From Bacillota bacterium (lineage in GTDB: Bacteria > Bacillota > Clostridia > Peptostreptococcales > Anaerovoracaceae): a DNA stretch of 50,099 nucleotides. Location of the stretch: positions 1 to 50,099 of the forward strand of contig JAFRKJ010000020.1 of NCBI GenBank assembly GCA_017431785.1, given 5' to 3'. Shown here piece after piece: positions 1-50,099 of the stretch; position 1 is the first letter of the stretch; the number at the start of each line of letters is the position of its first letter. The notes below the pieces were generated by a model. The model ran no database searches. It saw nothing but the letters and a program-made list of their open reading frames with translations, and had not been told where the DNA came from. Made by a program: the position numbers and the translations under genes.

Positions 1-37
1 CCTCGTGTCCTTGGTTCGATTCCGAGTCTGGGCACCA
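1..37 (+). tRNA. 3' end of a tRNA (partial, possibly tRNA-Leu)
   Basis: The window opens inside a tRNA. The T arm is complete: stem 10-14 pairs with 22-26 around the seven-base loop TTCGATT at 15-21. The 3' acceptor strand is 27-33, the discriminator base is A at 34, and an encoded CCA lies at 35-37. The anticodon is upstream of the window, so identity cannot be read. The bases before the T stem look like the end of a long variable arm, and acceptor ends of this type are common in tRNA-Leu; that identity is inference. Confidence 0.85.
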
Positions 38-52
38 TTTTTTTTAAAAATT

Positions 53-85
53 ACGACCCTGATTTCTCAGGGTCGTTTGCATTTT
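53..85. terminator. Intrinsic terminator between tRNA and radical SAM gene
   Basis: A perfect 10-bp inverted repeat (53-62 with 67-76, four-base loop) follows the tRNA. On the plus strand it is followed by a short broken T run; on the minus strand it is followed by AATTTTT. It could therefore end transcription from both sides, for the tRNA and for the leftward gene that stops at 107. Confidence 0.7.
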
Positions 86-106
86 GCACAGATTCCTTGT
101 TTTATC

Positions 107-1117
107 TTAAACTCTTCTCCCTTGCCAGGTATTGCGCTGTCGCATTTCACGGTGAATGTTGTTGAGAATAGTGCGCTTCTTGTAACTCCACTCGGGGGCA
201 ATAAGTGTGGAACGCGGCGCGTCGCCGGAGATGCGGTGCAGTGTGATTTCAGGCGGAATGATCTCAAGTGCTGCGATGAGCAAATCGATGTACTCTTCCA
301 TGGATTCAAAAGGAATATAGTCAGGCATAGTCTGCACCATGCCGCTGCCGCGGACAACATTGAGCATGTGGAGCTTGAGCCCGAAGATTTTTTTCTTGCA
401 TACGTAGTGCACAGACGCCAGCATCATCTCGCGGGTCTCTCCCGGAAGGCCTAGAATCAGGTGGGTCACAACACGGATACCGCGTGCAATGAGCCGGCGT
501 ACGGCGTCGTCATAATCGGCAAGGGTGTGGCAGAGGTTCATGGCGCTTGCTGTTTCGTCATGGATAGTCTGCAGTCCAAGTTCCACCCATAGGAACGTCT
601 TCTTGTTCAGTTCAGACAGCAGGTCCAGGACATCATTCGGCAGACAGTCCGGACGCGTGGCGATGGCAAGCCCCACGACGCCAGGTGCTTTCAGGGCGGC
701 TTCGAACTTCTGACGAAGTTCTGAAACGCTTGCATAGGTATTTGTGTGACTCTGGAAGTATGCCAGGTATTTCACATCGTATTTTTCCGAAGGCCATTTT
801 TCAGAGAGCAACTGTATCTGTCGGTGCATTGCGTTGACCAGGTCGTCGCAAAGAACATCAGAAGATTCGCTGCCCGGTGTGCCGGTCAATGAGGAAGCCA
901 TGTCTCCGGAGCCGCTTTCCGAGCAGAACAGACAGCCGCCGGTGCCTTTGCTTCCGTCCCGGTTCGGGCATGTAAAACCGCCGTCAAGAGAGAGCTTGAC
1001 GATTTTGGCGGGAGCATCGAGGCCGAGCTCCTCGTAGTGATTTTTGAACCAGGAATTGATCATGTTGATCCTGAGCTGCTGCCCGTCGGATGTGTCAAAT
1101 ATGATCGGCTGTTCCAT
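107..1117 (-). CDS. Radical SAM protein, YhcC/TIGR01212 family
   Basis: Protein of 336 residues. The iron-sulfur motif is CPNRDG...GGCLFC, with Cys50, Cys62 and Cys65, the CX11CX2C spacing typical of the YhcC (TIGR01212) group of radical SAM enzymes rather than the common CX3CX2C. The motif SLDGGFTCPN and later IATRPDCL and LGLQTIHD also fit this family. These enzymes use a 4Fe-4S cluster and S-adenosylmethionine; the exact substrate of the family is not settled, though a role linked to tRNA modification has been suggested. An AGGAG-like site lies just before the ATG on the minus strand. The gene is monocistronic here and diverges from queH, with which it shares a promoter region. Confidence 0.9.
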   Translation of the reverse strand: MEQPIIFDTSDGQQLRINMINSWFKNHYEELGLDAPAKIVKLSLDGGFTCPNRDGSKGTGGCLFCSESGSGDMASSLTGTPGSESSDVLCDDLVNAMHRQIQLLSEKWPSEKYDVKYLAYFQSHTNTYASVSELRQKFEAALKAPGVVGLAIATRPDCLPNDVLDLLSELNKKTFLWVELGLQTIHDETASAMNLCHTLADYDDAVRRLIARGIRVVTHLILGLPGETREMMLASVHYVCKKKIFGLKLHMLNVVRGSGMVQTMPDYIPFESMEEYIDLLIAALEIIPPEITLHRISGDAPRSTLIAPEWSYKKRTILNNIHREMRQRNTWQGRRV

Positions 1118-1163
1118 AATGCGTTTCTCCTGCAGTCATAACCTCTTCGCGTCACTTGATAGT

Positions 1164-1192
1164 ATTATAATCGCGATATTTATGTAAGTAAA
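1164..1192 (-). promoter_or_regulatory. Probable sigma-70 type promoter for the leftward radical SAM gene
   Basis: Read on the minus strand, TTTACT (1192-1187) and a perfect TATAAT (1169-1164) are separated by 17 bases. The -10 lies about 50 bases before the ATG at 1117. It is back to back with the queH promoter, their -10 boxes about 40 bases apart. Confidence 0.6.
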
Positions 1193-1205
1193 CAACCGCT
1201 GATTG

Positions 1206-1214
1206 TGGTATAAT
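1206..1214 (+). promoter_or_regulatory. Extended -10 promoter for queH
   Basis: TGGTATAAT is a perfect extended -10 element (TG, one base, TATAAT). No good -35 box is seen, as expected for extended -10 promoters. It lies about 40 bases before the queH start at 1254. Confidence 0.65.
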
Positions 1215-1253
1215 GAATCGTTATAATGGGGAAGACTGTGGACGGTCATAGTT

Positions 1254-1916
1254 ATGAAAGAGAAAAAGGTATCAGCGCCTCTGATCACACGCGCATTTAC
1301 AAATGAAAATCTGGGCATCGTGCCGGCTGATTCTCTTGAGAAAAAGGTCGACAGACTGAGCCTGATTCTCCACAGTTGTTGCGGTCCGTGCAGCAGCAGC
1401 GTGATTGAGCGGCTTGCCGGAGAATTCAACATTACGGTGCTCTACTACAACCCGTGCATTACGGATGAGAAAGAGTACAAGAAGAGAAGGGCGGCGCAGA
1501 TCCAGTTTATCGAAAAGTTCAATGCTGAGAGAATCGATCTGCCGGACATCAGTTTCATAGAAGGGCCTTATGAACCAGGTGCGTTCTTTGAGGCGACGAA
1601 AGGTCACGAAGAGGATCCGGAGGGCGGTCAGCGGTGCAGTATCTGCTTCCGGCAAAGGTTGGAAAAAGCTGCGGAAACAGCGGCATTCATGGGCTTCGAT
1701 ATCTTCGGGACGACGTTGACCGTGAGTCCGCACAAAAATTATGAAATCATATCAGCCATAGGCAAAGACATCGCAGCCCGCTACGGTGTAAGCTTCCTGG
1801 ATAGAGACTTCAAGAAGCAAGATGGGTTTAAACGATCCATCGAGCTGTCCAGAAAGTACAATCTGTACAGACAGAATTATTGCGGCTGCGTCTACAGCGA
1901 CTGGCGGGACAAATAG
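1254..1916 (+). CDS. queH: Epoxyqueuosine reductase QueH
   Basis: Protein of 220 residues. It carries the QueH (DUF208) hallmark CCGPCSS near residue 42, the pair of cysteines in RCSICF, the HKNYE segment and a C-terminal CGC in NYCGCVYS. QueH reduces epoxyqueuosine to queuosine in tRNA, the last step of queuosine synthesis, and binds an iron-sulfur cluster and a second metal through these cysteines. It is the non-homologous replacement of QueG. No other queuosine genes are in the window. The first about 35 residues come before the conserved core and no clear Shine-Dalgarno is seen at 1254, so a later start is possible. Confidence 0.93.
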   Translation: MKEKKVSAPLITRAFTNENLGIVPADSLEKKVDRLSLILHSCCGPCSSSVIERLAGEFNITVLYYNPCITDEKEYKKRRAAQIQFIEKFNAERIDLPDISFIEGPYEPGAFFEATKGHEEDPEGGQRCSICFRQRLEKAAETAAFMGFDIFGTTLTVSPHKNYEIISAIGKDIAARYGVSFLDRDFKKQDGFKRSIELSRKYNLYRQNYCGCVYSDWRDK

Positions 1917-2005
1917 TGGAACACGGATTTTCCGCCGCATCAAGCAACTGGAAAGCTGCATCAAAATAGTAAATACAGAAATTCATATATAAAGAGGAGG
2001 ACGAA

Positions 2006-3016
2006 ATGTCAAAGCTTATTATCCCGAAAGGCTATACGCCGGAAATCGACTACATGGAGAGCCAGAGAGCGATCAAGAAGATCAAAGACTTCTTCCAGCA
2101 GGAACTGGCTTACGGACTGAAACTCAGAAGAGTTTCCGCACCGCTTTTTGTTGCGCCTGAAACAGGGCTCAACGACAATCTGAACGGTGTTGAGAGAACG
2201 GTCAGTTTTACGGTCAAAGATATGGACGAGAAGGAAGTCGAAATCGTGCAGTCGCTGGCCAAGTGGAAGAGGATGGCGCTGGGAAGATATCACTTCAAAC
2301 CGGGCACAGGTCTCTACACTGACATGAACGCAATCAGAAGAGATGAAGAACTGGACAATCTCCATTCTATTTACGTAGACCAGTGGGATTGGGAAAAGGC
2401 GATCACAAAAGAAGACAGAAACACAGAGTATCTCCATGAGGTCGTGGTGAAACTCTACAACGCGCTGAAAAATCTGAATGACTTCGTGAACAGACACTAC
2501 AACGAATTGAAGACAGATCTTCCAAACGAGATTTTCTTCATCACATCTCAGGAGCTGGAAGATATGTATCCGGATCTGGATGCAAAAGCAAGAGAAGATG
2601 CGATCTGCAAAGAAAAAAGAGCTGTCTTTGTAGAAAAGATCGGCGGAGCGCTGAAGTCAGGCAAACCGCATGACGGAAGAGCACCGGACTACGATGACTG
2701 GGAACTGAACGGAGACATCCTCCTTTGGAACGAGATTCTGGAGTGCTCTTTCGAGATTTCTTCCATGGGTATCAGAGTTGATGAAGAGGCAATGGCTCGT
2801 CAGCTGGAGATCGCCGGGGCGATGGATAGAGCGGAAATGGACTTCCACAAGAAGATTCTGAACTGCGAACTCCCGTACTCCATCGGAGGCGGCATCGGAC
2901 AGTCCAGACTCTGCATGTACTTCCTGAGAAAAGCGCACATCGGCGAAGTGCAGGCTGCTATCTGGCCGGAAGACATGGTCAAAGAATGCGAAGAAAACGA
3001 CATTTTCCTTCTGTAA
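2006..3016 (+). CDS. asnA: Aspartate--ammonia ligase (asparagine synthetase A)
   Basis: Protein of 336 residues, the usual length for AsnA. It makes asparagine from aspartate, ammonia and ATP in the cytoplasm. The fold is related to class II tRNA synthetases; typical AsnA segments are seen: LYTDMNAIRRDE and LHSIYVDQWDWEKAI in the middle and GGGIGQSRLCMYFL near residue 300, which matches the class II motif 3 region. A strong AAGAGGAGG site lies about 7 bases before the ATG. The 30-base gap to priA suggests co-transcription, although the two functions are unrelated. Confidence 0.96.
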   Translation: MSKLIIPKGYTPEIDYMESQRAIKKIKDFFQQELAYGLKLRRVSAPLFVAPETGLNDNLNGVERTVSFTVKDMDEKEVEIVQSLAKWKRMALGRYHFKPGTGLYTDMNAIRRDEELDNLHSIYVDQWDWEKAITKEDRNTEYLHEVVVKLYNALKNLNDFVNRHYNELKTDLPNEIFFITSQELEDMYPDLDAKAREDAICKEKRAVFVEKIGGALKSGKPHDGRAPDYDDWELNGDILLWNEILECSFEISSMGIRVDEEAMARQLEIAGAMDRAEMDFHKKILNCELPYSIGGGIGQSRLCMYFLRKAHIGEVQAAIWPEDMVKECEENDIFLL

Positions 3017-3045
3017 TGGAATCATAAGTCAGAACACTGCGGCCG

Positions 3046-5100
3046 ATGAAATACGTAGATGTAGTAATCGACAACAAGAGCAACAGCACAGATGCGCTCT
3101 TCACATATAAGTGCGAGGATGATGCAGTCAGCATAGGCAGCAAAGTATATGTGCCTTTTGCAAGAAGCAGAAAACCCCGCGAAGGATATGTGGTATCAGT
3201 CAGTGAGGATGCATCGCAGATTGAGGAAACAATCCTGCCGAAGCTGCGTGCTGTAGAGCGTGTGGACGAAGACGTTTCATTGACAGAAGAAATGGTAAGA
3301 AGCGCCATGTGGATGCGCGGCAGGTATCTCTGCAGGTACATCGATGCGATTCGTTGCTTCACACCAGCAGGAAGCGCAGCGGTCAGAAGAGAAAAGCAGA
3401 ACTCTCTGGCAGGGGAGCGCGGCTTTGCAGAGCAGGTCGACCAGCTTACAGGCGAGCAGGAAGACGCCCTCAACCAGATCATCGGAGCGATTGAAGAGAG
3501 AAAGAACGATCGCTTCCTGATTCACGGCGTGACCGGAAGCGGCAAAACGGAAGTATATATCAGAGCGGCGAAAAAAGCGCTGGAAGAGGGAAGAGGCGTC
3601 ATCATTCTGGTGCCTGAAATCTCTCTGACAGGACAGATCATCGATCGGTTCCTTGGGAATTTCGGAGAAGATTCTGTAGCTGTGCTGCACTCCAGACTTT
3701 CCGCCGGAGAACGATATGACCAGTGGAAGAGAGTGCGGGATGGAAAGACAAGAATCGTGATCGGTGCCAGATCTGCTGTCTTTGCGCCGGTTGAGAATCT
3801 GGGATTGATCGTGGTCGATGAGGAACATGAGTCGACTTATAAATCGGATTTTACGCCGAAGTACGATACCATAGAAGTCGCTGTGAAACGGCTGCAGGAT
3901 CAGGATAGCCAGGGCGTTCTGATTCTGGGCAGCGCGACGCCTTCCGTGGTTACATACAGCCGCGCGAAAGAAGGAATCTACAAGCTCATAGAGCTGACCA
4001 AACGATACAACGAAGCAGAACTTCCGAAGACGGAGATCGTGGACATGCGGGCGGAGATGAAAGACGGAAACCGTTCCATGCTCAGCCGCAGACTTGTGGA
4101 AGAGATGCACAGGCAGCTGGATAGCGGCAGGCAAGTCATGCTCTTCCTGAACAGGAGAGGCTATTCGACCTTTATTTCCTGCAGAGAATGCGGCTATGTG
4201 GCCAAGTGTCCGACCTGCGGGCTTTCCCTGACCTATCACAGAGGCGGCAGGGGAGGCAGCGGCAAACTGGTATGCCATTACTGCGGACATGAGGAAGCGC
4301 CGCCGGAAGTCTGTCCGGAATGCGGAAGCAGCTATGTCAGATACTTCGGCAGCGGAACAGAGAAAATCGAAGAGACCATCCGGCAGCTCTTTCCGGAGCA
4401 TACGTCGGACAGACTGGACCTCGATTCCATCAAGAAAAAGGGTGAACTCAAAAAGAAACTCAAGGATTTCGAGAAGGGCCGTACGGATATCCTCATCGGA
4501 ACACAGTTGATCGCCAAAGGACTGGACTTCAAGAACGTTGGTCTGGTTGGAATTGTGTCAGCGGATGTATCATTGAACATACCGGATTTCAGATCGCCGG
4601 AAAGAGCATTTCAGCTGATTACGCAGGCCGCCGGAAGAGCGGGCAGAGGGACTGAAGAAGGCAAGGTCATCATCCAGACCTACAGTCCGGAGCACTATGC
4701 TGTGGTAATGGCGGCGGAGCATGACTACAAGAACTTCTATGAAGCAGAAGACAAGTTCAGGAAGTTCATGATGTACCCGCCGTACAGCGATATCTTCCAG
4801 ATTGTCTTTACATCTGACTCGCAGGAGACGGCTCTCGCCGGAGCGGAGAAGTGGCACAAGCGACTGGATGAACTGCTGCCGGCAGAGGATAAGAACAATC
4901 TCTTTCAGCCGCAGGAAGCTTATATGAGCAAGATTCGCGACACCTATCGGTATTCACTGGTCCTCAAGTGTCCGAGAGGTAAGCGTCACCAGTATGCGGG
5001 AATCGTGTACAAGGTCAGGGCTGAGGAAATCGAGGACGCCCGGAAGAAAAAACAGGATTACAATGCTGTGGTGGACATCAATCCATACAGCTTCTCATAA
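3046..5100 (+). CDS. priA: Primosomal protein N' (replication restart helicase PriA)
   Basis: Protein of 684 residues, somewhat shorter than many PriA proteins (about 730 to 800). PriA recognises stalled or repaired replication forks and reloads the replicative helicase. Visible in order: an N-terminal DNA-binding part (1-110), the P-loop GVTGSGKT at 161-168, the DEEH helicase box near 258, the zinc-binding cysteine block CRECG...CPTCG...CHYCG...CPECG around 378-430, and the C-terminal helicase motifs (LIGTQLIAKGLDF, QAAGRAGRG). The shortness comes from a compact N-terminal region. It begins the conserved priA-def-fmt block. Confidence 0.97.
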   Translation: MKYVDVVIDNKSNSTDALFTYKCEDDAVSIGSKVYVPFARSRKPREGYVVSVSEDASQIEETILPKLRAVERVDEDVSLTEEMVRSAMWMRGRYLCRYIDAIRCFTPAGSAAVRREKQNSLAGERGFAEQVDQLTGEQEDALNQIIGAIEERKNDRFLIHGVTGSGKTEVYIRAAKKALEEGRGVIILVPEISLTGQIIDRFLGNFGEDSVAVLHSRLSAGERYDQWKRVRDGKTRIVIGARSAVFAPVENLGLIVVDEEHESTYKSDFTPKYDTIEVAVKRLQDQDSQGVLILGSATPSVVTYSRAKEGIYKLIELTKRYNEAELPKTEIVDMRAEMKDGNRSMLSRRLVEEMHRQLDSGRQVMLFLNRRGYSTFISCRECGYVAKCPTCGLSLTYHRGGRGGSGKLVCHYCGHEEAPPEVCPECGSSYVRYFGSGTEKIEETIRQLFPEHTSDRLDLDSIKKKGELKKKLKDFEKGRTDILIGTQLIAKGLDFKNVGLVGIVSADVSLNIPDFRSPERAFQLITQAAGRAGRGTEEGKVIIQTYSPEHYAVVMAAEHDYKNFYEAEDKFRKFMMYPPYSDIFQIVFTSDSQETALAGAEKWHKRLDELLPAEDKNNLFQPQEAYMSKIRDTYRYSLVLKCPRGKRHQYAGIVYKVRAEEIEDARKKKQDYNAVVDINPYSFS

Positions 5101-5147
5101 ACAAATCATACAAAAGCAACAGAGAATCAATTGAAAGGCAGATAATT

Positions 5148-5630
5148 ATGGCACTGAGAAATATCGTAACAGATGAAGATCCAATACTGAGAAAAGTATG
5201 CAGACCGGTAGGTGAGGTGACACCCCGCATACAGATGATCCTCGACGACATGGTGGAGACCATGAGAGATGCCAACGGTGTAGGGCTGGCGGCGCCTCAG
5301 GTAGGCATTATGAGAAGAATGTTTGTAGCAGAACCGGAACCGGAGAGAGTTTACTACTTCGTGGATCCTGAGATGGTCACACTGGAAGGCGAACAGGAGA
5401 GCGATGAAGGGTGTCTGTCTGTGCCGGGAATGGTCGGAACCGTGAAACGCCCTGAGAAGATCGTCCTCAAAGGGAAGGACAGATACGGGAAAGAAAAGGA
5501 ATTTACTTTTGAAGGATTTGACGCTATCGTGATGTGCCACGAGTTCGATCATCTGGAAGGTATCATCTACACAGACAAGGCGACAAACATCCGTCCGGTC
5601 GAAGCACTCGAGGAAGAAGAACAGGCATGA
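5148..5630 (+). CDS. def: Peptide deformylase
   Basis: Protein of 160 residues. It removes the formyl group from the N-terminal methionine of new proteins. All three deformylase motifs are present: GVGLAAPQVG near residue 43, EGCLSVPG near 86 with the metal-binding cysteine, and HEFDHLEG near 130 with the two histidines and the catalytic glutamate. The stop overlaps the fmt start (ATGA), so formylation and deformylation enzymes are translationally coupled. Confidence 0.98.
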   Translation: MALRNIVTDEDPILRKVCRPVGEVTPRIQMILDDMVETMRDANGVGLAAPQVGIMRRMFVAEPEPERVYYFVDPEMVTLEGEQESDEGCLSVPGMVGTVKRPEKIVLKGKDRYGKEKEFTFEGFDAIVMCHEFDHLEGIIYTDKATNIRPVEALEEEEQA

Positions 5631-6556
5631 GACTAATTTACATGGGAACACCTGACTTCGCGGTACCTCCGTTGGAGATGCTGGCGCAGGCAGGACATGA
5701 AATCATATATGCGGTCACCCAGCCGGATGCAGTACGAGACAGAGGAAAGAAAATCAAGTTCTCTCCGGTCAAGGAGAAAGCCATCGAGCTTGGCATTCCG
5801 GTCCTGCAGCCTTCGAAGATCAGGAAGAACGAAGAGTTTGCACAGCTTTTGCGCGAGGCTAAGCCTGATGCAGCAATTGTTTCTGCCTATGGTAAGATTC
5901 TCCCTGCGGACGTTTTGGACATTCCGAAGTACGGATGCCTGAATATACACGGATCCCTGCTGCCTCGCTTCAGAGGCGCTGCGCCGATCCAGGCGGCGAT
6001 CATCGCTGGAGATGAAGAGACCGGCGTAACGATAATGCGTATGGATAAGGGACTCGATACAGGTGACATGGTCGCAAAGGCAGCAACACCGATCGGCGGC
6101 AAAACCTGCGAAGAACTCCATGATGAACTGGCGATGATGGGTGCGAAACTCATCACAGAGACACTGGAAGACATCGAAGGTGCGCTTGCAGGTGCCGAGA
6201 AACAGGATGACGCGCTTTCTACCTATGCGCCGATGCTGTCAAAAGCGGACGGACACATTGACTTCAACCAGAGTCCGGAAGAAATCGAGCGCAGGATCCG
6301 AGCCTTTGATCCGTGGCCGGGAAGTTACGCAGAGATGAATGGTAAGACATTCAAACTCTGGAAGGCGGCTGCTCTGGACCGGGAGACTGACGCTGCGGCA
6401 GGCACTGTCGTTGCAGCGGGAAAAGACGGTCTGGACATTTCTGCAGGCGGCCGTATCCTCAGAGTGACGCAGATACAGGCGCCAGGCAAAAAACGAATGG
6501 AAACAGGCGACTATTTAAGGGGCAATGTCATTGAAATCGGTACCGTTTTACGATAA
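5627..6556 (+). CDS. fmt: Methionyl-tRNA formyltransferase
   Basis: Protein of 309 residues with the start set at the ATG overlapping the def stop; a longer reading from 5534 would run through def in another frame and is not real. GAGGAAGAAG lies just upstream. It formylates the initiator Met-tRNA using 10-formyltetrahydrofolate. Seen: the N-terminal MGTPDFAVPPLEML, the catalytic block NIHGSLLPRFRGAAPIQ with the active Asn and His, and MDKGLDTGDM with the active Asp, followed by the smaller C-terminal domain that binds tRNA. Confidence 0.98.
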   Translation: MRLIYMGTPDFAVPPLEMLAQAGHEIIYAVTQPDAVRDRGKKIKFSPVKEKAIELGIPVLQPSKIRKNEEFAQLLREAKPDAAIVSAYGKILPADVLDIPKYGCLNIHGSLLPRFRGAAPIQAAIIAGDEETGVTIMRMDKGLDTGDMVAKAATPIGGKTCEELHDELAMMGAKLITETLEDIEGALAGAEKQDDALSTYAPMLSKADGHIDFNQSPEEIERRIRAFDPWPGSYAEMNGKTFKLWKAAALDRETDAAAGTVVAAGKDGLDISAGGRILRVTQIQAPGKKRMETGDYLRGNVIEIGTVLR

Positions 6557-6574
6557 AATGTAATTTGAGGTGAT

Positions 6575-7279
6575 ATGATGTTTTACGGATTCGACCCGAC
6601 ATTCATAGTGCTGATTCCGGCGATCTTGTTCACCGTGTATGCGCAGCGCAAGGTACAGAGTGCCTACGCTACGTATTCTCGTGTGCCTACAAAAAGACAG
6701 ATTCCGGGAAGTCAGGTAGCCAGAATGATTCTGGATAATAACGGGATGGATCACGTACCGATCGAAATGATATCCGGTCAGCTTACGGACAACTATGATC
6801 CGACGAAGGATGAGATGCATATTTCAGAAGGGACATACAACAGCTCATCCATCGCCTCCGTTGCTATAGCAGCCCATGAATCGGGGCATGCGATGCAGGA
6901 TGGGGCGAACTACGGATTCCTGAAGCTGAGAATCTCAATGGTGCCATTCGTCAACATGGTATCAGCGATTTCCCTGCCGGTGATCATGGTCGGTATTGCT
7001 ATGGTTGCTGCGGGGCAGGCAATAGGCGGGACCATATTCAATGTGGGCGTACTGATGTTTGCAGTCGTAGTGCTGTTTCATACCGTTACACTGCCAGTTG
7101 AATTTGATGCCAGCAAGCGCGCTCTCGAGCAGCTTGTTGCGCTTAATATAGTAGACGAAACTGAAGTTAAGGGAGCTCAGAAAGTGCTGTCCGCAGCAGC
7201 GATGACTTACGTCGCCGCGCTGGCTGTATCTCTAGTGACCTTCATAAGAATCCTGATGATAAGGGGGAGCAGAAACTAA
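6575..7279 (+). CDS. Membrane zinc metallopeptidase, YugP family
   Basis: Protein of 234 residues of the YugP family (neutral zinc metallopeptidase, PF04298). The HESGH zinc motif is at residues 101-105 and the likely third ligand lies in EFDASKRA near 180. Membrane segments: residues about 8-24, a long hydrophobic stretch between about 125 and 175, and one near the C-terminus. Its substrate is not known. Insertion between fmt and rsmB is a familiar clostridial arrangement. The stop shares a base with the rsmB start at 7279, so the two are coupled. Confidence 0.9.
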   Translation: MMFYGFDPTFIVLIPAILFTVYAQRKVQSAYATYSRVPTKRQIPGSQVARMILDNNGMDHVPIEMISGQLTDNYDPTKDEMHISEGTYNSSSIASVAIAAHESGHAMQDGANYGFLKLRISMVPFVNMVSAISLPVIMVGIAMVAAGQAIGGTIFNVGVLMFAVVVLFHTVTLPVEFDASKRALEQLVALNIVDETEVKGAQKVLSAAAMTYVAALAVSLVTFIRILMIRGSRN

Positions 7280-8571
7280 TGGACAACAATCGCAAGACAG
7301 CATACCAGACATTACTGGATGTGGAATCAAAAAAAGCTTATTCAAACATTGCGCTCAATCACAAGATCGCAGTGAATAAACCAAGCACTCCTGCTTTTGT
7401 AAGAGAACTTGTCTATGGAGTTCTGGAGAGAAAGCTGACGCTGGATTATTACATCGATCAGCTTCTGACAGAGGGCATCGACAGCCTGAAGACGCCGGAA
7501 ATCACGATTCTGCGTATGGGTATCTATCAGCTTGGATACATGGAGAAAGTTCCTGAATATGCAGCTGTCAGTGAATCAGTCGATCTGGCCAAAAAGTACT
7601 GCAAAGGCAGAGCAGGTCTTATCAATGGCGTTCTCAGAGAGTACCAGAACAAGAAGATATACCTCACACTTCCGGCAAGAGACGAAGATGAGGTCAAATA
7701 TCTTTCCATCAAATATTCTTATGCTCCATGGATCATCGAGCTATGGCTCAAGTACTACAACATGAGCTTTGTTGAACAGCTTCTGGAAGCAGGAAACCAG
7801 ACTCCGCCGCTGACAGTCAGAGCCAACTGGCTGAAGATCAGGAAGGAGGATCTGAAGAAGGCATTCAGAGAGAGAGGATTTGAAGTAGAGGACGGCAAGC
7901 TTGCGCAGAATGCGCTCAACGTGAAAGGCAGCAAAGTGCTGGACAGCGAGCTTTACAGATATGGACTGTTCACTCCGCAGGATGAGAGCTCCATGCTCGT
8001 TTCCGAGAAGATCGGCGTAAAGCAGGGCGATTTGGTCATAGACGTCTGCGCAGCACCGGGCGGCAAGACGACAGCTATTGCAGAGAGAATGAACAATACC
8101 GGTAAGATCATCGCTTCAGACATTTACCGCAGAAAGCTGGATCTGGTCGACAAAGAAGCGAAGAGACTTGGTATCACAAATATTGAAACAAGATCATGGG
8201 ATGCGACAAGAGTCGATTCCACAATGGTCAAGAAGGCAGATAGAGTTCTCGTCGACGCACCTTGTTCAGGACTCGGCGTCGTCAGAAGAAAACCGGAGAT
8301 CAAGTACAGAGAACTGTCAGAAGATATCATGATGATGCCGAAGAAGCAGGCGGATATCCTGTCAGCATCCTCATCCTATGTAAAGCCTGGCGGAACGCTG
8401 GTGTACAGCACATGTACGATCAATCCGGAAGAGAATGAGAAGATCATCGATCAGTTTCTCAAGAGGAACAGAGACTTCGAGAAGGTTGAGAGGACACTGC
8501 TCCTGCCGAATGTGAACGGTACAGACGGATTCTTCATCTGCGTGATGAAGAGGAATGAGCTGATGGAGTAA
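7279..8571 (+). CDS. rsmB: 16S rRNA (cytosine-967-C5)-methyltransferase RsmB
   Basis: Protein of 430 residues. The N-terminal 140 residues form a NusB-like RNA-binding domain; the rest is the SAM-dependent methyltransferase. The SAM-binding loop is DVCAAPGGKT near residue 255. The two catalytic-region cysteines are in DAPCSGLG near 328 and STCTINPEENE near 375. It methylates C967 of 16S rRNA. In Bacillus and most Clostridia the next gene is rlmN; here the phosphatase gene follows directly. Confidence 0.96.
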   Translation: MDNNRKTAYQTLLDVESKKAYSNIALNHKIAVNKPSTPAFVRELVYGVLERKLTLDYYIDQLLTEGIDSLKTPEITILRMGIYQLGYMEKVPEYAAVSESVDLAKKYCKGRAGLINGVLREYQNKKIYLTLPARDEDEVKYLSIKYSYAPWIIELWLKYYNMSFVEQLLEAGNQTPPLTVRANWLKIRKEDLKKAFRERGFEVEDGKLAQNALNVKGSKVLDSELYRYGLFTPQDESSMLVSEKIGVKQGDLVIDVCAAPGGKTTAIAERMNNTGKIIASDIYRRKLDLVDKEAKRLGITNIETRSWDATRVDSTMVKKADRVLVDAPCSGLGVVRRKPEIKYRELSEDIMMMPKKQADILSASSSYVKPGGTLVYSTCTINPEENEKIIDQFLKRNRDFEKVERTLLLPNVNGTDGFFICVMKRNELME

Positions 8572-8604
8572 ACAGTTATAACAGTCAGGGAGAATAATAA
8601 ACGA

Positions 8605-9345
8605 ATGCTGCAAATAGGATTCAAATGCAACAGAGGCGTTGTAAGAAAGAACAATGAAGATGCATGTTTTCTGATTCCGAATCAGGACGTGTATATTGTG
8701 GCGGACGGCGTCGGCGGCAATAACTCCGGCGAAATCGCCAGCAGTACAGCAGTAGAATCACTGGCTTCTTTTGTGAAAGCAGGTGATTTGAAGAACTGCA
8801 AAACCCCGGAAGAGATTTTTGGTTTCTTCACGGAGGCAATTGACGTTGCGAACAATGACGTCTATGTCATGAATCAGGAAAACCTGAATTACAGAGGAAT
8901 GGCTACGACAGTCGTTCTGGCGTATATACATGACGGAAATGCATACATCACAAACATCGGAGACAGCCGGGCGTATCTTTTCAGAAACAACAGGCTTAAG
9001 CGAATCACGAAGGATCACACCTATGTCAACGAGCTGATTGACAAGGGCATCATCACTGAGAAAGAAGCGGAGAGTCACAGCCAGAAGAACGTGATCACGA
9101 AGGCTTTGGGAGCAGAGCCTCAGGCAGAACCGGACTTCTATAAAGTGGCTCTGGAAAGAAGTGACATCATGGTGCTTTGCTCTGACGGACTGTATGGTGA
9201 AGTCGGAGAGGACAGAATGACAGAGCTCCTCAAGAACGCTGTTGAGAGCGACACCAAGATGAACGATCTTTGCGCTGATTTCGTCGACGAGGCAATTCTT
9301 GCCGGCGGGCGTGATAACATCACAGTGATCTGTATCAAGGTTTGA
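8605..9345 (+). CDS. prpC: PP2C-type protein phosphatase (PrpC/Stp)
   Basis: Protein of 246 residues of the PPM/PP2C family. The metal-binding and signature motifs are visible in order: VRKNNEDA at 13-20, VADGVGG at 33-39, GDSRAYL near 118, SDGLYGEV near 193 and GGRDNITV near the C-terminus. It removes phosphate from Ser and Thr residues of PrkC and its targets. It is followed after 18 bases by the kinase gene, the standard pairing in Firmicutes. AGGGAG precedes the ATG. Confidence 0.96.
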   Translation: MLQIGFKCNRGVVRKNNEDACFLIPNQDVYIVADGVGGNNSGEIASSTAVESLASFVKAGDLKNCKTPEEIFGFFTEAIDVANNDVYVMNQENLNYRGMATTVVLAYIHDGNAYITNIGDSRAYLFRNNRLKRITKDHTYVNELIDKGIITEKEAESHSQKNVITKALGAEPQAEPDFYKVALERSDIMVLCSDGLYGEVGEDRMTELLKNAVESDTKMNDLCADFVDEAILAGGRDNITVICIKV

Positions 9346-9363
9346 TTATTCTAGGAGGAAGAA

Positions 9364-11130
9364 ATGAGCAAAGTACTCGCAAACAGATATGAACTGTTCG
9401 AGAGAGTAGGGGAAGGCGGAATGTCCGTGGTCTACAAGGCCAAAGACAGACTTCTCAATAGATTTGTAGCGATCAAAATCCTCAAGCCTGAATTCATAGG
9501 GGACCAGAAGTTCATTGAGAGTTTCAGAAGAGAATCACAGAACGCTGCAAGCATGAGCCATCCGAACATCGTAAATATCTACGATGTAGGAAGGGAAGGC
9601 AACATCCATTACATCGTCATGGAGCTGATCGAAGGAAGAGCACTCAGTGACTACATCAGGGAACAGGGACCGATGGCCTATCCGAAGGTTATCGCTTTGT
9701 CGAAACAGATTGCGTCCGCTCTTGCTTTTGCGCACAAAAACCATATCATCCATAGGGATGTGAAACCGCACAACGTTATGATCACGCCGAACGGAACGGC
9801 GAAGATCACAGATTTCGGTATCGCAAAGGCAGTAAACGCGGCGACAATCGTGGACAATACAGACGGCATCGTCGGATCTGTTCACTACTTCTCACCAGAG
9901 CAGGCGAGAGGCGGATATGTGGATGAGAAGTCTGATATCTATTCGCTGGGCATCGTGATGTACGAAATGCTCACAGGACAGGTTCCGTTCGATGGAGACA
10001 ATCCTGTCAATATCGCGCTTCAGCATATCAACAGCGAGATGACACCGCCGTCACAACTGGTGGACGGAGTGCCTCCTGCACTGGAGCACATCATCATGAA
10101 ATGCTGTGACAAATATCCGGTCAACAGATATGCATCAGCAGACGATCTGATCGAAGCACTGAACAATCTGGAGTTCGTAGGCAGTGTTGTCGGTGATTCC
10201 GTTCTCATGGGAACGGCAAGCAGAGACACGACAGTGGTTCGCCCTCATAAAGGCAAGGGACCGATTGCCAAGACTGATTACGACGACGGAGAAGAGGAAT
10301 TTGAAGAGCCGGAAGGCAGAAAACATAAAGAAAAGAAAAAGAAGAACAATAAGAGAATTATCCTCATTGCAGCAATTGCTGCAGCTGTGATTGCACTGCT
10401 TATCGGTGTTCTGGCGCTTACCGGCGGTGAAGAGATCGAAGCGCCTGACTTCAAGGGTATGACGATGCAGCAGGCCCAGGATCTGGCAGAAAAGATGGAT
10501 ATCAAGGTCAAGGAAGGTGACGAGGTCATCAGCGATGAAGTGGACAAGGGTCTCATTGTGTCACAGACTCCGGAAGCAGGCCAGACGATCAAGACAGGAA
10601 GCACGATTACAGTCAACATCAGTAAGGGTCTGGGAGACGGCAGTGTTCCGGATCTGACGGGTAAGATGAAGGATGAACTTTCAGATTATCTGGAAGCGGC
10701 CGGGTTCAAGCTGGGTGCTGTTACGACAAAGGCCAGCGATGAACCGGAAGGAACTGTCCTGAGTCAGAATCCTAAGGCCGGTTCAGAAGTTGAGAAAGGA
10801 ACCGCCATCGACGTCGTCGTCAGTGATGGTTCCAAGGCAAAAGCAACCGTTCCTTATCTGGTCGGCAAATCACTTTCTGCTGCGCAGAGCGAACTGGCGG
10901 AAGCAGGTCTTAAGACAGGCAACGTCGGCTACGACTTCAGTTCTTCTTATGCAGAAGGCGAAGTCATGTGGCAGCAGTATGACGCAGGTGCATCCGTCGA
11001 CAAAGGATCATCCGTAAAACTGAGAGTCAGCAAGGGACCTGAGCCAACAACAACGACAACAACTACTACAACCACCACCACTGTAGCACCGACTCCAACG
11101 GAGCCTGAGTTGGACGGACCTGCAGACTAA
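9364..11130 (+). CDS. prkC: PASTA-domain Ser/Thr protein kinase (PrkC/Stk family)
   Basis: Protein of 588 residues, a membrane sensor kinase for cell-wall state. Kinase domain about 8-265: glycine loop GEGGMSVVYKA, lysine in VAIKIL, catalytic HRDVKPHN, DFG motif and the GSVHYFSPEQARGG activation segment. Then an acidic and lysine-rich linker, one membrane helix about 331-354, and three extracellular PASTA repeats (about 360-423, 428-492, 498-562) that in this family bind muropeptides or lipid II. The tail carries twelve threonines in a row (codons 11047-11082) followed by a proline-rich end, which is unusual. A strong AGGAGG site precedes the ATG. Confidence 0.97.
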   Translation: MSKVLANRYELFERVGEGGMSVVYKAKDRLLNRFVAIKILKPEFIGDQKFIESFRRESQNAASMSHPNIVNIYDVGREGNIHYIVMELIEGRALSDYIREQGPMAYPKVIALSKQIASALAFAHKNHIIHRDVKPHNVMITPNGTAKITDFGIAKAVNAATIVDNTDGIVGSVHYFSPEQARGGYVDEKSDIYSLGIVMYEMLTGQVPFDGDNPVNIALQHINSEMTPPSQLVDGVPPALEHIIMKCCDKYPVNRYASADDLIEALNNLEFVGSVVGDSVLMGTASRDTTVVRPHKGKGPIAKTDYDDGEEEFEEPEGRKHKEKKKKNNKRIILIAAIAAAVIALLIGVLALTGGEEIEAPDFKGMTMQQAQDLAEKMDIKVKEGDEVISDEVDKGLIVSQTPEAGQTIKTGSTITVNISKGLGDGSVPDLTGKMKDELSDYLEAAGFKLGAVTTKASDEPEGTVLSQNPKAGSEVEKGTAIDVVVSDGSKAKATVPYLVGKSLSAAQSELAEAGLKTGNVGYDFSSSYAEGEVMWQQYDAGASVDKGSSVKLRVSKGPEPTTTTTTTTTTTTVAPTPTEPELDGPAD

Positions 11131-11134
11131 CAAT

Positions 11135-11989
11135 ATGAAGGGAACAATAATCAAAGGAATCGCCGGATTTTATTATGTGAAATCCGGCGATACAGTATAC
11201 AGATGCAGGGCGAAAGGCACCTTCAAAGAGAAGGGAATCAAGCCTGCTGTCGGAGATGAAGTCTGCTTCCAGGTGGGGACAGAAGAGGACAACACCCTTG
11301 TCACGGAGATTCTGCCTCGGAACAATGTTTTCATCAGACCATTTGTGTCAAACGTGGACTGTTTCATCATCGTTGCGGCAGCGAAGAAACCTGCGCCGAT
11401 TCTGCAGACCATAGACCGCTTTCTGGTGATGGCGGAGAAGGCGCAGACAGATATCGTCTTTTGCATCAACAAGTGCGACCTCAAAGGAAAGCAGGATGAG
11501 CTGAAAGAGATTTATGAGCCCCTTTATCCGACTGTCTGCATCGGGCAGGGTATGGAAGAAGGGCTTGAAGAACTCAAGCGTCTGATCAAGGGAAAGAAAG
11601 CCGCGCTTGCAGGCGCTTCCGGCGTCGGTAAGTCGACCATTCTGAACAGACTGCATCCTGAGGCGCAGATGGAAACCGGTAATATCAGCAGGAAATCCCA
11701 GAGGGGAAAGCATACAACAAGGCACAGTGAGCTGTTTACCCTCGATGAGGAAGGAACCATGATATTCGACACACCTGGTTTCACATCCTTCGATATTCTG
11801 ACTGCAGAAGTGGATGAACTCCAGTTTTTATATCCGGAGATCGGAGCTTTTGCAGGGGAGTGCAGGTACGATAACTGCAGACATCTGGCGGAACCGGAAT
11901 GCGCTGTGAAGCAGGCCCTTGAAGAGGGGCGGATCAGCGCAAGCAGATACAGATCATACAAAGAACAGATGGAGGAACTACTGAAATGA
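11135..11989 (+). CDS. rsgA: Ribosome small subunit-dependent GTPase A (RsgA)
   Basis: Protein of 284 residues. RsgA is a circularly permuted GTPase that checks late 30S subunit assembly. Seen: an N-terminal OB fold (about 1-65), the G4 motif in CINKCDLKG, then the P-loop GASGVGKST near 165 and the G3 motif DTPGF, the permuted order of the family. The C-terminal zinc knuckle is CRYDNCRHLAEPEC near 247-260. It starts four bases after prkC and overlaps rpe by ATGA. It is a known phosphorylation target of PrkC in Bacillus. Confidence 0.97.
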   Translation: MKGTIIKGIAGFYYVKSGDTVYRCRAKGTFKEKGIKPAVGDEVCFQVGTEEDNTLVTEILPRNNVFIRPFVSNVDCFIIVAAAKKPAPILQTIDRFLVMAEKAQTDIVFCINKCDLKGKQDELKEIYEPLYPTVCIGQGMEEGLEELKRLIKGKKAALAGASGVGKSTILNRLHPEAQMETGNISRKSQRGKHTTRHSELFTLDEEGTMIFDTPGFTSFDILTAEVDELQFLYPEIGAFAGECRYDNCRHLAEPECAVKQALEEGRISASRYRSYKEQMEELLK

Positions 11990-12645
11990 AAAAACTTGCA
12001 CCATCAATACTGTCAGCGGATTTTTCGAAACTGGCTGAAGACGTGGCAAAGATCGAAGCCGGCGGAGCGGACTACATACACGTGGATGTTATGGATGGTC
12101 ATTTCGTTCCGAACATATCATTCGGTGCGGTAGTCATGAAAAGTCTGGAAGGGAAGACGAACCTGCCATACGATGTTCATCTTATGATCGAGAATCCGGA
12201 TCAGTATCTGGAGGATTTCGTTACGCCAAACACGGCATTCATTACCGTACACCAGGAGGCCTGCACACATTTGAACAGAACGATTCAGCACATCAAATCA
12301 ATGGGCGTCAAAGCGGGCGTATCACTGAATCCGGCAACATCACTATCTACGTTGGACTACATTCTCGACGATGTGGACATGGTGCTGATCATGTCCGTGA
12401 ATCCGGGATTCGGCGGACAGAAGTTCATTCCTTCCGCATTGGAGAAAATCAAGGAACTCGCTGAGATCAGACGTGCAGAAGAGCTCGATTTTGAAATAGA
12501 AATCGACGGCGGAGCAAAGCTGGATAATGTTCAGGAAATCGTTTCTGCCGGAACAGATATAGTCGTTGCAGGATCCGCCGTTTTCAAAACGCCGGACATT
12601 GAAGAAACTACGAAGCAGTTCATCAGCAAGATAAGGAGCGTCTAA
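11986..12645 (+). CDS. rpe: Ribulose-phosphate 3-epimerase
   Basis: Protein of 219 residues, a TIM-barrel enzyme that interconverts ribulose-5-phosphate and xylulose-5-phosphate in the pentose phosphate pathway. Seen: APSILSADF at the N-terminus, HVDVMDGHFVPNISFG with metal and substrate residues, DVHLMIENP, MSVNPGFGGQKF and EIDGGAK. It is coupled to rsgA by an ATGA overlap and plsX begins at the base after its stop. In Bacillus thiN and many other genes lie between rpe and plsX. Confidence 0.98.
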   Translation: MKKLAPSILSADFSKLAEDVAKIEAGGADYIHVDVMDGHFVPNISFGAVVMKSLEGKTNLPYDVHLMIENPDQYLEDFVTPNTAFITVHQEACTHLNRTIQHIKSMGVKAGVSLNPATSLSTLDYILDDVDMVLIMSVNPGFGGQKFIPSALEKIKELAEIRRAEELDFEIEIDGGAKLDNVQEIVSAGTDIVVAGSAVFKTPDIEETTKQFISKIRSV

Positions 12646-13641
12646 ATGAGAATCATACTTGACGGAATGGGCGGTGATAACGCGCCTGCAGAAATCGTGA
12701 AGGGCGCAGTAAGCGCAGCACAGCAGATCGATGACGAAATCTACATTGTCGGAAAACCTGACGCCATTACCAGCCACCTCAAGAAATGCAACTACAGCGG
12801 CAGTCGGATTCACATCGTTCCGGCCAGTGAAGTCATCACGATGGAAGACAGCCCTGTCAAAGCTATCAGAAGCAAGAAGGATTCCTCTCTTGTTGTGGGA
12901 CTCAACATGCTCAAGAGCGGAGAGGGCGACATGTTCGTCTCCGCCGGAAACACAGGAGCATTGATCGTCGGATCCAGACTTCTGCTCGGTAGAATCAAAG
13001 GCGTTGACAGACCTGCTCTCGCCAGCATCTATCCTGATATGACAGGCGGAGAGCCGGTGCTGCTGGTCGATGCAGGAGCAAGCTCTGAATCAAAGGCAAG
13101 AAATCTTCTGGAATACGGGCTCATGGGAAGTATCTACGTTGAGAACGTATGGGGAAGAGATAACCCGACCGTCGGTCTGGTGAATCTGGGTGCAGAAGAG
13201 AGCAAAGGTTCCAGCGTCACCAAAGACGCATTCAAGTTGCTGGACAACTCCAATCTGAACTTCATCGGAAACGTTGAAGGAAGAGAGGTTCCGACCGGCG
13301 TCTGCGACATCATCGTATGTGACGGATTTACAGGAAACGTCATTTTGAAACTGACAGAAGGCGTTTCCCTGAGTATCTTTAAGTTGATCAAGGATACGCT
13401 GAAGAGTGGTGCGAAAGCGATGCTGGGCGGCGCACTCGTCAAATCCAAACTGACAGCGCTCAAGGATGAATTCGATTACGAAGAGTACGGCGGAGCGCCT
13501 GTTCTGGGCGTCAACGGACCAGTCATCAAGATGCACGGCTCCTCGACAGCGCGTGCGGTCAAGAGCGCAATCGTCAGAGGGCTTCCTTACGCCAGGGAGA
13601 ATGTTGTGGATATCATCAAGCAGGAGATGCTTGAAATATGA
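12646..13641 (+). CDS. plsX: Phosphate acyltransferase PlsX
   Basis: Protein of 331 residues. PlsX converts acyl-ACP to acyl-phosphate, which PlsY uses to acylate glycerol-3-phosphate. The N-terminal ILDGMGGDNAP and the internal SAGNTGALIVGSR and CDGFTGNVILKLTEG are family hallmarks. It begins directly after the rpe stop and overlaps rnc by ATGA. The usual partners fapR, fabD, fabG and acpP are not here. PlsY and GpsA, the other two early phospholipid enzymes, lie 7 kb downstream in the same direction. Confidence 0.97.
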   Translation: MRIILDGMGGDNAPAEIVKGAVSAAQQIDDEIYIVGKPDAITSHLKKCNYSGSRIHIVPASEVITMEDSPVKAIRSKKDSSLVVGLNMLKSGEGDMFVSAGNTGALIVGSRLLLGRIKGVDRPALASIYPDMTGGEPVLLVDAGASSESKARNLLEYGLMGSIYVENVWGRDNPTVGLVNLGAEESKGSSVTKDAFKLLDNSNLNFIGNVEGREVPTGVCDIIVCDGFTGNVILKLTEGVSLSIFKLIKDTLKSGAKAMLGGALVKSKLTALKDEFDYEEYGGAPVLGVNGPVIKMHGSSTARAVKSAIVRGLPYARENVVDIIKQEMLEI

Positions 13642-14330
13642 AAACCATAGAAGAGAAAATCGGATACAGTTTCAGGGATAAAGGGCTGCTGCAAACAGCG
13701 CTCACACACAGTTCCTATGCCAGAGACAGAAATGGACTGGGCGAATACAATGAACGCCTGGAGTTTCTTGGTGACGCAATGCTGGATGCCATTGCGGCAG
13801 AAGAACTGTACAAGGTATTCTCTGACAGAGAAGAAGGATTTCTCTCAAGAACAAGGGCAAGCCTTGTCTGCGAGAGATTCCTTTTTGAAGTAGCACAGCA
13901 GTTGGAACTGGGAAGCTACTTAAGACTGGGGACAGGAGAAGAGAAAACGGGAGGAAGAGAGAGACCTTCCATTCTGGCAGACGCTGTGGAGGCAATCATA
14001 GGGGCAGTTTTTCTGGATGGAGGATATGAAGCGGCCAGAAACGTTGTTTTGGAACTGCTCAAAGATGGATTCAGAGAAGTCAGAGAAGGTCGGGCTATCA
14101 TCACAGATTACAAAACAGCACTGCAGGAACTGTTGCAGGCAGAGGGAATCGCAGCAGCAGATATACAGTATGTAGATGCAGGACAGACAGGCCCTGATCA
14201 CGACAAAGTGTTCACCGTCAAACTGAATATCAAAGGCGCAGAAGAAGCCGAAGGGGTAGGAAAGAGTAAAAAACAAGCTCAGCAGAATGCAGCTGAGAAG
14301 GCGCTTTCAAGGAGAAGACATGCTATTTAA
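13638..14330 (+). CDS. rnc: Ribonuclease III
   Basis: Protein of 230 residues. It cuts double-stranded RNA in rRNA maturation and RNA turnover. The catalytic signature NERLEFLGDAMLD is at 38-50 with the acidic metal ligands, and the second acidic site is in DAVEAIIGAVFLDGG near 115. The C-terminal double-stranded RNA-binding domain (about 155-228) ends with the KKQAQQNAAEKAL helix. It overlaps plsX by ATGA and the smc start by 11 bases. Confidence 0.98.
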   Translation: MKTIEEKIGYSFRDKGLLQTALTHSSYARDRNGLGEYNERLEFLGDAMLDAIAAEELYKVFSDREEGFLSRTRASLVCERFLFEVAQQLELGSYLRLGTGEEKTGGRERPSILADAVEAIIGAVFLDGGYEAARNVVLELLKDGFREVREGRAIITDYKTALQELLQAEGIAAADIQYVDAGQTGPDHDKVFTVKLNIKGAEEAEGVGKSKKQAQQNAAEKALSRRRHAI

Positions 14331-17300
14331 GAGAATAGAAATGCACGGGTTCAAGTCATTTGCAGAACCTATCACAATTGAATTCAACGAGGGAATCACC
14401 GGAATTGTCGGACCGAATGGCAGCGGCAAAAGCAATATCAGTGACGCTGTCAGATGGGTACTTGGTGAGCAGAGCCCGAAGATGCTGCGCGGCGGCAAGA
14501 TGGAAGAAGTTATCTTCAACGGAACTGACAGCAGAAAGGCCCGCGGCATGGCCGAGGTTACCCTCTTTATCGATAACAGCGACGGCAGTCTGCCGATCGA
14601 TTACAAAGAAGTTGCCATCACAAGAAGGATGTTCCGCTCCGGCGAGAGTGAGTACCACATCAACGGCAACCAGTGCAGGCTGAGAGATATCCGTGAGCTC
14701 ATCATGGATACAGGAATTGGCGTCGATGGATACTCTCTGATTGGACAGGGCAAAATCGCAGATATCATCAGCAACAAGACCGAGTCACGCAGAGAGATCT
14801 TTGAGGAGGCTGCTGGTATCGTTGCCTACAGAACAAAGAAGGCAGAGGCAGAGAGAAAGCTGGCATCTACGACGATCAACATGAACAGGGTGCAGGACAT
14901 CATCGGAGAGATCGAGGGAAGGATCGACGGTCTGCGGGAAGACAGCGAAAAGGCGAAAGAGTATCTGGAATTGAGGGATAAACATAAATCCCTTGAGATC
15001 AATATCATTCTCAAGAACGTCGAGGGACTCGAAAGAAAGAACGAGTTCGCCGAAGAAGATCTGCGCAATGTAGTCTATAATCTGGAAAGACTCAAGGCGG
15101 AAAAAGAGAAACTGGAAGAATCGATCAACGAGAGCAACAGCAGAAATGAACGGCTGGAAGCGCTTTCTGTTGACGCGAGGGAGACACTCATCAAGTCTAT
15201 CGACAGACTGAATCTCGCGGTCAACAAGAGCGAAGTCGACAAAGAGAGAATGACCGCCATCGAGGACAACACAGCCAGAATCACCGAAGAACTGAAGGCC
15301 CTCGAAGAAAAGAAAGAAAGAGAAGAATCCAACGCGGGGAGCTTTTTGCAGCAAAAGGAAGAAGCCGACAAGCAGGCAGAAGAAGCAGAAAAGCAGCTCG
15401 AAGAAAAAGTTGAAAAATACAATGCAGTTGCAGATGCACTGAGCCAGCTGGGTGAAGAAGCAGATGCCTGCAGAAACAGCATCTACAGCCTTTCCTCGGA
15501 GATTTCTGCGTGCAACTCAGAGATCAGCAGCATGGAACTCATCATTGAAACGCTGGAAAAGAGAAAAGAAGCGTTGCTGAATGAGCGTAATGCAGGTGAG
15601 GATACGGAGAACAGTACGCGAAAAGATCTCGAAGAGGCACAGAAGGAAAGAGATCAGATCGCAGCAGAAATCGAACGTGTGAAGGAAGAGAAAATCGACT
15701 CAGAAGAAGCCCATGAAGCGGCGCTGAAAGAAGAGCGTCAGTTGTCACAGGCAGAAGAGGAACTGAAGCTCTCCCTTGAGAGAATGACGGCACGCTTTAA
15801 GACCATCGAGGAGATGGAGAGCAACTACGAGGGATATACCAGTGCAGTAAAGCACGTCATGAGAGCCAAAATGCCGGGCATTCACGGTGTCATTGCAGAA
15901 CTCATCACAGTTCCCGCCGGATATGAGACAGCCATTGAGACAGCATTAGGCCAGTCCCTGCAGAACATTGTCTGCGACGATGACAAGAGCGCCCGCAGAG
16001 CCATCGAATCACTGAAGGAAAACAAGGCCGGAAGAATGACATTCCTTCCGATCAAATCCATCAGGGGAAGAGAAAGACCGAACAAAAAAATTGCGGAAGA
16101 ACCAGGCTTTGTCGGTTTTGCACCTGATTGCATCACCTATGATAAGAAGTTTGAGAATATCATCAGTTATCTTCTGGGCAGAGTCGTTGTCGTGAGAGAT
16201 CTGGAGCATGCCCTGCGGATCTCCAAACTGGACTTTGATCTTCTGACCGTTACGATGGACGGTGAGATCATCAATGCCAGAGGCGCCATCACAGGAGGAA
16301 GGTTCAAACATAAATCAGCGAACATCCTCGACAGAAGGACAGAGATGGCCAACCTCGAGAAGAGCATCAAAGAAGGCGCGGAGAAGCAGGAGTTTTACAG
16401 CAGCAAACTGGAAGGTCTGAAGGACGAAATCAAGAGTCTGGCCGACGATATCGCTGAACTCGATGAAAAGCAGAGAGGACTCGAAAGTTCACTGATGCTC
16501 AAGGAAAGCGCAATCAGCGTTGCCAAGAGTGTTCTTGATGATATGGTCAGCAGTGCCGACAGAGTCGACAGAGAACTGGAGAGCATCCAGCAGGAACAGG
16601 AGAATTCCAACGGTATCATCGAGAAAGTCAAAGCAGATCTGAAAGCAAAGCAGGAAGCCTCTGCAGAAGCGGAGAAGACCTGCGAAGAGAAACTCAGTCT
16701 GTACGAGACAAAGAAAACCGAAGCAAACGAAATCAACGAAGAAATCATCGCAGCGAGGATCCTCGTTACGACTTGCAATGAGAAGAAGACACACGCAGAT
16801 GATATTGCCGACAGAATCAAGGCTTCCATAGCCGAAATCAAGGCAGATATAGAGACCAGAAAACGCCAGATGGCTATACTGGAAGAAGAAAAGGGTCAGA
16901 TCACAGAGGGACACGTGGACATCGATGAGATGATCCGCGGTCTGGAGGATGCCAAAACATCCGCGGAAGAACGTCTGCAGACTGTGACTGATGAGAAGGC
17001 AGCCCTGACAGCCAGCCTCGCATCACTGAACAATGAAAGGGAAGAACTGACCGGCAAGATTCAGGGATTCCAGGATCAGAAGTATGATTTGGATGTGCGC
17101 AAGGCGAAGAATGACACCCAGCTCGAGACATACAAAGAGAAGCTTTGGGAAGATTTCGAAGTGTCCTATATCCAGGCCATGGAATTCAAGTCTGAAGACT
17201 TTGTCATGTCCAGAGCGGTCAAGGAAAACAGGCAGATCAAGAACCGCATCAGAGAACTGGGCGAAGTAAATGTGGGCGCAATTGAAGAGTACAAGCAGGT

Positions 17301-17871
17301 CAGTGAGCGTTATGAGTTCCTCACGAACGAACGCGCCGATGTTCAGAAAGCTATGGATGACTTAAACGGCATCATCAATGAGATGGACAGAACCATCCGC
17401 AAGAAGTTCAAGGAAAGTTTCGATCAGATCGTCATCAATTTCGAGAAGCAGTTCCAGGATCTCTTTGGGGGCGGGCATGCAGAACTCAGACTGTCCGATG
17501 AAAACGATCCTCTGGAATCGAATATCGATATCATCGCACAGCCTCCTGGCAAGAAACTGCAGAATATCAATCTGCTCTCCGGCGGCGAAAAAACATTGAC
17601 CGCCATAGCGCTGATGTTCGCTGTTCTGCAGGCGAAGCCGACGCCGTTCTGCATTCTGGACGAGGTCGAGGCGGCGCTGGATGATGCCAATATCGATCGG
17701 TTCATCAAGTGCCTGAGGCAGTTCGAAGGCATTCAGTTCACACTGGTGACACACCAGAAGGCGACCATGGAGCAGGCAGATGTTCTCTACGGCGTTACCA
17801 TGCCGGAGAAGGGTGTTTCCAAGGTGCTTTCTCTGTCACTGGAAGACGACCTGAGCAAATACAGTAACTGA
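14320..17871 (+). CDS. smc: Chromosome segregation ATPase SMC
   Basis: Protein of 1183 residues, full length for bacterial SMC. The start is the ATG at 14320, preceded by AAGGAG; an upstream in-frame start at 14287 would only add residues inside rnc. Seen: the Walker A GPNGSGKSN at 31-39, two long coiled-coil arms (about 170-500 and 665-1010), the hinge domain about 515-660, the ABC signature LLSGGEKTLTAIALMF near 1085 and Walker B CILDEVEAALDD near 1111. SMC with ScpA and ScpB compacts and separates chromosomes; the scp genes are not in the window. Confidence 0.98.
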   Translation: MLFKRIEMHGFKSFAEPITIEFNEGITGIVGPNGSGKSNISDAVRWVLGEQSPKMLRGGKMEEVIFNGTDSRKARGMAEVTLFIDNSDGSLPIDYKEVAITRRMFRSGESEYHINGNQCRLRDIRELIMDTGIGVDGYSLIGQGKIADIISNKTESRREIFEEAAGIVAYRTKKAEAERKLASTTINMNRVQDIIGEIEGRIDGLREDSEKAKEYLELRDKHKSLEINIILKNVEGLERKNEFAEEDLRNVVYNLERLKAEKEKLEESINESNSRNERLEALSVDARETLIKSIDRLNLAVNKSEVDKERMTAIEDNTARITEELKALEEKKEREESNAGSFLQQKEEADKQAEEAEKQLEEKVEKYNAVADALSQLGEEADACRNSIYSLSSEISACNSEISSMELIIETLEKRKEALLNERNAGEDTENSTRKDLEEAQKERDQIAAEIERVKEEKIDSEEAHEAALKEERQLSQAEEELKLSLERMTARFKTIEEMESNYEGYTSAVKHVMRAKMPGIHGVIAELITVPAGYETAIETALGQSLQNIVCDDDKSARRAIESLKENKAGRMTFLPIKSIRGRERPNKKIAEEPGFVGFAPDCITYDKKFENIISYLLGRVVVVRDLEHALRISKLDFDLLTVTMDGEIINARGAITGGRFKHKSANILDRRTEMANLEKSIKEGAEKQEFYSSKLEGLKDEIKSLADDIAELDEKQRGLESSLMLKESAISVAKSVLDDMVSSADRVDRELESIQQEQENSNGIIEKVKADLKAKQEASAEAEKTCEEKLSLYETKKTEANEINEEIIAARILVTTCNEKKTHADDIADRIKASIAEIKADIETRKRQMAILEEEKGQITEGHVDIDEMIRGLEDAKTSAEERLQTVTDEKAALTASLASLNNEREELTGKIQGFQDQKYDLDVRKAKNDTQLETYKEKLWEDFEVSYIQAMEFKSEDFVMSRAVKENRQIKNRIRELGEVNVGAIEEYKQVSERYEFLTNERADVQKAMDDLNGIINEMDRTIRKKFKESFDQIVINFEKQFQDLFGGGHAELRLSDENDPLESNIDIIAQPPGKKLQNINLLSGGEKTLTAIALMFAVLQAKPTPFCILDEVEAALDDANIDRFIKCLRQFEGIQFTLVTHQKATMEQADVLYGVTMPEKGVSKVLSLSLEDDLSKYSN

Positions 17872-17910
17872 TAGAAAGGTTTTGCTGCAAAGGCAATACA
17901 GGAGAGATAC

Positions 17911-18801
17911 ATGTTAGGAGAGAGAAAAGGTTTTTTCGGAAGAATGTCGGAACGCATCAACGATGCGCTCATGATGAACCCTACGATAGATGAAGATTTC
18001 TTCGATGAGCTCGAAGAGATTCTGATTACATCCGACATCGGGATGGAGACGACCATGAAGGTTGTTGAGACACTCCGGAATGAGGTCAAAGCCAACAACA
18101 TGACCAAGCCGAATGTCATCAAAATCAGACTGGGTAAGATCATCGCCGATACGATCAACAAGGGTGAGGCCCAGAAACTTTCAGAAGAGAGTCCGCTCGT
18201 CATCCTCATGATCGGCATCAACGGAGGAGGCAAGACCACTTCCATAGGAAAGCTGGCATACAAACTCAAAAAAGAAGGCAGGACCGTTATGCTGGCTGCT
18301 GCGGATACGTTCCGTGCTGCGGCGAGCGAGCAGCTTGTCATCTGGGGAGAACGCGTAGGTGTCAATGTCATCAGACATGCAGAAGGTGCGGATCCTTCCG
18401 CAGTCATTTACGATGCGATCCAGTCTGCAAAAGCAAAGAATATGGATGTGCTCATCTGCGATACGGCAGGCAGATTGCAGAACAAAAAGAATCTGATGGA
18501 TGAGCTCGCCAAGATGAACAAAGTCATCAGCCGCGAGTGGCCGGAAGCTGCCCGTGAGAATCTTCTCGTCCTTGACGCGACAACCGGCAAGAATGCTGTG
18601 TCACAAGTAGAGGAGTTCGGAGAAGCAGCCGGCATCACGGGAATCGTGCTGACGAAGCTGGATGGTACGGCCAAAGGCGGTATCGTCCTCACCATCGCTG
18701 ATGAATACGATATGCCGGTCAAGTTTGTTGGATTGGGTGAAGGAATCGAAGATCTGGAAGAATTTGATCCTCAGGATTTTGCGAAAGGGATATTTGAATG
18801 A
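17911..18801 (+). CDS. ftsY: Signal recognition particle receptor FtsY
   Basis: Protein of 296 residues, the NG core with almost no N-terminal A domain, as in many Firmicutes. The four-helix N domain is followed by the SRP-type GTPase: P-loop GINGGGKTT at 102-110, [30 protein letters not shown] and the C-terminal [10 protein letters not shown]. FtsY docks ribosome-SRP complexes at the membrane. The P-loop has Gly where GVGKTT is common. ffh and ylxM, usually next, are absent; der follows with an ATGA overlap. Confidence 0.97.
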
Positions 18802-20126
18802 GTTTGCCATTAGTTGCAGTAGTTGGACGACCTAACGTAGGCAAGTCGACATTCTTTAATAAAGTAGTAGGACGCAGGGTATCCATTGTGGAAGATACCC
18901 CTGGCGTTACACGCGACAGAATCTATGCCGAGGCCGAATGGTGCGGCATACATTTCGCGTTGATCGATACAGGCGGCATCGAACCGGACAGCAAGGATGT
19001 GATCTTGTCCCAGATGAGAGAGCAGGCAGAGATGGCCATCGATACTTCCGATGTCATCCTGTTCATGGTGGATGGCAAAGAAGGCCTTACGGCTGCTGAC
19101 CGCGAAGTAGGCGAGATGCTCATGAAGACAGGCAAGAAGGTCATTTTGGCGGTCAACAAGATCGACAGACCTGATTTGCCGGATGATTTCTATGACTTCT
19201 ATGAGCTCGGTCTCGGAGAGCCGATTCCGATTTCTTCTGCGAACATGCTGAATCTGGGAGATCTTCTGGACGAAATCATTTCCAGTTTTCCGGAAGGAGC
19301 CGGAACAGAAGAAGACGATTCCATCAAGATCGCTATGATTGGCAAGCCGAATGTGGGCAAATCTTCTCTGATCAACAAGATTCTGGGAGAGAACCGTGTC
19401 ATCGTTTCACCGATTGCAGGAACGACACGGGATTCTATCGATACACCGTTCGAATTCGATGGCGATCAGTACACCCTGATTGACACAGCGGGCATCCGCC
19501 GCAAGAGCAAAGTCAACGAAGACATCGAAAAGTTCAGCGTCATTCGTGCCGTTGCTGCAATCGAACGCTGCGATGTCTGCATGCTCATGATCGACGCACA
19601 GGAAGGCGTCACAGAACAGGATAAGAAGATTGCCGGCATCGCCCACGAAGCAGGCAAAGGCATTATTATCCTCGTGAACAAGTGGGATCTGGTAGAAAAA
19701 GAGACCAATACCATGAAGAAGTTCCGCGAAGATATCGACGCAGAGCTGGGATTTATGTCCTATGCTCCGAGCCTGTTCATCTCCGCCCTGACCGGGCAGA
19801 GAGTGAATCAGGTCATGGGGTTGGCTAAAGTCGTGGCTGAAAACCGCGCCATGCGCGTTCCGACTGGCCAGCTGAATACGATCATTACGGATGCAACAAT
19901 GATGAAACAGCCTCCTTCCGACAAGGGAAAGAGACTCAAGATATACTATGTGACTCAGGTCGGTGTAAAGCCGCCTCTGTTCTCATTCAAAATAAACTCA
20001 AGGCCGCTCATGCATTTCTCGTATTCCAGATATCTGGAGAACCAGATCAGGAAGGCCTTCGGGTTTGAAGGAACATCGCTCAAGTTCGTCTTCCGCGAGA
20101 AGGGCGAAAAAGAGGAGGAGATTTAA
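18798..20126 (+). CDS. der: Ribosome-associated GTPase Der (EngA)
   Basis: Protein of 442 residues with two Era-like GTPase domains in tandem, the hallmark of Der. The first P-loop is GRPNVGKST at 10-18, the second GKPNVGKSS near 181-189, each followed by DTGGI or DTAGIRR and NKxD motifs. A C-terminal KH-like domain fills the last 90 residues. Der is needed for 50S subunit assembly. It overlaps ftsY by ATGA, and plsY starts one base after its stop. Confidence 0.98.
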
Positions 20127-20127
20127 A

Positions 20128-20769
20128 ATGACCACCACAGCATGGATCCTGTTGGGTGTCGTTGGACTGATTGCTTATTTCATCGGCAATATCTCACCAT
20201 CGACAATCATGGCAAAGAAACAGGGTCTGGATATCAAAAAAGAAGGCAGCGGCAATGCCGGAACCACCAATGCACTGCGCGTCATGGGCAAAAAGGCCGG
20301 CGCCATCACATGCATCGTCGACATACTCAAAGGCGTGGTCGCTGTATTGATCGGACTTCTGATCGCCGGCAATCCAGGTGCTTATATCGGTGCGCTCTGC
20401 GTGTTCCTCGGTCACGTATGGCCGATCATCTATAAGTTCCAGGGCGGCAAAGGAGTCGCTACTGCTTTTGGTGCAGTTCTGGCGGTGAATCCACTGCTTG
20501 CGCTGATTGCATTGGCCATTGTTGCCATCGTCGTCTTCACGTCGAAGAGAATGTCTCTGGGATCCATTATAGGGGCGGTTGCCTTTGCAGTATTGTCTGC
20601 CTTTATGGAACCGGGATTCTTCGTTTTCGCATGTGTGATGGCAATCATCATGCTGATCAAGCATAGGGCGAATATCGTAAGACTGATTCACGGCGAGGAG
20701 CCGATTATGGGAATATTCGAGAAGAAAGATAAGACAGAAACCGATGAAGGAGGACAGGAAGATGAGTAA
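20128..20769 (+). CDS. plsY: Glycerol-3-phosphate acyltransferase PlsY
   Basis: Protein of 213 residues. The start is the ATG at 20128, set by AGAGGAGGAG just upstream; a longer frame from 20065 lies inside der. An integral membrane enzyme with about five hydrophobic helices that moves the acyl group of acyl-phosphate to glycerol-3-phosphate. The family motifs are present: GNISPS at the first helix, KKEGSGNAGTTN, GHVWPIIYKFQGGKGVAT. The C-terminus is a charged cytoplasmic tail rich in Lys and Glu. The end overlaps gpsA by 8 bases, linking two enzymes of the same pathway. Confidence 0.97.
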   Translation: MTTTAWILLGVVGLIAYFIGNISPSTIMAKKQGLDIKKEGSGNAGTTNALRVMGKKAGAITCIVDILKGVVAVLIGLLIAGNPGAYIGALCVFLGHVWPIIYKFQGGKGVATAFGAVLAVNPLLALIALAIVAIVVFTSKRMSLGSIIGAVAFAVLSAFMEPGFFVFACVMAIIMLIKHRANIVRLIHGEEPIMGIFEKKDKTETDEGGQEDE

Positions 20770-21763
20770 TATCGGCGTAATAGGCGCAGGCAGCTGGGGG
20801 ACAGCGCTTGCTACAGTCGTTGCGGGCAAAGGCAATAGCGTAAAGATCTTCGATGTTGATGAGAAACATCTGAAATCCATGGAAGAGCACAGGGAAAATG
20901 TCGATTATCTTCCGGGAGTTCCTCTCAGCGACAATATCCAGATGGCATATACTAGCGAAGAGGCACTCAAAGATGCGGACGTTGTTTTGTTTTCTGCACC
21001 GGCGCAGCACTTCAGAAGCGCACTCCTGTCCGCGAAAGACTATATCAGAGACGATGTTCTGGTCATCGATGTGGCAAAGGGCATCGAGAAGGGAACACAT
21101 AAAAGAATGTCAGAAATTGCGGAGGAAGTGATGGGAGAGTCGTTCCTCAATCGCTATGTGGTGCTTTCAGGACCTTCCCACGCGGAAGAAGTGGGCCGGA
21201 GATTGCCGACGACAGTTGCCACGGCTTCCACGAACAAGGATGCGGCGAAGGCAATTCAGGATCTGTTCATGACGGATCGATTCAGAGTGTATACACTGGA
21301 CGACGTTGTCGGTGTTGAATTGGGCGGCGCATTGAAAAACATCATTGCGCTGGGTGCAGGTATCTCTGACGGTATGGGTTTCGGAGACAATGCGAAAGCG
21401 GCTCTGATGACAAGAGGACTTGCGGAGATTACACGTCTGGGCATTAAACTCGGGGCGAAGGCAGAGACATTTGCAGGACTCACAGGAACAGGAGATCTGA
21501 TTGTAACCTGCACCAGCATGCATTCCCGCAACCGTCGCTGCGGCATTCTGATGGGCGAAGGAATGAGCCCGGAAGAAGCCATCGCAAAAGTCGGCATGGT
21601 TGTTGAAGGTATGTTTACAGCAGAAGCAGCCTATGAACTTGCGAAGATCGCAGGTGTCGAGATGCCGATCACTGAGGCAATCTATAAGGTGACGAAAGGT
21701 GAAATCGCTGCGCCTCAGGCACTGGAATTGCTCATGAACAGGAGCAGAAAAGCAGAATTCTGA
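20762..21763 (+). CDS. gpsA: Glycerol-3-phosphate dehydrogenase [NAD(P)+]
   Basis: Protein of 333 residues. It reduces dihydroxyacetone phosphate to sn-glycerol-3-phosphate, the substrate of PlsY. The start is the ATG at 20762, with AAGGAGG 8 bases upstream. Seen: the NAD-binding GVIGAGSWGTALA at the N-terminus, SAPAQHFRS, the catalytic-lysine motif GALKNIIALGAGI and NAKAALMTRGLAEI. It is the last gene of the long rightward run and is followed by a terminator at 21977. Confidence 0.98.
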   Translation: MSNIGVIGAGSWGTALATVVAGKGNSVKIFDVDEKHLKSMEEHRENVDYLPGVPLSDNIQMAYTSEEALKDADVVLFSAPAQHFRSALLSAKDYIRDDVLVIDVAKGIEKGTHKRMSEIAEEVMGESFLNRYVVLSGPSHAEEVGRRLPTTVATASTNKDAAKAIQDLFMTDRFRVYTLDDVVGVELGGALKNIIALGAGISDGMGFGDNAKAALMTRGLAEITRLGIKLGAKAETFAGLTGTGDLIVTCTSMHSRNRRCGILMGEGMSPEEAIAKVGMVVEGMFTAEAAYELAKIAGVEMPITEAIYKVTKGEIAAPQALELLMNRSRKAEF

Positions 21764-21837
21764 TGTGCCGGAAGAGTTGTTCTTCTGACATGTTTAGATA
21801 TATTGAGATGCAAGATATTTATTGCTAGAACCCTTAT

Positions 21838-21942
21838 ATGTACGGTCCGTTCGCATTCCTGATGCTGGCGATCGTATTCTTCGCAGCATCCTTTGCGTTG
21901 ACTTGGCTGATACGAAAGATTCCGAAAATCGGACTTCTTTAG
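21838..21942 (+). CDS. Possible 34-residue membrane peptide
   Basis: A short reading frame of 34 codons in the gap between gpsA and valS. It would encode one hydrophobic helix (residues about 4-24) followed by a basic tail ending IRKIPKIGLL. No good ribosome binding site is seen before the ATG. The pattern of a helix followed by LIRKIPKIGLL resembles the extreme N-terminus of WecA/TagO/MraY-type sugar-phosphate transferases, so it could be a remnant of such a gene rather than a working peptide. Both readings are weak. Confidence 0.25.
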   Translation: MYGPFAFLMLAIVFFAASFALTWLIRKIPKIGLL

Positions 21943-21976
21943 ATACAATAGAGAACATCAAACGAAACAGAGAAGG

Positions 21977-22012
21977 AAAACAATAACACTATCTGGTTAT
22001 TGTTTTTCTTTG
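21977..22012 (+). terminator. Intrinsic terminator after gpsA
   Basis: A perfect 11-bp inverted repeat (21977-21987 with 21996-22006, eight-base loop) ends in a T-rich run TTTTTCTTT. The stem is AT-rich. It closes the transcription unit that ends with gpsA. Confidence 0.85.
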
Positions 22013-22023
22013 TTTATCGGTGA

Positions 22024-22038
22024 CGGGGCGGAGCCCTG
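22024..22038. other. Small GC-rich hairpin in the gpsA-valS gap
   Basis: CGGGGC and GCCCTG can pair around a three-base loop just after the terminator. No T run follows. Function unknown; it may be chance. The rest of the gap up to the valS promoter (22039-22084) shows nothing recognisable. Confidence 0.3.
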
Positions 22039-22084
22039 TTGATTCTTAAAATACTGTTAGAAATCACTTTACATAAAAAACATT

Positions 22085-22093
22085 TGATATAAT
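22085..22093 (+). promoter_or_regulatory. Extended -10 promoter for valS
   Basis: TGATATAAT is a perfect extended -10 element. A TTTACA sits upstream at 22068-22073, but the 14-base spacing is short for a -35. The leader to the valS start is only about 75 bases, too short for a T-box. It contains a 6-bp hairpin (22135-22140 with 22149-22154) followed by AGTTTT just before the ribosome binding site, which might affect translation. Confidence 0.6.
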
Positions 22094-22173
22094 TACTGCG
22101 TATATTTGTACATTGACGTCGTTGGCAATGTTTCTTTGCGTACGGCGCCGCAAAAGTTTTGAGGAGACCAACA

Positions 22174-24903
22174 ATGGAGAAGAATTTAGCAAAGACTTAC
22201 GATCCTAAAGATTTTGAAGACAGGATATATGAGGCATGGGAAAAAAGCGGTGCCTTCAGAGCGGAGCGAGATCCCGAAAAGAAACCGTTTACGATTGTTA
22301 TGCCGCCTCCTAATATTACGGGACAGCTGCATATGGGACATGCTCTGGACCAGACACTTCAGGATGTTCTGACGAGATTCAAGAGACTGCAGGGTTACAG
22401 TGCGTTGTGGCTTCCGGGAAGCGACCATGCAAGTATCGCGACAGAAGTCAAGGTCGTAGAGAAACTACGTGAAGAAGAAGGTCTCGAAAAGGAAGATCTT
22501 GGTCGTGAAGAGTTCCTGAAGCGCGCATGGGAATGGAAGAGAGTATACGGCGGCAAGATAACCAAGCAGTGCCGTAAACTGGGCGATTCCTGTGATTGGG
22601 AGCGTGAGAGATTCACCATGGATGAAGGCTGTAACAAGGCGGTCAGACACTTCTTCGTACAATTGTACAACAAAGGTCTCATATACAGAGGAAACAGACT
22701 CATCAACTGGTGTCCGCAGTGCGGTACTTCATTGAGCGACGCGGAAGTAGAACACGAGGACCAGACAGGATCCTACTGGTACTTCAGATATCCGGGCGCG
22801 GATGGAGGCGAGGGAATCGTCGTCGCCACATCAAGACCGGAGACCATGTTCGGTGACGTAGCAATCGCCGTTCACCCGAGTGACGAGAGATATAAGGATC
22901 TGGTAGGAAAGAACGTTATCCTGCCGCTGGTAGGTAAAGAGATACCAGTCATCACAGATATTTACCCTGATCCTGAAAAGGGAACAGGTGCCGTTAAGAT
23001 CACGCCGGCTCATGACGAAAACGACTTTATGGTAGGACAGAGAAACAACCTGCCTGTCGTCTGCTGTATCAATGAGGACGCGACCATGAACGAAGTTGCC
23101 GGCAAGTATGAAGGGATGGATCGTTATGAATGCCGTAAGGCGTGGGTCAAGGATCTGGAAGAAGCCGGATACCTGGAGAAGATCGAAGAGATGGTCATTC
23201 CTGCGGGTACCTGCTATAGATGCCACACCGTTGTAGAGCCGATGCTCTCAGATCAGTGGTTTGTCAAGATGGAAGATCTGGCGAAACCTGCGATGGAAGC
23301 AGCCAGAAAAGGCGACCTCAGACACGTGCCTGACAGATTCGAGAAAATCTACATGCATTGGCTGGAAGAGATCAGAGACTGGTGTATTTCCAGACAGCTT
23401 TGGTGGGGACACAGAATTCCTGCGTGGTACTGTCAGGATTGCGGTGAGCTGATCGTTGCGGAAGAAGATCCGACCAAGTGTCCGAAGTGCGGCAGCGGGA
23501 ACTTAAAGCAGGATGAGGATGTACTGGACACCTGGTTCTCATCAGCACTGTGGCCGTTCTCCACAATGGGATGGCCTGAGGAGACGGAGGACTTCAAGTA
23601 CTTCTATCCGACGGATGTACTCGTTACAGGTTACGACATCATCTTCTTCTGGGTTGTCAGAATGGTATTCTCCGCCCTTGAAACGACCGGCAGCGTGCCG
23701 TTCAGCGATGTTTATGTCCACGGACTGGTTCGTGATGCGCAGGGACGCAAGATGAGTAAATCCCTGGGCAACGGCATCGATCCGCTGGAAGTCATAGACC
23801 AGTACGGAGCAGATGCGCTTCGTTTCATGCTCACAACCGGCATCACGCCTGGTAATGATATGAGATTCAAGGAAGACAGACTGGAAGCTGCCAGAAACTT
23901 TGCAAACAAGCTTTGGAATGCATCCAGATTCGTCATTATGAATCTGCAGGATGAAAACGGAGACTTCCTGCCGATGATCGAGTGCTGTGAGGACTGCTGC
24001 GGCGCTGCCTGCTGCAATGATGCGGCACTGACAGGCAATCTGAGGGATGAGGATAAATGGATTCTGTCCAGAGTCAATGATGCGGCCAAGTACATGACAG
24101 ACACCATGGAGAGATACGATCTGGCGCTTGCAGGACAGAGAGCATATGATCTCATCTGGAATGAGTTCTGCGACTGGTACATCGAGATCGTCAAGGGCAG
24201 ACTCTACGGCGATGACGAAGAGGACAAGAAGGTTGCGAGATACGTACTCGTCAGAGTATTGAAGAGCGTTCTCACCTTGCTCCACCCATTCATGCCGTTC
24301 ATCACAGAAGAAATCTGGAGCTACCTGCCTCATGGCGAAGCCAAGGAAGACAATCCGAACAACTTCATCATCAGAGCAGAATGGCCGCAGTTCGATGAGA
24401 GACTGACATTCCCTGCGGAGACAGAAAAACTCGAAATGGCAATGTCCGTCATCAAGGCGATCAGAAATATCAGAGCGGAAGCAGAAGCTGCGCCAAGCAA
24501 GAAACTGTCAGCCGTCATCCTCTGCGCAGAAGGCAGAGAGAATGTAGTCAAGGCTGGCGAACGTTACATTAAGAATCTGGCCAATATCACTGAAATCACC
24601 TTCATCGATGATAAGAAGGATGTTCCGGAAGAAACCATGTCCGCCGTTGTGGATGGAGCGGAAGTATTTATTCCGCTGGATGAACTGATGGATTACAAGG
24701 CTGAGCTCGATAGACTGACCAAGGAGAAGAAGCGTCTCGAAGGAGAAGTAAGGCGTGCAGCGGGTAAGCTGTCCAACGAAGGATTCATCAGCAAAGCACC
24801 AGCCAAGGTGGTTGAAGAAGAGAAGGCTAAGAAGGTCATGTACGAAGAGATGCTGGCCAAAGTAGCAGACAGACTGGCAGTAGTCGAAGCAAAACTCAAG
24901 TAA
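22174..24903 (+). CDS. valS: Valine--tRNA ligase
   Basis: Protein of 909 residues with the start at the ATG at 22174, preceded by GAGGAG; a TTG at 22159 in the same frame lacks such a site. A class I synthetase: HMGH (the HIGH motif) at 53-56, an editing domain about 190-340 with the [16 protein letters not shown] start, the zinc-type cysteines CQDCGELI...CPKCG near 430-450, the KMSKS motif near 527-531, an anticodon-binding domain, and the C-terminal ValRS coiled coil from about 835. Between the catalytic and anticodon domains it has a cysteine cluster (C604, C605, C608, C609, C613, C614) that is not a usual ValRS feature. Confidence 0.98.
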
Positions 24904-24911
24904 CAAAAGAC

Positions 24912-24925
24912 GCCCGGGATCGGGC
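24912..24925. other. Hairpin in the valS-folC gap
   Basis: GCCCG pairs with CGGGC around GGAT in the 32-base gap. No T run follows, so it is not a typical terminator. It occupies the place where a ribosome binding site for folC would be expected, and no other site is seen. Confidence 0.4.
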
Positions 24926-24935
24926 ACAGTGATAT

Positions 24936-26354
24936 ATGACAACAGCAGTAGATAAATTCCACGAATTCGACAGATTCGGAAGCGTTCTGGGTCTGCAGCG
25001 GGTTAGTGAACTCTTAAAAAGACTTGGAAATCCCCACCACGGGATGAAGTACATACATGTAGCCGGGACCAACGGCAAAGGCTCCACGTGCAAGTTCATC
25101 GAGAAGGGACTTGCAGGATGCGGTTACAAAGTCGGACTGTACATCTCACCTTACATTGAAAAGTTCAATGAGCGTATTCAGTGCGATGGTGAAATGATCA
25201 CCGATGAGGAACTGGAACTGTACGGAGACCAGGCGCTGGCAAAAGCAGCTGAGATGGTTGAAGACGGCCTTGATTCCCCGACGGAATTTGAAGTCGTCAT
25301 GGCCACTGCTTTTCTGTTCTTCAAAAGCAAGAATCCGGATTATGTCGTCCTGGAAGTCGGCATGGGCGGAATCGGCGACGCGACCAATGTGATCGAGAAA
25401 CCGCTGGCAAGTGTGATCACCAGTGTTGCCTTTGATCATATGCATGTGCTGGGAGATACTCTGGCGGAAATCGCATGGAACAAAGCGGGTATCATCAAAG
25501 AAGGCTGCCCTGTCATCTCCAACGTGAAAGACCATGATGCTGCGGCAGTTGTGGCAAGACGCGCCTATGAGATGGGCAGCAGGCTGTATGATGTCTCAAA
25601 AATAAGATTTTCGACAGACTGGATTTCGCCGGAGGGACAGCAGGTGAGCATGGAACTGTGGCATACGGATTACAGTGAAGTCATCACCAGGATGATCGGG
25701 CGTCACCAGGCAGAAAACCTGAAGACAGCTTTGGCGACCATTGAAGTACTGAGACAGAACAGAGATGTGCAGATCAGCAGGCAGCAGCTCTATGCTGGTA
25801 TCAGGGAAGCAGTCCAGCCGGGCAGGTTCGAGGTGGTTTTCAGCCCGGAACGGGAGGAAGACGGACTGGCAGAAGAATGGAACAGTTATGTGGTTCTGGA
25901 CGGCGCCCACAATGACGCAGGAGCGGAGGCTTTGCAGAAGACCATGGCGGATGTATTTCCGGGCAAAAAGACGCTCATCGTAGCGGGCATGGTCGAGAAA
26001 AAAGAAACAGAGAAAGTATTGACTCACTTCGCAGGCATCAGCAGTGACTTCATCGCCACGCAGCCTGAATACGAAGGAAGAGCCATGGCTGCGGAAACCT
26101 TTGCGCAGTATATAAGAGAAACGAGAGATCCGGAGGGCAACCCGCTCAATATACTTGCGGTTTGCGGCAGTCCGGCGGAGGCGGTGGAAACTGCTCGCCA
26201 AGAGGCAGAGAAGGGCAACTATGATGTCGTCCTCTTCACAGGATCACTCTATCTGATTGGGGCAGTCAGAAGTGTTCTCCACAGGAGAGCTGACTACGAC
26301 TATTATCGTACGTTGAAGTACGGGACGGAGGCAACGGATGGGAGCAACAGATAA
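24936..26354 (+). CDS. folC: Folylpolyglutamate synthase / dihydrofolate synthase
   Basis: Protein of 472 residues of the Mur ligase superfamily. It adds glutamate to folates. Seen: VAGTNGKGSTCKF (P-loop) near residue 43, the TEFEVVMATAFLFF segment, EVGMGGIGDATNV, ITSVAFDHMHVLGDTL and the C-terminal domain motif VLDGAHNDAGAEAL. Gene order valS-folC is common in Firmicutes. No Shine-Dalgarno sequence is visible before the ATG. The end overlaps the lipid kinase gene by 17 bases. Confidence 0.96.
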   Translation: MTTAVDKFHEFDRFGSVLGLQRVSELLKRLGNPHHGMKYIHVAGTNGKGSTCKFIEKGLAGCGYKVGLYISPYIEKFNERIQCDGEMITDEELELYGDQALAKAAEMVEDGLDSPTEFEVVMATAFLFFKSKNPDYVVLEVGMGGIGDATNVIEKPLASVITSVAFDHMHVLGDTLAEIAWNKAGIIKEGCPVISNVKDHDAAAVVARRAYEMGSRLYDVSKIRFSTDWISPEGQQVSMELWHTDYSEVITRMIGRHQAENLKTALATIEVLRQNRDVQISRQQLYAGIREAVQPGRFEVVFSPEREEDGLAEEWNSYVVLDGAHNDAGAEALQKTMADVFPGKKTLIVAGMVEKKETEKVLTHFAGISSDFIATQPEYEGRAMAAETFAQYIRETRDPEGNPLNILAVCGSPAEAVETARQEAEKGNYDVVLFTGSLYLIGAVRSVLHRRADYDYYRTLKYGTEATDGSNR

Positions 26355-27255
26355 AAGCAAAGTTTTGCTTTACTACAATGCTTACTCAGGAAACGGATTG
26401 TTCAGGAGCCACCTGGATCACATCATTGAAGAATGTCAGGCGAAGGGATTTCAGGTCACTGCGGTCAGAGCCCAGAGAGGCATATGGATCGACAAAACCC
26501 TGCAGGAAATCGACGAAAACGAATACGACAGAATCATCGCATGCGGCGGTGACGGAACCTTCAACATCTGCGTCAACAGTATGCTGCGACATGACATACA
26601 CCTTCCATTGGGACTGATCCCGGCGGGGACGGCCAACGACTTCGCCTATTACTACGAGCTGCCTTCGGATATGAACGAAGCCCTGAAAATCGCTCTGGGC
26701 GACAGGACGACAAAGGCAGACGTAGGAACGGTAAACGACAAGTACTTTATTAATGTCGCGGCCATGGGCGCGATGGTGGATGTCAGCCAGAAGACAGACC
26801 CTTATGTGAAGAACGCCATCGGACCGCTGGCATATTATCTGCGGGCGGCGGTGGAACTGAATCAGGTGCATCCGATCAAAGTCAGAATGACGACACCCGA
26901 TGAGGTCATGGATGAGGAAATCTACTTCATGACCGTGTGCAACGGGGAATCGGCAGGAGGATTCAGGAAATTATCGCCACAGTCAAAGATGAACGACGGC
27001 AAGCTGGATGTTCTCGCCTTTCGCAAGATGCCGCTGCTGGAATTCGGGCCTCTGCTCATGGAAGTCATCAGCGGAAGACATCCTAACAACAAGCACGTCA
27101 TCTACTTCCAGACACCGAGTCTGACCATCGAATCCGAAGAAGATATCCCTACAGATATCGATGGAGAGCACGGTGAGAAGCTGCCACTGAAATTCGGCGT
27201 TCTGAAGAAGAGACTGGACATTTTCGTCGATGAGAAAACTTGGAATTACGATTAG
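26338..27255 (+). CDS. Diacylglycerol kinase family lipid kinase (YegS/BmrU type)
   Basis: Protein of 305 residues of the DAGK catalytic family. The nucleotide-binding motif CGGDGTFN lies near residue 68 and PAGTANDFA near 98; a N-terminal YYNAYSGNG corresponds to the conserved NPxSG. The C-terminal half is the beta-sandwich domain of the family. Members phosphorylate diacylglycerol or related lipids; in a Gram-positive cell a likely role is recycling diacylglycerol released during lipoteichoic or wall polymer synthesis. Exact substrate is inference. Confidence 0.9.
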   Translation: MGATDKSKVLLYYNAYSGNGLFRSHLDHIIEECQAKGFQVTAVRAQRGIWIDKTLQEIDENEYDRIIACGGDGTFNICVNSMLRHDIHLPLGLIPAGTANDFAYYYELPSDMNEALKIALGDRTTKADVGTVNDKYFINVAAMGAMVDVSQKTDPYVKNAIGPLAYYLRAAVELNQVHPIKVRMTTPDEVMDEEIYFMTVCNGESAGGFRKLSPQSKMNDGKLDVLAFRKMPLLEFGPLLMEVISGRHPNNKHVIYFQTPSLTIESEEDIPTDIDGEHGEKLPLKFGVLKKRLDIFVDEKTWNYD

Positions 27256-27270
27256 AAAATCGCAAGTGAT

Positions 27271-27717
27271 ATGAAACAATACATAATAAGTGAAACAGAT
27301 AATTACGAAAAACTAGTGCCGTTCTTCATCAGGAATGAGCTCGAATTTACAGAAGAAGACATGGAGGAAGTCCCGACAGATCTGGTCAAATGCTGGCAGA
27401 TCGCAGATCTGGATGGGGGACTCGTGGGCGCTTTTGTACTGGCAAAGAGAGAAGGCGAGTTCATCTGTGACGGCATTGCAATAGAGGAAGAACTAAGGGG
27501 AACAGGTCTCGGCAGAAAATTGCTTGAACTGGGGATAGAAGAGACCGTGAAACAAGGCGGAAGCAGTATGTATCTGGTTGCGAGAGCGCCTGAATTCTTC
27601 CGAAAAAACGGATTCGTTACGATACCGCGGCAGGAGGCACCGAATTTCTTTGAGTGTCTGACCTGTCCACAGTATGGCATATCCTGCCATCCGGAGGTAA
27701 TGAAAATAGATTTGTAA
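27271..27717 (+). CDS. GNAT family N-acetyltransferase
   Basis: Protein of 148 residues. The acetyl-CoA binding motif is seen as ELRGTGLGRKLLE near residues 73-85, followed by the strand and helix of the GNAT core. The C-terminal end carries three cysteines in the pattern CLTCPQYGISCHPEVM, a feature seen in a small clostridial GNAT subgroup. Substrate unknown. Spacing of 15 bases from the lipid kinase suggests one transcript. The ribosome binding site is weak. Confidence 0.88.
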   Translation: MKQYIISETDNYEKLVPFFIRNELEFTEEDMEEVPTDLVKCWQIADLDGGLVGAFVLAKREGEFICDGIAIEEELRGTGLGRKLLELGIEETVKQGGSSMYLVARAPEFFRKNGFVTIPRQEAPNFFECLTCPQYGISCHPEVMKIDL

Positions 27718-27768
27718 TACAGCAGCATTGCTGCCGTTAGTGAGATCACAGGAACAGAGGAAGAGATC

Positions 27769-29460
27769 ATGAAAAAAATTGCAACAATCTTACTCACAGT
27801 CATCATAGGTATATCAATGACGATTATGCCTGCAGTGGCTGCAGAAAACGAGGGCGTAACAGAAACACAGCCGACGGCGGAGGCCGTGCAGGATGCAGAC
27901 GTCACCTCCCAGGATGCGGAAGTTTCTGCACAGGAAGCGGAAGCAGCTGAACCAACGGTACCAGCTGTTGAGGCTGCCGGCGAAACGGAATCGATCGATG
28001 AATCAGAACCGGTTGAGGAAGCAGAAGCACAGCCGCAGGAACTCGATATTGATGTCACAGATGGAGAAGCGTTGGAAGGTCTTGATGGATTGTACATTAC
28101 TGACATCGAGAATGATCCGGAACTGTGCGGGATCCTTGACGACCCGACTTTCTACAGATATTACGATGTCGATGAAGACGGTCTGATCACTAAGAAGCAG
28201 ATTCCGCTTGATGAGATCGAGCAGTTCATCGCTGATGCAGACGCAAACGCGGAAGGAATCGACGACACCGGTGTAATCGAAACAGATGCCGATATAACGG
28301 CTATGGGAGGCGGTGTCACAGGTCTGGGTAAAGGACAGACGCCGGCAAAGTACAGCAAGTACAACAGATACCACTGTATCGATATCTCATGGTGGCAGGG
28401 CAAGGTCAGCGATGCCAACTGGAAGAAGATCAAAGCTGCCGGTGTTACTCACGCAATCATCAGATGTGGATACAGTACGCTCAGAGGCGGCGAGCACAAT
28501 ATGGATTCGACCTTTGCCGGAAATCTCAACGGCGCTTACAAAGCAGGAATCAAAGTAGGTGTATACTACTATTCAACTGCAGTTTCCGCAGCGGAAGCAA
28601 AATCCGAAGCACAGTATGTGACAGCCATACTGAAAAACTACAAGAGCAAGATCAAACTGCCGGTTGCCTTTGACTATGAGACGGGCGGCAGACTCACTGC
28701 AAAAGTGATGAAAAGTGTAGGAACTGCCTCATGCATCGCATTCTGTGATACAATAAAAGCAGCAGGCTATACGCCGATGGTCTATGCAAACTACAATACG
28801 CTGACCAATTTCATCAACTACAAAACACTGCAGAGCAAATACAAAATCTGGCTTGCCAACTATACGACAAATGGAGTCGCAACTACATACCCTGGAAGCT
28901 ACTACATGTGGCAGTACAGTTCCTCCGGCAAAGTGAACGGGCTGAGCGGCAGAATTGATATCAACTACGTGTTTGAACCGAAGGCGTCTGCTCCAGCAGT
29001 TTCAACACCGGCGGCAAAGGCTCCAGAAGCAGCAACATCTGCAAACACTACGAAGCCGGCAGCGTCCAAGTTCGTAGCTTATACCGCAAAGACCAAGACG
29101 TCTCTGAAGTACAGAACAGGTCCGGGGAAAAAGTATAAGTGCAAAGGTGTCTTCAAGAAAGGTACGACCGTCAAAGTTGTCGGATTATCAGGCACATGGG
29201 CAAAACTCAGCAATGGATATTACTCATCCCTCAAGTACTTAACGAAGGTTTCCATTGCTTCCACAACAAGCACAAGTGTGAAGTACCCGTACAGCGCTAA
29301 GACCACGACCCGCGTAAACTACAGAACAGGTCCCGGAAAGAACTACAAGAAAAAGGGTACCTACTCAAAGGGAGTCAAGGTTACGATCAAGTCAGCCAAG
29401 AACGGCTGGGGACGTATGGACAATGGATACTATATCTATCTGAAGTATGTAAAAAAATAA
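27769..29460 (+). CDS. Secreted GH25 lysozyme with two SH3 domains
   Basis: Protein of 563 residues. Signal peptide at 1-25 (cleavage near AVAAEN). Then a long acidic region rich in Glu, Ala and Asp (26-190) that includes an EF-hand-like loop DVDEDGLITKKQ at 133-144. The GH25 muramidase domain spans about 200-405, with HCIDISWWQGK and the catalytic FDYETG near 302. A proline-alanine linker leads to two bacterial SH3 domains (about 443-495 and 510-563), each with the YRTGPGK motif, likely to bind peptidoglycan. It cleaves MurNAc-GlcNAc bonds in the wall and probably acts in remodelling. GAGGAAGAG precedes the ATG. Confidence 0.93.
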   Translation: MKKIATILLTVIIGISMTIMPAVAAENEGVTETQPTAEAVQDADVTSQDAEVSAQEAEAAEPTVPAVEAAGETESIDESEPVEEAEAQPQELDIDVTDGEALEGLDGLYITDIENDPELCGILDDPTFYRYYDVDEDGLITKKQIPLDEIEQFIADADANAEGIDDTGVIETDADITAMGGGVTGLGKGQTPAKYSKYNRYHCIDISWWQGKVSDANWKKIKAAGVTHAIIRCGYSTLRGGEHNMDSTFAGNLNGAYKAGIKVGVYYYSTAVSAAEAKSEAQYVTAILKNYKSKIKLPVAFDYETGGRLTAKVMKSVGTASCIAFCDTIKAAGYTPMVYANYNTLTNFINYKTLQSKYKIWLANYTTNGVATTYPGSYYMWQYSSSGKVNGLSGRIDINYVFEPKASAPAVSTPAAKAPEAATSANTTKPAASKFVAYTAKTKTSLKYRTGPGKKYKCKGVFKKGTTVKVVGLSGTWAKLSNGYYSSLKYLTKVSIASTTSTSVKYPYSAKTTTRVNYRTGPGKNYKKKGTYSKGVKVTIKSAKNGWGRMDNGYYIYLKYVKK

Positions 29461-29506
29461 ATTGCAATACAGTAACGAACAGGCATAAAACAGGAGCACT
29501 CAAATC

Positions 29507-30997
29507 ATGGATGAAAAAGAGCGACAGTATCGGGAGTATCTGTCCCTTAGACAACATGAACAGGAAGAAGAAATAAACAGGGAGTACTACAGGCAGGAAG
29601 AAAGGCACCAGTCCGGAAGCCTTCATGACAGCGCCGATGAGAAGTACGGTCAGTTTTTTCCTGAGAACAAAAGGAAAAACAGAAGAGTCTCAATCACAGA
29701 GACTCCTTATGGCGCATCCGAGATGCGCAAAGCCCAAAAGGAAAAAGAACGCCGCGACAAGGAGATGCGGGATTATCTCGCTGCAAGAGAAGCAGACCGA
29801 AATGAGAGAGGCGTAAGATCCGGCATCAGTCACGCTGATTATGATGACCAGGGCAACTTCAGGAACAGCCAGCTTGATGCAGAAAAGAAGGCTGCCAAGA
29901 AGGCTGCAAAGAAAGCATCCAGGAAAGCGGCAAAAAGAGGCGGAGCACCAGTCGGTCGTAAGAAACGCAGAATACCTGCACCGGTTCTGGCTGTTCTCAT
30001 TGTACTCGTTCTCTTAGCAGTTACAGTACTGGGCGGCGGTGCCGTAGTCATGGCAACGGTAGCAAGTGCCCAGCATGTTCCTATTGACAAACATGATTTA
30101 GGAATTGACGAATCGGCAGCGGCCGCTATCGATGGGTACAGAAATATAGCTGTTCTGGGCACAGATGCCAGAGCCGGCCAGGAAGAGGGTCAGGTAAGGA
30201 GCGACGCAATTATCGTCGCAAGCATCAATGAAGAGACGAACGAAGTCAAGATGTTCTCTGTCTTCAGAGATACGCTTCTGGATGTAGGAGATCAGGGACT
30301 TGATAAAATCACCCATGCGTATGCTTACGGTGGAGCGCAGCAATCACTGACTGCTCTCAACAAGAATCTTGACTTGAACATCGACGAAGTCGTCGTCATC
30401 AACTGGAAGACTGTGGCTGATACGATCGACGCAGTTGGCGGCATTGAAATCGATGTGCAGGAATCAGAGCTCGAGGAGCTGAACAAATTTGTGCATGAGA
30501 CTGCGATCAACGTTGACGGACCGGCGGACAAGGTTCCGTCAGCCGGAAAGCAGAAACTCAACGGTGTGCAGGCCGTAACGTACGCCAGAATCCGTAAGGA
30601 TGCAGTAACAGGCGATTATAGAAGAAATGAAAGAATGAAAATTGTCTTCAGCGAGACATTCAAGGCTGTAAAGAAGGCTGGACCGCTGAAGATGCTCTCA
30701 GTTGCAAGACACGCCATGCCTGAGGTCAAGACCAACATCGGTACAGTAGATATCATGAAGCTGATGCTCAAGGTCAAATCTTTTGACATGACGGATTCAA
30801 CGACTGGATTCCCATATGACGTTGGAAGCTGGACAGGATATGCCGGCGCAGGATACGCCTGGTACGGACCTCCTATCAATTTGTCAAACAATGTGACCAA
30901 GCTTCACGAACAGTTCTTTGATCAGGAGGGTTATACTCCTAGCGAAACTGTTCAGGAAATCAGCAACAACATATCCAATACAACAGGATTATATTAG
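29507..30997 (+). CDS. LytR-CpsA-Psr (LCP) family wall polymer transferase, long basic N-terminus
   Basis: Protein of 496 residues. The first 155 residues are cytoplasmic, highly charged and helical, ending in a run of KKAAKKAAKKASRKAAKR type. One membrane helix lies about 159-185. The LCP domain (about 210-420) has IAVLGTDAR, RSDAIIVASIN, and SVFRDTLLD with the key Arg-Asp pair. LCP enzymes move wall teichoic acids or capsules from the lipid carrier to peptidoglycan. It is the first of three LCP genes in 7 kb. CAGGAG lies before the ATG. Confidence 0.92.
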   Translation: MDEKERQYREYLSLRQHEQEEEINREYYRQEERHQSGSLHDSADEKYGQFFPENKRKNRRVSITETPYGASEMRKAQKEKERRDKEMRDYLAAREADRNERGVRSGISHADYDDQGNFRNSQLDAEKKAAKKAAKKASRKAAKRGGAPVGRKKRRIPAPVLAVLIVLVLLAVTVLGGGAVVMATVASAQHVPIDKHDLGIDESAAAAIDGYRNIAVLGTDARAGQEEGQVRSDAIIVASINEETNEVKMFSVFRDTLLDVGDQGLDKITHAYAYGGAQQSLTALNKNLDLNIDEVVVINWKTVADTIDAVGGIEIDVQESELEELNKFVHETAINVDGPADKVPSAGKQKLNGVQAVTYARIRKDAVTGDYRRNERMKIVFSETFKAVKKAGPLKMLSVARHAMPEVKTNIGTVDIMKLMLKVKSFDMTDSTTGFPYDVGSWTGYAGAGYAWYGPPINLSNNVTKLHEQFFDQEGYTPSETVQEISNNISNTTGLY

Positions 30998-31021
30998 GCG
31001 GCACGCCTAAGAGGAGACACT

Positions 31022-32077
31022 ATGGAGCAGAAGAATAAGAAAAAAGTCATGCTCATATTCGGAGGAGTATCCTCAGAACATGAGGTTTCCAGAACCTCAG
31101 CAGCATCCGTTCTCACCCATATTGATGCAGACAAATACGAGGTGATCAAAGTCGGCATCACGAAAGAGGGACGATGGATGCATACGGAAGCCGATCCTGT
31201 GGACATTGAGAATGGAAGCTGGGAAGAACATGAATCAAACAAGGATATCTATCTCATGCCGGGGGCAGGCTTTGCAGGGTTGGATGTCGATGTGGTATTT
31301 CCGCTCCTCCACGGCAGAAACGGGGAGGACGGCAGGATGCAGGGATTTCTCGCGATTGCAGGAATTCCTTTCGTCGGTTCGGATTCTACAGCTTCTGCGG
31401 CCTGCATGGATAAAGCTATCACAAAAGCTGTGATCGATCAGGCAGAAGCCTGCGATCAGGCAAAGTGCTGCGTCGCGCACAAGGGCTGTGACGTTGAAGA
31501 CGCAGCAGGAGTCATCGATCAGTTCTTTGACAGTAAATATCCGCTGTTCGTCAAACCTGCAAATGCCGGTTCTTCCGTAGGAATCAGCAAAGTCAAAGTC
31601 AAGGAAGGCATTCCTGAGGCTCTGAATGTTGCTTTTGCAGAGGATGATAAGGCGGTCATCGAAGAGGCAATCGTCGGCAGAGAAATCGAAGTAGCGGTTC
31701 TCGGAAACAGAGACCCTCAGGCAAGCTGCATCGGAGAGATTGTTTCTGCCAATGAATTCTATGATTATGTGGCAAAATATGATAATATAGGGTCTGTAAC
31801 ATCAATCGTTACCGACCTTCCTGACAGTCTGCAGGAACAGATCCGGCAGACTGCAGTTAGCATTTATGAAATAATGGGATGCAGAGGACTTGCCAGGGTG
31901 GATTTCTTCCTCAAAGAAGGACCATCTGGAGGATTTGACGACGGCGAGCTCGTTTTTAATGAGATCAATACGATGCCGGGATTCACGAAGATCAGCATGT
32001 ATCCTCAGCTCTGGGAAGAGTCAGGAATCGGATACGGAGAATTAATAGATAAACTCATAGAACTAGCGGAGGAGTAA
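31022..32077 (+). CDS. ddl: D-alanine--D-alanine ligase
   Basis: Protein of 351 residues, an ATP-grasp ligase making the D-Ala-D-Ala dipeptide for peptidoglycan. Seen: FGGVSSEHEVSRTSA at the N-terminus, PLLHGRNGEDGRMQGFL, the ATP-binding FVKPANAGSSVGISKV, and LARVDFFL followed by FNEINTMPGFTKISMYP. All usual catalytic elements are present. AAGAGGAG precedes the ATG. It sits among LCP genes, consistent with a wall-building unit. Confidence 0.97.
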   Translation: MEQKNKKKVMLIFGGVSSEHEVSRTSAASVLTHIDADKYEVIKVGITKEGRWMHTEADPVDIENGSWEEHESNKDIYLMPGAGFAGLDVDVVFPLLHGRNGEDGRMQGFLAIAGIPFVGSDSTASAACMDKAITKAVIDQAEACDQAKCCVAHKGCDVEDAAGVIDQFFDSKYPLFVKPANAGSSVGISKVKVKEGIPEALNVAFAEDDKAVIEEAIVGREIEVAVLGNRDPQASCIGEIVSANEFYDYVAKYDNIGSVTSIVTDLPDSLQEQIRQTAVSIYEIMGCRGLARVDFFLKEGPSGGFDDGELVFNEINTMPGFTKISMYPQLWEESGIGYGELIDKLIELAEE

Positions 32078-32084
32078 AACGGAA

Positions 32085-33830
32085 ATGGCAAAAGAAAAAA
32101 TCAATTTCGAAGATGAACAGGTAAGATCAAATTACAGACATACGACGTCTCATATCATGGCGCAGGCTGTTAAGAAACTGTGGCCGGACACCAAGCTTGC
32201 AATCGGACCAGCCATAGAGAATGGATTCTACTATGACTTCGATATGGAACACAAGCTGGAGCCAAATGACCTGCTGAAGATCCAGAAAGAAATGAAGAAG
32301 ATTATTCAGGCCAATTATCCGTTGGAGAGATTTGAACTGCCTCGCAATGAAGCCATTAAATTCATGGCGGATAAAGGCGAGGACTACAAAGTTGAACTCA
32401 TTGAGGATCTGCCGGAAGACGCAACGATTTCTTTCTATCAGCAGGGGGATTTCGTAGATCTGTGCGCAGGTCCGCATATGGAGTCGACGGGACAGATCAA
32501 GGCAGTGAAACTGCAGAGCATTGCGGGAGCATACTGGAGAGGTGATTCAGACCGCAAGATGCTCCAGAGAATCTACGGAACATGCTTCCCAAGCCAGGCA
32601 GAGTTGGATGAGTACATCGCGAAACTGGAAGAGGCCAAGAAGAGAGACCACAGAAAGATCGGCAAAGAGATGGATCTGTTCGCTCTTTATGACGAAGGTC
32701 CGGGATTCCCGTTCTTCATGCCAAAGGGAATGATCATCAGAAATGAGCTGGAAAGCTACTGGAAGGAAGATCACCGCAAGAGAGGATACGAGGAAATCAG
32801 AACACCGCTGATTCTCAACGAACAGCTCTGGAGAACTTCCGGACACTGGGATCACTACAAAGACAACATGTACTTCACCAAGATCGACGATGAGGACTAT
32901 GCAATCAAACCGATGAACTGTCCTGGATCGATTCTGGCTTACAAGAGAAGACTCTGGTCATACAGAGATCTGCCTTTGAGATATGCAGAGCTGGGACAGG
33001 TACACAGACATGAGCTGTCCGGAGCCCTTCACGGTCTGATGAGAGTCAGAACTTTCGTGCAGGACGATGCTCACATCTTCATGCTTCCGGAACAGACGAA
33101 GGATGAGGTCATCGGTGTCATCCAGCTGTTCGATGAGCTGTACAAACTGTTCAATCTGCCGTATCACATCGAGCTGTCCACCATGCCGGAAGACCATATG
33201 GGATCGCTGGAAGAGTGGAATGCAGCAGAGACAGCGCTCAAGGAAGCCATTGAGACAGTCGGCGTAGGATACGTCATCAACGAAGGCGACGGCGCATTCT
33301 ATGGGCCGAAGCTCGACTTCCATCTGGAAGATTCACTGGGCAGAACATGGCAGTGCGGCACGATCCAGCTGGATATGCAGATGCCGCAGAGATTTGACAT
33401 CAGTTACGTAGGACCGGACGGCGAGAAGCACAGACCACTCATGATTCACAGGGCGGCATTCGGTTCCGTTGAAAGATTCATCGGAATCCTCATTGAGCAT
33501 TTTGCAGGCAAATTCCCGCTTTGGTTGGCTCCGGTTCAGGTCAGACTCATGACCGTAACAGAGAAGTTCACACCATATGCTGAGGAAGTCGGCAAGTTGT
33601 TTGAGGAGGCTGGCATCCGCGTAGAATGCGACATCAGGAACGAGAAGATCGGATACAAAATCCGTCAGGCACGTAATGAGCGTGTTCCGTATATGTGCAT
33701 CATCGGCGAGAATGAAGTCGAGGCCGGCAACCTGACAGTAAGAAATGGTAAAACAGGCGATCAGATCGAGATGAAACCAGAAGAGCTTAGAGATAAGCTG
33801 CTCGCGGAGATTGAAACGAAGGCACTTTAA
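32085..33830 (+). CDS. thrS: Threonine--tRNA ligase lacking the TGS domain
   Basis: Protein of 581 residues against about 640 for most bacterial ThrRS. The sequence begins almost at the editing (N2) domain, with HTTSHIMA at 19-25 and DLCAGPH near 126, so the N-terminal TGS domain is missing. The catalytic class II core (motif 2 around RYAELGQVHRHE, zinc cysteine in MNCPGS, motif 3 near SVERFIGILIEHFAG) and the anticodon-binding domain are complete. ddl ends 7 bases upstream, leaving no room for a TGS domain. No T-box leader is seen. Confidence 0.96.
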   Translation: MAKEKINFEDEQVRSNYRHTTSHIMAQAVKKLWPDTKLAIGPAIENGFYYDFDMEHKLEPNDLLKIQKEMKKIIQANYPLERFELPRNEAIKFMADKGEDYKVELIEDLPEDATISFYQQGDFVDLCAGPHMESTGQIKAVKLQSIAGAYWRGDSDRKMLQRIYGTCFPSQAELDEYIAKLEEAKKRDHRKIGKEMDLFALYDEGPGFPFFMPKGMIIRNELESYWKEDHRKRGYEEIRTPLILNEQLWRTSGHWDHYKDNMYFTKIDDEDYAIKPMNCPGSILAYKRRLWSYRDLPLRYAELGQVHRHELSGALHGLMRVRTFVQDDAHIFMLPEQTKDEVIGVIQLFDELYKLFNLPYHIELSTMPEDHMGSLEEWNAAETALKEAIETVGVGYVINEGDGAFYGPKLDFHLEDSLGRTWQCGTIQLDMQMPQRFDISYVGPDGEKHRPLMIHRAAFGSVERFIGILIEHFAGKFPLWLAPVQVRLMTVTEKFTPYAEEVGKLFEEAGIRVECDIRNEKIGYKIRQARNERVPYMCIIGENEVEAGNLTVRNGKTGDQIEMKPEELRDKLLAEIETKAL

Positions 33831-33866
33831 GATGCCCAAAGGGCAGTGAAAAGAGGAAGCCTTACT

Positions 33867-35570
33867 ATGAAGAAGATCGACTGGAAAATCAACTGGCGAA
33901 AATTAAAATATATTCCTAAATCAACAGGACTCAGAATTCTAATGCTGGTAACAGGATTGGCTGAAGTCCTGTTTCTGGTGTTATTACTAGTATTGAATGT
34001 TCTGCCTGCAGTGTACATTGTGCTGATCATTGCTGCGCTTCTGCTGATAGACTGTATTATGCTTCAGCTCATGAATGGAGTGAAATTCAGGCGGACGAAG
34101 ACACTGCTTGCGATGGTCATCGCAGCACTGATTCTGAATGTAACGCTCATCGGTGATGTATACGTCTACAGCACTTATGATACGCTGAAGAAAATCAGCG
34201 CATGGCATGATACCTGGGAGTATTACAATGTAGTGGCTCTGAAAGAAGGCAGCTACCAGAAAATCGGTGATGTCAAAGGCAAGACGGTGTATACCGTAGA
34301 TATGGAGTCAAAGCAGCTGACAGAAGCCAGCGAGAGACTGATCACCAAGGAAGAAGTAGACTTTGAAACAGTAAGCGGTCTGTTGAACCTGGGACAGAAA
34401 CTGGTGGATGATGGATCCAGTGTCAGTGAGAAAGACGTATCGGAACTTGCGTCTGCGACAGAAGAAGAAATCGCTCAGGCTGCCGATGAGTTGGCAGAGG
34501 AAGAGGCGAAAGCAAAGGACGAAGAGAAAAAAACTGATGGGGATGAGGAGAGCTCTGCAGCTGCTACTAACAATACGGCTGCGAACGTCAAGCTGAATGA
34601 CAATGTTATTCTGGTCAGCAATTCCGGTTACAAACTCATCAAATCCAACATCAAAGGCTTTAAGAAGAATACGGAAGTCATATACAAAATCAAAGTCAAG
34701 AAGAGAGGCGATGACACCAGCAAAGCAGTCGATGTGACGAAGGACTCCTTCAACGTGCTCATATCAGGGCTGGATTCCTGGGGCACGATCGATGAGGGTG
34801 GCCTGAGTGATGTTAACATGGTCATGACCGTCAATCCGCAGACCAGACAGGTGCTGCTCACATCGATTCCGCGTGACAGTTACATACCGCTTCATTCATT
34901 CGGGGCCAAGGACAAACTGACGCATTCAGGGATTTACGGAAGTGAAGAGACCAGGAAGACGCTGGAGGACTTCCTTGGGGTAGATATCAACTATACGATC
35001 AGAGTCAACTTCTCTATGCTCGTTGATCTGATCAATGCAATCGACGGCATTGATGTGTACTCGGATTATGCATTTGAATCAGCCATCACCGACTGGACCT
35101 ATGAGAAGGGATGGAATCACTGCACAGGCAAGAAGGCTCTGTACTTCGCCAGAGAGAGAAAGGCATTCAGCGACGGCGATATGCAGAGAAACAAGAACCA
35201 GCAGAAAGTTCTTGAAGCGACATTGAAGAAAGTCACTTCCAGCAAGGTCATCATGACCAGATATACGAAGATCCTGGATTCCGTCGAAGATGAGATGTGG
35301 ACGGATATGAGCGATAAGGATCTGAGAAGACTTGCGAAGATGCAGCTCGGCAATATGAGCAAAAAGTGGGAAGTCAAGAAAGTCAACATTGTCGGATCCA
35401 CAGGCGGGGCGCCTTGCTACAGTATGGGAAATCAGAACCTTTCCTGCGTTTTCCCTACAGAAGAATCAGTAGAAGAGGCAAAATCAGCAATTCATGATAT
35501 AATGTACCCGGTGGATAACACTAAGACGAACACCGAGGAAAGCAAAGCCAATGAAGAGGCTGATCAATAA
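33867..35570 (+). CDS. LCP family transferase with three N-terminal membrane helices and an inserted domain
   Basis: Protein of 567 residues. The start is the ATG at 33867, preceded by AAGAGGAAG; a GTG at 33846 lacks a site. Three membrane helices at about 21-47, 48-70 and 79-101. An extracellular region of about 190 residues (102-290), rich in Glu, Ala and Lys with a low-complexity acidic stretch near 200-235, precedes the LCP domain (about 294-500) with LISGLDSWG, SDVNMVMTVN, SIPRDSYI and the GWNHCTGKKALYFARERKAF block. It resembles CpsA-type LCP proteins. The end overlaps the next LCP gene by 20 bases. Confidence 0.9.
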   Translation: MKKIDWKINWRKLKYIPKSTGLRILMLVTGLAEVLFLVLLLVLNVLPAVYIVLIIAALLLIDCIMLQLMNGVKFRRTKTLLAMVIAALILNVTLIGDVYVYSTYDTLKKISAWHDTWEYYNVVALKEGSYQKIGDVKGKTVYTVDMESKQLTEASERLITKEEVDFETVSGLLNLGQKLVDDGSSVSEKDVSELASATEEEIAQAADELAEEEAKAKDEEKKTDGDEESSAAATNNTAANVKLNDNVILVSNSGYKLIKSNIKGFKKNTEVIYKIKVKKRGDDTSKAVDVTKDSFNVLISGLDSWGTIDEGGLSDVNMVMTVNPQTRQVLLTSIPRDSYIPLHSFGAKDKLTHSGIYGSEETRKTLEDFLGVDINYTIRVNFSMLVDLINAIDGIDVYSDYAFESAITDWTYEKGWNHCTGKKALYFARERKAFSDGDMQRNKNQQKVLEATLKKVTSSKVIMTRYTKILDSVEDEMWTDMSDKDLRRLAKMQLGNMSKKWEVKKVNIVGSTGGAPCYSMGNQNLSCVFPTEESVEEAKSAIHDIMYPVDNTKTNTEESKANEEADQ

Positions 35571-36681
35571 AATCAGACAGATCAATATTATTCCAAAATC
35601 TGCGGGATACTTAACAGCGCTGATCGTGTTGCTGCTTGCAGAAGCGCTGTTTCTATTTCTGCTGCTCGCGATCGATCTGCTGCCGGGCAGTTACCTGCTG
35701 CTCGTAGCGCTCGTTATGGCTGCGTTGGATTTTTCCGTCATGGTGCTTATGGCAGATAAAAGAGGGCGCAGGATCCGCAGAACGGGATTAGCACTGCTGA
35801 CGGCAGTTGTAGTTCTGATATGTGCCGGAAGCTTCTATCTGTTCAACACATACAGTGTGCTGGAGAGAATGATTGCAGGTGCAAAGGCGGCAGCACCGGG
35901 AGAACCGTTCAATCTGTACATTTCGGGCATTGATTCCAGAAATGGCATAGAGGAAACGGCAAGAAGCGATGTCAATATGATCGTCACAGTCAATCCTCAG
36001 AACAGGGAGATCCTGCTGACGTCCATGCCGCGGGATTCCTATGTGAACCTTCACATGAACGGGGAACTGGACAAGCTGACACACACGGGAATTTACGGAA
36101 TTGATGAAACGATCCAGACGGTCGAAGACTGGATGGGTATAGAGATAGATTACTATGCACGAGTAGACTTTCAGATGCTGGTCAATCTTGTGAACGCAAT
36201 TGGCGGCATAGATGTGTACTCCGATTACGCTTTCAAGTCAGCCGTAACAGACTGGACTTATGAAAAGGGATGGAACCACTGCACAGGCAAGAAGGCGCTT
36301 TACTTCGCCAGGGAGCGAAAAGCTTTCAAGGGAAAAGACCAGCAGAGAATCAAGAACCAGCAGATCGTGCTGAAGGCGATCTTTAAGAAAATCACCTCGA
36401 GCAAGACACTGCTCCTGAACTACGGCGATATACTGAAAGCTGTGGATGGTGAGATGCAGACCGATATGCCGATGAGCATGATTTCAGAGCTTGTCAGGAA
36501 TCAGCTTGAAACCGGCGACGAATGGACCATCAAGCGACAGACCGTCAAAGGAAAGATGGATCAGAAGGGCACCTGGAGTATGGGGCCGAACAGACCGCTC
36601 GATGTATGTATTATCAACGAAGAATCACTGAACAAGTGTGTAGACCGGATTAACGCCATGATGGCGGGGGATGAGAAGTGA
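35551..36681 (+). CDS. LCP family transferase, short paralogue of the preceding gene
   Basis: Protein of 376 residues. Same plan as the gene before it, with three membrane helices (about 18-44, 47-67, 78-98) and an LCP domain (about 120-320), but without the 190-residue insert. The LCP core shares long near-identical stretches with its neighbour, including the segment around GWNHCTGKKALYFARER, so the pair arose by tandem duplication. SMPRDSYV holds the key Arg-Asp. Its stop overlaps the GTG start of the ABC permease, tying wall attachment to export. Confidence 0.92.
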   Translation: MKRLINKIRQINIIPKSAGYLTALIVLLLAEALFLFLLLAIDLLPGSYLLLVALVMAALDFSVMVLMADKRGRRIRRTGLALLTAVVVLICAGSFYLFNTYSVLERMIAGAKAAAPGEPFNLYISGIDSRNGIEETARSDVNMIVTVNPQNREILLTSMPRDSYVNLHMNGELDKLTHTGIYGIDETIQTVEDWMGIEIDYYARVDFQMLVNLVNAIGGIDVYSDYAFKSAVTDWTYEKGWNHCTGKKALYFARERKAFKGKDQQRIKNQQIVLKAIFKKITSSKTLLLNYGDILKAVDGEMQTDMPMSMISELVRNQLETGDEWTIKRQTVKGKMDQKGTWSMGPNRPLDVCIINEESLNKCVDRINAMMAGDEK

Positions 36682-37484
36682 ACATAATAAAAGAAATTTT
36701 CAATGACCATAAAATGTACGGAAGTCAGATCCTGAAACTGGCCAAGGCGGATTTGGTGAAGACTTATCGAGGTTCCGCACTCGGTTGGGCGTGGGCCCTG
36801 GTCAAGCCTGTCATGACGATTTTCGTATTCTGGTTTGCTTTCACATACGGGCTGCGAATCAAACCGGGTGTTGATGATTTTCCGTTTTTCTTATGGCTGA
36901 TCGCAGGGTTTGTTCCATGGTTCTACATGTCCGGCATGATTTCGGGCGGAGCAGCCTGCATTCGGGTAAACAGCCATCTCGTGACGAAGATGCATTTCCC
37001 GGCTTCTGTAGTACCGACATTTACAAGTCTTTCGAGACTGTTTATCAACATCCTTTTGATTGTGATCATGTTGATTATATTTGTTGCGTTCGGGCACCCG
37101 CCAACAATATATTACCTGAATATTCCTGTATACCTTTTCATGATGTTCCTATGGTTTACCATTTGGGCGTTATTTGCCGGTATGTTGTCAGCGATGAGCA
37201 GAGACTTTCTCAATCTCATCAGAGCAATCCAGCAGCCTGTGTTCTGGTTGTCAGGGATTATGTACGATGTAAGTAAAATCGATGTGCAGTGGATTCAGTC
37301 CGCTTTAAGTTATAATCCGGTCACGATTATAGCAACAGGTTTCAGAAAAACTTTGATAGAACAGGAATGGTTCTTTGAAGATTTATACCTGATGAGATGC
37401 TATCTCATATGCTTAATAGCGATTTCTTTATTGGCCATATGGGCGTACAAGAAGACGTATAAAGATATTCCGGATGTACTATAA
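36678..37484 (+). CDS. Polysaccharide ABC transporter permease, TagG/Wzm type
   Basis: Protein of 268 residues with six hydrophobic segments, an ABC-2 type permease. The N-terminal amphipathic segment ADLVKTYRGSALGWAWALVKP is typical of exporters of teichoic acid, O-antigen and capsule. The start is a GTG that overlaps the stop of the preceding LCP gene. With the next gene it should export a lipid-linked polymer across the membrane. Which polymer cannot be read. Confidence 0.92.
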   Translation: MNIIKEIFNDHKMYGSQILKLAKADLVKTYRGSALGWAWALVKPVMTIFVFWFAFTYGLRIKPGVDDFPFFLWLIAGFVPWFYMSGMISGGAACIRVNSHLVTKMHFPASVVPTFTSLSRLFINILLIVIMLIIFVAFGHPPTIYYLNIPVYLFMMFLWFTIWALFAGMLSAMSRDFLNLIRAIQQPVFWLSGIMYDVSKIDVQWIQSALSYNPVTIIATGFRKTLIEQEWFFEDLYLMRCYLICLIAISLLAIWAYKKTYKDIPDVL

Positions 37485-37516
37485 TAACAACCTGCGTTTT
37501 GTAGGGAGGCAATAAT

Positions 37517-38248
37517 ATGGCTGAAGCTGAAACAGTAATCAAGTTTGATCATGTGGTCAAACGTTACAAACTATTCAAAAATGACAGAGAACGGTTTAAG
37601 AGTCTCTTCACGAAGAAAGCGAAATATAAGGAAAAACTGGCTACAAACGACCTGTCTTTTGAAATCAAGAGAGGCGAGGGCGTTGCTTTCATGGGCAGAA
37701 ACGGTGCCGGGAAATCCACGATCCTTAAGATGATCACAGGCGTCTGTTATCCGACATCGGGAGAGATCACGGTCAAAGGCAGGGTCAGCGCGCTGCTGGA
37801 GCTGTCCGCCGGATTCAACCCGCAGTTCACAGGCAGAGAAAATATCTATCTCAAGTGCAACATCATGGGAATGAATAACGACGAGATCAAAGCAATTGAA
37901 GACGACATCGTCGAGTTTGCGGAACTGGGAGAATATATCGACCAGCCGGTCAGAACGTATTCCAGCGGTATGAAGGCGCGTCTTGGTTTTGCAATCAATG
38001 TGAACATCGATCCGGAGATCATGATTGTCGATGAGGCCTTGAGCGTTGGAGATAAAAATTTCAGGAAGAAGTGCACAAACAAGATGCGGGACATCATGCA
38101 TCACGAGGATGTTACGCTCCTGTTCGTAACACATTCACTGGAGACGGCGAAAGAGTTCTGCACCAGAGGCATCGTGCTCGAAAAGGGCACCATGAAATTC
38201 GACGGACCGATTCAGGAAGCAATCAATTTCTACGAAGGCAAGTACTAG
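37517..38248 (+). CDS. Polysaccharide ABC transporter ATPase, TagH/Wzt type
   Basis: Protein of 243 residues. Walker A GRNGAGKST at 60-68, the signature YSSGMKARLGFA near 148 and Walker B IMIVDEALSVGD near 170, the last typical of TagH/Wzt. The protein ends soon after the nucleotide-binding domain, so it lacks the C-terminal substrate-binding extension of Wzt or the SH3-like tail of TagH. It partners the TagG-like permease just upstream. Confidence 0.94.
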   Translation: MAEAETVIKFDHVVKRYKLFKNDRERFKSLFTKKAKYKEKLATNDLSFEIKRGEGVAFMGRNGAGKSTILKMITGVCYPTSGEITVKGRVSALLELSAGFNPQFTGRENIYLKCNIMGMNNDEIKAIEDDIVEFAELGEYIDQPVRTYSSGMKARLGFAINVNIDPEIMIVDEALSVGDKNFRKKCTNKMRDIMHHEDVTLLFVTHSLETAKEFCTRGIVLEKGTMKFDGPIQEAINFYEGKY

Positions 38249-38264
38249 AAGGAATGAGCAGATC

Positions 38265-39401
38265 ATGGAATTCGCAGTAAGACTGATGAAGGGAGTGCTC
38301 GCAGCAATCTATGCAGTGATGAAGCTCTTCCCGGTCAAGAACAACAAGATCGTCTTCTGCAGCAGGCAGAGCAGTGATGTGCCTCTTGACTTCGCACTCA
38401 TACAGAAGGAGCTTGCGAGGAGGCAGGATGGACTTTGCTTCGTGAACATCTGCAACCGCATCGGGAAGGGAGCCGGAGCATACGCATCATTTGCCGCGGA
38501 CACCTTAAGGAGCATGAAGCATATGGCTACATCGAGAGTATGTGTGCTTGATGCCTACTGGCCGGCCGCGAGCATGCTCCATCATAAAGAAGAACTGACT
38601 ATCATACAAATCTGGCATGCCATCGGCAAGATAAAGAAATCGGGCATGATCACAGCCGGGGCGAAGACCGGCAGGGACCCGAAGATAGCAGCTCTTTTTA
38701 ATATGCATGAGAAGAATGACTACATCATCGCCGGCGCGAAAGCCTTTGATCAGTTTTACAGGGATTCTTTCGGCGATTATGATTATACGCTAATGAACTA
38801 CGGCCTTCCGAGAATCGACTATCTGATCGATAACGAAGAAGCTAACAGGGACCGGTTCTTCGCAGAGAACCCGGAGCTCAAAGGAAGAACGATCCTGCTC
38901 TACGCGCCGACTTTCCGGAGAGGGATGGAAGCCAGATGGCAGGATATCATAGAGGTCGTCGATCCTGATAAATACACCTTGATTATCAAGAATCATCCGA
39001 CGCAGAGAATCGAAGGGGAGAGACCGGCAGAACACGTCAGATACTTTGACGACTGGACAGCGGTCGATCTGCTGGCGGCCAGTGATTATGTGATTACGGA
39101 CTATTCAGCCATAGCCCTTGAAGCCGCTGTACTGAGAAAGAAGACGCTGTACTGGGTCTATGACTATGATGAATATGTGAGAGATAACGGACTGAATGTG
39201 GATATGTTCGAAAGCATGCCGGGGCTTGCTTTTCGGGACGCTGCCGAGATGATGGCGTTCATCGATCGGGGAGAGTATCCGATGGAACGTCTCGATGCAT
39301 ACCGTCAGAAGTATCTGCCGGAGGATCTTGGACACTCCGCAGAGAAGATTGCGCAGCTGATCCTGGATGAACTGGACAGGAAGTCTGTTAAAGGAAACTG
39401 A
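38265..39401 (+). CDS. CDP-glycerol glycerophosphotransferase-like protein (TagB/TagF family)
   Basis: Protein of 378 residues. Family motifs: IQIWHAIGKIKKSG near residue 112 (catalytic His), LLYAPTFRRG, IIKNHPTQR, and DYSAIALEAAVLRKKTLYWVYD near 280. TagB and TagF enzymes use CDP-glycerol to prime or extend poly(glycerol phosphate) teichoic acid; relatives use CDP-ribitol or other activated alditols. The length matches a single-domain TagB-like enzyme rather than the long TagF. Donor and acceptor here are unknown. Confidence 0.92.
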   Translation: MEFAVRLMKGVLAAIYAVMKLFPVKNNKIVFCSRQSSDVPLDFALIQKELARRQDGLCFVNICNRIGKGAGAYASFAADTLRSMKHMATSRVCVLDAYWPAASMLHHKEELTIIQIWHAIGKIKKSGMITAGAKTGRDPKIAALFNMHEKNDYIIAGAKAFDQFYRDSFGDYDYTLMNYGLPRIDYLIDNEEANRDRFFAENPELKGRTILLYAPTFRRGMEARWQDIIEVVDPDKYTLIIKNHPTQRIEGERPAEHVRYFDDWTAVDLLAASDYVITDYSAIALEAAVLRKKTLYWVYDYDEYVRDNGLNVDMFESMPGLAFRDAAEMMAFIDRGEYPMERLDAYRQKYLPEDLGHSAEKIAQLILDELDRKSVKGN

Positions 39402-39402
39402 T

Positions 39403-39987
39403 ATGAGATTTGTTATCATGGCCGACGGCCGGGGAACAAGATGGAATAACTACATGGGAGTGCCGAAGCATCTCGCTTTAGTGGACGGAGAGCCGGTCCT
39501 GGGCAGGACGGTCCGTCTGCTTGGTGAAGTCGCCCCCGGGAGCGAAGTGATCATCACATCCCATGATGAACGGTACGAGTTCGAAGGCGCCGTCAGACAC
39601 GAGCCGGAAAACAACGTGTATGAAATAGACAGATTCACGTCAGAACTGGTCTGTGATGACATGTGTTTCCTCTATGGAGATACAATCTACGACAAAGCAG
39701 TTCTCGCCGACATCGCAGCATCACAGCCGGAGGATATTCTCTTTTACGGCAACAGCAAATCTGTTGTGGCTGTGAGAATCGGGGATGCGGACCTGTTCAG
39801 AAAGCACTTTGACAGAGTGAGAGGACTCTATCTGGACGGCAAAATCGAAAAATGCAAAGGCTGGCAGATCTACCAGTCGGTCACCGGGCAGGATCTCAGA
39901 GAGAAGCCGGTCATAGGTGATAAGTTCGTTGTCGTAGATGAACAAACTACTGATATCAACACACCGGAGGAATACAGAAACATATGA
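39403..39987 (+). CDS. NTP transferase domain protein (sugar or alditol nucleotidyltransferase)
   Basis: Protein of 194 residues with the start at the ATG at 39403, preceded by AAAGGA; the longer frame from 39367 lies inside the upstream gene. The N-terminal MADGRGTRWNNYMGVPKHL is the nucleotide-binding signature of the sugar nucleotidyltransferase fold, and FLYGDTIYD supplies a metal-binding Asp. It probably makes an NDP- or CDP-activated precursor for the polymer, for instance for the TagB-like or LicD-like enzymes; the substrate is not readable. It overlaps the next gene by ATGA. Confidence 0.82.
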   Translation: MRFVIMADGRGTRWNNYMGVPKHLALVDGEPVLGRTVRLLGEVAPGSEVIITSHDERYEFEGAVRHEPENNVYEIDRFTSELVCDDMCFLYGDTIYDKAVLADIAASQPEDILFYGNSKSVVAVRIGDADLFRKHFDRVRGLYLDGKIEKCKGWQIYQSVTGQDLREKPVIGDKFVVVDEQTTDINTPEEYRNI

Positions 39988-41027
39988 TGAATTTCTGCAG
40001 AAAAGCGTTAAAGAAGATCAAACTATTCGTGCTCTACTGGACACGGATCGTCTTTGTGCGCAACAATTTCAAGGTTCCATTCCTCACGAAGGTAAGAGCG
40101 AACATAAACGGATATCTGGGTGACCAGTACATCCTCTATGATTTCAAACACACAGATAAGAACGAGTACCTTTCGGAGTTCGACTGGTACAGATCGAGAT
40201 ATATCAACGAACCTTTTGATTTCGCATTCAACAACAAGGTGGTTTGCGCGGAGATGCTCAAGCATCACATCAGGTTCTCACAGAACTACTTCATCATCAA
40301 TAAGGGCGTCCTCCATGATTTTGAGAACGGTCCGATCAGTTATGACAGAGTGTTCGATAAGATCAGAGAAGAAGGAAAACTCGTCATCAAGCCGTTTGCT
40401 ATGGGCAAAGGCAACGGCGTCCATCTGCTCAGCTTCGAGGACGGCAAGTACTTCATGGACATGCAGGAGAAGACGAGAGAGGAGCTGGAGGCATATCTTA
40501 AGAAGCTCAACATGTACGTTTTCTGCGAGTTCATTCACCAGCACCCGTATTCGGATAAACTCTATGATAAGACGACGAATACGATCAGATTCATCACCCT
40601 CAGGGACATTGACACCCATGAGATGAAGGTGTTTCGCGCGGTGCAGCGGATCGGACGCAAGGAGACCATCCCAGTCGATAATGGAAGCAAGGGAGGCCTT
40701 GTGGCGAACATCGATCTGGAAACAGGCATGCTCAGCGAAGCCAGATGCCTCAAGGAACTTGGTTCATGGGAAGTGCATCCTGATTCAGGCAATCCAATCA
40801 AGGGCGTCGTTATTCCTGACTGGGACGGCATCAAGAAGGAGATCCTGGATGTATGCAAGAAAATCCCATACATGGATTTCATGGCCTGGGATCTGCTCAT
40901 CACCGAAGAGGGGCCTTGCGTCATAGAAATCAACACATCATCAGGAATCAACATCATACAGCTGTGGGGAGGACAGAAGCAGGGTGAACTCGGCGACTTC
41001 TTCCGCCATTACAATGTAATCAAATAG
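39984..41027 (+). CDS. Sugar-transfer-associated ATP-grasp protein
   Basis: Protein of 347 residues of the family called sugar-transfer associated ATP-grasp (PF14397 type). A basic amphipathic N-terminus is followed by a lead-in segment (about 40-110) and the ATP-grasp core: LVIKPFAMGKGNGVHLL near 135, NTIRFITLRD near 195, NGSKGGLVANIDLETG near 232 and FMAWDLLITEEGPCVIEIN near 297 with the metal-binding Glu and Asn. ATP-grasp enzymes join a carboxylate to an amine or similar acceptor. Members occur in surface glycan clusters but their reaction is not established. Confidence 0.88.
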   Translation: MMNFCRKALKKIKLFVLYWTRIVFVRNNFKVPFLTKVRANINGYLGDQYILYDFKHTDKNEYLSEFDWYRSRYINEPFDFAFNNKVVCAEMLKHHIRFSQNYFIINKGVLHDFENGPISYDRVFDKIREEGKLVIKPFAMGKGNGVHLLSFEDGKYFMDMQEKTREELEAYLKKLNMYVFCEFIHQHPYSDKLYDKTTNTIRFITLRDIDTHEMKVFRAVQRIGRKETIPVDNGSKGGLVANIDLETGMLSEARCLKELGSWEVHPDSGNPIKGVVIPDWDGIKKEILDVCKKIPYMDFMAWDLLITEEGPCVIEINTSSGINIIQLWGGQKQGELGDFFRHYNVIK

Positions 41028-41036
41028 GAATATCCA

Positions 41037-42896
41037 ATGAACGCAATCAGCAAAGTTTTAATGTACATATACATTTTTATTCCGTCCACACGAGGGGTCA
41101 ACACCCTGTCTGCCAAGGCGTGGTATAAAAAAATGCAGCGGAATAAAAAGAAGGATAAGGCCCATAGCCTGCCGCAGAAGAAACGGGCATACAGAGCGGG
41201 CTACATGCCGGAGCATGCAGAAAAGTTCGGGATCACCGATTCAGAAAACAGGATCTCAGAACGTGACTATTTCTATCTGCAGCCGCTGAACGGCATCTAC
41301 AGCAAGTGGCTGATGACCAATGAGATCGCCAGGACGATCTATTATCCATTTGAGGAAATGATCGATTTGGATGCAGATACAGAGGGGAAGAAACTGCTGC
41401 GCTTGCTTATCATCAATGACAAAGGATACTATCCGGAGATCACAGAAGCATACTATTACTGGAAAGAGAACGGCAAGATAGTCAACGAAACGGTCGACAG
41501 AAACAGTATCGAAGGCTGGGCGCACATCGAGGAAAACATCAAAAAGATGGCGCGTTTCACGCCGCAGATTGAGTTTTTCGCAGTCGATCTGCTCGATGGG
41601 AAGATCGTCAACTTTACAAACCAGCCGGAGTATCCGCAGGACTTCCTCTACAGCGATGAAACCGTTCAGTTCCTGAAGGAAAAGGCCCGTGAGAGGGTCG
41701 CCATGGCGAAGGACAAGGGCCGCAGAGTCAGGAACGCAAAGCAGAGAATCAAGTGGAAATCCCGTCAGCTCTTCACCACTGCATTTTTCCCAAAGGATAT
41801 GATGTATTATCTGGGACCGAGATGGATCAAGGAAGTCGTCACAGATTTCTTCAGCGACAGCGATGCAGATTTCAAAACGAAGATGTGGGCTTACCGGCAT
41901 GGATTCCTGTCCTACAGAATCAATCAGTATGGAATCACAGAGGAGAATTATCCGGAGCACATCTCTGATTTTGAGTACAAGTGGCTCAGGCATATCAACA
42001 GTGATTACAGGATTCTGTTCGCGGACAAGATCACCATCAAGTACATCGTCAACAAGTTCAAGGAATGTTTTCCCGAGTACTATTATCATATCAAGACGAA
42101 GAACGGTGAAAACATCATCATCCCGATGATGGACTGCCCGGAGAAGTACGGAAACACCTACGAGGACATTCTGGCTCTGGCGAAGGAAAAGGGCGTACTG
42201 GCCATGAAACCGGAGGAAGGATCCCATGGAAACGGTTTCTTCAAGCTGTCCTATGAAGATGGTCAGTTCTATCTGAATTTCGACAAGGCGTCCGAAGAAG
42301 AAGTCCTGAGCATTCTGAAGGATCCAGACAACCAGTATCTAGTTACGGAGTACATCAAGAACAATGAGCAGTTCAAAGCGATTTATCCGGGTGCAGTCAA
42401 TACGATCAGAATGATCGTGTTCAAAGAAGACGGCGTCAATCCGCAGATCGGTAACGTCTACATGCGGTTCGGATCGAAAGCGACCGGAGCAGTCGACAAT
42501 ATGGGAGCCGGAGGAATCTTCGTTCAGGTGGACAGAGAAACAGGCTGGTATCACGATGCGAAGATCATCACGAGCAATTCCATCGAGCCATGTCCGAACC
42601 ACCCTGATACGGGTGTGCTGATGGAAGGATATATTCCTCACTACCAGCAGGTCAAGGAGACAATACTGGACGTTGCGAGAAGCATCCCTGAGATGGAATA
42701 CTTCGGATTTGACGTGGCTGTTACAGAAGACGGCATCAAATTCCCTGAAATAAACAGATTCCCGGACTATCCGAGAATCGAGAAACTCAGTCCGGAAACC
42801 ATGCATTACTTATTAAAGAAACTGGATGAGAAAAAGCGCAGATGCGGCTATGACAAGAAGCCTTGCAGGAAACTGGTGCATCTGCCGAAGCGCTGA
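41037..42896 (+). CDS. ATP-grasp protein with a degenerate second ATP-grasp unit at the N-terminus
   Basis: Protein of 619 residues. The C-terminal half (about 285-595) is a full sugar-transfer-associated ATP-grasp: KPEEGSHGNGFFKL at 391-404, NTIRMIVFKEDG at 455-466, MGAGGIFVQVD near 489-499, and FGFDVAVTEDGIKFPEIN at 556-573. The N-terminal half (51-200) repeats the lead-in and the outer strands of the same fold (AYRAGY...GIT..., LLRLLIINDKG, TPQIEFFAVDLLDGK) but lacks the ATP-binding middle. A basic helical linker (215-250) joins them. It starts 10 bases after the previous ATP-grasp gene and is the last rightward gene before a convergent pair. Confidence 0.87.
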   Translation: MNAISKVLMYIYIFIPSTRGVNTLSAKAWYKKMQRNKKKDKAHSLPQKKRAYRAGYMPEHAEKFGITDSENRISERDYFYLQPLNGIYSKWLMTNEIARTIYYPFEEMIDLDADTEGKKLLRLLIINDKGYYPEITEAYYYWKENGKIVNETVDRNSIEGWAHIEENIKKMARFTPQIEFFAVDLLDGKIVNFTNQPEYPQDFLYSDETVQFLKEKARERVAMAKDKGRRVRNAKQRIKWKSRQLFTTAFFPKDMMYYLGPRWIKEVVTDFFSDSDADFKTKMWAYRHGFLSYRINQYGITEENYPEHISDFEYKWLRHINSDYRILFADKITIKYIVNKFKECFPEYYYHIKTKNGENIIIPMMDCPEKYGNTYEDILALAKEKGVLAMKPEEGSHGNGFFKLSYEDGQFYLNFDKASEEEVLSILKDPDNQYLVTEYIKNNEQFKAIYPGAVNTIRMIVFKEDGVNPQIGNVYMRFGSKATGAVDNMGAGGIFVQVDRETGWYHDAKIITSNSIEPCPNHPDTGVLMEGYIPHYQQVKETILDVARSIPEMEYFGFDVAVTEDGIKFPEINRFPDYPRIEKLSPETMHYLLKKLDEKKRRCGYDKKPCRKLVHLPKR

Positions 42897-42920
42897 TAAA
42901 AAAGGGCTGCCAAGCAGCCC
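42897..42920 (-). terminator. Intrinsic terminator of the leftward ATP-grasp gene
   Basis: GGGCTGC pairs with GCAGCCC (42904-42910 with 42914-42920, three-base loop). Read leftward the stem is followed by six T residues, then ATC. It therefore serves the minus-strand gene that ends at 42929. On the plus strand no T run follows it. Confidence 0.85.
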
Positions 42921-42928
42921 GATCTGAA

Positions 42929-44431
42929 TCAGTATAAATCGCCTGAGAAACCGACAAGGTCGATCAGGCTTTTTTTTGCACCCAGATTTCTCGTGCTCTG
43001 CTGTCCGAGGAACTGGGTGATTGAATTACCTTCTACGATGATCCATTCATTATCTTCTGTATAGGTGAGGTCCCATCCGATGAATCTGAAGCCCGGAATC
43101 ATAGAAGAGATCTCACGTCCGAGGGCCAACGCCTCGTCCCAGGCAGGAAGCTGATATCCTTCGATTTTGATTCCGGTGTAAGGATGGGTATCGTATCTCC
43201 TGCCTTTTTCATCGATACCATTGCTCTCAAAGAACCCTTTCTCGTCATTGACCGCAGCGAAGATACCGCCTGCGCCGCCGTTGTCGACAAAGGAGCCCTT
43301 CTGTCCGATCTTCATGAAGCATTTGTGCACATGAGTCTCTTTGCCATCGAAATAGGTGATCAAACGTACCGTATTTACAGAATCCGGATTCAGCGCTTTG
43401 ATGACCGGATGTGCCTTGATCAGACCTTCGCAGATAAAACCGTCCGGACATTCGTCGAGAAGCTTTTTGAACAGCTGCAGCAGGTCTCCTTCAGCAGTGT
43501 ACGGTACAACGCCTCTGCCCATGGAATCGAAGTCGAGTTTGCGCACAAACTCCTCGTTTCCATCGCAGAATTCCTTGAACTTCCCGTAATCCGCACTGGA
43601 TGATATGTGGATCATATCCCTGCCGTAGTAAGGTTCCAGATACTGATAAGTCACATATTTATTGTCCAGGTTGTCAGCCTGTGTCATGTCGTTGACAGAG
43701 TTCAGCACGACGGCACGTTCCTCTTCATTGATGAATTCACGGCGCTCCGGAAGTGTTTTGCTGACAAAGTCAAACATTATGTATTCGGTGTTGTTGAACT
43801 TCAGGAGAGAACGCACAGATTCCATGTCGACAGCTGTTTTTCTGAGACGCTCTTTATCCTCTGTGATTCCGGGATAAGCAGGCTCCAGTATTTCTGCGCT
43901 TGCCTCAACGAGGCTGTCAGGAACGACCTGCTCCATAATGCGCTCATATTCCTGCATTTGTTCAGCGACATCATCGTAGGACATGGTGCCGGCATCGATC
44001 TTCTTGAAGTCATCCCGCAGGCTGTTGATCAGCTTCTGCCGCCGTCCCAGAAGACGTACGAATTCTTCCGCTTCCTCATCGCTCATCTTGTAGATCTCAT
44101 ATCTGTCGTAGATGAAGGAGATGACCTTGTAGACACCCAGTTCGTTGAGCGCGCGCATTTTGTCCAGGATTTCCTCTTTGGACATTCCGGTCTGGCTCAT
44201 AATGTTCTGAAGAGCGCGTTCCCTGCGGTTGTGATTGCCGTCGGTCTTCTTCGACTCGCGGGCCTGTTGTGTCATAGACATCTTCCAGAATTCTCTCTGG
44301 TAGTATTCACGGTAGGTTACGCCGAATTTCTCATTCGTCTTTTTCATCTTGGCTGCCGCTGTGAGCATGCTTTCGCCGGATGCTTTGGCAACCAGACGTA
44401 CATATTTCATTTTTTTCGGGCCGATTCCCAT
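42929..44431 (-). CDS. ATP-grasp protein on the opposite strand, with a long helical N-terminus
   Basis: Protein of 500 residues. The C-terminal half (about 265-490) is a sugar-transfer-associated ATP-grasp: FVRKLDFDSMGRGV, NTVRLITYFDGKETHV, NGGAGGIFAAVND and FIGWDLTYTEDNEWIIVEGN. The first 250 residues are charged and helical with no recognised domain; one segment (MSKEEILDKMRALNELGVYK) resembles a small helical lead-in. It is the only minus-strand gene in the polymer locus and has its own promoter and AGAGGAA site. Its 3' coding end contains a plus-strand terminator. Confidence 0.86.
   Translation of the reverse strand: MGIGPKKMKYVRLVAKASGESMLTAAAKMKKTNEKFGVTYREYYQREFWKMSMTQQARESKKTDGNHNRRERALQNIMSQTGMSKEEILDKMRALNELGVYKVISFIYDRYEIYKMSDEEAEEFVRLLGRRQKLINSLRDDFKKIDAGTMSYDDVAEQMQEYERIMEQVVPDSLVEASAEILEPAYPGITEDKERLRKTAVDMESVRSLLKFNNTEYIMFDFVSKTLPERREFINEEERAVVLNSVNDMTQADNLDNKYVTYQYLEPYYGRDMIHISSSADYGKFKEFCDGNEEFVRKLDFDSMGRGVVPYTAEGDLLQLFKKLLDECPDGFICEGLIKAHPVIKALNPDSVNTVRLITYFDGKETHVHKCFMKIGQKGSFVDNGGAGGIFAAVNDEKGFFESNGIDEKGRRYDTHPYTGIKIEGYQLPAWDEALALGREISSMIPGFRFIGWDLTYTEDNEWIIVEGNSITQFLGQQSTRNLGAKKSLIDLVGFSGDLY
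42941..42977 (+). terminator. Plus-strand intrinsic terminator inside the convergent gene
   Basis: GCCTGA (42941-42946) pairs with TCAGGC (42964-42969), with an inner CGAC/GTCG stem, followed at once by eight T residues (42970-42977). This is a clear rightward terminator for the transcription unit ending at 42896, but it lies within the last codons of the leftward gene. Confidence 0.75.
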
Positions 44432-44475
44432 AACACGATTCCTCTCTGTGCTGTACCCTGTAATGATCTATGAAA

Positions 44476-44484
44476 AGTATATCA
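44476..44484 (-). promoter_or_regulatory. Extended -10 promoter for the leftward ATP-grasp gene
   Basis: On the minus strand TGATATACT is an extended -10 (TG, one base, TATACT). It lies about 45 bases before the start at 44431. No clear -35. Confidence 0.5.
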
Positions 44485-44499
44485 TGATTGCGCCTGTGA

Positions 44500-44508
44500 T
44501 GGTATAAT
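44500..44508 (+). promoter_or_regulatory. Extended -10 promoter for the LicD-like gene
   Basis: TGGTATAAT, identical to the element before queH. It lies about 50 bases before the chosen LicD start and back to back with the leftward promoter; the -10 boxes are 21 bases apart, so the two promoters probably share regulation. Confidence 0.65.
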
Positions 44509-44557
44509 AAACTGAATTGGAATACGCATGAGACAGACGATAAAGAGGAAGGTCAGA

Positions 44558-46309
44558 ATGACTGATTTACAGGAAAGAATGCTCTTGCTGCTCAAAGAAA
44601 TTGACGAGATCTGCAGGAAACATGAAATAGAGTATTATCTCTTTGCAGGAACGGCACTGGGAGCGGCCAGACACAAGGGTTTTATCCCATGGGATGATGA
44701 TACGGATATCATCATGGATCTGGAGAACTACGAACGTTTTCTGAGCATTATACCAAGTGAGCTCAAAGAGAACCGGGCAATCGACTGGCTGACAGATGAC
44801 AGTGAGTATCTCTTTACGTATGCCAGATATGTGGACACAAGCTCGACAGCTTTGCAGAGGCACACAGTATTCGGCGGCTGCAGGCCCGGCGTGAAGGTGG
44901 ATATTTTCTGCGTCATCCCAACATTTTCGGATGAGAAACTGCGGGAGAAGCACAGGATGGATGTCCTTGGCTTCGCAGAAGTTATGTGTACGACCGGAAG
45001 GATGGGCATGTACAGACCGGAGGGCTTCTATGCAGTCTATGAACGAGAGAAGAAAAAAATGCAGAAGTCTGGCAGAAAGAAATACATTGAGGACAATCTG
45101 CATGAGCTGATGCACCGGGCGGATGGAGAGAATGAGAAATGCCTCCTGTTCTCCGGCATGATGTCAAATACGAAGACCTACGACAAATGCATTTTTGACA
45201 AATCGGTCTATGTACCTTTTGAAGACACGATGCTGCCGATATCAGAGTACAACGACCTGTTCACAACCCAGCACATTGCGGAGAGCTGGCAGGATCTGCC
45301 GCCTCACGTGGAAAAGCCAAGGCATCTTCTCTTCGTCGATCTGGACAGGCCTTATGGGGAATACATGAAGCAGCTTTTCGCGAAGACTGACATCAGAAAG
45401 GTGAAGGAAGCTTCAATAAAACGCAAGGAAAACAATCTCTACGAGAGAGATGAATTCCGGGATGTCCTGACCAACAACCAGAAGATCAGAAATCTGGCCA
45501 CGGAGCTGGATATCAGAAAGCGCTTTGCGGAATATGATCCGTCACTGCCGCCGGCAGAACGGGAGAAGATCCTCGACCGCTATATCGAAGGACAGATGGA
45601 CCGTCTGAACAAGACCTTCGGCCTCAGTGTCGACGCTGGAGAAGACGTGCTTAGGGCAGCGTTGGAAACACTTCTGGAGCTGGGCAGATATTACGAAGCA
45701 AAATCGATCATCCGGACTTGCATAGCAGCAGGGAGCGTGGATGCGGACGATGCCTATGTGAAGAGCGTCCAGGAGAGGGCGGATCTTTGCGCACGCATCA
45801 TGGAAACAGCATTCCGCTACGGCGACAGAGAAGAAACGCAGAGGATCCTTGGAAGCGACGAAGCGAAGTCCATCGAAGGCACTGCACCATATGAAGCGGC
45901 CCGGTGCTGGATCGAACAGGGCGAAAACGGCAAAGGCTACACAGCCTATCAGAAAGCATTCGAAGATGTGAAAAATGGTTTTGTTCTTCAGGAGATGATA
46001 GAGGACGGTCTTCCGATCGATTTCATCTTTGAAGTGGATGATAAAGAAAAGCCGAAACCTGACAAAAAGATGCTTCGGACGACAGTAAACGCACTGATGA
46101 CTGGCAAGGAAGCGAAGAAACCTGCCATCTGGAGCGACGCAGTCACGCAAACCGAATTTCTGGCAGAAGCCGCAGAGCGCGGACTGCTTTCAAAGGAGAA
46201 CAAAAAACGATATAAGAAATATCGTATGTGGAGAAAGATGAAGAAACAGAAGGCTGAGGATGTATTTGATGCATATGCAAAGACATTCACACAGCTGGAA
46301 CACATTTAA
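44558..46309 (+). CDS. LicD family phosphotransferase with a long C-terminal extension
   Basis: Protein of 583 residues; the start is set at 44558 because AAGAGGAAGG precedes it, while the in-frame ATG at 44528 has no site. The LicD domain (about 1-260) shows YYLFAGTALGAARHKGFIPWDDDTDI, the nucleotidyltransferase-fold catalytic block with its Asp residues, and VDIFCVIP. LicD enzymes transfer phosphocholine or phospho-alditols onto teichoic acids or glycans. The remaining 300 residues are helical and look like tetratricopeptide-type repeats with a very basic end, roughly doubling the usual length. It begins a new rightward unit with the Mur-ligase gene 11 bases on. Confidence 0.88.
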   Translation: MTDLQERMLLLLKEIDEICRKHEIEYYLFAGTALGAARHKGFIPWDDDTDIIMDLENYERFLSIIPSELKENRAIDWLTDDSEYLFTYARYVDTSSTALQRHTVFGGCRPGVKVDIFCVIPTFSDEKLREKHRMDVLGFAEVMCTTGRMGMYRPEGFYAVYEREKKKMQKSGRKKYIEDNLHELMHRADGENEKCLLFSGMMSNTKTYDKCIFDKSVYVPFEDTMLPISEYNDLFTTQHIAESWQDLPPHVEKPRHLLFVDLDRPYGEYMKQLFAKTDIRKVKEASIKRKENNLYERDEFRDVLTNNQKIRNLATELDIRKRFAEYDPSLPPAEREKILDRYIEGQMDRLNKTFGLSVDAGEDVLRAALETLLELGRYYEAKSIIRTCIAAGSVDADDAYVKSVQERADLCARIMETAFRYGDREETQRILGSDEAKSIEGTAPYEAARCWIEQGENGKGYTAYQKAFEDVKNGFVLQEMIEDGLPIDFIFEVDDKEKPKPDKKMLRTTVNALMTGKEAKKPAIWSDAVTQTEFLAEAAERGLLSKENKKRYKKYRMWRKMKKQKAEDVFDAYAKTFTQLEHI

Positions 46310-46320
46310 TTGAGAGAGCC

Positions 46321-48327
46321 ATGAACGCAGTAAAAAAGAAATTAAGATCGGTTTACAAGAGAAATATCGACAAGGATGAAACGGTCAAGGATGTCGTTAA
46401 GAGAAAACTCGGAACCAGCGGCTATGTAAAACAGAAACTCACAGGCGAAAGAAGCACGCAGAACAAAATCGAGGAAACCGTTGGAAGCCTTTGCAGCAAG
46501 CTCGGCGTGGAAATTCCGGAAGGGTTTCAGGGAGCAGATGCGGACACTCCGGTCAGCAGTGTCTATTATGCGGTGTCGCTGCTCGAGGATAACGGCGCGC
46601 TGTTTCTTTCCAACAGGAGAACTGAGTTTTATGCTTCGATCCTGAAACAGGCGATGCGCAAGAACGTCAAGGTTGTCTTTGCGGACCCTGAGTTTTTCGC
46701 GAAAACAGATATCGACCCATCGCCATACCCAATCATCTTCGTCGAAAACGGCATGCAGAAATTCAGGGATTACTATGCCCCATACCGCAAGGCGTACAAG
46801 GGTACGGTCATCGGTATTACAGGATCAGTCGGAAAGACGACGACAAAGGGCTATGTGGACGCTGTTGTCAGACAGAAGTATCCGACGTTTACGAACAGCT
46901 TCAATTACAATTCCAGTCATAACATCGCTGCCAATATATTGAACAAAGCGACACCGGGCTATAAAGCGTTCATACAGGAAGTCGGCGGCGGAAGCATCGC
47001 TTCTGTGAAGAACTCATCCGAAATACTGAAGCCGGACATCGCGATCATCACAAACGTCAAGCCGCATCATCTGAATAATTACAAGACCATCGAAAATGTA
47101 TTCGATGACAAAATCTATCTGGTGAGGAACATGATGCCGGGCGGCACAGCGGTCGTAAACTTCGACGATGAACGTCTGGCAACCTTCGATTATGATTGCA
47201 AAGTGGTTTCCTTTGGCATTGAAACAGAGCGTGACGTTGACTACAGAGCGGTGAACATCGAGCAGAAGGGCAGCATCCTCAGCATGGATGTGATTCACGG
47301 CGGCAAAACCACAAGCGTGAAATCCACCATTACAGGAAAGCACAACGCATACAACATTCTTGCTGCTTTTGCAGTCGGCGGAATCATGCATATCAAGGAA
47401 GAGGATATCGTGAACGGAATCCTCAGATACAGTGCTTCCGGCACAAGACAGAATGTGGTCCAGTACGGCGAAAATGCGCTGTTCATGGACTGTTACAATG
47501 TGTGCAACGAAACTATTATCAAATCCGTTCAGATCCTTGAAGAAATGGAAGTGCCTGACGGCGGAAGACGGATCGCCATCGTCGGCGGTGAAAACAAACT
47601 GGGAGACGCAAGAGTTGAAGTTACGGAAGAACTCGGCAGGGAACTGGCAAAGTCAAAGGTCGACCGGATCGTCTGCTTTGGCAGCGACAAAACAGAAGAA
47701 AAAGATCTGAACCGGTTCGGGGATCCGAAGACGATCTACGATACGCTGCTCGCCAATGGGTTTGAAAACACTGATCTGGTGCTGGGGTTTGACAATCTCG
47801 TCGACTACATGAAGACCAAGATCGAACCGAACGACGCTGTTCTGTTCAAATGCATCGTCTACCTGAACATGGCGGCGGCCATCGATAAGGTGTTCGGGAC
47901 AGGGTACTGTCTCAGCCAAAAGGAATCGCGCAGAGGCCGCAAAAGCAAGACAATCGGCGGGTTCACAGGCATCGTGATCAAAGATATGAACGAAGCCTAC
48001 ATCACAGATGTAAGCGATAAGCTGCTGTCTTCCAAGACGGTAAAGATTCCGGATAAATTCGACGGATACCCGGTATTCGCCCTCAAAAAAGGGTTGTTCG
48101 CTTATTCCGATGTTGAGAAAGTGGACCTGGGCAATACCGTCCAGCACATCGGTATCGGCGCATTCCGCGGCTGTAAGAAACTCAAAGAAGTTAAAATACC
48201 AGATTCTGTCAAATATATCCGTTCCGGAGCATTCAAAGAATGCAAAAGGCTCAAATCGGTCAAGCTTGGAGAGGGAATCATCGAAGTAGATAAAGAGGCT
48301 TTTGAACCTTGGACGGAAGTCAATTAG
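46321..48327 (+). CDS. MurF-like Mur ligase fused to a BspA-type leucine-rich repeat tail
   Basis: Protein of 668 residues. A basic N-terminus (1-60) and a MurF-like N domain (about 60-155) come first. The Mur ligase ATP-binding domain has GITGSVGKTTTKG at 165-177, NSSHNIAANIL where MurF has its NNEIG-type motif, EVGGGSIASVKN and ITNVKPHHLNNYKT. The C-terminal Mur domain follows (about 360-535; GGENKLGDAR). From about 573 to 668 comes a BspA-like leucine-rich repeat stretch (AFRGCKKLKEVKIPDSV and similar). MurF adds D-Ala-D-Ala to the peptidoglycan precursor; this divergent, fused version in a glycan locus suggests a different acceptor. No terminator is seen after it. Confidence 0.85.
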   Translation: MNAVKKKLRSVYKRNIDKDETVKDVVKRKLGTSGYVKQKLTGERSTQNKIEETVGSLCSKLGVEIPEGFQGADADTPVSSVYYAVSLLEDNGALFLSNRRTEFYASILKQAMRKNVKVVFADPEFFAKTDIDPSPYPIIFVENGMQKFRDYYAPYRKAYKGTVIGITGSVGKTTTKGYVDAVVRQKYPTFTNSFNYNSSHNIAANILNKATPGYKAFIQEVGGGSIASVKNSSEILKPDIAIITNVKPHHLNNYKTIENVFDDKIYLVRNMMPGGTAVVNFDDERLATFDYDCKVVSFGIETERDVDYRAVNIEQKGSILSMDVIHGGKTTSVKSTITGKHNAYNILAAFAVGGIMHIKEEDIVNGILRYSASGTRQNVVQYGENALFMDCYNVCNETIIKSVQILEEMEVPDGGRRIAIVGGENKLGDARVEVTEELGRELAKSKVDRIVCFGSDKTEEKDLNRFGDPKTIYDTLLANGFENTDLVLGFDNLVDYMKTKIEPNDAVLFKCIVYLNMAAAIDKVFGTGYCLSQKESRRGRKSKTIGGFTGIVIKDMNEAYITDVSDKLLSSKTVKIPDKFDGYPVFALKKGLFAYSDVEKVDLGNTVQHIGIGAFRGCKKLKEVKIPDSVKYIRSGAFKECKRLKSVKLGEGIIEVDKEAFEPWTEVN

Positions 48328-48330
48328 TCC

Positions 48331-48359
48331 TTTATTTAACAATATAAATGTTATATAAT
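48331..48359 (+). promoter_or_regulatory. Probable promoter of the L,D-transpeptidase gene
   Basis: TTTATT (48331-48336) and TATAAT (48354-48359) with a 17-base spacer. The -35 is weak. The region is AT-rich. A 10-bp inverted repeat (48355-48364 with 48369-48378) overlaps the -10. Confidence 0.5.
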
Positions 48360-48365
48360 GATTAC

Positions 48366-48380
48366 AAATAATCATTATCA
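48366..48380. promoter_or_regulatory. Possible Fur-family operator
   Basis: The 15 bases AAATAATCATTATCA match the 7-1-7 Fur box TGATAATNATTATCA at 12 of 14 fixed positions; only the first two differ. The site lies just after the -10 box, where a bound repressor would block transcription. AT-rich DNA gives such matches by chance more easily, so this is a candidate only. Confidence 0.4.
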
Positions 48381-48401
48381 TATGAGAGGGAGTTTTTTAA
48401 C

Positions 48402-49907
48402 ATGAAAAAGAGATTATCACTTTTAGTTGCCTTGGTTATGGCATTTACGATTTTCTGCATCCCAGGGTCAAGCGCAGCTTTTGCTGAGGGGGAAGAAAAT
48501 GCAACTGAATTCACTTCTCAGGACAATGGACAGCCTGAGGGTGAAGTCAATGCTTTGGAAGGTGAAGAGTACACTGTAACCTTCTATGATGGATATGGAA
48601 CTGCAACCAAATACGGGAATATAATTGGTGAACCGCAGACGGTTCTGTCAGGTAAAGCGGCAACTGCTCCTGAAAACCCGACAAGAGATGGATACATTTT
48701 CAATGGTTGGGATCAGGCTTTCAGCAACGTCACTAGCGATTTGCATATTAGAGCGCTGTGGAGAACGCCGAAAAAGTATACAATAACGTTCAATGCGAAC
48801 GGAGGAACAAATGCACCTGCACCGCAGACGAAAATCGAAGGTCAAGAGTTTAGTTTTGCAAATGTGGGGAAACCAACGAGAACAAACTATACGTTCACGG
48901 AATGGAATACGGCAAAAGACGGATCACGTTATTCCTATTCTGCAACGAAACCATATAAGGCGAATGCCAATGTCACGCTCTATGCACAGTGGAAACTGAC
49001 TTCACCGATCGTTGGAAAGATCGTTGCAAATTCGACACCGTATACGACAGAAAAAAACAGCATTACTGTTAACTGGAAGATTCTAAGCACGAACAAGCTT
49101 TATACTGTTGATAAAGTGGTATTCTATCTTAACGGCAAGGTCAAGAAGACTGTAGAAACAAGCGCAAGGTCCGGAAGCTATACCTTCACAGGACTCAGCG
49201 ATGGTACATACTACTCGTTCGCAGTGAAACCTTATTACAAGGGAAAGACACTCACTGCATGGAAGGGCAAGGCTCTGACGAAGGCTCCTGTACAGAACGG
49301 TGCTTATAAACCTGGCAAGTATGAATACTACTACGTCAATGGCGTCAAACAGAGAAATAAGACCATCCAGTTCAAGGATACTCGTTTTGGTACCAACAAG
49401 TACAGCCTGAATCATTATTATGATGCAAGCGGCGTATTCCGCGGACGTACCAAGTACATGTACAATAAGATCAAGAACATGTCCAGCAAGAAGTATCTGA
49501 TCTGCATCGACAGAACCAATAATGTTATGTGCGTTTATATCGGCGGAAAAGGTAAGTGGCGTCCATACAAGTACTGGAGCTGCGTAACAGGAAGACTCAA
49601 GAAGTCAGACTATCATCCAACACCGCTCGGTACATACACGATCAAATCCAGAAAGCTGACGTTCAGTGGATACGGAATCCCTGAGAAGATGAAGAACCGC
49701 TACTCAGTCTGGTACTGTTCAAGATTTGTAGGCTCCGTATTTATTCACTCACAGTTGTATCACTATGGCCAGAAGTCCGGTTTCATCCCAGGCGGCGGAA
49801 CGATGGGAAGAAACGCTTCACACGGCTGTGTAAGACTGAATATCAATTACGCACACTGGGTTTATAAGAACTGTGCTAAAGGAACAAAAGTAGTTGTTAT
49901 CAAATAA
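48402..49907 (+). CDS. Secreted L,D-transpeptidase with InlB-type repeats
   Basis: Protein of 501 residues. Signal peptide at 1-28 (cleavage near AFAEG). Two Listeria-Bacteroides (InlB B) repeats at about 55-120 and 126-195, each ending in a W motif such as LYAQW. A fibronectin-like domain at about 200-295. The YkuD L,D-transpeptidase domain is C-terminal (about 360-501) with HPTPLGTYTI, FIHSQLY and the catalytic SHGCVRL, Cys476. It forms 3-3 cross-links in peptidoglycan or attaches proteins. Base composition is more AT-rich than the genes before it, and it has its own promoter and terminator. Confidence 0.93.
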   Translation: MKKRLSLLVALVMAFTIFCIPGSSAAFAEGEENATEFTSQDNGQPEGEVNALEGEEYTVTFYDGYGTATKYGNIIGEPQTVLSGKAATAPENPTRDGYIFNGWDQAFSNVTSDLHIRALWRTPKKYTITFNANGGTNAPAPQTKIEGQEFSFANVGKPTRTNYTFTEWNTAKDGSRYSYSATKPYKANANVTLYAQWKLTSPIVGKIVANSTPYTTEKNSITVNWKILSTNKLYTVDKVVFYLNGKVKKTVETSARSGSYTFTGLSDGTYYSFAVKPYYKGKTLTAWKGKALTKAPVQNGAYKPGKYEYYYVNGVKQRNKTIQFKDTRFGTNKYSLNHYYDASGVFRGRTKYMYNKIKNMSSKKYLICIDRTNNVMCVYIGGKGKWRPYKYWSCVTGRLKKSDYHPTPLGTYTIKSRKLTFSGYGIPEKMKNRYSVWYCSRFVGSVFIHSQLYHYGQKSGFIPGGGTMGRNASHGCVRLNINYAHWVYKNCAKGTKVVVIK

Positions 49908-49925
49908 CGGCAATAGTGAACGAAT

Positions 49926-49955
49926 AAACCTTCTGGCAGTTTTGTCAGAAGGTTT
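49926..49955 (+). terminator. Intrinsic terminator of the L,D-transpeptidase gene
   Basis: A perfect 10-bp inverted repeat (49926-49935 with 49946-49955, ten-base loop). The normal T run after the stem is cut short: TTTGCTT is followed by the intron start at 49960. Confidence 0.85.
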
Positions 49956-49959
49956 GCTT

Positions 49960-50099
49960 GTGTGCCGGGCATGGCACAGTTCTAACGGGTGAAAGTCCCG
50001 TCACGGGTAGTTACCGCCAAGTGTAGTGAACCACAAGCCGGAAGCAGTAATGCCAAGGGGGAGGAAGTGGTGTAGCAAAGCCGGCGAGCCTACGAACAG
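49960..50099 (+). mobile_element. 5' end of a group II intron (partial)
   Basis: The sequence from 49960 begins GTGTGCC, the conserved group II intron 5' end (GUGYG), and continues as structured RNA without a reading frame. Seen: stem TGTGCC with GGCACA (61-66 with 73-78 of the 49900 series), then ACGGG-TGAAAGT-CCCGT, as in domain I of bacterial group II introns. It sits four bases after a terminator stem, the insertion preference of class IIC introns. The maturase gene and the 3' end lie beyond the window. Confidence 0.8.

Follow-up and report, generated by a model that had tools for sequence, protein, structure and literature searches.

Wall teichoic acids of Bacillus subtilis and Staphylococcus aureus are made by a pathway that runs through TagO, TagA, TagB and TagF, the TagGH exporter and LCP proteins, and polymers of the teichoic type are usually viewed in terms of phosphodiester and D-alanyl ester bonds. 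In the teichuronopeptide system of Bacillus, TupA fills the role of the ATP-grasp gene, and cyanophycin synthetase, which produces a poly-amino-acid, contains both an ATP-grasp and a Mur-ligase module. The TupA-like ATP-grasp domain of Cj1438 from Campylobacter jejuni amidates glucuronic acid in the growing capsule chain, the amide being made on that chain and the next sugar added afterwards (PMC11800379). Another article refers to linked peptide ligases in connection with teichuronopeptides (PMC4431377), and an AslA-type ATP-grasp D-Asp ligase forms an amide in the side chains of Gram-positive peptidoglycan (PMC4155827).

The locus analyzed here brings ATP-grasp genes together with genes of the teichoic acid type (Table 1). 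The window, the whole stretch of DNA that was analyzed, is an entire contig of 50,099 bases (G000:C65), and the contig end truncates the locus on its right side. All genes named in a preliminary description of positions 36678 to 48327 are present, by open reading frame position and Pfam match, and the unit exceeds that span, with two LCP genes (33846-36681) directly upstream and an L,D-transpeptidase gene downstream. Gene order is identical in genome G033, where the locus runs on past the window's right limit, and nearly identical in G006; a further contig of the source genome (G000 contig C80) is collinear with the continuation seen in G033. LCP ligase 1 shows 89% identity to G033 and 83% to G006, and an LDT-like gene comes after Mur-LRR in G033 as it does in the window. 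This conserved order, with the recurrence of AG1 and its neighbors across the family, indicates that the gene set is not a product of chance. The window holds no tRNA, and no Rfam family reaches its gathering score there.

Table 1. Genes of the locus in the window, with their profile matches.
Feature	Coordinates	Strand	Match
LCP (LytR-CpsA-Psr) ligase 1, predicted wall anchoring	33846-35570	+	PF03816, E 1.1e-33
LCP ligase 2	35551-36681	+	PF03816, E 4.5e-38
TagG-like ABC exporter permease	36678-37484	+	PF01061, E 2.5e-15
TagH-like ABC exporter ATPase, 243 aa	37517-38248	+	PF00005, E 7.5e-22
TagB/TarB-like CDP-polyol phosphotransferase (Glyphos_transf)	38265-39401	+	PF04464, E 3.7e-45
Nucleotidyltransferase, probably cytidylyltransferase	39403-39987	+	weak NTP_transf_3/IspD, Pfam E 1.5e-5 (below curated cut-off)
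AG1, ATPgrasp_ST protein of the core, predicted amide ligase	39984-41027	+	PF14397, E 2e-37
AG2, C-terminal ATPgrasp_ST domain	41037-42896	+	PF14397, E 3e-35, residues 318-578
AG3, accessory ATPgrasp_ST protein	42929-44431	-	PF14397, E 1.4e-36
LicD-family phosphotransferase	44528-46309	+	PF04991, E 1.1e-30, residues 29-237
Mur-LRR, three-domain MurF-like ligase with fused LRR_5 repeats	46321-48327	+	best Pfam E 2.9e-37
L,D-transpeptidase carrying Flg_new repeats, possible partner	48402-49907	+	PF03734, E 2.3e-19

Orthologues of AG1 occur in 24 of 247 genomes of the family at E < 1e-90 (30 of 247 at E 1e-20), a distribution that rules out a housekeeping ATP-grasp gene. Four of 391 genomes pass a search of the class at E 1e-70: the source genome and G119, both of the same family, G595 from another family (635 bits) and, more weakly, G474 (245 bits, 33% identity). 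We tallied the genes within 12 kb of AG1 at 26 loci outside the window, comprising all family AG1 genomes except the source genome, plus G033, G006 and G595; the identity and length thresholds were chosen after the annotations had been seen, so the tally was not blind. The nucleotidyltransferase lies near AG1 at 24 of these 26 loci, the TagB-like gene at 22, LCP genes at 18 and TagG and TagH at 17 each, while Mur-LRR is found at seven, the L,D-transpeptidase at three and AG3 and LicD at two apiece; AG2 accompanies AG1 at about half of the loci. These counts imply a conserved core plus a variable add-on. The preliminary description had called the whole locus accessory, a label that suits AG3, LicD and Mur-LRR but not AG1, the nucleotidyltransferase, the TagB-like protein and TagGH, and the co-location it proposed likewise holds for the core and is weakened by the low counts for Mur-LRR, AG3 and LicD.

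The locus resembles the wall teichoic acid pathway in its TagB-like, TagGH-like and LCP genes. The best NCBIfam matches of the TagH-like ATPase are teichoic acid export ATPases (1.7e-75 and 1.9e-65), and that of the TagB-like protein is TarB (6.2e-34), all below their curated cut-offs. In contrast to that pathway, an ATP-grasp gene sits in the core and none of the 12 AG1 genomes searched contains TagA/TarA (PF03808, E 0.001). PF04464, the family in which a separate polymerase would be expected, gives a mixed picture: in six of the 12 the TagB-like gene of the locus is the sole member, and the other six carry further PF04464 genes, including one on G000 contig C80. TagD (CDP-glycerol synthase, TIGR01518) scores above cut-off in four of the 12 (G000, G033, G006 and G280). 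No AG1 genome among the 12 passes the cut-off for the D-alanylation protein DltA, with full-length near-misses in G133, G119 and G280 (482-540 bits) and best scores of at most 128 bits in the other nine. The nucleotidyltransferase, whose start at 39403 is common to its orthologues, is probably a cytidylyltransferase: a profile of 18 orthologues best matches CTP:inositol-1-phosphate cytidylyltransferase in the PDB (E 0.0009), followed by a deoxyheptose-pathway protein (0.0013) and LicC (0.036). The LicD protein, previously described as double-length, does contain a LicD domain with an acidic PWDDD stretch invariant in six of six homologues; Pfam finds a single such domain, which rules out a doubled LicD, and matches in the C-terminal half are weak and below cut-off throughout.

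All three ATP-grasp proteins belong to ATPgrasp_ST (122-129 bits against a gathering cut-off of 31.4), and a complete conserved active-site pattern is present in AG1, in the C-terminal domain of AG2 and in AG3, as judged for AG3 from an alignment of eight homologues. In AG2 a degenerate, shortened N-terminal repeat precedes that domain, and 12 of the 15 sequences in its alignment, at 733-979 aa, exceed it in length and have a more complete N-terminal part. Against PDB sequences AG1 has a single weak match (E 0.019), and the nearest neighbors of its predicted structure are the amide ligases RimK, ArgX and LysX, with pyruvate carboxylase tying with them; AG1 is predicted, from fold neighbors and conserved residues, to be an amide (carboxylate-amine) ligase. 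Some ATP-grasp-fold enzymes are kinases, and one alternative is that these proteins are kinases or phosphotransferases that make a phosphorylated precursor for the nucleotidyltransferase and are not polymer ligases, a reading consistent with the frequent proximity of the two genes, with their 4-base overlap in the window and with the appearance of the ATP-grasp-fold kinase Vip1 at rank 47 among the structural neighbors of AG1. Peptide or amide ligases nevertheless form the majority of the best structural neighbors, and the best NCBIfam match of AG1, AG2 and AG3 is TIGR02291, "alpha-L-glutamate ligase-like", albeit far below its cut-off; we regard a kinase role as unlikely.

The shared feature of Cj1438 and our locus is an ATP-grasp-fold protein of surface polymer synthesis, and the Bacillus teichuronopeptide is, similarly, a Gram-positive wall polymer in which glycan and peptide are combined and whose system includes an ATP-grasp gene. 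These systems raise the further alternative that AG1, AG2 and AG3 amidate a uronic acid, or another sugar acid, in a teichoic-type chain, as Cj1438 does, and the chemistry of a TupA-like ATP-grasp domain has been proven on a capsule chain (PMC11800379). A UDP-sugar dehydrogenase gene is present in G000 and G133, on contigs other than that of the AG1 locus, yet such dehydrogenases were not found in the other 10 of the 12 AG1 genomes, including G033, G006 and G008. Moreover, none of AG1, AG2 and AG3 matches the TupA Pfam family at E <= 0.1, whereas Cj1438 is TupA-like and acts on glucuronic acid and the Bacillus polymer is described as a polyglucuronate and its enzyme is of the TupA family. ATPgrasp_ST here accompanies TagB, TagGH and LCP genes, mostly without a uronic-acid dehydrogenase, and we consider amidation of a sugar acid very unlikely. 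AslA-type ligases also form amides in Gram-positive wall synthesis with an ATP-grasp enzyme, but they act on the peptidoglycan stem peptide, and the likeness to ATPgrasp_ST drawn here is one of function.

Mur-LRR shares with MurF a predicted three-domain fold and its catalytic and ATP-binding residues, with T167, G168, S169, G171, K172, T173, E220, K264, N342, R376, D390, Y392, N393 and K510 conserved in at least seven of eight sequences, and adds LRR_5 repeats. Within a hand-chosen set of eight Mur-LRR and 12 canonical MurF proteins, the motifs DSR and D[GA]H of domain 1, on the UDP-MurNAc side, occur in all 12 canonical proteins and in none of the eight Mur-LRR, a comparison that was repeated alignment-free because domain 1 aligns poorly; the residue after D-x-Y-N is V in place of A in all eight. 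With these motifs lost and the catalytic residues retained, the acceptor of Mur-LRR probably differs from that of MurF, and the loss of the motifs rules out a second copy of the housekeeping MurF. The protein might instead be a peptidoglycan-side enzyme, acting on a modified stem peptide or lipid II, for which the wall-gene neighborhood is incidental; besides the missing motifs, a separate canonical MurF in the same genome (G000:C7) and the fusions and clustering with PGA_cap and ATPgrasp_ST argue against this reading, which we judge rather unlikely while giving it appreciable weight. At least 11 of 30 places lie near an ATPgrasp_ST gene; these 11 fall in six genomes and are not independent, so the probability simulated for this proximity should not be read as a true significance. 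The places were hand-picked among the matches listed, as open frames of at least 600 aa with or without confirmed LRR_5; one of them, G008:C9:54200, is the PGA_cap fusion and has no LRR_5, and an eligible one left out (G090:C4:11492, 746 aa) has an ATPgrasp_ST gene roughly 5 kb away. If our main reading, given below, is right, Mur-LRR points to a Mur-ligase branch that seems to have departed from peptidoglycan precursor synthesis. Cyanophycin synthetase is among the structural neighbors of both the AG1 and Mur-LRR models, although it is one polypeptide, whereas the window encodes separate proteins, with sugar-polymer export genes and a Mur ligase fused to LRR_5.

On balance, we lean towards a locus that makes a teichoic-acid-type wall glycopolymer whose amide bonds arise in the cytoplasm, ahead of export. 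From gene content, core linkage, predicted folds and intact residues we infer the substrates, the order of steps and the product, a phosphate-linked glycan carrying amino acids. The nucleotidyltransferase would convert a small phosphorylated unit into a CDP (or other NDP) derivative, and the TagB-like enzyme would transfer the activated unit to a lipid-linked acceptor. AG1, joined by AG2 at about half of loci, would use ATP to couple a carboxylate, such as an amino acid, to an amine group of the unit or acceptor, TagGH would export the product and LCP proteins would attach it to peptidoglycan. In the lineage of the window, AG3, LicD and the MurF-like ligase may contribute additional units, an amino acid or a short peptide. 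The functional interpretation in the preliminary description is thereby partly supported: its amide-forming families agree with the AG1 model and with the intact active-site and MurF catalytic residues, though the idea has precedent in Cj1438 and in the ligases mentioned for teichuronopeptides. A bolder proposal, which we think distinctly unlikely, is that a peptido-teichoic polymer constitutes a distinct Gram-positive class, in which ATP-grasp amide ligases do not decorate the repeating unit but are obligate for making it, and a MurF-derived ligase adds a peptide stem that the adjacent L,D-transpeptidase could cross-link to peptidoglycan. If true, it would provide a second, peptide-mediated anchoring of wall polymers to peptidoglycan besides LCP phosphodiesters.

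We did not find this wall-polymer machinery described in the literature searched, and an earlier partial prediction is possible: a 2009 amidoligase paper reportedly discussed ATP-grasp genes in surface polymer clusters and may have predicted part of the amide-polymer idea. The core of TagB-like protein, AG1, nucleotidyltransferase and TagGH is small enough for study in a laboratory host. If our reading is right, ATPgrasp_ST, a name already tied to sugar transfer, gains a specific gene partnership, and amide chemistry is predicted in this wall-polymer class. The gene set gives a hint that wall polymers may bear amino acids or peptides and, on the same reading, would be the machinery with which some uncultured bacteria, associated with the gut and known from metagenomes, make such polymers.

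The neighbours of AG1, the ATP-grasp protein predicted to act as an amide ligase, divide the surface-polymer locus into a conserved core and a variable add-on. We tallied genes within a radius of 12 kb of AG1 in 26 loci outside the window, comprising 23 of the 24 family genomes with a match at E < 1e-90 together with G033 and G006 (both of the same genus as the window's host) and G595 (outside the family). A nucleotidyltransferase lies near AG1 in 24 of these loci, a TagB-like gene in 22, an LCP (LytR-CpsA-Psr) ligase gene in 18, TagG and TagH in 17 each, the second ATP-grasp gene, AG2, in 15, and thrS in 12, while the MurF-like ligase fused to LRR_5 repeats (Mur-LRR) is found near AG1 in seven, the L,D-transpeptidase in three, and AG3 and LicD in two each. 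The core therefore consists of the TagB-like gene, AG1, the nucleotidyltransferase, TagGH and LCP, with AG2 and an adjoining thrS in about half of the loci, and the add-on consists of AG3, LicD and Mur-LRR. The AG1 stretches of G091, G284, G225, G249 and G595 end at contig boundaries. At the thresholds used, TagGH is absent near AG1 in G163, G162, G280 and G090, none of them cut by a contig end; TagB is also absent there in G163, as are both TagB and the nucleotidyltransferase in G162. Weaker homologues of AG3 and LicD lie more than 12 kb from AG1 in G255 and G008.

The preliminary description had read the window locus as combining teichoic acid export genes with three ATP-grasp proteins, LicD and a Mur-type ligase, and we recovered all nine genes with their family assignments upheld; all three ATP-grasp proteins belong to PF14397 (ATPgrasp_ST). 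The LicD protein is double-length in size, as had been proposed, and it carries a single LicD domain rather than a doubled one. Since the window is an entire contig, the right end of the locus is an assembly limit. The genes upstream form a broader wall gene region (Table). A TGS domain is usual in ThrRS; the Pfam search found none in the window ThrRS.

Table. Coordinates of the window locus, its upstream genes and selected genes at other loci
Stretch	Coordinates	Feature	Observation
Window	24936-26354	Further Mur-ligase-family gene	Upstream of locus
Window	27769-29460	GH25 lysozyme	Upstream of locus
Window	29507-30997	Third LCP	Upstream of locus
Window	31022-32077	Ddl	Upstream of locus
Window	32085-33830	ThrRS	Adjoins locus; 581 aa, same in several relatives
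Window	36678-48327	Surface-polymer locus	Two LCP genes before, one L,D-transpeptidase after
L092 (G595)	5676-8906	PGA_cap + LRR_5 + ATPgrasp_ST	Single 1076-aa protein, directly upstream of TagB-AG1-nucleotidyltransferase
L016 (G008)	12195-15473	PGA_cap + Mur ligase middle and C-terminal domains	One protein; gene between ATPgrasp_ST gene and transglutaminase-like gene
L073	5414-8371	Mur-LRR homologue	919-1017 aa (range of four)
L096	7546-10599	Mur-LRR homologue	As L073
L077	1969-4728	Mur-LRR homologue	As L073
L016	801-3773	Mur-LRR homologue	As L073
L102	14053-15372	Cytidylyltransferase-oxidoreductase fusion	LicD and PLP aminotransferase close by
L109	4511-5854	Cytidylyltransferase-oxidoreductase fusion	As L102
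L125	8708-10009	Cytidylyltransferase-oxidoreductase fusion	As L102

Within the genus, G033 holds the complete gene set in the order of the window, G006 differs only in that Mur-LRR and LicD are swapped, and G008 carries a variant of the locus; across G033 and G006, identity to the window genes is 54-96%, with the L,D-transpeptidase lower at 47%. Matches to AG1 at E < 1e-90 occur in 24 of 247 family genomes (51-79% identity, the window itself excepted), and a class-wide search yielded four of 391 genomes passing E 1e-70, G595 being the sole strong match outside the family. The ATPgrasp_ST family is more widespread than AG1: 72 of the 247 family genomes have a member, and 14 control genomes yielded none at E 1e-12. 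The four Mur-LRR homologues in the Table are longer than the window protein at the N-terminus by some 240-300 residues, an extension without a Pfam match. In G033 the locus runs on through DegT, a TagD-like gene, two YfhO genes, a gene whose product contains two Glyphos_transf stretches, nucleotidyltransferase and dehydratase genes that we name as RmlA/RmlB type, a GT2 gene, and two ATP-grasp proteins whose C-terminal L-amino-acid-ligase matches are weak. Contig C80 of the window's own genome is collinear with this continuation and likewise has the TagD-like gene. Three relatives are metagenome-assembled genomes, one of them from goat cecum.

Campylobacter Cj1438 already provides proof that an ATP-grasp domain can form amides while a surface polymer is being made (PMC11800379). 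For teichuronopeptides, the literature mentions linked peptide ligases (PMC4431377). In the limited literature searched, we found no account that places either ATPgrasp_ST genes or a ligase of Mur type within a teichoic acid locus.

Gene linkage, predicted fold class and residue patterns are established here; the substrates, order of steps and product of the locus we infer. Searches for pathway genes in 12 AG1-bearing genomes of our selection found TagA in none and no genome passing the DltA cut-off (three came close); the TagD cut-off was passed in four, and six have no PF04464 gene other than the TagB-like one. A UDP-sugar dehydrogenase was not found in ten of the 12, G133 and the window's own genome being the two that have one. 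As uronic acid enzymes were thus not found in most carriers, the evidence points, indirectly, to an amine acceptor; the window's own genome does, as noted, have the dehydrogenase. The cytidylyltransferase-oxidoreductase fusions, with LicD and a PLP aminotransferase close by, resemble a pathway for making a CDP-activated amino compound. An amine acceptor could be supplied by the aminotransferase genes that lie beside LicD cassettes and dTDP-sugar-type genes.
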